In this document: one piece after another, positions 1 through 31,456 of the stretch
Layout of the letters: each line of letters starts with the position of its first letter
How positions within the stretch are numbered: position 1 is the first letter of the stretch
DNA from: a virus
Strand: one strand, 5' to 3'
DNA: 31,456 bases
Virus record (IMG/VR): IMGVR_UViG_3300025127_000141
Coordinates: 1-31,456 of that record
The notes under the pieces: model-generated
The model's database searches: none
The model's input: only the letters and a program-made list of their open reading frames with translations
What the model was told of the DNA's origin: nothing
Made by a program: the position numbers and the translations under genes

Positions 1-265
1 ATGAAGGAACAACTGCACCAGAGATGATGTTGTTACCATACATGAAAGAACCCGCTACTGGTTCTCTGATTCCGTCGATATCGACTGGAGGTGCTGCAAT
101 AAATGCAACGATAAAGCATGCTGCTGCTGTTAGCAAACATGGGATCATGAGTACACCGAACCATCCAACATAGATTCTGTTGTTAGTTGATGTTACCCAC
201 TCGCAGAACTCTGGCCATCCCTGAAGGAGACCACCCTGTCTGCGTGTATTTGAAAGAGTTGTCAT
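1..265 (-). CDS. psbA: Photosystem II D1 protein, N-terminal part (cut by window edge)
   Basis: The first 88 codons of psbA are visible; the rest lies beyond base 1. D1 is the reaction-centre subunit of photosystem II in the thylakoid membrane and turns over quickly in light. The reading shows the conserved N-terminus (MTTLSNTRR), the first membrane helix ([18 protein letters not shown]), then [15 protein letters not shown] and [13 protein letters not shown], all close to cyanobacterial and cyanophage D1. Cyanophages carry psbA to replace host D1 during infection. The ATG at 265 is chosen because the protein aligns with D1 from its first residue. No strong Shine-Dalgarno sequence is seen, but a late promoter box and a hairpin-rich leader lie upstream (317-479). 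Whether the gene is intact or interrupted by an intron further on cannot be judged here. Confidence 0.98.
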
Positions 266-316
266 TAGTAAGACGTTTTTTAAGTAGGGCTTCAAGGGTA
301 GAAGCGAAACTTTATT

Positions 317-460
317 TCCAGTAATCCCTCACTACTGGATATTAGAGACGAGGTATTAGACTGCCTATAGGTCTCGGTTTGAGAGCAGTTTTGTAGTCAG
401 GGTTACGATAATTTCGAGTCCTTCCTAATGTTAATGTTTTGAAAGTCAGACTTTCGTAAC
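317..460 (-). promoter_or_regulatory. Structured 5' leader of psbA (candidate cis-regulatory RNA)
   Basis: The 212 bases between psbA and its upstream neighbour hold no convincing gene but are dense in inverted repeats. These are 402-408 with 454-460 (7 bp), a near-perfect palindrome at 441-455 (7-bp arms, 1-base centre), 345-349 with 371-375 (5 bp, extendable inward by AGG/CCT), and 317-323 with 333-339 (7 bp, 9-base loop). A late promoter box at 472-479 would place the transcript start just upstream of the first repeat, so all would be in the psbA leader RNA. Conserved RNA motifs named PhotoRC-I and PhotoRC-II are known upstream of cyanobacterial and cyanophage psbA. This leader could be one of them, but I cannot match the consensus by eye. 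No U-run follows any hairpin, so they are not classic terminators. Confidence 0.5.
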
Positions 461-471
461 ATTTGTTTACT

Positions 472-479
472 TATTTATC
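472..479 (-). promoter_or_regulatory. T4-type late promoter box (GATAAATA) upstream of psbA
   Basis: The minus strand reads GATAAATA, one base from the T4 late consensus TATAAATA and identical to the box in front of the 1683-residue fibre gene at 18932-18939. It overlaps the stop codon of the preceding small gene. A start a few bases downstream would give a leader of about 200 nt before the psbA ATG. Confidence 0.5.
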
Positions 480-636
480 ATACATCATCGCTCAACTTCC
501 CGTCAAGCTTATTTTTTGAGTATTTTTGCTTATTTTTAAAGGGATGTTTGGGAACTTTGTGCTTAGGGTTCCTTTTTAAGTCTCTCTTTACTTCTCTAAG
601 AAACTTAAGGTGTTTTTTTATATCAGAATGATGCAT
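478..636 (-). CDS. Small, very basic hypothetical protein (52 aa)
   Basis: Not recognised. The product is dominated by Lys, Arg and His, with few acidic residues until a DGKLSDDV tail, suggesting a nucleic-acid-binding or host-targeting early protein; this is composition only. The frame is open upstream to 660, but the ATG at 636 (MHHSDIKK) is preferred because it overlaps the upstream gene, which stops at 623, by only 14 bases. It lies between a 70-residue unknown and the psbA leader, and its stop codon overlaps the late promoter box. Moderate confidence that it is translated. Confidence 0.5.
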   Translation of the reverse strand: MHHSDIKKHLKFLREVKRDLKRNPKHKVPKHPFKNKQKYSKNKLDGKLSDDV

Positions 637-835
637 CCTCTTCACAGTATTCACTTTCAACTGGAACTATATCCCAGTTATCCCAATCAACTTTGTGATC
701 AGCCATCATTTTCTCTAGTTCATCTACGGTTACGCAGTGCTTAATGACTATAGTTTCTTCAGTATTCTTTTTGTAAATATGAAAAACTTTTTCTTTAATC
801 ATCGGAATTAAATTCTTACTTCTATATGTATTCAT
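623..835 (-). CDS. Hypothetical protein (70 aa)
   Basis: Not recognised. A small soluble protein with a basic N-terminal third (MNTYRSKNLIPMIKEKVFHI) and an acidic C-terminus (VPVESEYCEEDASF). The middle, TIVIKHCVTVDELEKMMADHK, is predicted as strand then helix. No signal peptide or membrane segment. It starts with ATG 13 bases after the stop of the 50-residue gene at 849 and overlaps the following basic gene by 14 bases, so the three small genes 1001-478 probably form one transcript ahead of psbA. Confidence 0.6.
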   Translation of the reverse strand: MNTYRSKNLIPMIKEKVFHIYKKNTEETIVIKHCVTVDELEKMMADHKVDWDNWDIVPVESEYCEEDASF

Positions 836-848
836 ATATTTTGTATCA

Positions 849-1001
849 TCAGATACCGTTTAGTTTGGATAACCGAAACTCTAGTTCACGAACACGCTTC
901 TCTAAATCTTCGATGCGTTCTTGATCTGTTTTATTAGTTGGTTGTCCTGATGCAGGTACAAACGATGAGTCTGCCCACATCCTATTCCAAAGTCCAGACA
1001 T
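849..1001 (-). CDS. Small coiled-coil-like hypothetical protein (50 aa)
   Basis: Not recognised. The reading begins MSGLWNRMWADSSFVPASG and ends in a charged heptad-like stretch (ERIEDLEKRVRELEFRLSKL) that would form a short coiled coil, so the product may oligomerise. It starts with ATG at 1001, directly against the terminator at 1002-1026 that closes the hli transcript, so it may be read from terminator read-through or an unseen promoter. The Trp-rich head plus coiled-coil tail resembles many small phage proteins of unknown function, but no family can be named. Confidence 0.6.
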   Translation of the reverse strand: MSGLWNRMWADSSFVPASGQPTNKTDQERIEDLEKRVRELEFRLSKLNGI

Positions 1002-1026
1002 AAAAATAGGGGGTACGTACCCCCTA
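1002..1026 (-). terminator. Rho-independent terminator after the hli cluster
   Basis: On the minus strand a perfect 20-bp palindrome (1007-1026, TAGGGGGTAC followed by GTACCCCCTA) is followed directly by five T residues (1006-1002). It lies 9 bases after the stop of the last gene of the hli chain. The GC-rich stem and U-run are textbook for intrinsic termination. This would separate hli expression from the small genes and psbA downstream. Confidence 0.85.
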
Positions 1027-1035
1027 ATTATAACA

Positions 1036-1206
1036 TTAAACTGGATTATATGCAGGAATCAAAATTCCTCCACCACCATCATCATCGTCATCGTCGTCGT
1101 CCCAAGGGAGATCACCAAGCATAAAGAAACTAACTATGAATACCGTTATGACGGGCATGAACAAAAACATCACAGTTTGAATGTATGTTTGTTGATCAAC
1201 GTACAT
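1036..1206 (-). CDS. Single-helix membrane protein with Asp8-Gly4 tract (56 aa)
   Basis: Not recognised. Starts at ATG 1206, which overlaps the stop of the upstream gene as TAATG, so it is probably translated by re-initiation. Residues about 11-31 (TVMFLFMPVITVFIVSFFML) form one clear membrane helix. After GDLPW comes a run of eight Asp and then four Gly, followed by a hydrophobic tail ILIPAYNPV. The frame is open further upstream, but that part is antiparallel shadow. Being the last gene of the hli chain, it may act on thylakoid membranes or photosystems; this is inferred from position only. Confidence 0.7.
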   Translation of the reverse strand: MYVDQQTYIQTVMFLFMPVITVFIVSFFMLGDLPWDDDDDDDDGGGGILIPAYNPV

Positions 1207-1340
1207 TAAATTAATCCGTGAGCGTATACTGGTAACCCAACTGTTGCTGTGATAGTTGTAGCTACAATAAAATAAAAGAATGGAATGTAACGTACAGACA
1301 TAGGTTTTTTGTACGCTTCCATGACGTCGTGATAGTTCAT
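1206..1340 (-). CDS. Single-helix membrane protein in hli chain (44 aa)
   Basis: Not recognised. Starts with ATG at 1340, overlapping the hli stop codon as TAATG, and ends in TAA overlapping the next ATG in the same way. The N-terminus (MNYHDVMEAYKKPMSVRY) is polar and is followed by one membrane helix (IPFFYFIVATTITATVGLPV) and a short tail AHGLI. Size and shape resemble the small single-helix subunits of photosystems and the cytochrome b6f complex, but I cannot assign it to any of them. Its tight coupling to hli genes suggests a role in the same membrane. Confidence 0.7.
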   Translation of the reverse strand: MNYHDVMEAYKKPMSVRYIPFFYFIVATTITATVGLPVYAHGLI

Positions 1341-1453
1341 TAGAATATACCTGGGGCGATCCAACCAGTGAAACCATAGTTCACTACTGCTGCGAGTAGA
1401 CCAATCATCGCTAGTCTACCATTTAATTTTTCTGCAAATATCCAATGTTTCAT
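1340..1453 (-). CDS. hli: High-light-inducible protein (37 aa)
   Basis: A short Hli/SCP protein of the chlorophyll a/b-binding superfamily. It has the diagnostic AEKLNGRLAMIGLL helix, in which Glu, Asn and Arg are the pigment-binding/packing residues, and the usual C-terminal GWIAPGIF. Hli proteins bind chlorophyll and carotenoid and protect newly made or repaired photosystem II. It is third of four hli genes here. The start ATG at 1453 overlaps the upstream hli stop (TAATG) and its own stop overlaps the next gene. At 37 residues it is near the minimal length for the family, with almost no N-terminal extension. Confidence 0.92.
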   Translation of the reverse strand: MKHWIFAEKLNGRLAMIGLLAAVVNYGFTGWIAPGIF

Positions 1454-1593
1454 TATACAAAACCTGGAATGAGTTGACCTGTTGTTAAGTAAGCACCGAT
1501 CCCTGCGATGATACCGATCATTGCTAGTCTACCGTTAAGTTTTTCAGCAACTACCTTTTGTGCTTCTATTTCTTTAGTATTTGATGGGTACAT
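1453..1593 (-). CDS. hli: High-light-inducible protein (46 aa)
   Basis: A second-position Hli protein. A short polar N-terminus (MYPSNTKEIEAQKVV) is followed by the core AEKLNGRLAMIGIIAG and the typical ending YLTTGQLIPGFV. The frame extends upstream past 1593, but the ATG at 1593 is chosen because it overlaps the upstream stop as TAATG, like the other junctions in this chain. The function is expected to be pigment binding and protection of photosystem II in the host thylakoid. The core DNA is similar to the neighbouring hli genes, suggesting local duplication. Confidence 0.92.
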   Translation of the reverse strand: MYPSNTKEIEAQKVVAEKLNGRLAMIGIIAGIGAYLTTGQLIPGFV

Positions 1594-1700
1594 TAGAATA
1601 TACCTGGGATGATTTGTCCTGTTGTTGTATAAGCACCAACTGCTGCTACGAAACCTAGCATTGCTGCCCAACCATTAAATCTTTCTGCTTCTGGAGTCAT
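1593..1700 (-). CDS. hli: High-light-inducible protein, phage-type short form (35 aa)
   Basis: A very short Hli protein reading MTPEAERFNGWAAMLGF and ending YTTTGQIIPGIF. The Arg that normally follows Asn-Gly in the pigment-binding helix is replaced by Trp (ERFNGWAAM rather than E..NGR.AM), so one conserved ion-pair/ligand residue is missing. The rest of the helix is intact. It heads the five-gene TAATG chain, 48 bases after the longer hli gene. It may bind pigment differently or work as a heterodimer partner with the other copies; that is inference. Confidence 0.9.
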   Translation of the reverse strand: MTPEAERFNGWAAMLGFVAAVGAYTTTGQIIPGIF

Positions 1701-1748
1701 TGTTTTTTACCTGTTTGTGTTAAAAGTGTGTCGATTGTGTGTATGGAT

Positions 1749-1955
1749 TTAAAATCCTAGGATTCCACCAAAGAAAAAGTTTCCTGTGGTGACGTAGGAT
1801 ACAAAACCAGCAACTAAACCTAGCATTGCCCATCTACCATTGATCTTTTCAGCATTCTTTGCCCATGATTCATAGGAAATGCTCTCATCAATATAAGGAC
1901 GAGTTTCGGTTGGATACATGTTTTGTCTTCCACCTGATTCAGTTACTGTAGTCAT
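1749..1955 (-). CDS. hli: High-light-inducible protein, long form (68 aa)
   Basis: The longest hli here. About 32 residues of polar N-terminal extension precede the core (AEKINGRWAMLGLVAG) and YVTTGNFFFGGILGF. Glu, Asn and Arg of the chlorophyll-binding motif are all present. It is first in the transcript, directly behind a sigma70-like promoter (1985-2014) with an inverted repeat around the -10 box. A 48-base gap separates it from the next hli gene, unlike the overlapping junctions downstream. Start ATG at 1955. Expected role: photoprotection of photosystem II during infection. Confidence 0.93.
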   Translation of the reverse strand: MTTVTESGGRQNMYPTETRPYIDESISYESWAKNAEKINGRWAMLGLVAGFVSYVTTGNFFFGGILGF

Positions 1956-1968
1956 GTTAATCTTAACA

Positions 1969-2002
1969 ATTTGTTACATTACGTATTATATATGTAACAA
2001 AT
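1969..2002. repeat. 11-bp inverted repeat around the hli promoter -10 box
   Basis: ATTTGTTACAT at 1969-1979 is perfectly repeated in inverse at 1992-2002, with a 12-base spacer holding the -10 box. The expected transcription start is near 1978, so one arm lies upstream of the transcript. This argues for a DNA operator bound by a dimeric regulator rather than an RNA hairpin. Confidence 0.7.
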
Positions 2003-2014
2003 CTTAAAAGTCAA
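1985..2014 (-). promoter_or_regulatory. Sigma70-like (early-type) promoter of the hli cluster
   Basis: On the minus strand TTGACT (2014-2009) and TATAAT (1990-1985) are separated by 18 bases, matching a host housekeeping-sigma promoter, and the ATG of the first hli gene follows about 30 bases downstream of the -10 box. This differs from the T4-type late boxes elsewhere in the window, so hli would be transcribed early by unmodified host polymerase. Confidence 0.75.
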
Positions 2015-2148
2015 GCCCTCCATTCATAAGAATTTCTTAACATTCATATAAGTTTGATATACTTCCATGTGTTTGTAGGGGATATGGGGTGAAGATCAGA
2101 AAAAAATCTTAATTTCCCATAGGTTAGGACATCAAGATAGAAAACCCA

Positions 2149-2156
2149 TATAAATA
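2149..2156 (+). promoter_or_regulatory. T4-type late promoter box (TATAAATA) for the plus-strand island
   Basis: A perfect TATAAATA on the plus strand, 27 bases before the ATG of the first exported protein gene. AGGAAG follows just after the box. The intergenic stretch 1956-2183 otherwise holds only the divergent hli promoter. Confidence 0.75.
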
Positions 2157-2183
2157 AACAGGAAGATCTACATCTATACTAGC

Positions 2184-2702
2184 ATGAAAAAATATTTAAT
2201 GCTCGTTTCTCTTTTTGTTATTGGTAGTGCGGCACATGCTGGTGGGTTGAGTACTAGGCATCAGTCTAGTTTACAACACACAGTAGACGCACAAAACGCC
2301 ACATACTCAAGGATGGGAAACTCATACGCCATCTCTGGTACCAATGTTACAACCACTCACGGAACTGGCGACAGCGCAGTGACTGGTGGACTAGGAGTCA
2401 ACACATACAGTTCAACAACTGGTGTTGGAACAGTTGGTACAATCACGGCAGGTCAAGGAACAACTAACGGAACTGGATCCTTTTCGTTTGCACAATCATT
2501 CACTCAGGGTGATATAGCGGGAACTGGTTCGGACTATACAGACTTTGGTACTGTAACTATGACTAGCGCAGGCACACAGAATACCTCAGCTAACTCGCCA
2601 GGTACTATAACTGCTGCTCACGCAATTACCTTAACAGGTACAGGTAACGTAGGTACATCTACAACAGGTCAATTTGTAAGTGAAGTAACTATCTTTGATT
2701 AA
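2184..2702 (+). CDS. Exported Thr/Gly/Ser-rich protein (172 aa)
   Basis: Not recognised beyond being a secreted phage protein. The first 19 residues (MKKYLMLVSLFVIGSAAHA) form a clear Sec signal peptide with a predicted cut after AHA. The mature part is rich in Thr, Gly, Ser and Asn, has no Cys, and looks like repeated beta strands (many TGT, TTG and GTI turns), as in adhesins or surface fibres. It is first in a three-gene plus-strand island behind its own late promoter, so it is probably made late and exported to the host periplasm or surface. Codon use resembles the rest of the phage. Confidence 0.85.
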   Translation: MKKYLMLVSLFVIGSAAHAGGLSTRHQSSLQHTVDAQNATYSRMGNSYAISGTNVTTTHGTGDSAVTGGLGVNTYSSTTGVGTVGTITAGQGTTNGTGSFSFAQSFTQGDIAGTGSDYTDFGTVTMTSAGTQNTSANSPGTITAAHAITLTGTGNVGTSTTGQFVSEVTIFD

Positions 2703-2706
2703 CACC

Positions 2707-3135
2707 ATGAGGAATATATCTAAACTATTCCTCATGTTTTTCACAATGGGTGTAACCCCAGTCATAGCAGTGCCTGTGGTCCCAAATTTCCAACAGGGCT
2801 CGATGACCACTCACACGGAAACGACTTCTACTGTGACAGAAATTATAAATTCGATGGATTATAACACAGGCTATCAGTGGTCTGTCACAGGGAATGGGAT
2901 AACAACCAACGATAATTTATCACCAACCACTACAACTAATAATGTAACGATTGAAGGAGTGAATACAACATGGACAGGAGTAGGGTCAACACCAACCTTT
3001 ACGCAGACGACACCAGGAGCAGCGTTTCAATACACAGAAACGATGCAAGGACCAGGATTGTCGAATCACACAGTAATAAATCGCACAACAAACGTAACAA
3101 GCGTAACAGATACAACAAGTATCTTCAGTCAATAG
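2707..3135 (+). CDS. Exported Thr-rich protein (142 aa)
   Basis: Not recognised. ATG at 2707 is preferred to the in-frame TTG at 2695 because it leaves a 4-base gap after the previous stop and begins a good signal peptide (MRNISKLFLMFFTMGV, predicted cut near VIA). The mature part is Thr-, Asn- and Ser-rich, cysteine-free and probably all-beta, so it resembles the preceding gene in composition; true paralogy is unproven. From 2970 on, a second reading frame is used by the next gene (166-base overlap). Probably co-expressed and possibly co-assembled with its neighbours. Confidence 0.8.
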   Translation: MRNISKLFLMFFTMGVTPVIAVPVVPNFQQGSMTTHTETTSTVTEIINSMDYNTGYQWSVTGNGITTNDNLSPTTTTNNVTIEGVNTTWTGVGSTPTFTQTTPGAAFQYTETMQGPGLSNHTVINRTTNVTSVTDTTSIFSQ

Positions 3136-3839
3136 CAATATCCCTTGCTATGACTGGGTTTATGCCGTCTGCTATAGCAGAAACAGTTGGTGGAGTTAGT
3201 GCGACTGCATCGCCGATCGCGAATTCCAGTGGCAGTGTCACCAATCAAGCTATACAGGTGTTACAGGGACCGTATATTACTAACACTTATGGTGGTGGTA
3301 TACAATGTCAAGGTGCAACACTCAACGTTACACCATATGCAACAGGAACTGCATCAGCGCAAAAACCATATGAAGATTACTGGGATTCGCCAGTGTACGA
3401 CATGTCTGACCTAGATGATAACGGTGTGTTAGACAATCCTGGGGACATACTCTACTACGTTCCTACAAGAACAGCACAGAAAGATAACTATAACATTTCA
3501 CTAGGTGTTAGTGCTACATGGTCTAAACCATTAGATAAAGAAGCACAAGAGCAATGTAAAGAAGCAGTTGCTACACAGATAGCTCTACAAAAACAAGTAA
3601 CTGCTAATAAAAGATTAGATTTTGAGGTCGCAAGACTGAAAAATTGTGGTGAATTAATGAAGGCTGGAATATCATTCCATCCAAAGTCACCATACTATAG
3701 TATATGTGCAGACGTTGTGGTACAAGGTGTGAATGGAGTCACTCCACATAACCATACAATTACACCTAATCCTCCTTCTAAGGTTTCTTCTTCTTCATCT
3801 TTAAAGGATCTAACCCTTTCGATTGGCGATATTGATTAG
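2970..3839 (+). CDS. Exported Cys-containing phage protein with nested start (up to 289 aa)
   Basis: Conserved-looking but of unknown function. The mature part begins near AETVGGVSATASP and includes NQAIQVLQGPYITNTYGG, a GQKDN-like stretch (AQKDNYNISLGVSATW) and a helical segment (TANKRLDFEVARLKNCG), with several Cys that could form disulphides outside the cytoplasm. A hydrophobic signal stretch (YLQSIAISLAMTGFMPSAIA) is encoded upstream of the internal ATG at 3150, so initiation there would destroy it. The only canonical upstream start is ATG 2970, preceded by GAAGGAG (2953-2959), deep inside the previous gene in another frame. The 3' end overlaps the convergent gene at 3778 by 62 bases. The gene is solid; its start is uncertain. 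Confidence 0.75.
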   Translation: MDRSRVNTNLYADDTRSSVSIHRNDARTRIVESHSNKSHNKRNKRNRYNKYLQSIAISLAMTGFMPSAIAETVGGVSATASPIANSSGSVTNQAIQVLQGPYITNTYGGGIQCQGATLNVTPYATGTASAQKPYEDYWDSPVYDMSDLDDNGVLDNPGDILYYVPTRTAQKDNYNISLGVSATWSKPLDKEAQEQCKEAVATQIALQKQVTANKRLDFEVARLKNCGELMKAGISFHPKSPYYSICADVVVQGVNGVTPHNHTITPNPPSKVSSSSSLKDLTLSIGDID

Positions 3840-4554
3840 TCTTCCTTTCACTTCTAGATAACTCACGGTGTGTACCTGTTTTCTTTTGAATAGTAGCGAT
3901 TGCTTTTTTTACTGCAGGTTTAAATAATCTTAATAGTAATGGTGTAGCAGTAGCTCCTGCAGTTGCAATGATTGCGATCGCTAATGTTGTAGATGCTTGA
4001 TTTGCAGTGGGTAAAAATTTCTCAGCAGGTGTAGTAGGTTCGTACAATGTTACACAGATCTTACCATCCTGACTTAACTCATGACCTACAACTTTCTCAT
4101 CACCAGACTGCGTGAGGTCACCGACTCTCAGTTGAGCAGGACCTGGACATGGAACTTCTGTGGGTATATTTGTTGGAACCTCAGATTTTATTTCTGGTGT
4201 GTCTGGTGGTGGAATAACAGGAGGTGGTGGTGCCTCCTGAGTCATAAGTAATTGATCTGGTTTATAGTCCATCGCATCATATGATGGATATTCTGCATCA
4301 CAAAATACCAAGGCATTATCTTCATCGTCCTTGATAATTTCATTATTCCTATCGCTAAACTCATGTGCTTCAACACACCCAGGCATATCAATAATAGGAT
4401 TACCTATTATGACTGTAGCAGGTGGTGCGTATGGAATAACTTGAGTTGGAGTTGTAAGTAAAAATTCTGGTATATCAGCACTGAATATACCTACATCTTT
4501 TATATACGTATTGCGAATATAGGAATCATTGATGTGAATCTTTGGGATAGACAT
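3778..4554 (-). CDS. Proline-rich membrane-anchored protein (258 aa)
   Basis: Not recognised; probably a cyanophage structural or envelope-acting protein. The N-terminal half is acidic. A proline-rich linker (APPPPVIPPPDTPEI) follows, then a Cys-containing segment, one membrane helix near residues 188-208 (TTLAIAIIATAGATATPLLL), and a strongly basic C-terminus ending KMKKKKP. That predicts a large external N-terminus and a cytoplasmic tail. It is the last of four membrane-associated genes from the late promoter at 5824. Its ATG overlaps the stop of the upstream gene (TAATG), and its 3' end overlaps the convergent plus-strand gene by 62 bases. Confidence 0.8.
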   Translation of the reverse strand: MSIPKIHINDSYIRNTYIKDVGIFSADIPEFLLTTPTQVIPYAPPATVIIGNPIIDMPGCVEAHEFSDRNNEIIKDDEDNALVFCDAEYPSYDAMDYKPDQLLMTQEAPPPPVIPPPDTPEIKSEVPTNIPTEVPCPGPAQLRVGDLTQSGDEKVVGHELSQDGKICVTLYEPTTPAEKFLPTANQASTTLAIAIIATAGATATPLLLRLFKPAVKKAIATIQKKTGTHRELSRSERKTNQYRQSKGLDPLKMKKKKP

Positions 4555-5165
4555 TAACAGTTCTTATTCAAATCCTCAGCCATACCTCCACCTATTTCTG
4601 CCCCCTGATTACCGCCAAACATAGCGACCCAACCAGCAGCAACCCAACCAACAAAGGGGATACCACTAAGAGCAGGAGCAGCACTAGCACCAATACTTGT
4701 CCCCACAAGTCTTCCTGTACCTTTTGCGGATCCGATTGCTTCGATACAGGCTTCGCTTTTTCGGGCATCAGTTATTGCTTGTGCCTGAGCACCTGTTAAA
4801 CCAGGTGGTTGATCTATCCAAGACCTAGCATTAGACACTGCACCACCTTGGTTGGTCTTACCATCCATGAAGTATTCTTCAGCAACCTTAGTTGTTTCTG
4901 TAGCAAGTCCTAAGAAACCACCTTTCTCTTTAATATCTTTCGTGATGTATGCAGTCTTAGGATCGTTTGCTTTATATGAAATAGCATATCCCTCGTCTGA
5001 TACACTCACTTTATATGATGTGTAAGGACCTACAGGTAAATCAACTGATGGTAGTGGTGCTTCTTTATCTCTCGTGGCGATATATCCTATCATACCAAGA
5101 TGTGAGACAGCGAATAGACTGCCTACCACACCAAATGATATCCACTTCCACTTATTAGTAAGCAT
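4554..5165 (-). CDS. Membrane-anchored protein with Gly-rich C-terminus (203 aa)
   Basis: Not recognised. A positively charged start (MLTNKWKW) leads into a membrane helix (ISFGVVGSLFAVSHLGMIGYI), then a soluble domain, then a Gly/Ala-rich hydrophobic C-terminal region (IPFVGWVAAGWVAMFGG followed by GAEIGGGMAEDL) with glycine-zipper character, ending in Cys. Glycine zippers occur in proteins that insert into or cross membranes; that is an analogy, not an assignment. The start has the best Shine-Dalgarno in the cluster (AGGAGG, 7 bases before ATG). It follows the 73-residue gene by 9 bases and overlaps the next gene by one. Confidence 0.8.
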   Translation of the reverse strand: MLTNKWKWISFGVVGSLFAVSHLGMIGYIATRDKEAPLPSVDLPVGPYTSYKVSVSDEGYAISYKANDPKTAYITKDIKEKGGFLGLATETTKVAEEYFMDGKTNQGGAVSNARSWIDQPPGLTGAQAQAITDARKSEACIEAIGSAKGTGRLVGTSIGASAAPALSGIPFVGWVAAGWVAMFGGNQGAEIGGGMAEDLNKNC

Positions 5166-5174
5166 GATAACCTC

Positions 5175-5396
5175 CTAGAACTTAGGAATAGAAGGAGAAG
5201 GAAGTGCTGGACCAGTTGCATTTGGAAGCATGTCTGGTAGAGAACCAGTGACTGATCCTAGTGCTGCCTCTGTAATTTTTGATTTAACGTCTTCAATGAT
5301 TGCATCCTTTCTAATGAATACATATCCACCGAGACCAACTATTCCTAGTGCTACTGCACCTGAGAAAATAGCGATTCCATTAATAATTTTTTGCAT
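5175..5396 (-). CDS. Small single-helix membrane protein (73 aa)
   Basis: Not recognised. One N-terminal membrane helix (IINGIAIFSGAVALGIVGLGGYVFI) is followed by a charged segment and a Pro/Ala/Gly tail ending LPSPSIPKF. The ATG at 5396 is preferred over the in-frame TTG at 5417, which would overlap the upstream gene by 17 bases; from 5396 the gap is 4 bases. It belongs to the four-gene membrane cluster behind the late promoter at 5824. A role in lysis, injection or virion assembly is possible but unproven. Confidence 0.75.
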   Translation of the reverse strand: MQKIINGIAIFSGAVALGIVGLGGYVFIRKDAIIEDVKSKITEAALGSVTGSLPDMLPNATGPALPSPSIPKF

Positions 5397-5400
5397 GATT

Positions 5401-5802
5401 TTATTTGTCTGGGACAATTTTTACAGGACCTGATTCAATCCTGATAGTTTGTGCAGGAGCAGTCTCCGATGCCTTAGCGATAAGAAACTCCATATCTTTT
5501 TTAGATATGTTTGCATCTCCACCACCAGCAGCATTCTTTTTCTTACCTCCCGTCTGGACGCCAAAAGTAGCTAGCGTTCCTGTGAAGACCGAAGCTATGA
5601 AAGTTGGATCAATCTTTTCTCCTGCATCATATCCAGGTATTTTAACGTAGTTTAAAGTTAAAATTCCAGCGGACCACACGAGAACGATCACTCTTATAAG
5701 AGTCGCTAGGTATGCTAGTTGTTCCTCTTTATCATCTGCAGCTTCTTTAATCTTACCAAGGATACCTTTCGGTTTCTCCTCGACTTTCTTTGTATCTGCC
5801 AT
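5401..5802 (-). CDS. Two-helix membrane protein (133 aa)
   Basis: Not recognised with confidence. A charged N-terminus (first about 28 residues, many Lys and Glu) is followed by two hydrophobic segments (LIRVIVLVWSAGILTLNYV, and FIASVFTGTLATFGVQ), then GGKKKN and a charged C-terminal tail. Two helices with charged ends and late expression are compatible with a holin, but equally with a structural membrane protein. A perfect TATAAATA late box lies about 22 bases upstream; no Shine-Dalgarno is apparent. It is the first gene of the membrane-protein cluster that follows the fibre/protease block. Confidence 0.8.
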   Translation of the reverse strand: MADTKKVEEKPKGILGKIKEAADDKEEQLAYLATLIRVIVLVWSAGILTLNYVKIPGYDAGEKIDPTFIASVFTGTLATFGVQTGGKKKNAAGGGDANISKKDMEFLIAKASETAPAQTIRIESGPVKIVPDK

Positions 5803-5823
5803 AATGTTTATTATTTGCTATTC

Positions 5824-5831
5824 TATTTATA
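5824..5831 (-). promoter_or_regulatory. T4-type late promoter box (TATAAATA) for the membrane-protein cluster
   Basis: The minus strand reads TATAAATA just after the stop codon of the S8-protease gene. The expected start would give a leader of about 15 bases before the ATG at 5802. It would give the membrane cluster its own late transcript. Confidence 0.75.
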
Positions 5832-8800
5832 CTAGTTCTCGTCTGCCCTATAGGTATTTCCTCTTGGGAACAGCAATCCAACTCTAGGTCTCTTATCTTT
5901 TAATAATTCTCTACTGGTTCTGAGACCAGCAATTGTACCCGTCTCTGGTGCAGGTGGAGAGTTATTAGTCATGTACGTAATTTCTGCAAGACCTGTCCCT
6001 GATGGTGTTTCTGCTGGTACTGTTTCTTCATCAACTTCTTCAAAGAACCTAGGATAAATTTGACCAAACCCAAGTAATGCTGTAGGTCTACCAGGAGAAA
6101 CAAAAACAGTTGGGTTAAGATATGTGAGCGTATAATTTATAACTCCTGGGCGAGGTCCCTTAGTCCACAGTGAAGTATGTTGACTTCCAAAAATTTTATT
6201 AAGTCCTTGATCACGCATATCTGCACTACTTAGTGTTAAGGTGTAGTTAAGAGTGGGTGGTGGTGTTTGATCTGTCCAATCAGAAGTATGTTGACTTCCA
6301 AAAAGTTTATTGAGTGCTGGATCACGCATTTGAACACCAGTATATGCGAAGGTATGATTACCATATGGTTTTGTTCCGTTCGACGCAGTAATATTATTAA
6401 CATTCTGATTACCTGCTCCAAATAAAGTTCCCCAGTTTCCATCAATAGCAGGATCAACTTTCCAATACCTATCAAGATCGGATTGAGCCGAAGAACCAAA
6501 CTTAAGATTTCCTGGAACTGCTGGAGAACCACCAGTAAATGATCTTATATTATTAACTCCACTACCTGAGAGAGTAAAACTATATGTTTGTGCGTTACCT
6601 GTAGAAGTATCTGTTACTGTTACGTTGAAAGATGAGTCTTGAAAATAACTACTGGTAGAAGGTGATTCAAGATATCCTGTGGTTGTATTGAATGTTATAT
6701 TAGTACCAATTAAACTATCACCAGTAATTGTCCATGGTCCTACAGAAAGACTTTCTCCACCAACAGCAACAGCATTTGAATACCCTAGATTAATACTAAT
6801 ATTAGAGTTATGTGCAATAGGACTTTGACTAATTGTTCCTTGTCCTTGATCCCATGTGTATTGTTTCATCACAAAAGGGAACATAATACCTCTATTCACA
6901 GGAGGAGTAAAAGTTTTAGTTACATAATTATAGTACCCAGCATCAACGGGAAGACCAGTACCAATATTTAAACCAGTATTATTAGCTTCTTCATAATCGG
7001 TTCTAGTAGTTAAAGATACACTTCCATAGTGAGGACCATCAGTTTCTTGGAATGTACCAGTAACGATACCCATAGAAAATGGTCCAGCACCACCAACATT
7101 AACATTGCTAGATGTAAATACATTACTGGTACCAAGATCAATTGTTAAAGTATTTGCGACAGCATCTTCAGCGACGATTCCCCACCATTGTCTAAGTGCT
7201 TCAGTTAAATTAATATTACCTACAATTGTTGCTGGTGGATAAGGTGTTCTGATTTGTACTTTTTTGTTTATATTTCCTAAAAAATAACTAGCATCTGCTG
7301 GGTTAAACTTAACTACAATCTGAGAAGATCCATTACTAGTTGTAAATGGATCAGAGACAAGTTCTCTTTCATCCATTCCATTGATAGGATAGTTAGTATT
7401 TCTACCAGAATCTGTCCTGAATCCTGGGTTAGGAGTGTTAACCCAGTCTTTTGCTTTTTGTGGTAACCCAGTGGTAGTGTAATCATAATTAAAATAGTCC
7501 AACCATACTGCTAAAACACCAGCAACAATAGGTGTTGAGAAAGAAGTTCCACTAATATTAGAGTACCATGTACTCCACGATGCATCTAAGTAACTCGTTG
7601 TGGTTGTCCAGTCATACTTAGGACATTCAACTCTAGTTCCAGGAGCATAAACATCTACAGCGTCTCCGTAGTTAGAAAAATCAGCATAGGTATCGTTCCA
7701 TTCAGTAGCACCAACTACAACTTTAGGTTGATCGTAGTCAACAGCATTAAATCTATAATCTATTGGTCCTCCAGTCCTACTTCCAGGTTTCATTTTTGCT
7801 TGAAGAGGACCTAAGAAAGTATCACTTGCTGATAAAAATCCATTACCAGCAGAGCGACAAATAATAATATTATGTGACCTACAAACAGTGCTTTCAATCT
7901 CATCTAAAATTTCTATATCATTGTATGGATAGTCTGTACCCACATCATTTAATTCAATGATGGGTGTGCCTGCACTAGGTTGTGTAGCACCAAAAGAAGC
8001 ATTGATAATTGATGGTCTATTGTTATTTTTATAGTAACCACTATTAGTAACATGATGATTTATGACTGCTTGATATGCTGCAGCAATATCAGAAAATGTT
8101 CCAGCTAACTGAGAATTGAATGCTGCGAGTGAATAGATACGTGCTTTCTTAGCAACTCCATATCTGTATCCAGCTGCAAGAACTGCACAAGCAGTTCCAT
8201 GTCCGTTAGTATCTTCATTAATATTTGGAGTAAAGGCAGAAGCACCATAATGACTCAAAGAATATACTCTATAGTCTCCTTGTTCTGATGCACCATCTAA
8301 ATCAGCTCTATTATCTGGATGAAATAATTCTGGATGAAGTGCTGCTCCTGCACCAGTAGGTCTACTAGCACCTCTAACTCCACTATCAATCACATAGATA
8401 TCAATACCATCACCATCTCCTCCATCCCAACTGAAAGTACCACCACCAATTGTTAATGCAGTTCCTCTACCATTCTTACTAATTCTATTCAAATGCCACG
8501 TATTATAAGACGGGGAAATGGTCATGTATCTATCTGGAGATGTAGCATACCTTCCCAAACCAGGTGAACTAGGAGTGTAGAAAAATAATTTATCAGCTGA
8601 TGCACCAGAAAAAACTATATCAACACTATTCGTACCATAAGTAACACCTTGTGTGTATAAAGTACCACCTTTATGAGTACCATCTTGTGTCTCAGAAAAT
8701 TTAAGAGGGAAACTGGACATCGAAGCATCAGTTACATCGAATTTTATTGTCCATCCATTTGGGAAACCAGTTATTACATTTGGAGATCTATACCAAGGAG

Positions 8801-9176
8801 CGCTACCATTTGGAGAAAATTCATATAAGTTTTGTCCGTTGACTTGAGTCACACGAACATATTGAGTTGCAGTATAAGTGTTTACAGCAAACTTTGTATT
8901 ATCAAGAGGATCTAATACAGCATTATCTACCTGAATAGAATTAGATTCTTCCTCTATGGGATCTAATTTAATAATTGTATCCCAGAAACATGTGTGACCA
9001 CAACCATGAACATCATTTTTTACTTGGTCAATATTTTCATCAGGAATTTGAAAAATTAATATACGAAAACTTTCAAGACTCTCTTGCAACTGAGCATAAG
9101 AAAGTCTCGCTTCAATAGAAGCACGAATGTCTTCTAGAGGAGAATTACCGCATGCTTTTACTATTAACCTTTTCAT
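5832..9176 (-). CDS. Fibre-like virion protein with subtilisin (S8) protease domain (1114 aa)
   Basis: Residues about 255-575 form a peptidase S8 domain with the full triad: Asp264 (YVIDSG), His326 (NGHGTAC) and Ser545 (SGTSFSTPIVAG), with Asn445 (SAGNG) as the likely oxyanion residue. Residues 1-75 have the strand-helix pattern of an I9-like propeptide (tentative). Residues about 104-208 look like a cupredoxin-like beta domain without copper ligands. After the protease come beta-rich segments, an Ig-like unit (about 790-872) and two 37-residue repeats (949-1022) sharing LNK.FGSQHTS. There is no Sec signal. It lies at the end of the tail-fibre block, so a tail-associated protease acting on the host surface or on fibre maturation is inferred. 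Start ATG 9176, 11 bases after the upstream stop. Confidence 0.9.
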   Translation of the reverse strand: MKRLIVKACGNSPLEDIRASIEARLSYAQLQESLESFRILIFQIPDENIDQVKNDVHGCGHTCFWDTIIKLDPIEEESNSIQVDNAVLDPLDNTKFAVNTYTATQYVRVTQVNGQNLYEFSPNGSAPWYRSPNVITGFPNGWTIKFDVTDASMSSFPLKFSETQDGTHKGGTLYTQGVTYGTNSVDIVFSGASADKLFFYTPSSPGLGRYATSPDRYMTISPSYNTWHLNRISKNGRGTALTIGGGTFSWDGGDGDGIDIYVIDSGVRGASRPTGAGAALHPELFHPDNRADLDGASEQGDYRVYSLSHYGASAFTPNINEDTNGHGTACAVLAAGYRYGVAKKARIYSLAAFNSQLAGTFSDIAAAYQAVINHHVTNSGYYKNNNRPSIINASFGATQPSAGTPIIELNDVGTDYPYNDIEILDEIESTVCRSHNIIICRSAGNGFLSASDTFLGPLQAKMKPGSRTGGPIDYRFNAVDYDQPKVVVGATEWNDTYADFSNYGDAVDVYAPGTRVECPKYDWTTTTSYLDASWSTWYSNISGTSFSTPIVAGVLAVWLDYFNYDYTTTGLPQKAKDWVNTPNPGFRTDSGRNTNYPINGMDERELVSDPFTTSNGSSQIVVKFNPADASYFLGNINKKVQIRTPYPPATIVGNINLTEALRQWWGIVAEDAVANTLTIDLGTSNVFTSSNVNVGGAGPFSMGIVTGTFQETDGPHYGSVSLTTRTDYEEANNTGLNIGTGLPVDAGYYNYVTKTFTPPVNRGIMFPFVMKQYTWDQGQGTISQSPIAHNSNISINLGYSNAVAVGGESLSVGPWTITGDSLIGTNITFNTTTGYLESPSTSSYFQDSSFNVTVTDTSTGNAQTYSFTLSGSGVNNIRSFTGGSPAVPGNLKFGSSAQSDLDRYWKVDPAIDGNWGTLFGAGNQNVNNITASNGTKPYGNHTFAYTGVQMRDPALNKLFGSQHTSDWTDQTPPPTLNYTLTLSSADMRDQGLNKIFGSQHTSLWTKGPRPGVINYTLTYLNPTVFVSPGRPTALLGFGQIYPRFFEEVDEETVPAETPSGTGLAEITYMTNNSPPAPETGTIAGLRTSRELLKDKRPRVGLLFPRGNTYRADEN
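6111..6332 (-). repeat. Two 111-bp tandem repeats in the S8-protease gene
   Basis: Two neighbouring 111-bp units encode 37-residue repeats starting MRDPALNKLFGSQHTS and MRDQGLNKIFGSQHTS. They are clearly similar at DNA level (shared TTGACTTCCAAAAA stretch) but not identical. A more diverged relative (DLDRYWKV...NWGTLFGAG) may precede them. Confidence 0.75.
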
Positions 9177-9187
9177 CTTACCCCCAA

Positions 9188-11272
9188 TTAGGTGGTTCTA
9201 GCACAGAATAGAATTCCTCTAGTTCTATCTGTTTGATTATATGATCCTGTAATTATAGTGTAGATTTCTTGATTACCAACAGTAATTGTATCACCCTGTT
9301 GAATGTTTGCTGATGGAGTAGCGACATCAAAATCAATCATAGCAAAATCATTAGGTAGATAGTATGGTACTGGAGCCATTTTTATACTTAAAGGAAGACC
9401 TTTAATAACTGCGTTAAAGTTAGTACTATCGGGCATTATTTCTTTAGAGTAACTATTATTATAGTGACCACCCACACCTCTATAAGTATGATCTAAATTA
9501 GATCTGGTGTAGATATTAACGTAACCAGTAGTTCCTTCTTGGGAAGTTAATGATGTAGATCCATAAGTTGTACTCATAGAATAAGGTCCTCGACCTGTTT
9601 CGTAAGTTGAATCAGTTCTAGAGGGTAAGAATCCATACTCAGCAGATCTCTTAGAAAAACCACTTGAAACCGAGTTACCTGAGTCAAATTGACCAGCAAG
9701 AAAAGATTCAAATGATACGTAAGGTTGTGTTGGGTTAGCATCACCAGGTATGTGGATGATAGTAACACCACCTAAAAACAATTGATTGTAATCAAATAAA
9801 CTACTTGTATAATCATGAACAAACCAAGTCATAAAAGTATTATCAGCTAAGTTAGTTGATGATAAGTTAGGTTGCTTGAAAGAATAAACAACAAATTTTG
9901 GATCAAGTCCAGACTGATATGATATAAGATCTAGAGAGTATGCATTGTATGCATTCCTATCTGCGATGGGTTCTAGATGATCATCATAATTAGCGGTAGA
10001 AAAATGTGAAGGACTATATGGGGTTGAAGTACCAGACCAACTATCATTAAGACGATATGAACCTGGGGAACCATACTTATCAAGATAAGGAGATCCTTTG
10101 AATCGAGCATCACCCAAATAATTTGCTATATCATACTGAGTTACATCAGTTGTACCTGCATCATTGTAATGAAAATCATGACCTTTAGCTTGACGTGCGT
10201 TACCATCAATAGTGTATGAAGTAGGGAGTGTTGTTGTTTGTGGAGCGTAACCAGATCCTGTAATAATATTAATTTCTACTTGACCATTAACATCATCATT
10301 AAATTGATATGCTTGATAAGTAATTCCATATTTTTTATTTTCCTGAACTTCCCTTCTACATACACCCCAAGGAGAAACGGCTGCTTGTCTATTTTGCTTA
10401 TCAAAAAATGCGTTTGTTTGACCAAAAGTTGTAGGAACAATATTAGACTGTCCTGCAGCAACTACAGTAATTGTGTTGTAATTATTGTAAGCATATTCTC
10501 CTCTAAGATAATATGTTCCTGCTTGTCCTGGAGAAGGTTTCCATTTAAGATATTTACTATCTTCACTATAACTGGCGCCAGTATATTGTCTAGCACCTTG
10601 ATTAACAACATTCTTAACCGACATTCCCCACTCGAACTCTTGTTCATATCCTGTGTTTCCTAAGGTAGAAGTTGTGAACATATCATACCATAAAAGATAA
10701 GTCTCATGATCAGTTGGAACTTTCAATAAGAGAGTATCGCCTTCAGCAATAGTAATATTTCCTGCAGAAGTATTTTTATTGGTACTGACTGCACCATTAG
10801 CATCAATACCAGTCAGGTTACCAGAAGAATCATACTCACATGTATATGTACTACCACCCTGAGCAACTCCTTCAATGTAAACAGTTACTTGAATATCCTG
10901 TACACCATTAGAACCATTACCACCAAAATCCAAATCATTTAATGTTAAAATATCTCCATTTGCATATCCAGAACCAGGACGATTAGGGTTTACAGATCTT
11001 ACTTTTCCATTATATACACCTACCTGAAAGGTAGCACCAGTTCCACTCCCTGTCCAAGCAGTTGGAGCAACATCATAGTAATAATCCCAAGTAGCAGATG
11101 TATTGCGTTGAGTATTTTCTCCACCATAAGTAAAAGATTTAACACCAGCAACCAACCCAGTAACAGGACCCATGTGTGCTCCTACTGTAGTGTGTGCATC
11201 TTCTATCAAGTCGATAACATCACTTCTTGACCACCCAATTGGTTTACTATGTACAGTTCTTGTTACAGCCAT
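9188..11272 (-). CDS. Beta-rich virion structural protein (694 aa)
   Basis: No named family recognised. It is an Asn-, Tyr-, Ser- and Gly-rich protein without membrane segments or signal peptide. A segment near residues 88-140 (VRSVNPNRPGSGYANGD) has the 'GSGY..GD' pattern common in phage fibre and baseplate-like proteins. Position between a fibre gene (6-base gap) and the S8-protease gene (11-base gap), with no promoter between, places it in the same late transcript. Most likely a tail or fibre-associated structural protein. The C-terminus (YTIITGSYNQTDRTRGILFCARTT) is well ordered in prediction, arguing that the gene is full length. Confidence 0.8.
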   Translation of the reverse strand: MAVTRTVHSKPIGWSRSDVIDLIEDAHTTVGAHMGPVTGLVAGVKSFTYGGENTQRNTSATWDYYYDVAPTAWTGSGTGATFQVGVYNGKVRSVNPNRPGSGYANGDILTLNDLDFGGNGSNGVQDIQVTVYIEGVAQGGSTYTCEYDSSGNLTGIDANGAVSTNKNTSAGNITIAEGDTLLLKVPTDHETYLLWYDMFTTSTLGNTGYEQEFEWGMSVKNVVNQGARQYTGASYSEDSKYLKWKPSPGQAGTYYLRGEYAYNNYNTITVVAAGQSNIVPTTFGQTNAFFDKQNRQAAVSPWGVCRREVQENKKYGITYQAYQFNDDVNGQVEINIITGSGYAPQTTTLPTSYTIDGNARQAKGHDFHYNDAGTTDVTQYDIANYLGDARFKGSPYLDKYGSPGSYRLNDSWSGTSTPYSPSHFSTANYDDHLEPIADRNAYNAYSLDLISYQSGLDPKFVVYSFKQPNLSSTNLADNTFMTWFVHDYTSSLFDYNQLFLGGVTIIHIPGDANPTQPYVSFESFLAGQFDSGNSVSSGFSKRSAEYGFLPSRTDSTYETGRGPYSMSTTYGSTSLTSQEGTTGYVNIYTRSNLDHTYRGVGGHYNNSYSKEIMPDSTNFNAVIKGLPLSIKMAPVPYYLPNDFAMIDFDVATPSANIQQGDTITVGNQEIYTIITGSYNQTDRTRGILFCARTT

Positions 11273-11278
11273 CTTCTA

Positions 11279-13840
11279 TTACGCCTCCAGTTGCAGTATT
11301 GTGAGAGTTGCGGTGATTGTTGTGTTTCCCGTTGTAAGATTTTCCACAGTCAAATAAATGTTATCACTAACAGGTGATTCAGTATTTCCACCAACGGTAA
11401 ATGGAGTAATAATTTGTGCTTGATTCTGACCTGTAGTAATCACTTCAGCAATTACACCAGATCCAGGATCAGGGTCTTCACCAGAAGTTCTACCTGTATC
11501 ATTAGTCCTTGCTTGGCTACTACTATATATGCGACACCATGCCGCATCAGATAAGTTAATTTGAATTAATGCATATGATTTAAACCCAGTTATATCTAAC
11601 GTATCAAAAGTTCCAGGTGCTAAAAGAATTGTAGTTCCACTTACAGTTGTTCTACTGGAGAGAGTACCTCCTCCCCCTCCTCCTCCACCGCCAGTAGCAC
11701 TAAGGATACCAGCAGCAGTAATAGAAAGACCTGATCCAACAATTACACCACCCAACTGAGATGATGTAGCAGGAACAATATTAGTAACACCTGAAGTTTG
11801 ATCTACATTAATTGAAGGACCATTTTTAATACCACCAAGAGTAGTTGGTGATGCGATAGAAATTGCAGATGAGTTAGTGCTGAGAACTCCAGAAGAATCA
11901 ATAGCTAATCCATTTCCTACCTTAACTCCTCCAAGAACTGTAGAAGATGCAGTTGGAAGAGTTACAGTAGCAATTCCAGTGCTACTATCAATCGCTAATC
12001 CAGAACCAATCTTAATACCACCTAATATAGTAGCAGAAGCAACAGGAAGAGATTGGACATTGGAACTAAGAACACCAGTATTACTGACGGAAAGACCAGC
12101 TCCAATAATTACACCACCTAAAGTAGCACCTGTTGCTGCGGGTAATGTATATCCACTAGGAGCAGCACTGATCTGTCCGTTTGATGGATCTATAGTAATA
12201 CTAGTTCCGTCTACTCTAACTCCACCTAATATAGTAGTGGTAGCTTGAGGTAGTGTATATCCACTAGGAGCAGCACTGATCTGTCCGTTTGATGGATCTA
12301 TAGTAATACTAGTTCCGTCTACTCTAACTCCACCTAATATAGTAGTGGTAGCTTGAGGTAGTGTATAGAAAGAAGTAGGTTTGTTGAGAATTTGTGTTAA
12401 TCCAGAAGAAGAATTCCAATCAGCATTTACTGGTTGAACACTATTGAAAGTAATTCTATTGTTAGCAGGTTCATGTGTTAATGTCGTACCACCTAGAGCA
12501 AGAATCTGATAACTAGATGTTGTACCATCCGTAGCGGTAAGAGTAACTGTAGCTTCGTTACTTGCTAAGGTAGTTCCTACAGAAAGAGTATAGTTATTTA
12601 AGTTGTAATAATTAGTTCCATCGTTTGTCCACTCCCACTTATCAGTAGATTCATTCCAACGTAATACTGTATCGGTTTCAGTACCTCTATCAATTCTGAT
12701 TGATCCATTTTGTGATGGAGATCCTGTCGTACCGTCATTAATAATAATCTCATTGTTAGATACGCTGAGAGTATTTACGTTGGTGTTAGTTGTTGTTCCT
12801 TGTACAAGTAAATTACCTGTGATTGTAAGGTCACCAATAGTTAAATTATTGGATGTAGTATTACCTCTACCTGTAATAGTATCAAGAGTATCAGACTCAG
12901 AAGTTAGATATGCTGGAGTAAAATTTTCCCACTTTGATGTAGATGAGTTATACTTAATCAGATCACCTGTAACCAAACTCGATATTGTTACATCAGTTAG
13001 ATCAGGCAATGCAACTTGAGTTAGATATCCAGCAGTACCATGATCACCCCATCCATATGCAGCATTCCATTCTGATAATTTTGCTAGTGTGATACTACCA
13101 GCAGGAGAAGCAGTAAATACAGGGTCAGTTTCTGCTGCTGTAGCAGCATTTCCTGGTTCCCATTTACCAGCAGTAGAATCCCAGATAAGTGCTTGTCCGT
13201 TTGTTGGTGCCGCTGTTGCTGTATCAACATCATTAAAAGTATTGATAGAAATATTAGCGAGATCTCCAACAACTAGGTATCCTTGAGTACTATGGTCTCC
13301 CCAGTTGTATGCTGCATTCCATTGAGTAGATCCAGAAGATCCATTCCCTGTAGTAATACCTCCAGTAAATGTTGCATCAGTTGGATTAGTAAAGTTAGCA
13401 ATACCACCTACAGTTAAGTTTGTTATTGATATACTAGGGTTACCAGATAATCCAGTAGCACTACCAGAAATATCTGCACCAGCGATGGTTGATGTAGATG
13501 GATTATATGTAAGAGTATTGTCTGCAAATGTTTCTACGTTACCAGTAGCAGCAGATCCAAGAATTAAAGGTAGTTGAAGATTATCAGTTGCCTTTGTTGT
13601 TACGTTAATAACATTATTTAATTCATTCAACCATTCAGATGTACCATCATATCTTATGACTTGATCTGTTGTTAGAGAAGTTAGTGATACATCTGTTAAA
13701 TCACCAAGAGCAGACGCTCCACCTCCTCCACCACCAGAAGGAGCAAGAGATACCCAAGAGGTTCCGTCCCACTCCCAGGTAATACCTGCTGCGGTGTGTG
13801 TAGCTCCTGGTGAAGGATTCGATGGGAATGTAATAGCCAT
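11279..13840 (-). CDS. Modular tail-fibre protein (853 aa)
   Basis: The N-terminus (MAITFPSNPSPGATHT, then ITWEWDGTSWV) and a Gly6 linker are typical of cyanophage fibres. The body has two WNAAYxWGDHxxxGYL units, a GNLLVQGTTT-type beta segment, a 'TGSPSQNGSIRIDRG...WNESTDKWEW' module shared with the next fibre, and about seven repeats of the pattern LP.AT...LGGV..G.GL.I...G, two of them identical. A Gly9 linker precedes a C-terminal domain of about 135 residues (from TLSSRTTVSG) that is probably the receptor-contacting tip. It sits 12 bases after the 1683-residue fibre gene and probably shares its late transcript. Confidence 0.88.
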   Translation of the reverse strand: MAITFPSNPSPGATHTAAGITWEWDGTSWVSLAPSGGGGGGASALGDLTDVSLTSLTTDQVIRYDGTSEWLNELNNVINVTTKATDNLQLPLILGSAATGNVETFADNTLTYNPSTSTIAGADISGSATGLSGNPSISITNLTVGGIANFTNPTDATFTGGITTGNGSSGSTQWNAAYNWGDHSTQGYLVVGDLANISINTFNDVDTATAAPTNGQALIWDSTAGKWEPGNAATAAETDPVFTASPAGSITLAKLSEWNAAYGWGDHGTAGYLTQVALPDLTDVTISSLVTGDLIKYNSSTSKWENFTPAYLTSESDTLDTITGRGNTTSNNLTIGDLTITGNLLVQGTTTNTNVNTLSVSNNEIIINDGTTGSPSQNGSIRIDRGTETDTVLRWNESTDKWEWTNDGTNYYNLNNYTLSVGTTLASNEATVTLTATDGTTSSYQILALGGTTLTHEPANNRITFNSVQPVNADWNSSSGLTQILNKPTSFYTLPQATTTILGGVRVDGTSITIDPSNGQISAAPSGYTLPQATTTILGGVRVDGTSITIDPSNGQISAAPSGYTLPAATGATLGGVIIGAGLSVSNTGVLSSNVQSLPVASATILGGIKIGSGLAIDSSTGIATVTLPTASSTVLGGVKVGNGLAIDSSGVLSTNSSAISIASPTTLGGIKNGPSINVDQTSGVTNIVPATSSQLGGVIVGSGLSITAAGILSATGGGGGGGGGTLSSRTTVSGTTILLAPGTFDTLDITGFKSYALIQINLSDAAWCRIYSSSQARTNDTGRTSGEDPDPGSGVIAEVITTGQNQAQIITPFTVGGNTESPVSDNIYLTVENLTTGNTTITATLTILQLEA
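12146..12361. repeat. Perfect tandem duplication, 2 x 108 bp, in the 853-aa fibre gene
   Basis: Bases 12146-12253 and 12254-12361 appear identical, encoding two copies of a 36-residue fibre repeat (TLPQATTTILGGVRVDGTS...). The surrounding repeats of the same family are much more diverged. Identity without drift points to a recent duplication, and the 36-codon unit keeps the frame. Confidence 0.9.
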
Positions 13841-13852
13841 AAGGGTATTTAT

Positions 13853-16800
13853 TTAAGTCTTAATAATGAAAACCAAAGCATAATATGGTGGTAAGTTGTT
13901 GTGTGCTTGTCCACCACCTTCGTTACTCATACTAAATGTATCAGCAGGATAACCACCAGCACCACCATATCCAATCGAGGTAGAACCTCCACCTGGAAAA
14001 TATTTCTTATTATCGAATGTTGTATCATGTTTATGTGCTGGCATTTGATCTGTTGTTAAGGTCACTGTTGATTCACCACCAGTAGCACCAGCATTATAAG
14101 TGGAACCAGCACCAACAATAAACCTATCTCTCAGATCGGGAACGTATTGACCAACGATTGCTGCTAAAGCACCGTATGAACCAGTTGATTGTCCATCACA
14201 CAATAACCAACCTGCAGGTGCTGTTGATCCACCATACATTATAATAGCTCCAACAGGAGCAGCTTCAGTAACACGAGCATCTGCTACCCATGCGCTAGTA
14301 GATGCCGACCATCTTACAACGTCTCCCTCAGCAAAACCACTACTTTGTGCAGTTACAACTTCTTTGCCTTCATAGGTAAGCACACCATTAGGAGCACCAA
14401 GAGAGAATGATTGTGGAGGATTCTGATCGTTAGTAAACTTAATACTATTATCACTTAAGAATAGGTGTCTTACTTTTTTCTCTGCTGTTCCAATATCATA
14501 AGTAGCATTTGATGTAGGTACAATATGGAAATCATATTGACCCATCAAACTCTCGACATCACTATCACCATATCCAGCACCAAGATCAGAATAAGTAGTA
14601 CCATCATTAGTGAACTCCCACTTATCTGAAGTTTCATTCCAACGAATTTCTACATTAGTGGATGTACCTCTTTCAATTGTGAGTCCACCATTTTGTGATG
14701 GTGTACCTGTCTCATCACTGTTAAGAGTAAGATTAGAATCTCCAATATTTACAGTGTTACTATTGACTGTGGTTGTCGTTCCGTTGACTGTTAGATTGTT
14801 ACATGTAAAGTCTCCAACTGTTGCTGCTAGAGCACTTGTATTGCCTGCTGTTAATACTTCATTTAGTGTTGGTGCAGTACCAGTTAAATCGGGAGCCATT
14901 TCCCATGAAGCACCATTATATTTTAAAATATATCCATTCTGAGCATTAGAAACTGCATCTACATCACTAAGATCATTAAGAGCAAGTGACTGTTGGGCAT
15001 TTAGAACATTTATTGTTCCAAACATCGCAGGATGTGCTGTACATTGATAGTACAATGTATCAGGTGCATTCATTGGAACAACAAATATTAAATCTGTATT
15101 ATTAGCTGCATCGTTATTTGTTACACCACTATTATATTGTGTACCACCACCTGCTTGAGCAGTAGTCGATTGAATTCTAAAAGGATGTCCACCTGTTCTA
15201 TTTTTAAAGACATATGTCTGACCTCTTATGAGGTATAGAGTTGGATCCTCAGCGTTTGTAGGGAATCCTTCGCCAGCAAATACATAATGAGTCGCTGCTG
15301 TTTGTGTAAGAGTCCATGAGATTACTGGTTGTCCAGGTATATCGTCAAGATTATTTGCTACCCACTGACTTGTTGTACCATCATACTGTAATACATCTCC
15401 AGTAGTTATAGTTCCAGTGGTTACATCAGTTAGAGCATTAAGAGTTGTTGCTCCACCACCGCCTCCTCCAGATACGGTAGACCATGTGACGCCACCCGAT
15501 CCATTACTGGTCAAGACCTGTCCACTAGTCCCGTTGGAAGTTGGGTAAGTTAAACCACCAGCAACTAATCCATCAGTGTATACAAATCTCCATTTCTTAG
15601 TTGTGCTACCAAGATCAAATGTTCCATCAGTAAATGGTAGTGCAGTTCCATTTAAACTCATTCCTGCAAACGTAGGAGAACTAGTTGAATCTAAACTAAA
15701 CTGTGTTCCTACTAGATTGATACCAGTTCCAGCAGTGTATGTTGTATCAGTATCAACCTGTGCTACCCAAGCATAGTCAGTACCGTTCCAACTTAAAATT
15801 TGATTTGATGTAGCACCACCAGTGTTAAGGTGAGAATCTACATCACCAACTGTAAAGGATGTACCACTACCGCCACCACCTCCAACAGGATTGGCATCAA
15901 CCCATACAGTAGAGTAGAGAATTTTTAATCTTCCTTTATCTGATTCCCACCATAAGTCACCTGAAGTAGGGTTAGCAGGAGGGTTATCAGATATGGTTAC
16001 ATTAGCACCACCTCCACCAGAAGGAGCAGCAACAAACTCAAGTGCTGTTCCACCAGAGTTAACTGCAATAAATTGTCCAGGAGTTCCTAACGAAGATGCA
16101 GTATCACTTAGTCCTACAAAAGTAGTAGATCCAGTAGTTCCTGTTTGATCTGCTACCCAAACAAAATCAGTACCATTCCAACTAAGAATTTGACCTGCTG
16201 AAGCACTAGAAGTATTGAGGTGTGTGCTTACATCAGAGTCACCATAAGATGAGGTAACACCATTAGTCCAGTTACTTCCATTGTAATAAAGAACCTGACC
16301 TGAACTTGGAGATGAAATAGTAACATCAGTAAGATGATCTATAGCAGTTACAGTTGATCCACCACTATTACCTGCTGACCATACAATATTTCCTGTGCCA
16401 TCACTTGTTAAAACTTGACCTGATGTCCCGTTGGTATTTGGATAGGTTAAACCTCCAGCAGTTAATTGTCCAACTGAGATATTGTTGATAGTGGTATTAC
16501 CTCTAGTTGTTACACTATCAAGAGTATCTGTTTCAGATGTTAAGTATCCTGCAGAAGAATGATCACCCCAACTATACGCTAAATTCCAATTTGCTTTATC
16601 TGTATTTGTTGCTTGTAGATATCCAACAATAGAATGATCACCCCAATTATATGCTGTATTCCAATTAGAAATATTTGTACTAGTAATATTTGCTGCGGGT
16701 GATGCAGAAAATATTGGATCTGTTTCACTTGAAATAAATGAACTGATATCGGGTGGAGTAAATGTAAGTAGGTTTTGTGCAGAGTTAAATGTTAAACTAC

Positions 16801-18904
16801 CAGAACCAGAGGGGATAGAGTTGTTGTTAACAACCATCGAACTGTTCTGTTGTATACCACCACCAGCTGTAACAGTAGTAGGAACCCATCTATTACCATT
16901 AGAACTAAAACTTAGAACTTGTCCATCACCAGGGTGTCCTGCTTGAACATCTAATAGATCTCCAAGTTGTGTGATACCACCTATGGGAATCCACTCACCG
17001 TCTTGATACATTTCAAGTCGGTTAGAAACATTATTATAAATTACAGATCCGTTTAGAACATTTAGATAATCACGTTCACTAATAGTTTTACTTGGGAACT
17101 TGATGTAATCTAGTGCTTGTAGTTCTGTAATTGTTGCACCAGTAGATACAATATTATCTGATACAAGATATCCTTTAAGTGTTAACTCACCTTGAATAGG
17201 TTCAAATTTAATTTTATCTGAACCAGCAAGTCCTCCATTGTTATTATATTGTATTGAGTAGTCACTACCACCAGCAACAATACCACCAGAACCTGCTGCA
17301 CCTGTGTTTGGTGCTGTAGAAATATTTGTAATTCTACCACTAGGATCAACAGATATAACAGGAATGACTCCAGAACTACCATAAACTCCGTTAGGAACTC
17401 CAGTTAAGTTTGATAGTTGTGCTCCAGAACCAGTGTATGTTGTAGCGTTAACAGTACCAGTAACATCAATACCAGTAAAAGTAGGTATTGCACTTGCGCT
17501 AAGGTCTTGAGCAACAGAAAACTCTAGTCTTGTTCCAGTTCTTGTTAGAGTAACACCAGTACCAGCAGATAAAACTACCTCTTCAGAATTTCCAAGATTA
17601 TCTGTTAAACGAATACTTTTTCTATTTGGTTGCTGTTGATTTTCTACAGATAGATTGTATGTTGTGTTATCAGCATTGATGGTTAGTCTTTTCTGGACAT
17701 TATCTAAACTGACTAAAGCACTACCAGTACCAATAAATCTAACAATATCATTAGAGTCTACAGATGTGGTAACACTGTTATCTCCAATACTCCATCCATT
17801 ATATGTTGGAGGTATAGAAGCCCAAGATGTATTTTGTCCATCGGTTGTTAGATACTTACTAGAGTTTGCTGCTTGTGATGGTAAGAATGCATTCAAAGCA
17901 TCATTAGCATTAGTTTGACCTGTACCACCATATGCAATACCGATAGTTTGTGCTTCCCATCTACCAGCAGATAGAACACCAACAGATTCTAAACTTGATG
18001 CTCTGATAATATTTCCAAGTCCTGTGCTGGTAATAACTTCATCACCATTGATTTTATAAGTTCTTCCACTAGCAAGATCAAAATGCTCAGAAGAAGTCCA
18101 TGAGTCATTAGTATTACTCCACAGAATAGTATGTGGAGAATCACCTTTAAGTCTAATTCCACCACCATCTGCTACAGAATCTGTAGGTATTACAACATCA
18201 TTTAAGTTAATAAATTTGTCTTGAGTAGATACAGTAACTGTATTACTTGTAGTGGTTGTACCTTGTACAATTAAATTTCCACTAATAGTTACTTGCTGGA
18301 ATGTAACAGGATCATTTGGACCTACAGGTTGTCCAATCTTAATCTTGTTATCACCAGTGATTGTAACACCACTCTCTCCAGTGTATGTTGTATTGTCGTC
18401 GTTAACATTGATGGTAAATGTTCTACCAGACTGGGTGATTGTCGCTGCACCAGTTCCGATAAGATTAAGATCACCATCGGTATAATTCTGTCCGTTAACA
18501 CCTAATCGTGTAACAGTATTTGTATCAGTGAATGAAGAATCTATAGTAATTCTTCCACCACTTCTTGTAAGAGAAACATTATTGCCTGCTACAAGAACAA
18601 CATCGGTGTATCCACTTCCAGATCCACCAGCAGACAATCTAATTACTTTATCAGTAGCAGGGTTAGCACCATCAATAGTGCTAAGTGTGTAAGTAGTATT
18701 GTTATCTGTGAGGGGTACATTGCTCCAACCCACTCCAGTAGTAGTCCTAGAAAGAACTTGACCAGTCAATCCAGTGTCACCATTTAAAGAGATGATACCC
18801 TCAACTACCAAAGATTTAGTAGAGGGAACTCGAAGACCTTCTACTGCTAAAGTAGGTCCACTATTGCTTTGATTGATGAGTTCATCTACTCTAATTTTAG
18901 ACAT
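13853..18904 (-). CDS. Giant modular tail fibre with cupredoxin-like and collar domains (1683 aa)
   Basis: The N-terminus (MSKIRVDELINQ) matches that of the 1032-residue fibre (MSRARVDQIVNQ), suggesting a shared virion-attachment motif. The long beta-rich shaft includes WGDHS..GYL units (about residues 740-790) and a GDLWWESDKGRLKI motif (about 980-995). Residues about 1193-1300 form a cupredoxin-like domain with His1240, Cys1288, His1291 and Met1294 (QCTAHPAM). A segment close to the 853-residue fibre (TGTPSQNGGLTIERG) follows. From about residue 1550 a tail-collar domain begins (APAGWLLCDGQS, VPDLRDRFIVGAG, QMPAHKHD) and runs to the end (YYALVFIIKT). A GATAAATA late box lies 28 bases upstream, with GGGGAAG before the ATG. 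Likely a principal host-adhesion fibre. Confidence 0.9.
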   Translation of the reverse strand: MSKIRVDELINQSNSGPTLAVEGLRVPSTKSLVVEGIISLNGDTGLTGQVLSRTTTGVGWSNVPLTDNNTTYTLSTIDGANPATDKVIRLSAGGSGSGYTDVVLVAGNNVSLTRSGGRITIDSSFTDTNTVTRLGVNGQNYTDGDLNLIGTGAATITQSGRTFTINVNDDNTTYTGESGVTITGDNKIKIGQPVGPNDPVTFQQVTISGNLIVQGTTTTSNTVTVSTQDKFINLNDVVIPTDSVADGGGIRLKGDSPHTILWSNTNDSWTSSEHFDLASGRTYKINGDEVITSTGLGNIIRASSLESVGVLSAGRWEAQTIGIAYGGTGQTNANDALNAFLPSQAANSSKYLTTDGQNTSWASIPPTYNGWSIGDNSVTTSVDSNDIVRFIGTGSALVSLDNVQKRLTINADNTTYNLSVENQQQPNRKSIRLTDNLGNSEEVVLSAGTGVTLTRTGTRLEFSVAQDLSASAIPTFTGIDVTGTVNATTYTGSGAQLSNLTGVPNGVYGSSGVIPVISVDPSGRITNISTAPNTGAAGSGGIVAGGSDYSIQYNNNGGLAGSDKIKFEPIQGELTLKGYLVSDNIVSTGATITELQALDYIKFPSKTISERDYLNVLNGSVIYNNVSNRLEMYQDGEWIPIGGITQLGDLLDVQAGHPGDGQVLSFSSNGNRWVPTTVTAGGGIQQNSSMVVNNNSIPSGSGSLTFNSAQNLLTFTPPDISSFISSETDPIFSASPAANITSTNISNWNTAYNWGDHSIVGYLQATNTDKANWNLAYSWGDHSSAGYLTSETDTLDSVTTRGNTTINNISVGQLTAGGLTYPNTNGTSGQVLTSDGTGNIVWSAGNSGGSTVTAIDHLTDVTISSPSSGQVLYYNGSNWTNGVTSSYGDSDVSTHLNTSSASAGQILSWNGTDFVWVADQTGTTGSTTFVGLSDTASSLGTPGQFIAVNSGGTALEFVAAPSGGGGANVTISDNPPANPTSGDLWWESDKGRLKILYSTVWVDANPVGGGGGSGTSFTVGDVDSHLNTGGATSNQILSWNGTDYAWVAQVDTDTTYTAGTGINLVGTQFSLDSTSSPTFAGMSLNGTALPFTDGTFDLGSTTKKWRFVYTDGLVAGGLTYPTSNGTSGQVLTSNGSGGVTWSTVSGGGGGGATTLNALTDVTTGTITTGDVLQYDGTTSQWVANNLDDIPGQPVISWTLTQTAATHYVFAGEGFPTNAEDPTLYLIRGQTYVFKNRTGGHPFRIQSTTAQAGGGTQYNSGVTNNDAANNTDLIFVVPMNAPDTLYYQCTAHPAMFGTINVLNAQQSLALNDLSDVDAVSNAQNGYILKYNGASWEMAPDLTGTAPTLNEVLTAGNTSALAATVGDFTCNNLTVNGTTTTVNSNTVNIGDSNLTLNSDETGTPSQNGGLTIERGTSTNVEIRWNETSDKWEFTNDGTTYSDLGAGYGDSDVESLMGQYDFHIVPTSNATYDIGTAEKKVRHLFLSDNSIKFTNDQNPPQSFSLGAPNGVLTYEGKEVVTAQSSGFAEGDVVRWSASTSAWVADARVTEAAPVGAIIMYGGSTAPAGWLLCDGQSTGSYGALAAIVGQYVPDLRDRFIVGAGSTYNAGATGGESTVTLTTDQMPAHKHDTTFDNKKYFPGGGSTSIGYGGAGGYPADTFSMSNEGGGQAHNNLPPYYALVFIIKT

Positions 18905-18931
18905 TAGACACTACTTCCCCTGTAATAAAAG

Positions 18932-18939
18932 TATTTATC
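18932..18939 (-). promoter_or_regulatory. T4-type late promoter box (GATAAATA) for the giant fibre
   Basis: The minus strand reads GATAAATA between the chaperone-like gene and the 1683-residue fibre gene. An expected start near 18925 leaves a leader of about 20 bases containing GGGGAAG. The same variant precedes psbA. Confidence 0.55.
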
Positions 18940-18941
18940 AG

Positions 18942-19526
18942 TTAGGGATAATAATGATCGTATAGTTTCTTGCTAGTTTCACAGTTACGTTTAAACTTAG
19001 TGAAAATATCAACAACCATATCATTCGCATTTGTTGGTGGTTCAGTCCATGAATCTATGTTTATGGGAGCATCATATTGTTGTGGAAGATCCCTAACCCA
19101 TTGTCTCCACGTTTCCCAACCAGTATCATCTAAGTTACTCAATAGAATATAAGGATCAGATGATGCTAACATCTCATCCCTAGATTTTTTAGCCCTTGTA
19201 CTCCAAGTAATATAATTTCGCATGTAATCTTCATCATCTAGTCTCTGTAACTCTGCATCCTGTTCTTCAACAGCTTTTTCTGCTTCGTTCCAAAGTCTTT
19301 CCGCTAAGGCACCGAAAGTATTTATCTCATCCTGAGTGAGAGATCTATGTTCTCCAGTGCTTAATTCTGTATCAGATTCAGCAGGAGCAATTTCATCGTT
19401 ATAACGAATACACCAATACTTCTCATCAATTTCTTCTAAGAAATTTCTCATTCCATAGTATTTTGTAGAGTTCCACAGAACTTGACCATCATAGTCAGTC
19501 CTACCTCTCATAAGAAAAAATTTCAT
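18942..19526 (-). CDS. Probable tail-fibre assembly chaperone (194 aa)
   Basis: The C-terminal half carries the pattern R..ML..SD.......DTGWETWRQWVRDLPQQ followed by SWTEPP. This matches the layout of phage tail assembly chaperones (Phage_tail_APC type), where an R..LLA.TDW segment leads to a helix with YRQALRDIP.Q. The middle is a long charged helix (LWNEAEKAVEEQDAELQRL). Position supports it: between two large fibre genes, where T4-like phages place fibre-folding helpers. The ATG at 19526 overlaps the upstream stop as ATGA, so it is translationally coupled. The family match is by pattern recognition only. Confidence 0.65.
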   Translation of the reverse strand: MKFFLMRGRTDYDGQVLWNSTKYYGMRNFLEEIDEKYWCIRYNDEIAPAESDTELSTGEHRSLTQDEINTFGALAERLWNEAEKAVEEQDAELQRLDDEDYMRNYITWSTRAKKSRDEMLASSDPYILLSNLDDTGWETWRQWVRDLPQQYDAPINIDSWTEPPTNANDMVVDIFTKFKRNCETSKKLYDHYYP

Positions 19527-19852
19527 TTGCTTTCTTCTATCATGCCTTTATTATTTAGAGCAGCAGAAACAATAGCAGGGACAATTTTCTGTGCCTCTAA
19601 CAAATTATCATGTAATTTTTTATTTTGTTCAGTAGAAATATTTCTAAAATTTTCTACAGCAGCTGCAGTAGACCTAGATTGTTGTGACGATTCAATAATT
19701 AACATAGGTAGAAGTGCTACTGTACAATCCCACTCATCAATCTCTTGTCCAGTCTGAGGATTATTACCTCTGATTTGAATCCACCATTTACATTCAAATT
19801 TTTTACATTGTCCATTTACCAACGGACACCAATCACCAGTTTCTAATTTCAT
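19523..19852 (-). CDS. Hypothetical protein with N-terminal Cys cluster (109 aa)
   Basis: Not recognised. The N-terminal half holds Cys residues in W-C-P...G-Q-C-K-K-F-E-C-K-W-W and later W-D-C, spaced as if to bind a metal or form a small knuckle. The C-terminal half is helical (ENFRNISTEQNKKLHDNLLEA). It lies between the 1032-residue fibre (9-base gap) and the assembly-chaperone gene (ATGA overlap). A helper role in fibre assembly is plausible from position alone. Confidence 0.7.
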   Translation of the reverse strand: MKLETGDWCPLVNGQCKKFECKWWIQIRGNNPQTGQEIDEWDCTVALLPMLIIESSQQSRSTAAAVENFRNISTEQNKKLHDNLLEAQKIVPAIVSAALNNKGMIEESK

Positions 19853-19861
19853 TTTATAATT

Positions 19862-22800
19862 CTATGGGTCTAAGGAGACATTTCTTTGGCATATTATAAC
19901 ATCAATATACTTCACGTTCATGTTGATACTACCAGCAGATAATGATGGAGATCCATTAATATTTAGGGAGGTTGATGTAGTAATACCACCTTCATAACCT
20001 GGTTCACCAGTAAGATCCAAGTTTCCTCTAGAGGCAGTAATATCACTTGGATCAACTGCACTAACTCCTAAGTTTCCTACAGATGGTTCACCATTTACAA
20101 AGTGTGTATGACCTTGGTTACCACCTTCACCAAGAGTATTAACACCCTGATAACCTCTAGAACATGAACCATCATCCCAGTCTGCTCTACCATTGAAAGT
20201 AGCTCTTTGATAATTATGTGCGTGATGTGCTAACTCACCAACAGTCAATCCATGATGTCCTGTAAATAAGTTTCCTTTTCCTGGAGCACCATTAACAGTA
20301 AAAGAAAATCCAGATCCAAGGGCAGCATTTGGATTACCATTTAAAGCAAGGTTTCCTTTATTAACAGAGAATCCAGATCCAAAATTTGCAGTAACATTAC
20401 CACTAACTCCTAAATTTCCTTGACCAGCAGTAGCACCATCAGTTCTACCCATAGCAAATGCACTGGTAAAAGCCATGCTACCACCAGTTCCACCTCCAGT
20501 TCCAGTAACAACTCTCAACGCTCCGTTATTAAAAGATCCTGTAACTTGTTGGTATCCACTAGGAGCAGAAGCCATATAAAAAACTATCCTTGCTCCATTA
20601 GGAACATCAGTTCTCTGGGGTGCGAGAGCAATAGTAGTATTATTTCCATTAGTTCTATTAAATGTAAGCGTACTTCCACTTATCGAAACACCATCAATAT
20701 ATCTACCATCTAAACTTTCTGTTGTAGTATTACTACCATCATTCTTTTCAGCATATATTTGACCGTTAGCTGGATTAAAATGCAACTGGTTTATTGCAAT
20801 ATCTAGTGCCGAATCTAGTTTGTATCTACCATCTAAATCTACAGTAACACTAGCAGGAACGTTAGATGACTGACCCGATGGGATATTTACAGTATTATCA
20901 ATGGTTAGAACACCATTCGTAACATCAAAAGTAGCACTACCAATATAAGTATCTTGTTTAACATACCTAGCATCTAGATCAAAACTATAAGAATCACCGT
21001 TGCTAACAGTCATGTTCATAGTTCCATTACTGAATGTAAAGGAACTTACAGCAGTATCAACAGTGGTGATAGGAGCATACAATGTATCAAGATAATCGTA
21101 TAGAGGTTCTGTTTCAATAGCAAATGTTGTATCACCCGCTCCATCATCTCTAACAAGATTCAGAATAAATCTGTTTGTGTGGTATCCAGCTGGGTTATTA
21201 CCTGCTGCTGCAAATGCTCCAGACTTAATATACCAGTTAGGACCAGTGTCTGTAGTATATCTACCATCAAGATTAACAACAAGAGGAGCACTACCATCGT
21301 TAGCAGTTAAAGTTAAATCACCGTTTGCAGTGTTCCAGTTTGCTGATGTAATCTTTGCATCACTTGCACCAGCAATTGTAACATACCTAGCATCCAAATA
21401 TGTTTGAAGATCAGTAATAGGTAGAACAACATCTGTTAAACCACCTGTTCTTTCAAGAGTTAGAGCACCAGTAATTTGACTGTAGCTTGCATCATTTACG
21501 TAAGAGTTTGTATCACTTGCACTAATAGCAATAACTTGTCCTGCCTGAACCATATTGATAGATCCAGATGCTTGGAAAGAAATACTTCCTGAAGCATATG
21601 AACCTCCTGAAGTGTTAGGTCCAGAAACTTGTAGTTGTGTAACAGTATCAGTGTTTGTATCAGTAGCAGCGATAGTAATATTTCCATTACTACTATCTTT
21701 TTGAACTGTAACGTTATTACCACCGATAATATTAACCTGATCAGTAGAACTACCCTGTCCTGTGCCTCCAGGAACTAACTGAAGACCGATACCACCTGTG
21801 ATCTGAGCACTCGTTAAATCATATGTTGTATCAGCATCTGTAACTGCTGTAGAACTAACAGAGTATTCCATGTTACCAGTCACATCATTATATGCGACTG
21901 TGATACCAGTGTTAGCACTATTGTCTACCATTCCACCAACGATATCTTCCACCTGTTCTGAGGTTAGTACAGTATCGTTTGCATTTGTAGATCCGATAGT
22001 AATAGTATTACCAGATCTACTTAAAGTAATATCATCACTGGTTGTAAATACAACTTCCGAGTAGTTACCACTGTTATCAGTGATTCTAGTCTTAACATTA
22101 TTAGTACTTGCACCATCCAGTGCAGTCATCTGATATGTGACTGGTGTAAATCCACTAGTAGACGGTAAATTATCCCAGTAAATACTACTTCCATCAGTAG
22201 TCAAGAACTTAGCAGATGCCGCAGCAACGCTAGGTGCGAGTGCTAAGAACGCAGCAGATGCAGTGGTTGTTCCTGTACCACCTTTATCAATTCCGATTAC
22301 ATTACCATTCCATGTACCAGTTACGTTACCACTACATGCGATAGATCCTGCTGCGAGTGCATTGGTAACAGTAAGGGCATCAAACGTAGGAGAATCTGAT
22401 GTGTCTAATGCTTGAGGAAGACTGAACTCTGTTCCTACTAGATCAATACCAGTTCCAGCAGTGTATGTTGTATCAACAGAACTAATATTGAAAGTGCTTG
22501 AGTTCTGTGTGATTGTGGTACCGCCCGTACCTGAAAGAATCAACGTACCAGATACAGGACTACCACCAGATGTTTCTAAAGTAGTAATTGTGTTAGTATT
22601 AACAAAATTAGAACTGATTGTGATTTGATCACCTGCTCTAGTTAGAGTTACATTTGAACCACCAACAAATTCAACTTGAGATGAAGGAAACTGTCCTGAG
22701 GGATCACTAATTTGCACACCAAAATTACTACCAGAATCAACAGCGTTGACTTGAAAGTTAGGGAGTGTTCCCCATACCAGTTCTCCGTTGTTTCCTGTTT

Positions 22801-22960
22801 TAGGTATTTGATTTGCTACTGTTGACGCAGAACCTCCGTGTAATTCTACAGGTCCTCCAATTTTTAAGGTTTGATCAGCATTAATTTCAAGACCGTACGG
22901 AAATTCTACACCACCTGTACCTTGTTGATTAACTATCTGATCGACACGAGCTCGAGACAT
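19862..22960 (-). CDS. Modular tail fibre with His-rich collar-like tip (1032 aa)
   Basis: Starts MSRARVDQIVNQQGTGG, paralogous to the start of the giant fibre. The shaft contains beta repeats including several units built around LDGRY/LDARY, plus 'NVT..RAGDQITISS'-type segments. Near residues 775-790 an 'NGARIVFYMASAPSGYQQV' segment opens a collar-like C-terminal domain. It contains HHAHNYQ (near residue 912) and GHTHFVNG (near 950), whose His-X-His pairs resemble the metal-binding sites at the tip of T4 short tail fibres, and ends in MNVKYIDVIICQR. Behind a perfect late box (22988-22995); first of the fibre transcript. Likely a receptor-binding or baseplate fibre. Confidence 0.88.
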   Translation of the reverse strand: MSRARVDQIVNQQGTGGVEFPYGLEINADQTLKIGGPVELHGGSASTVANQIPKTGNNGELVWGTLPNFQVNAVDSGSNFGVQISDPSGQFPSSQVEFVGGSNVTLTRAGDQITISSNFVNTNTITTLETSGGSPVSGTLILSGTGGTTITQNSSTFNISSVDTTYTAGTGIDLVGTEFSLPQALDTSDSPTFDALTVTNALAAGSIACSGNVTGTWNGNVIGIDKGGTGTTTASAAFLALAPSVAAASAKFLTTDGSSIYWDNLPSTSGFTPVTYQMTALDGASTNNVKTRITDNSGNYSEVVFTTSDDITLSRSGNTITIGSTNANDTVLTSEQVEDIVGGMVDNSANTGITVAYNDVTGNMEYSVSSTAVTDADTTYDLTSAQITGGIGLQLVPGGTGQGSSTDQVNIIGGNNVTVQKDSSNGNITIAATDTNTDTVTQLQVSGPNTSGGSYASGSISFQASGSINMVQAGQVIAISASDTNSYVNDASYSQITGALTLERTGGLTDVVLPITDLQTYLDARYVTIAGASDAKITSANWNTANGDLTLTANDGSAPLVVNLDGRYTTDTGPNWYIKSGAFAAAGNNPAGYHTNRFILNLVRDDGAGDTTFAIETEPLYDYLDTLYAPITTVDTAVSSFTFSNGTMNMTVSNGDSYSFDLDARYVKQDTYIGSATFDVTNGVLTIDNTVNIPSGQSSNVPASVTVDLDGRYKLDSALDIAINQLHFNPANGQIYAEKNDGSNTTTESLDGRYIDGVSISGSTLTFNRTNGNNTTIALAPQRTDVPNGARIVFYMASAPSGYQQVTGSFNNGALRVVTGTGGGTGGSMAFTSAFAMGRTDGATAGQGNLGVSGNVTANFGSGFSVNKGNLALNGNPNAALGSGFSFTVNGAPGKGNLFTGHHGLTVGELAHHAHNYQRATFNGRADWDDGSCSRGYQGVNTLGEGGNQGHTHFVNGEPSVGNLGVSAVDPSDITASRGNLDLTGEPGYEGGITTSTSLNINGSPSLSAGSINMNVKYIDVIICQRNVSLDP

Positions 22961-22987
22961 CCTATTATTTACCTAGTGCTTCCGAGG

Positions 22988-22995
22988 TATTTATA
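22988..22995 (-). promoter_or_regulatory. T4-type late promoter box (TATAAATA) for the fibre block
   Basis: A perfect TATAAATA on the minus strand, 28 bases before the ATG of the 1032-residue fibre gene, just downstream of the terminator that closes the preceding gene block. A short AGG lies next to the start. Confidence 0.8.
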
Positions 22996-23003
22996 TAAGA
23001 CAA

Positions 23004-23028
23004 TAAAAAAAGGGGTCTAATGACCCCT
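23004..23028 (-). terminator. Rho-independent terminator between talC block and fibre block
   Basis: On the minus strand AGGGGTC (23028-23022), loop ATTA, GACCCCT (23017-23011) is followed by an unbroken T-run (23010-23005). Stem, tetraloop and U-tract are ideal for intrinsic termination. It separates upstream genes from the late fibre transcript that begins at 22988. Confidence 0.92.
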
Positions 23029-23059
23029 AACTTATGAGCTGACCCACCAGGGCAGGTTT

Positions 23060-23404
23060 TCAGTCTTTCCGAGACTCATCATCCTTTGTTTTAAATTCAA
23101 GTACATTATCAAGTGAATCCATATCGCTACCTGGACGTGTACCAGGGATAAATTCAATTTGATCTGCACCTGCTATGTAGTCAGATTCAAATGTGATTGG
23201 TTCGTTACTAAGATACCCTTGATAATCAAAATCTAAATTTATATTTCCAAGATCTACATCAGGAGTTTTAGAGTTGATACTTCTTATCAACTGTAGTGCT
23301 TTGAAAAGATCTTTAATGTTTTCATCTTTTTTATTATTAAGACAGGAAATAATTGCCTGTCTAAGTGAGTCCTCTGCTGTATCTAGATGGTTCTTTTCAG
23401 ACAT
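23060..23404 (-). CDS. Hypothetical protein (114 aa)
   Basis: Not recognised. The N-terminal half is helical (TAEDSLRQAIISCLNNKK and NIKDLFKALQLIRSI); the C-terminal half is acidic (VDLGNINLDFDYQGYL, then FIPGTRPGSDMDSLD). No signal or membrane segment. The frame opens earlier at 23428, but the ATG at 23404 is preferred because it leaves a 5-base gap after the previous stop rather than an overlap. It is the last gene before the terminator at 23004-23028. Confidence 0.7.
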   Translation of the reverse strand: MSEKNHLDTAEDSLRQAIISCLNNKKDENIKDLFKALQLIRSINSKTPDVDLGNINLDFDYQGYLSNEPITFESDYIAGADQIEFIPGTRPGSDMDSLDNVLEFKTKDDESRKD

Positions 23405-23408
23405 AATT

Positions 23409-23648
23409 TTATGAAGCATTGTGTGCATAAGCAGCGACCTCTGGATCAGGATCTAACCACTTGGTGTATTCAAAATCTTCCATAGCAGTGTCTAGTTGTA
23501 TGGAATTATCCAGTAGGTACATATCGTTGTACCTCTCAGTCCATTCGTTCCATTTTTGAATGCGGTAGTCTGGTTTACCGTTAGTTTTTAAGTAACCTAC
23601 CTGTACATATCGGTAGGGAAATCTTTCAAGTAAGACAGTTGGTTTCAT
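23409..23648 (-). CDS. Hypothetical protein (79 aa)
   Basis: Not recognised. A soluble protein rich in Tyr, Asp and Trp, starting MKPTVLLERFPYRYVQVGY and ending in DPDPEVAAYAHNAS. Segment YRIQKWNEWTERYNDMYLL may be helical. ATG at 23648; 11-base gap from the upstream membrane-protein gene and a 4-base gap to the next start. Only its conserved-looking position in a tight operon supports it. Confidence 0.65.
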   Translation of the reverse strand: MKPTVLLERFPYRYVQVGYLKTNGKPDYRIQKWNEWTERYNDMYLLDNSIQLDTAMEDFEYTKWLDPDPEVAAYAHNAS

Positions 23649-23659
23649 GATGTGAGTGA

Positions 23660-24004
23660 TTACTCGTTTATTGTAGCATGTTCTTTTTCATCTTGCAACA
23701 CTTGTTTTCTACTCCAAAGTGCTACTAAAATTAGAACAACATAGAACAAAGTATCATCTATCATAACAAGGAAGAAAAGAAAACTACCACCATAGCGTAA
23801 TGTGTCTGGAATTCTTTTAGTTATTCTCTGTATGAAGGGAGATATATTTCTTTCAAATTTATAGTAAAGAATTGCAGCGACCGTCACTGTGATCTCACTC
23901 ATTGGAACAATAAAGTATAGAGATAAGAACACAAAGATAGACCAGTAATGTCTTGGTGGTATCTTTCTAAGTAGTCTTACGTATTTTTTACGTAGCGTCA
24001 TCAT
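23660..24004 (-). CDS. Small membrane protein (114 aa)
   Basis: Not recognised. A basic N-terminus (MMTLRKKYVRLLRKIPPRHY) leads into a long hydrophobic region of about two passes (WSIFVFLSLYFIVPM, ITVTVAAILYY). A basic loop follows, then one or two more passes (GGSFLFFLVM, TLFYVVLILVALW) and a polar tail. It overlaps the antitoxin-like gene upstream by 17 bases, so it occupies the position where a toxin would normally sit downstream of a Phd-type antitoxin. There is no toxin-family match I can name. Confidence 0.75.
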   Translation of the reverse strand: MMTLRKKYVRLLRKIPPRHYWSIFVFLSLYFIVPMSEITVTVAAILYYKFERNISPFIQRITKRIPDTLRYGGSFLFFLVMIDDTLFYVVLILVALWSRKQVLQDEKEHATINE

Positions 24005-24194
24005 GATCTCTTAGATAATCATATTCATCTAAGTCCATACTAACACAAGATTTGACATCTTCAAAGTCTTTAGCAGGAACCATCATAACTTTTCTACCAT
24101 CTTTTTTAACAATCAAAAAAGACTCGCCTTGCTCACATTTTTCAATGTAATTGTCGTAGTTTTTTTGTAATTCTTCTTCAGTTATTTCAACCAT
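23988..24194 (-). CDS. Phd/YefM-like antitoxin protein (68 aa)
   Basis: The sequence fits the Phd/YefM fold in outline: EEELQKNYDNYIEKCEQGESFLI, then KKDGRKVMMVPAKDFED, matching the family pattern of a helix, G.S..I...G...A.LVPA..Y. In type II toxin-antitoxin systems such proteins bind DNA at their own promoter and neutralise an RNase or kinase toxin through a C-terminal tail. Here the acidic tail (MDLDEYDYLRDHDDAT) is present but no RelE- or Doc-like toxin adjoins it. It overlaps talC by 8 bases and the membrane-protein gene by 17. A solitary antitoxin could neutralise a host toxin. Confidence 0.7.
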   Translation of the reverse strand: MVEITEEELQKNYDNYIEKCEQGESFLIVKKDGRKVMMVPAKDFEDVKSCVSMDLDEYDYLRDHDDAT

Positions 24195-24867
24195 TGTTTA
24201 TAAGTTTTTGAGTTTCTTCAAAATCTTTCTGGAAAATATCTAGACCTACATCAGTTAGTACATGTTTGTACATACCATCAAAGATCTTAGAAGGCATAGT
24301 AACTATATCAGCACCTTGTGCAAATGAATGTTCTACATCTCCTACTGATCTAATAGATGCAGATAAAATCTCAGGATTATTATATTGAGCAGCTATATGT
24401 AGTGGAAGAACCTCTCTAATTCTCCTGATTAGATTACATCCACCAAATCTTTGGTCATCTACACGACCTACAAATGGAGATAGGTATCTAGCACCTGCTT
24501 TTACTGCTAAGATTGCTTGAGATACACTAAAAATAAGAGTAACATTTACCTTAGCATTACAATCAGTATTAATTCCAAGATCTCTACAAACCGCAAGACC
24601 ATCTGGATCACAAGGAACTTTAATAGTTGCTTGCTCACCAAATTTTTCAAACAAACGCATACCTTCGCTGAACATTTCTTCAACAGAACCAACAACTTCC
24701 ATACTGATATCAGGAACACCTGCATCAATTAGTTCTTGGTATACATCCTCAGGATCTTTTCCTGATTTTCTGATAAGAGATGGGTTAGTGGTTACTCCAT
24801 CAATCAATCCTGTTTCAAATCTAGATATGATCTCTTGTGTATCAGCAGAGTCAATAAAAAGTTTCAT
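24187..24867 (-). CDS. talC: Transaldolase, small phage (TalC) type (226 aa)
   Basis: A TalC/fructose-6-phosphate aldolase-type TIM-barrel enzyme. Markers are MKLFIDSADTQEI at the start, GVTTNPSLI, TIKVPCD with the Schiff-base Lys83, NVTLIFSVSQAILAVKAGA, SPFVGRVDD and a DIVTMPSKI stretch. Length matches the short subfamily (about 220 residues), not the long bacterial transaldolase. In cyanophages it is thought to push host carbon through the pentose phosphate pathway towards NADPH and ribose for nucleotide synthesis, which fits with nrdA/nrdB in the same window. Start ATG 24867 lies 2 bases after the upstream stop; its end overlaps the antitoxin-like gene by 8 bases. Confidence 0.95.
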   Translation of the reverse strand: MKLFIDSADTQEIISRFETGLIDGVTTNPSLIRKSGKDPEDVYQELIDAGVPDISMEVVGSVEEMFSEGMRLFEKFGEQATIKVPCDPDGLAVCRDLGINTDCNAKVNVTLIFSVSQAILAVKAGARYLSPFVGRVDDQRFGGCNLIRRIREVLPLHIAAQYNNPEILSASIRSVGDVEHSFAQGADIVTMPSKIFDGMYKHVLTDVGLDIFQKDFEETQKLINNG

Positions 24868-24869
24868 GT

Positions 24870-25055
24870 TTATTTAATTTGAAGTTCTTCTACATCCCAG
24901 TGCCACCCGATAGATTTTATGTAATCAAATGTATCATCCATATATGTTCTATCATCATTATCGTACTTCCTTTCACATAGAAAATTTCTCATTTCTATGA
25001 TTGATCGGAAGGTTCCTTTATGAGTATAGTTTTCATCGTACAAATGATACTTCAT
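24870..25055 (-). CDS. Hypothetical protein (61 aa)
   Basis: Not recognised. A small soluble protein rich in Tyr, Asp and Arg, with FRSIIEMRNFLCERKYDNDD in the middle and a WHWDVEELQIK end. It overlaps the GIY-YIG gene by 4 bases (ATGA) and ends 2 bases before talC, so it is translated as part of a coupled chain. No motif indicates function. Confidence 0.7.
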   Translation of the reverse strand: MKYHLYDENYTHKGTFRSIIEMRNFLCERKYDNDDRTYMDDTFDYIKSIGWHWDVEELQIK

Positions 25056-25489
25056 GATTCAAAATAGTCTTTCCTGTAGTACCGTCCAAGGATGTTGCTA
25101 TTATAGTACATTGGCGACCCGTCGTCAAGTGCCTCAGTTAACACATTGTTTAAAAATAATTGTCTTGTCTCTTCGTAATTTGTTTTACCTAGAGTTTTAT
25201 GTAAAGATTTTATCTCTCTGGTAAACGAATCTCTTCCCATCTCTTTGATGTCCAACTTGAGTTCGGGGCACGATCCATAATATCTCTTCCAGTCTGATTC
25301 ACTTGTAACTCTACGCTTTCCACCTCTGGGTTTCCTCTTCTGCACGAAATACTTTCTACCGATGTACTTTTTGCCTGTTGACTTATTAGTAATGACGTAG
25401 ACGTAACCGAAGAAATCGCCAATGTCGTCAGAAGTGAAAGGTTTACCCTCATATATCCAGGGGTTTTCATAAACTCGTTCCTTAACCAC
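25052..25489 (-). CDS. SegE-type GIY-YIG endonuclease-like protein (145 aa)
   Basis: The GIY-YIG core is seen as YVYVIT (residues 29-34) and KYIGRKYF (41-48), followed by a basic stretch (KRKPRGGKRR) and a WKRYYGS..ELK segment typical of SegE-like phage enzymes. These cut DNA and may act as free-standing homing endonucleases or in DNA processing. The reading KERVYENPW at the very start argues for the GTG at 25489. An out-of-frame ATG at 25497 sits closer to the AGGAGAG motif, so the true initiation is unsettled. The late promoter box at 25513-25520 lies just upstream, an arrangement like several T4 homing endonuclease genes. Activity cannot be judged from sequence. Confidence 0.8.
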   Translation of the reverse strand: MVKERVYENPWIYEGKPFTSDDIGDFFGYVYVITNKSTGKKYIGRKYFVQKRKPRGGKRRVTSESDWKRYYGSCPELKLDIKEMGRDSFTREIKSLHKTLGKTNYEETRQLFLNNVLTEALDDGSPMYYNSNILGRYYRKDYFES

Positions 25490-25512
25490 TTGATCATAAT
25501 ATTACTCTCCTA

Positions 25513-25520
25513 TATTTATA
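25513..25520 (-). promoter_or_regulatory. T4-type late promoter box (TATAAATA) upstream of the GIY-YIG gene
   Basis: The minus strand reads TATAAATA across the stop codon of the methyltransferase gene. The expected start near 25506 falls inside the AGGAGAG motif, so only longer transcripts would carry that ribosome site. The box is also part of a small CTAT/ATAG hairpin. Confidence 0.5.
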
Positions 25521-26124
25521 GTTGTATACAACAGGTGCTTGCCTGTGGTGAGTCTTTATTTTCATAGATGTTATAGTAATTAAACCCATGGTATGAACAG
25601 ATGTCTTCTATCATTTCCATAGATTGACGTTTACTAGGAGCACTATCTATAAAGACCATACTACCTCTTGATAATGATGGTAGATACTTGTTGAACATGT
25701 CTTCTATTGTCTTAGGATGGTGATTATAATCAGAGAAAATCATATCAACACTCTCTGGTTCTAAATGTCTACCAACCTCAGTGTAAAAATCTTCAACGAG
25801 ACATCTATAAAAGGTAACACCATCTTGAATATCAAATTTATTATACAAATCTACAATATAATTCTCATAAGAACGTTGTGATAAACCTACAATCTCTGCT
25901 GCTTCAACAAATTTACTTCCATCATCAATAGTATGTAAAATACCACCACCATTTTCTTTTATTGCCTCATTCATCCACAACGTAGATGCACCTAGACCAG
26001 TACCAAATTCTATTATCTGTCTAGGTTTTAACATTTTTACCCAAGAATACAGGTGTATGCAAAGATCCTCAGATCCAAATACATCTCCTATATCATCTGT
26101 ATATTCTTTGATCTTATCAATCAT
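25516..26124 (-). CDS. SAM-dependent methyltransferase-like protein (202 aa)
   Basis: Class I methyltransferase fold: motif I IIEFGTGLGAST (residues 37-48), an acidic strand end (LHTIDDGSKF), DMIFSDYNHH and MVFIDSAPSKR later. The layout resembles O-methyltransferases and small-molecule or sugar-modifying enzymes found in phages rather than DNA methyltransferases, since no DPPY/NPPY or Pro-Cys motif appears. The substrate is unknown. It overlaps the DNA methyltransferase gene by 4 bases (ATGA), so the two are co-translated and may act together. Its end overlaps a late promoter box. Confidence 0.78.
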   Translation of the reverse strand: MIDKIKEYTDDIGDVFGSEDLCIHLYSWVKMLKPRQIIEFGTGLGASTLWMNEAIKENGGGILHTIDDGSKFVEAAEIVGLSQRSYENYIVDLYNKFDIQDGVTFYRCLVEDFYTEVGRHLEPESVDMIFSDYNHHPKTIEDMFNKYLPSLSRGSMVFIDSAPSKRQSMEMIEDICSYHGFNYYNIYENKDSPQASTCCIQL

Positions 26125-27074
26125 TCTTCAGTATTGATATCACATCCAGCATCAATCAATGCTTCAGTAGCAATCTTGATTGAGTCTTTAGAAATGTCCA
26201 TAGTGGTACAATCACGTCCTAGATTATAACATGCAAGAGCAGTAGTTCCTGACCCACAGAAAGGGTCTAAAACTTTACCATCAGGAGGACATGATGTCCT
26301 TACAATACGTTCAAGTAACTTAACTGGTTTTTGTGTTGGATATTTACGCTTGTTCTTTTCAGAACGTGAGATGAAATGAATATCATCCCAGAAATTTTGA
26401 ATTGGAGACCCTTTGGACTCATCTAGATAGATCTTTTTGTACGGAAGATTAGCACCCCAGTGAATAAGATTTTGCTCGTGTAAAGTTTTAGTTTTATCTT
26501 CAGCAAATCTCCACCCATACTGAGGATTATACCCATTGTATTCATACATGTGACCAATACGAGACTTCTCTCCAGTCAACTTACCTAGTGCATAAAATCC
26601 TTTATCATCTTTGTTCTTAAAAGAGTTCTTAGCATAGGTTTCATCTAGTGGTTGATACTCTACATTGAAGTATGGATCACCTTTTCTGAATACAAGAATA
26701 GAATCTACTATGTTACCCCACCCCTTACGGATGTTGTTCTTAGGTCCAGAACGTTTCCAAGAAATATTTGTATAAAACTTAGACCTAACGTCCTTTGTAA
26801 TATCACCTAAGACTAAAGCATTAGAATCAAAGTTGTTGTGAGCATACAACCAACCATTAGGTTTGAGTGCAGCAAAACAATCTTGAATTACAGATGCATA
26901 CCACTCAATATATGCGTCTGTTGACTCCCATTTATCATCAAATGCTACCTTCTTATCTTTTTCAAACATAAAAAATTCTCGATCCAATCCGAAGGGAGGA
27001 TCGAGATATACAACATCATATTCGTCATCATAATTTGAAAGGTTTTCAACCCTTTCTCTCAAAATTTTGATCAT
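26121..27074 (-). CDS. DNA methyltransferase, beta class (N6-adenine or N4-cytosine) (317 aa)
   Basis: Catalytic motif IV DPPF (residues 25-28, in VVYLDPPFGLD) precedes the SAM-binding motif I DPFCGSGT (270-277), the order that defines the beta class of amino-methyltransferases. A central target-recognition region separates them, including WGNIVDSILVFRKG. Products of this family methylate phage DNA, usually protecting it from host restriction or marking it for packaging or repair. No partner restriction enzyme is nearby, so it is probably a solitary modification enzyme. It overlaps nrdB and the following methyltransferase by 4 bases each (ATGA). The recognition sequence cannot be read from the protein. 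Confidence 0.9.
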   Translation of the reverse strand: MIKILRERVENLSNYDDEYDVVYLDPPFGLDREFFMFEKDKKVAFDDKWESTDAYIEWYASVIQDCFAALKPNGWLYAHNNFDSNALVLGDITKDVRSKFYTNISWKRSGPKNNIRKGWGNIVDSILVFRKGDPYFNVEYQPLDETYAKNSFKNKDDKGFYALGKLTGEKSRIGHMYEYNGYNPQYGWRFAEDKTKTLHEQNLIHWGANLPYKKIYLDESKGSPIQNFWDDIHFISRSEKNKRKYPTQKPVKLLERIVRTSCPPDGKVLDPFCGSGTTALACYNLGRDCTTMDISKDSIKIATEALIDAGCDINTEE

Positions 27075-28222
27075 AATTTAAAATTAGAAAACGTATCTTT
27101 CTTTACGTCTTGTTTAATACTACCTATCATGTAAGATTCTACTTCTGTTTCTTGTGGTGCTACTTGTAGTCCTTTAGAAGACAACCAGTGTGCTGTCCAT
27201 GGAAGCGGATTGTTAGCGATTGGAGCATCGAAGATAGGATTTAGTCCAATAGATTTTAGACGGCGGTTAGCAGTCCATTCTACGTACTTAGAGAGTAGTT
27301 TGTCGTTTAAACCGATGATAGATCCATCTTTGAACAAGTAATTTGCCCAAGACTTCTCTTCTTCAACGCACTCTCTGAACATATTATACACGTTTTCCTC
27401 TTCTTCCGCAACTATTTGTTGCATATCTGCATCATCACCCTTCTGCCAGTTCTTAATAATATTCTGAGTCACAGTCATGTGCTGTGATTCATCTCTAGCA
27501 ATGAGTCCGATGATCTTAGCAGATCCTTCCAAGAGTTTAAGTTCGCCGAAGGCGAAAGAACATGCAAACGATACGTAAAATCTAACTCCTTCAAGGATGT
27601 AGACATTCGCAATCGCTCTGTATAGTTTTCTTTTGAGTTCATATAGTTCATTTTGTGCTAGTGGTACTCCAGTTAGATTATGTTCCCACATTCTTCCAGA
27701 CCCATATTCACTTGCTGCCTGTAAGAAATTATCATATGCTGCTGTAACAGACTTTGCTCTCTGTAAAATCTTTTCATCATCTAGAATAGTATCGAAGACC
27801 TCTGATGGATCAGGGTATACATTCTTAATAATGTGTGTGTATGATCTACTATGAATCATCTCCATAGTCTGCCATATGTTCATGCACCCTTCTAACTCAG
27901 GTAGTGAGCAGAAAGGACTAAAAGCCATCCCAGGACCACGCCCTTGTACAGAGTCAAGGAGGATCTGATACTTGAGATTGCTAGTAAATATGTGTTTCTG
28001 TGCATCATTTAGAGTCTGATAGTCAGCACGATCTTTTTGAAGAGATACCTCTTCTGGACGCCAAAAATAACCCAACTGAGTCTGTGTTAATCTGTCGAAG
28101 ATAGGGTACTTAAATTTATCATAACGTTGGACACCAAGGGGAGGTCCAAAAAACATTTTTTGTTTTGTGTTATCAACAATGTCTGTGTTAAACACAGTCA
28201 TTCCTTTAACTTTAGTACGCAT
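27071..28222 (-). CDS. nrdB: Ribonucleotide reductase class Ia, small subunit (R2)
   Basis: R2 supplies the tyrosyl radical used by NrdA to reduce ribonucleotides. Diiron and radical residues are visible: DSVQGRGPG (Asp ligand), EMIHSRSYTHI (Glu, His and radical Tyr), ILEGVRFYVSF (Glu) and IARDESQHMT (Glu, His). The chosen ATG at 28222 has GGAG five bases before it, lies 16 bases after the nrdA stop and gives 383 residues, near the usual 375-390. Alternatives are GTG 28258, preceded by AGGAGG inside nrdA, and ATG 28201 (MTVFNTD), where homologues commonly begin. The 3' end overlaps the DNA methyltransferase gene as ATGA. Confidence 0.95.
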   Translation of the reverse strand: MRTKVKGMTVFNTDIVDNTKQKMFFGPPLGVQRYDKFKYPIFDRLTQTQLGYFWRPEEVSLQKDRADYQTLNDAQKHIFTSNLKYQILLDSVQGRGPGMAFSPFCSLPELEGCMNIWQTMEMIHSRSYTHIIKNVYPDPSEVFDTILDDEKILQRAKSVTAAYDNFLQAASEYGSGRMWEHNLTGVPLAQNELYELKRKLYRAIANVYILEGVRFYVSFACSFAFGELKLLEGSAKIIGLIARDESQHMTVTQNIIKNWQKGDDADMQQIVAEEEENVYNMFRECVEEEKSWANYLFKDGSIIGLNDKLLSKYVEWTANRRLKSIGLNPIFDAPIANNPLPWTAHWLSSKGLQVAPQETEVESYMIGSIKQDVKKDTFSNFKL

Positions 28223-28238
28223 TGGTTCTCCGTTGGTT

Positions 28239-30554
28239 CTAAATTTTGCAACTGTCACAATCTTCCTCCTGTTCTGCAAAGATATCGTTTAATAGGTTCT
28301 CTAAACCTTGTTTCTTTTCTTCTTCTTCAGAAAGATCAGTCTTGACATCATATGTATTCTGGTAGTAAGAAGTTTTCCAACCATATTTGTATGTGGTTAG
28401 GAAGTCCTGCGCCATCAAAGACACTGGTACCTCATTGTTATCATAATTTTCTGGGTTGTAGCTCCAGTTACCAGAAATTGCTTGGTCAAAGAATTTCTGC
28501 ATAGCAGCGACAACTTTAATGTAACCATCATTACCCTTCATTTCCCAGAGAAGAGTGTAGTTATTCTTGTACGCATAGTACTGAGGGACAATTTGCTTAA
28601 GAGGTCCTTTCTTGGACTTCTTAGTGGACAAAAAGGCACGGGGTGGTTCGATTCCGTTTGTTGCATTAGACACAACGGAACTGCTTTCCGATGGCATTTG
28701 TGCGGACAAAGTGCTGTGCCTGAGTCCATAGGTTGCGATATCATACCTAAGACCATCCCAATCATAATTCAACTCCTCACCGCAGAACTCATCAATGTCT
28801 CGCTTGTATGTGTCGATTGGTAAGACACCATCTGCATACTTGGTGCGATTAAAGTATTCACATGCACCCTTTTCTTGGGCGATTGCGTTGCTTGACTTAA
28901 GGAGATAGTACTGGAAAGCTTCAGACAAGTCGTGGACTGCTTTCCATGCGGCAGGATCGTCATATTTGTAACCGTTCTTTGCTAGGTAGTGTGCAAGTCC
29001 GATAAATCCAACACCCAAGGAGCGACGTGCAAGCGTACTAATTTTTGCTGCCTCTACTGGGTAATTCTGATAGTCAATAAGTTCCTCTAGACCTCGAACA
29101 GATAGGTCACAGAGATTTTCAAGTTCATCTAACTTATTGATTTTGCCTACGTTGATAGCAGACAGGATACATAATGCGATTTCACCCTCTCCATCAATGT
29201 GTTGTAGAGGATCTGTAGGCAAGGTAATTTCTTGACACAGATTACTCATGTTCACTTTGTCTTTAAATGAGGAGTGAGTATTACAATGGTCGATGTTCAT
29301 TAGATACAAACGACCAGTCTCTGCACGTTCTTTTAAGATGTCCAGAATAAGTGCTTGAGCACGGACAGTTTTCTTCGGAATAGTCTCGTCAGATTCATAA
29401 CGTGTATAGAGATCATCAAACTCGTCAGTCCCAAAAGCATCGTACAGACCTGGGACATCGTGAGGTGAGAATAGGGTGATGTTAGAATCTTCGATGAATC
29501 TTTCATAGAAAATCTTTGATGTTTGAATTGAGTAGTCAAGTTTCCTTACCCTATTATCTTCTGTACCTTTATTGTTCTTGAGGACAATAATATCCTCTAT
29601 TTCTTGGTGCCAAATGGGGAAGTGGACAGTCGCTGATCCACCTCTAATGCCGTTTTGAGTGCAACATCTGACAGTTGCTTCAAACTTTTTGAGGAACGGT
29701 ACAACACCTGTGTGTTGAACTTCGCCGCCCCTGATTTTAGCGTTGATCCCACGGATCCTACCTGCGTTGATACCAATCCCAGCCCTTTGTGCGACATAAC
29801 GACCAATGGCCATATCAGAAGTAAAAATACTATCCAAGGTGTCGTCACAGTCAACCAAAACACAAGACGCAAACTGCCGAAGAGGGGTGCGAACTCCTGC
29901 CATGATAGGGGTGGGGATGTTGATTTTGTGTCTACTCGTTGCTTCGTAGTATCTTCGTACATAGTCTAACCTCGTGTCCTTTGGATAGTCTTGGAATAGT
30001 GTTGTAGCAATCATTATGTACATGAACTGAGGAGTCTCATAGACCTCCCCACTGCTACGATCTTGTACAAGATATTTATCCGCTACTTGTCTAATACCTG
30101 CATATGTAAACAAATAATCTCTCTCATGATCAACAAAACTTTCGATCGTTTCCCACTCAGATGCGTTGTACTTATCAATAATTCCTGCGTCATATACACC
30201 ACGCTCTACACAACGTCTCACATGCTCTAAAACAGGTGGATGACCATTTGCCCACACGTCAGCAAAGACTTGTTTCTTAAGTCCATACAGGAGCAACCTA
30301 GCGGCAACAAATTGATAGTTAGGAGTCTCTAAACTAATCAAGTCACTAGCAGATCTGATAAGAATTTCTTGGATTTCATCAGTTGTAATACCATCGTATA
30401 ACTGGATACCAGAATTCATTTCTACTTGAGAAGAACTTACTCCTCCACCGAGACCTTCACATGCCTCTTCTACTACTTTATGAATTTTTTCTAAATTTAA
30501 CTGTTCAACAGAACCATTACGTTTCTTGACTTGTGTACCGTGACCGTTGCTCAT
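28239..30554 (-). CDS. nrdA: Ribonucleotide reductase class Ia, large subunit (R1, 771 aa)
   Basis: R1 carries the active site that makes deoxyribonucleotides. An N-terminal ATP-cone region (VKKRNGSVEQLNLEKIHK onward, about residues 8-95) suggests allosteric control. The active-site redox Cys is in FASCVLVDC, the substrate-loop Cys in NMSNLCQEI, and the Tyr pair for radical transfer in PQYYAYKNN. The C-terminal CDSCKI provides the thioredoxin/glutaredoxin-linked Cys pair. Length is close to E. coli NrdA (761). The ATG overlaps the primase stop (ATGA) and nrdB follows at once. No intein or intron interruption is seen. Expected to supply dNTPs for phage replication from degraded host RNA. Confidence 0.98.
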   Translation of the reverse strand: MSNGHGTQVKKRNGSVEQLNLEKIHKVVEEACEGLGGGVSSSQVEMNSGIQLYDGITTDEIQEILIRSASDLISLETPNYQFVAARLLLYGLKKQVFADVWANGHPPVLEHVRRCVERGVYDAGIIDKYNASEWETIESFVDHERDYLFTYAGIRQVADKYLVQDRSSGEVYETPQFMYIMIATTLFQDYPKDTRLDYVRRYYEATSRHKINIPTPIMAGVRTPLRQFASCVLVDCDDTLDSIFTSDMAIGRYVAQRAGIGINAGRIRGINAKIRGGEVQHTGVVPFLKKFEATVRCCTQNGIRGGSATVHFPIWHQEIEDIIVLKNNKGTEDNRVRKLDYSIQTSKIFYERFIEDSNITLFSPHDVPGLYDAFGTDEFDDLYTRYESDETIPKKTVRAQALILDILKERAETGRLYLMNIDHCNTHSSFKDKVNMSNLCQEITLPTDPLQHIDGEGEIALCILSAINVGKINKLDELENLCDLSVRGLEELIDYQNYPVEAAKISTLARRSLGVGFIGLAHYLAKNGYKYDDPAAWKAVHDLSEAFQYYLLKSSNAIAQEKGACEYFNRTKYADGVLPIDTYKRDIDEFCGEELNYDWDGLRYDIATYGLRHSTLSAQMPSESSSVVSNATNGIEPPRAFLSTKKSKKGPLKQIVPQYYAYKNNYTLLWEMKGNDGYIKVVAAMQKFFDQAISGNWSYNPENYDNNEVPVSLMAQDFLTTYKYGWKTSYYQNTYDVKTDLSEEEEKKQGLENLLNDIFAEQEEDCDSCKI

Positions 30555-31456
30555 ACTTTTTTCCAGTGGTTTAATTTTAATTTTGCTTCTAATCCTTGAT
30601 AGACATTAGATTCTACCATTTTTTGCACGTCATGTCCAGCGAGAACCATATCATTGATATCTTTCTCTTGTATATTATTTGACCAGATGACTACTTTATC
30701 TCCTCTATCGACGGCGGTGGAGATTTTACTGACGATTTCTCTGTTACGAGGTTCGTTATCATAAACCCAAATATAATCGCTCCAACCAAACGACCTAGGA
30801 TCAAGATCGGACCCAGCCATAGCAACCGAGTTTTCCAGGAACGTTGAGTCGAAGGGTCCTTCGACGATATAAATGGGTTCATTATGTTTTACTGTGTTTA
30901 ATCCGAACAGTTTAGGTTTGTCTTCGTCCAACATGATCGTGATGTATCTTAGTTTTGCCTTAGGGGCTAGCGATCTGCCTTGGTATCCGAAGAGTTTTCC
31001 TTCCTTGTCCTTAAATGGGATGATTATACGGTCACTATCTTGTCTTAGAGTATCAAATGTTTTCTTTTGCTGATTTGTCCATTCCTTAAACTTAGGACAA
31101 TAGTAGAAATGTTCTAGTTTTTTGATGCCTCTTTTTTCAAGATAGATACGTGCTGGGTGAGAACTATTTAGTTCAGAAATTTGCTCAAGATCAATATTTT
31201 TTGTATCCTTTTTTGCAAAAATTGGTTTTGGAAAATTGAACTTTGGATTGGGTGTAAAAGAACCCTTTCCAGTCTTAGATTTAGAGTCTCGAAACTTCTC
31301 CATGATGTAACGATCATGAAGTGTTGGGTCTTGATCCTTTAAAAAATTAGACAAAGTTCTACCAACGCCACAATTGTGGCATTTGTACACATAGTCGGTT
31401 TTGATTCTGAATATATATCCCCTTGCTTTGTTCTTATGTTTCTGTGAGTCACCACA
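30551..31456 (-). CDS. DNA primase, T4 gp61 type (5' end beyond window)
   Basis: The frame stays open to the window edge, so the gene is cut; the GTG at 31390 is an internal codon. Readable at the edge are CGDSQKHKNKARGY and then YKCHNCGVG, the Cys4-type zinc-binding domain of gp61-like primases. Next come IIIPFKDKEGKLFGYQGRS, YIVEGPFDSTF (TOPRIM Glu region), AGSDLD and WVYDNEP (TOPRIM Asp region). About 300 residues are visible against 342 for T4 gp61, so a few tens of residues are missing. It makes RNA primers for lagging-strand synthesis with the gp41 helicase. Its 3' end overlaps nrdA as ATGA, tying replication to dNTP supply. Confidence 0.92.
   Translation of the reverse strand, partial: CGDSQKHKNKARGYIFRIKTDYVYKCHNCGVGRTLSNFLKDQDPTLHDRYIMEKFRDSKSKTGKGSFTPNPKFNFPKPIFAKKDTKNIDLEQISELNSSHPARIYLEKRGIKKLEHFYYCPKFKEWTNQQKKTFDTLRQDSDRIIIPFKDKEGKLFGYQGRSLAPKAKLRYITIMLDEDKPKLFGLNTVKHNEPIYIVEGPFDSTFLENSVAMAGSDLDPRSFGWSDYIWVYDNEPRNREIVSKISTAVDRGDKVVIWSNNIQEKDINDMVLAGHDVQKMVESNVYQGLEAKLKLNHWKKV

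Follow-up and report, generated by a model that had tools for sequence, protein, structure and literature searches.

The window considered here is the whole stretch of 31,456 nucleotides that was analysed (IMG/VR record IMGVR_UViG_3300025127_000141). It is from a T4-like cyanophage that encodes NrdA, NrdB, a primase and a transaldolase, and it is closest to Synechococcus myoviruses. The question that this locus raises is what a subtilisin-like (S8) protease, built into a long protein at the end of a tail-fibre block, does for such a phage: whether it is carried on the virion, and what it cuts. Our literature searches found no paper in which a protease belongs to the adhesion apparatus of a phage, and no report of what a cyanophage fibre-block S8 protein cuts. 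Overall, we favour a tail-borne pro-subtilase that would trim host surface proteins at adsorption, a reading to which we assign a probability of roughly one half.

A predicted protease with an intact active site closes the fibre block

The earlier note had described a 1114-residue ORF closing a tail-fibre block. The ORF is present, on the minus strand, which that note left out; no plus-strand ORF of at least 80 aa lies inside 5832-9176, and the neighbouring gene assignments bear out the position. The genes that precede it on this strand encode a virion structural protein, a fibre assembly protein, a pair of fibre proteins and the product of the neighbour orf9188. Downstream come small proteins, one of which occurs in about 400 cyanophage records; those of the cluster from ORF 5401 to ORF 3778 have apparent membrane segments.

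18942..19526, minus: tail fibre assembly protein (PHROG 4912)
13853..18904, minus: large tail fibre/collar protein; contains a cupredoxin-like segment too (H, C, H, M present)
11279..13840, minus: tail fibre-like protein (PHROG 9729)
9188..11272, minus: upstream neighbour (orf9188), 694 aa; homologue SSCSM1_232 labelled virion protein; adjoins S8 in L006-L008
5832..9176, minus: S8 protease-fibre ORF, 1114 aa, ATG at 9176 (ORF list and homologues)

The catalytic residues had also been numbered correctly: Asp264 (in YVIDSG), His326 (NGHGT), the oxyanion Asn445 (SAGNG) and Ser545 (SGTSFSTP) are each invariant, 84/84, in an alignment of 84 sequences at about 40% identity, and distant S8 proteins, compared in a further alignment, keep all four as well. 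Pfam Peptidase_S8 matches residues 255-566 far beyond chance (E=1.9e-27; 96.8 bits against a curated cut-off of 21.8), and phmmer against solved structures matches proteinase K-family chains by sequence with E down to 2e-11. The structure-prediction check agrees for the S8 region, in that Foldseek leads from the AlphaFold model to subtilases with probability 1.0, at a mean pLDDT of only 62 and with the S8-domain loops poorly modelled; the best matches include the pro-domain-bearing subtilases ProN-Tk-SP and unprocessed pro-subtilisin E. We consider it well supported, on alignment and model together, that the window protein is a subtilase (S8, proteinase K-like) with an intact active site, and a predicted protease. 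Proteinase K and aqualysin (S8A) are among its best solved-structure relatives in both sequence and fold; enzymes of that family are secreted and lack fibre domains. In agreement with the earlier note, the sequence of the window protein shows no hydrophobic signal at its N-terminus.

Domains around the protease

8961..9176, minus: I9-like N-terminal domain (putative propeptide), residues 1-72 (predicted topology, Foldseek pro-subtilisin matches)
8511..8879, minus: cupredoxin-fold insert, residues 100-222; copper ligands lost (F156, T201, S204, L207) (alignment, structure model)
7452..8498, minus: Peptidase_S8 domain, residues 227-575 (Pfam, phmmer, alignment, Foldseek)
8385..8387, minus: catalytic Asp264
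8199..8201, minus: catalytic His326
7842..7844, minus: oxyanion-hole Asn445
7542..7544, minus: catalytic Ser545
6558..7394, minus: beta-rich and Ig-like region, residues 595-873, common to P-HM1/P-HM2/MED4-213 (homology, model)
5835..6557, minus: clade-specific C-terminal tail, residues 874-1114, with two copies of the short repeat MRD..LNK.FGSQHTS.WT (tail otherwise in L006-L008 only)
6048..6101, minus: C-terminal motif copy 1, SPGRPTALLGFGQIYPR (motif scan)
5862..5900, minus: C-terminal motif copy 2, RPRVGLLFPR (motif scan)

The N-terminal region had been likened to an I9 propeptide, and here fold and sequence part ways. In the AlphaFold model, residues 2-65 are predicted to run beta-alpha-beta-beta-alpha-beta, which is the I9 topology, at the I9 position before S8. 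At the same time, Pfam I9 has no match in the window protein, sub-threshold Pfam I9 matches (E 0.04-0.09) occur only in two distant cyanophage S8 proteins, and a profile of the N-terminal domain, run against the PDB and against other cyanophage pro-regions, found nothing significant. We therefore claim the resemblance by fold only, and on the model an I9-like propeptide is plausible. Between the I9-like domain and the cupredoxin, the linker (about 72-100) varies and has little predicted order; the junction from cupredoxin to S8, by contrast, is conserved. It is in the linker that we infer a self-cleavage site.

The insert at residues ~100-222, overlooked in the earlier note, has a cupredoxin fold. 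It is modelled at pLDDT 83 and matches nitrite reductase and two-domain laccase (E ~0.004-0.01, probability 0.85-0.98), and Pfam Copper-bind is found in 23/43 scanned relatives. The H, C, H, M copper ligands are kept in 75 of the 84 aligned sequences and lost in the window protein. The tail fibre ORF 13853-18904 has a cupredoxin-like segment at window positions 14999-15283 (minus) in which the ligands H, C, H, M are apparently present (GHPF...YYQCTAHPAMFG), and other cyanophage fibre or virion proteins match the cupredoxin model by fold, in short matches of about the size of the insert; for these reasons the insert is probably a module common to cyanophage fibres. Literature searches on cupredoxins in cyanophage fibres yielded no relevant paper.

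Farther on, residues 636-1114 match, among named phages, only P-HM1, P-HM2 and MED4-213, up to about residue 874, and residues 874-1114 are essentially unmodelled (pLDDT <50).

Recurrence in cyanophage fibre blocks

An alignment-based scan of IMG/VR gave 147 related stretches, 80 of which were kept; a single-sequence scan of viral_contigs found no relative. Two contexts recur. In the P-HM type, gp13 lies directly downstream of S8 at about 54 of the loci retrieved, and complete proteins have ~1680-1970 aa; in the window type (L006-L008, ~60% identical), orf9188 lies upstream and the orf5401 cluster downstream, and the protein has ~1120 aa with a tail of its own. At two loci, L037 and L014, the S8 reading frame is in two pieces, either a genuine disruption or an artefact of assembly.

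Among named phages, the closest relatives are those in P-HM1, P-HM2 and MED4-213 (PHM1_104, PHM2_106 and CPMG_00018; PHROG 27200), which have the same order of I9-like, cupredoxin, S8 and Ig-like regions, an intact triad, and an identity of about 40% across residues 1-874, made up of ~40-43% over residues 1-644 and weaker similarity to 874. They differ in their length of ~1830 aa, extra Ig-like repeats, a different C-terminus, copper ligands that are kept and a gene placed before gp13; the window protein in turn has a 240-residue tail that they lack. In S-BM3, SBM3_00202 (L004, 11623-19569; annotated peptidase S8) has an S8 domain 34-42% identical to the window's and likewise sits in the fibre block with an orf9188 homologue nearby, but it has 2648 aa, a cupredoxin-like segment within S8, a YHYH domain and Ig-like repeats. 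That segment separates the catalytic His from the oxyanion Asn and leaves the triad intact; the YHYH domain lies farther on. More distant are the T4-GC 292 or PHROG 9158-type proteins (P-SSM2_297, S-SSM7_232, ACG-2014 types, S-H38, S-CREM1, S-RSM4, S-CAM4); like the window protein they place S8 in a fibre/baseplate block and have an N-terminal I9-like region, several with the short C-terminal motif, and unlike it they show only 21-24% identity in the S8 alignment and have no cupredoxin between pro-region and S8.

S8 genes have genes for fibre or baseplate proteins as neighbours in P-SSM2, S-SSM7, S-H38, S-CREM1, S-RSM4, S-CAM4, S-WAM2, ACG-2014h/i and Sf-FR1, and in S-RSM4, S-CAM4, S-WAM2 and ACG-2014h/i the gene lies after talC, in the block that corresponds to this one. 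Sf-CH1b shares the block and retains the orf5401-type cluster with no detectable S8, so that the S8 gene is dispensable at this locus. A cellular origin was considered and rejected: a genome scan gave one 41% match, probably viral, and otherwise distant S8 domains at <=29%. The 41% relative (L096, 1004-3604) comes from a contig of 7 kb that had been binned into a Dehalococcoidia MAG. Separately, a 2140-aa virion structural protein of S-TIM54 (L114, 4060-10482) matches S8 by tblastn, yet no GTS serine motif was seen in it; judged from its sequence, it may be a degenerate protease.

The subtilisin identity stands, and the protease as such is less new than the earlier note implied. In Sullivan et al. 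2010 (PMC3037559), the genes unique to P-HM1/P-HM2 already include an S8 peptidase, in a cluster named T4-GC518 in the paper and T4-GC 519 in the records, and PF00082 is noted in the P-SSM2 and S-SSM7 records; literature searches on virion subtilisins gave nothing on point beyond that paper. This analysis adds that S8 recurs from fibre block to fibre block, and it describes the insert with the cupredoxin fold, the variant of the window type and the motif at the C-terminus. Since S8 recurs in the fibre blocks of divergent cyanophages, what it does is a general question rather than the curiosity of one contig.

Virion location and role

We believe that the window protein is quite probably on the virion, as had been proposed, and the support is indirect: the same-strand position in the fibre block, the recurrence of S8 there, the partner domains of cyanophage S8 proteins (lectin, Ig-like, cupredoxin) and the label of one relative. 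The label concerns that one distant relative, S-SCSM1_228, annotated as baseplate wedge subunit (virion protein) in its record. It resembles the window protein in its N-terminal pro-like region and its S8 domain with intact motifs, and differs in its C-terminal laminin-G lectin domains and its distant, PHROG 9158-type S8. For S-SCSM1, 45 virion proteins were reported by mass spectrometry (PMC9602691). By our own count its record has 48 virion-labelled proteins; ORF91, 213 and 214 match, and the labels take in the three non-structural proteins named in the paper while leaving out several predicted structural genes. Because the labels track the published list, the virion label appears to mark mass-spectrometry detection. 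The main text on S-CREM1 reports only 14 virion proteins and names no peptidase, and we found no published virion proteomics for the window phage, P-HM1 or P-HM2.

Consider, then, the course that an adsorption protease would take. The precursor would be made in the cytosol, inactive, with the I9-like domain covering the active site, and the beta/Ig-like region and C-terminal tail would tether it to the tail or fibres. It would cut itself in the variable, disordered linker at ~72-100, the cupredoxin-fold domain remaining in place as a cap. Once the virion is free, the subtilase would clip cyanobacterial cell-surface proteins during adsorption. The odds lean slightly towards self-cleavage of the precursor, and fall slightly short of even for a host surface protein as the target. 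Subtilases commonly need calcium, and so seawater calcium could, at a guess, switch the protease on after release. What favours the host-surface role, in our view, is the accessory nature of the gene and the fusion of S8 to domains of adhesion type; its dispensability is to be expected of an accessory to adhesion and not of a factor needed for assembly.

The main rival, which we think unlikely, is a maturation protease that cuts itself and neighbouring fibre or baseplate proteins in assembly and has no host-surface role. The S8 gene does adjoin the genes of the would-be substrates, the I9-like domain of the model would predict self-cleavage at least, and the motif RP..G..[FY]PR, present in S8 proteins and two non-S8 proteins of the block, might serve all of them as a site of cleavage or docking. 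Nonetheless, the gene is sporadic and missing from a phage with the same fibre block, unlike core assembly proteases, and fusion of S8 to lectin and Ig-like domains of adhesion type also speaks against this alternative. Distinctly less probable is an exit enzyme or other non-virion late protease, released at lysis or attacking host proteins in the infected cell. The small proteins with apparent membrane segments that come after S8 would suit it, but their cluster is also found in Sf-CH1b, which has no S8 in this position; one distant S8 relative bears a virion-protein label, and Ig-like and cupredoxin regions of this size fit a structural role. That the S8 fold is an inactive relic kept as mere scaffold is very improbable, for although the cupredoxin of the window protein, its ligands lost and its fold kept, indicates that loss of function with a retained fold occurs here, the Asp, His, Asn and Ser are invariant 84/84 and persist in the distant aligned S8 proteins.

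If the subtilase is virion-borne and active, it would point to host surface proteins as a barrier to abundant marine viruses or as their receptor. Sugar-cutting depolymerases borne on phage tails are well known. A broader and more tentative reading, which we consider rather doubtful, is that T4-like cyanophages carry interchangeable subtilase modules on adhesion domains, docked via RP..G..[FY]PR, as a recurrent tail accessory that shapes which host surfaces can be infected; such modules would be the proteolytic counterparts of polysaccharide-degrading tailspikes.

The motif itself, which could be a docking tag or a cleavage site, is common to divergent cyanophage S8 proteins, and occurs also at loci L086, L090, L113, L115-L119 and L122. 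The form G.[LIVTMF][FY]PR was counted 18 times in 1892 ORFs against 2.45 expected by shuffling, an enrichment that serves as a guide only, since the choice of loci was not independent of S8. Fourteen of these occurrences are in S8 proteins and two look like chance. No BLAST extension of the motif was obtained, and it is absent from the S8 proteins of S-SSM7, S-T4 and Phosso. It is present in three further S8 proteins, those of Sf-FR1, ACG-2014h and S-WAM2, and its two non-S8 carriers are a small protein in the S-BM3 fibre block and an S-SCSM1 fibre protein, of which it forms the very C-terminus.

Follow-up and report, generated by a model that had tools for sequence, protein, structure and literature searches.

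At type-1 sites copper is held tightly in a rigid setting, and reduction changes the structure little. Amicyanin and plastocyanin, the blue copper proteins with which the domain described here is compared, are small proteins of one domain that carry electrons. Metal in a phage fibre has been reported for T4, where gp37 of the long tail fibre holds octahedral iron through paired-histidine HxH motifs and a Trojan Horse proposal has been made (PMC11705849). In marine phages, the gp9-type connectors of PHROG_677 ('baseplate wedge tail fiber protein connector', for example Syn9 YP_717769 and P-SSM7 ADO99012) are proteins of ~400 aa that begin with a T4 gp9/gp10-like region and end in a cupredoxin, and the tail spike of P-SSM2 (YP_214529) is a fibre with two copies of the domain that adjoins a subtilase-domain protein. 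Cellular members of the same subfamily are found as exported lipoproteins of marine Flavobacteriaceae (for example L130, 143 aa), which carry an apparent signal peptide and lipobox and lie outside any virion.

The window analysed here, by which we mean the whole stretch of 31,456 nucleotides, belongs to a virus of marine cyanobacteria and encodes a giant tail fibre on its minus strand (ORF P0001, 13853..18904, 1683 aa), which matched the PHROG tail fibre families phrog_9729 (E 1e-55), phrog_677 (E 1e-38) and phrog_1800 (E 5e-26). Near its C-terminal end lies a Phage Tail Collar domain (14117..14251, minus strand, residues 1552-1596; Pfam PF07484, 37.4 bits, cut-off 24), together with a Gp10_C-like fibre tip (13877..14128, minus strand, residues 1593-1676; PF21939) that scored 23.5 bits, under the Pfam cut-off of 27. 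A tail fibre assembly protein is encoded just upstream of the fibre gene (18942..19526, minus strand; phrog_4912, E 6.5e-8). When the whole fibre gene was compared with phages by megablast, zero matches were obtained. The order primase-nrdA-nrdB-talC-fibre at 23000-31456 is shared with S-WAM2 and ACG-2014h, NrdA being ~82% identical, whereas the fibre cassette of the window is mosaic; a cupredoxin was not detectable in the region of S-WAM2 examined. Two further observations concern the surroundings of the fibre. Three plus-strand ORFs at 2184-3839 face the minus-strand cluster and belong to families of unknown function (phrog_564, phrog_650/DUF6322 and phrog_848); two of the three have apparent signal peptides, and two overlap in different frames. 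At 25052-25489 (minus strand) lies a SegE-like GIY-YIG endonuclease (PF19835), for which the PHROG label 'NAD synthetase' is likely a propagated misannotation.

Within the fibre, a cupredoxin-like domain spans residues 1195-1301 (15002..15322, minus strand), and was recognised by a family profile with an E value of 3e-44. The sequence, together with alignments A1 (47 relatives) and A3 (including marine bacterial intermediates and the P-SSM2 plastocyanin), places the ligands at His1240 (first His, 15185..15187), Cys1288 (thiolate, 15041..15043), His1291 (second His, 15032..15034) and Met1294 (axial, 15023..15025), all on the minus strand. The residues follow the cupredoxin ligand order H...C-x2-4-H-x2-5-M, the actual spacing being C-x2-H-x2-M. 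An earlier note on this DNA had numbered the four residues exactly so, and the peptides it quoted are found in the ORF. The HYVF stretch that it had made part of the pattern is also present (residues 1206-1209), but the His of that stretch is neither a ligand nor conserved; the Tyr next to it (Y21 of the domain), by contrast, does not vary in A1. A chance origin of the motif was dropped, since H-x(30,75)-C-x2-H-x(2,4)-M appeared in only 4 of 20,000 shuffles of the fibre protein. One ligand-bearing cupredoxin copy is recognisable in the window.

Searched against the PDB, the A1 profile retrieved plastocyanin (2plt, E 2.3e-6), nitrite reductase (2vmj, 1e-5) and amicyanin (1sf3, 1.4e-5), as well as rusticyanin, pseudoazurin and azurin, nearly all of the matches being type-1 copper proteins. 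An hhalign comparison with five cellular or phage cupredoxins gave a probability of 97% (E 6e-11). The profile was needed for this, as the single fibre sequence reached E 0.56 at best against the PDB. The window copy also lies under every curated copper-protein cut-off, with 13.6 bits (E 0.09) in one search and 13.1 bits in another against the 21.2 required for Pfam PF00127 Copper-bind and 16.5 bits against the equivalog cut-off of 110.2 for the NCBIfam amicyanin model TIGR02657. In A3, the invariant columns are G42, F47, H54, C102, H105, M108 and G110, which comprise the ligands (all four), the Gly and Phe of the core, and a Gly two residues after the Met, so that the fibre, a flavobacterial lipoprotein and the P-SSM2 plastocyanin share four invariant columns at the ligand positions. 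The pairwise alignments made with HMMER and hhalign misplace the first His by at least about two residues, whereas the intermediates-based alignment aligns it. The HMMER alignment matches the Pro residues with each other and leaves the first His displaced by two residues; this register was discarded, since relatives replace the Pro by Asp or other residues and keep the His, and since A3 aligns the His directly.

The spacing of the site, His...Cys-x2-His-x2-Met, is that of amicyanin, and a gap of two residues between His and Met is found in 109 of the 111 ligand-complete copies; the ligand columns and the Gly/Phe core align with plastocyanin-like proteins. After the ligand His the fibre has Pro (HPF), a context shared with the multicopper oxidase L137 (SHPFHIH), where amicyanin and plastocyanin have Asn. 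An imported fragment of a petE gene was dropped as an explanation, since the domain forms a distinct subfamily and the 131-aa plastocyanin of P-SSM2 matches the profile with only E 0.006. On the basis of these profiles and alignments, residues 1195-1301 belong to the cupredoxin superfamily, with a predicted complete Cys-His2-Met type-1 site. The central claim of the earlier note, that the fibre holds a cupredoxin with complete type 1 ligands, is thus borne out by profile homology to blue copper proteins and by the aligned ligands.

A tblastn search located the domain in 346 GenBank phage records, almost all from phages of marine Synechococcus, Prochlorococcus or SAR11, the hosts being marine as far as they are named; with E values up to 10 the number rose to 382, essentially all still marine. 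Its commonest setting is the C-terminus of the gp9-type baseplate 'tail fiber connector', as in Syn9, where the first 60 residues of the protein are T4 gp9/gp10-like and the cupredoxin stands at the end. It is also found in long fibres, in the podovirus P-GSP1 and in one Methylophilales phage. Window residues 1019-1302 correspond to positions 184-410 of the 412 of the PHROG_677 profile, and the window cupredoxin itself to positions 303-410, the C-terminal domain (E 8e-40), with the same four ligands. The likeness is one of the C-terminal module and not of the full length, as a profile search found the gp9 baseplate-binding N-terminus unmatched in the window fibre, in which the module is internal to 1683 aa. 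The domain of the P-SSM2 tail spike is 53.8% identical to that of the window fibre, the fibre cluster of which likewise includes a subtilase, but the alignment of the two fibres is limited to the cupredoxin domains.

Most of the cellular relatives are proteins that marine Bacteroidetes and Gammaproteobacteria export, and several of them exceed the Pfam Copper-bind cut-off, among them the flavobacterial lipoproteins, which have complete ligands and the subfamily pattern (HPFYIK...YYYQCSAHNGMYG). Two proteins from Bacteroidetes MAGs with apparent signal peptides, L087 and L088, carry a domain that is 50-61% identical to the phage one, suggesting from sequence likeness an exchange of the domain between phage and bacterium; the C-terminus of L087 resembles an S74-type chaperone. 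The domain that the earlier note had described in a single fibre is not peculiar to it: it is mobile and serves as an exchangeable unit in both the tail fibres and the gp9-type baseplate connectors of marine phages. Mass spectrometry of purified S-SZBM1 particles identified a 498-aa 'baseplate wedge protein' with 9 peptides (PMC9146016, Table 1). This protein corresponds, by length and annotation rather than by locus tag, to the 498-aa protein L071 of S-SZBM1, in which the domain occupies the C-terminal 100 residues. One domain-bearing relative, identified by that length and annotation, is therefore located in the virion.

Six of the 103 columns of A1 are invariant (Y21, H54, Y100, C102, H105 and M108), and these are the four ligands and two Tyr. 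As some loci had been collected by a pattern containing YYQC..H, the four ligand columns were masked and the search was repeated. All four ligands were kept in 87 of the 97 distinct viral copies found with the masked profile, a figure in which some ascertainment bias remains, as that profile was built from A1, itself drawn partly from YYQC..H loci. By eye, several apparent losses proved to be copies cut or shifted by local alignment (L056 and L117), cut (L016) or with a shifted His (L118). Real losses were those of Cys and His in L005 and L062, of the axial Met only in L036 and L121, and of the first-His region, which is deleted in L053/L054. Cys and the second His were lost as a pair; among the viral copies, none that truly lacked only one of the two was seen. 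In a FastTree tree of 126 copies, with changes counted by parsimony, amino-acid changes over codon changes amounted to 5/32 for H54, 3/19 for C102, 2/35 for H105 and 6/6 for M108, against 26/50 for the median column, the codon changes of Cys and the two His being mostly synonymous. The ligand residues are under strong and direct purifying selection. The suggestion of selection, which had been made from ligand retention in the one fibre, was upheld by both the masked profile and the changes on the tree, and when close homologues were checked for free loss of the ligands these were found to be kept; the closest sister of the window fibre, L001, is 90% identical over the full length and has its ligands intact.

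The axial Met is replaced in L036 (2945-3337), L016 (2036-2443) and L121 (ORF residues 949-1041), with Gln in YYWCHTHTNQGG, and in this these copies resemble stellacyanin-type sites. That some viral copies do without the axial Met or without the Cys/His pair indicates that the fold can live without metal. A ligand-free case lies in the window itself, where a degenerate cupredoxin copy (8520..8831, minus strand, boundaries approximate) forms the N-terminus of the virion subtilase ORF. It matches the ligand-bearing copies L077 (E 1.6e-17), L047 (3e-7) and L117 (8e-7), and has substituted F for the first H, T for C, S for the second H and L for M; its counterpart in MED4-213, L077, has kept all four. 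The subtilase (S8) of the fibre cluster (5832-9176, minus strand, 1114 aa; PF00082) has intact catalytic motifs (DSG 264, GHGT 325 and GTSFSTP 543). A subtilase or T4-GC_292 protein is present in the corresponding cluster of P-SSM2, S-WAM2 and S-MbCM7, and that of S-MbCM7 has a C-terminal cupredoxin domain. Next to the subtilase, a 694-aa protein of the fibre cluster (9188-11272, minus strand) contains a segment, GDTLLLKV...AGTYYLRGEY, which looks like another ligand-free sandwich; the protein had no Pfam or PHROG match, and the segment was unmatched by the cupredoxin profile.

These ligand-free copies bear on the possibility that the domain works in apo form as a structural module, its four residues being kept for packing or hydrogen bonds alone and metal being absent. 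The fibre consists of repetitive structural modules, the two non-ligand Tyr columns are as invariant as the ligands, and copies without ligands exist, so that the fold can serve fibres without metal. The same copies, however, show that the fold does not need these residues: as the subtilase copy changed all four together, the fold can persist in the fibre cluster without ligands, which argues that their retention in the fibre is about metal and not packing. In addition, the joint loss of Cys and the second His is more readily explained by a cofactor held in common than by separate roles in packing, and it would be strange to conserve a solitary free Cys that is exposed to seawater. An apo module thus appears quite unlikely.

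We therefore consider it very probable that metal is bound at the fibre site, and probable, with rather less assurance, that this metal is copper. Cys-His2-Met sites can take other divalent metals in vitro, and assembly begins in a cytoplasm poor in free copper, so that Zn or Fe could be envisaged at the site; the residues conserved here, the axial Met among them, nevertheless make up the type-1 copper signature, and an axial Met is rarely kept for Zn, leaving another metal improbable. That the domain is a true cupredoxin, the metal site of which is maintained because it binds copper, is in our view likely. The metal of the window fibre is predicted from sequence; as in T4 gp37 a phage fibre would hold metal, but T4 binds iron octahedrally through HxH motifs, whereas the window fibre has a single-domain Cys-His2-Met site.

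We propose that the metal, most likely copper, would be held in the mature virion, having been taken up from host lysate or from seawater after the fibre leaves the reducing cytoplasm. It may then lock the beta-sandwich, together with its exposed C-x2-H-x2-M loop, so as to make the module rigid and stable, this being the least certain step, and such a module would serve adhesion or the docking of other fibre parts rather than electron transfer. A structural or docking role of the site is held with slightly less than even confidence. The site could alternatively be redox-active, its copper taking an electron at the host surface and so triggering or tuning a rearrangement of fibre or baseplate, as a switch or sensor. 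It has the ligand set of electron-transfer proteins with amicyanin-type loop spacing, and the gp9-type proteins carry the domain as the C-terminal portion of the link between baseplate and fibre, which is where a trigger would be expected to work. The window's fibre cluster, however, yielded no recognisable redox partner, and type-1 sites are built to change little on reduction, which makes them poor switches; a lock suits such a rigid site better than a switch, and the redox reading is unlikely.

Copper might also act as bait, a metal-uptake system of the host surface recognising the fibre copper much as the Trojan Horse hypothesis holds for iron. We know of no receptor for such adhesion, copper buried in a type-1 site makes no obvious bait, and the domain is internal in a fibre that ends in collar and Gp10_C-like parts. 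Copper-baited adhesion is thus very doubtful, even though iron in T4 tail fibres and an HxH proposal for marine phages have been published (PMC11705849) and hardly any phages carry the domain other than those of marine bacteria, for which trace metals are important. Both the redox and the bait roles are less likely than a metal-locked structural or docking module.

The fold and the site are already known; in the open-access literature searched, we found no account of a cupredoxin, plastocyanin or copper-binding domain in a tail fiber, cyanophage or virion, and thus no published description of marine phages retaining such a domain in their fibres and baseplate connectors. With this finding a name can be given to the C-terminal domain of a baseplate protein that is conserved in marine phages and that the examined phage records annotate by position only. 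In the widest, and tentative, form of the idea, the virions of many marine T4-like phages may be copper proteins, with a type-1 site in connector and fibres that is loaded outside the cell and needed for fibre function, so that phages would form a strongly bound pool of seawater copper and might have a redox- or copper-dependent step of infection. If the site is loaded, chelation or a Cys mutant would offer a simple way to ask whether metal is needed for the infection of picocyanobacteria, the phage-iron idea would extend to copper, with a possible strong copper ligand added to seawater, and some very abundant viruses of the ocean would have metalloprotein virions, with a defined copper site present at least once in each connector or fibre chain.
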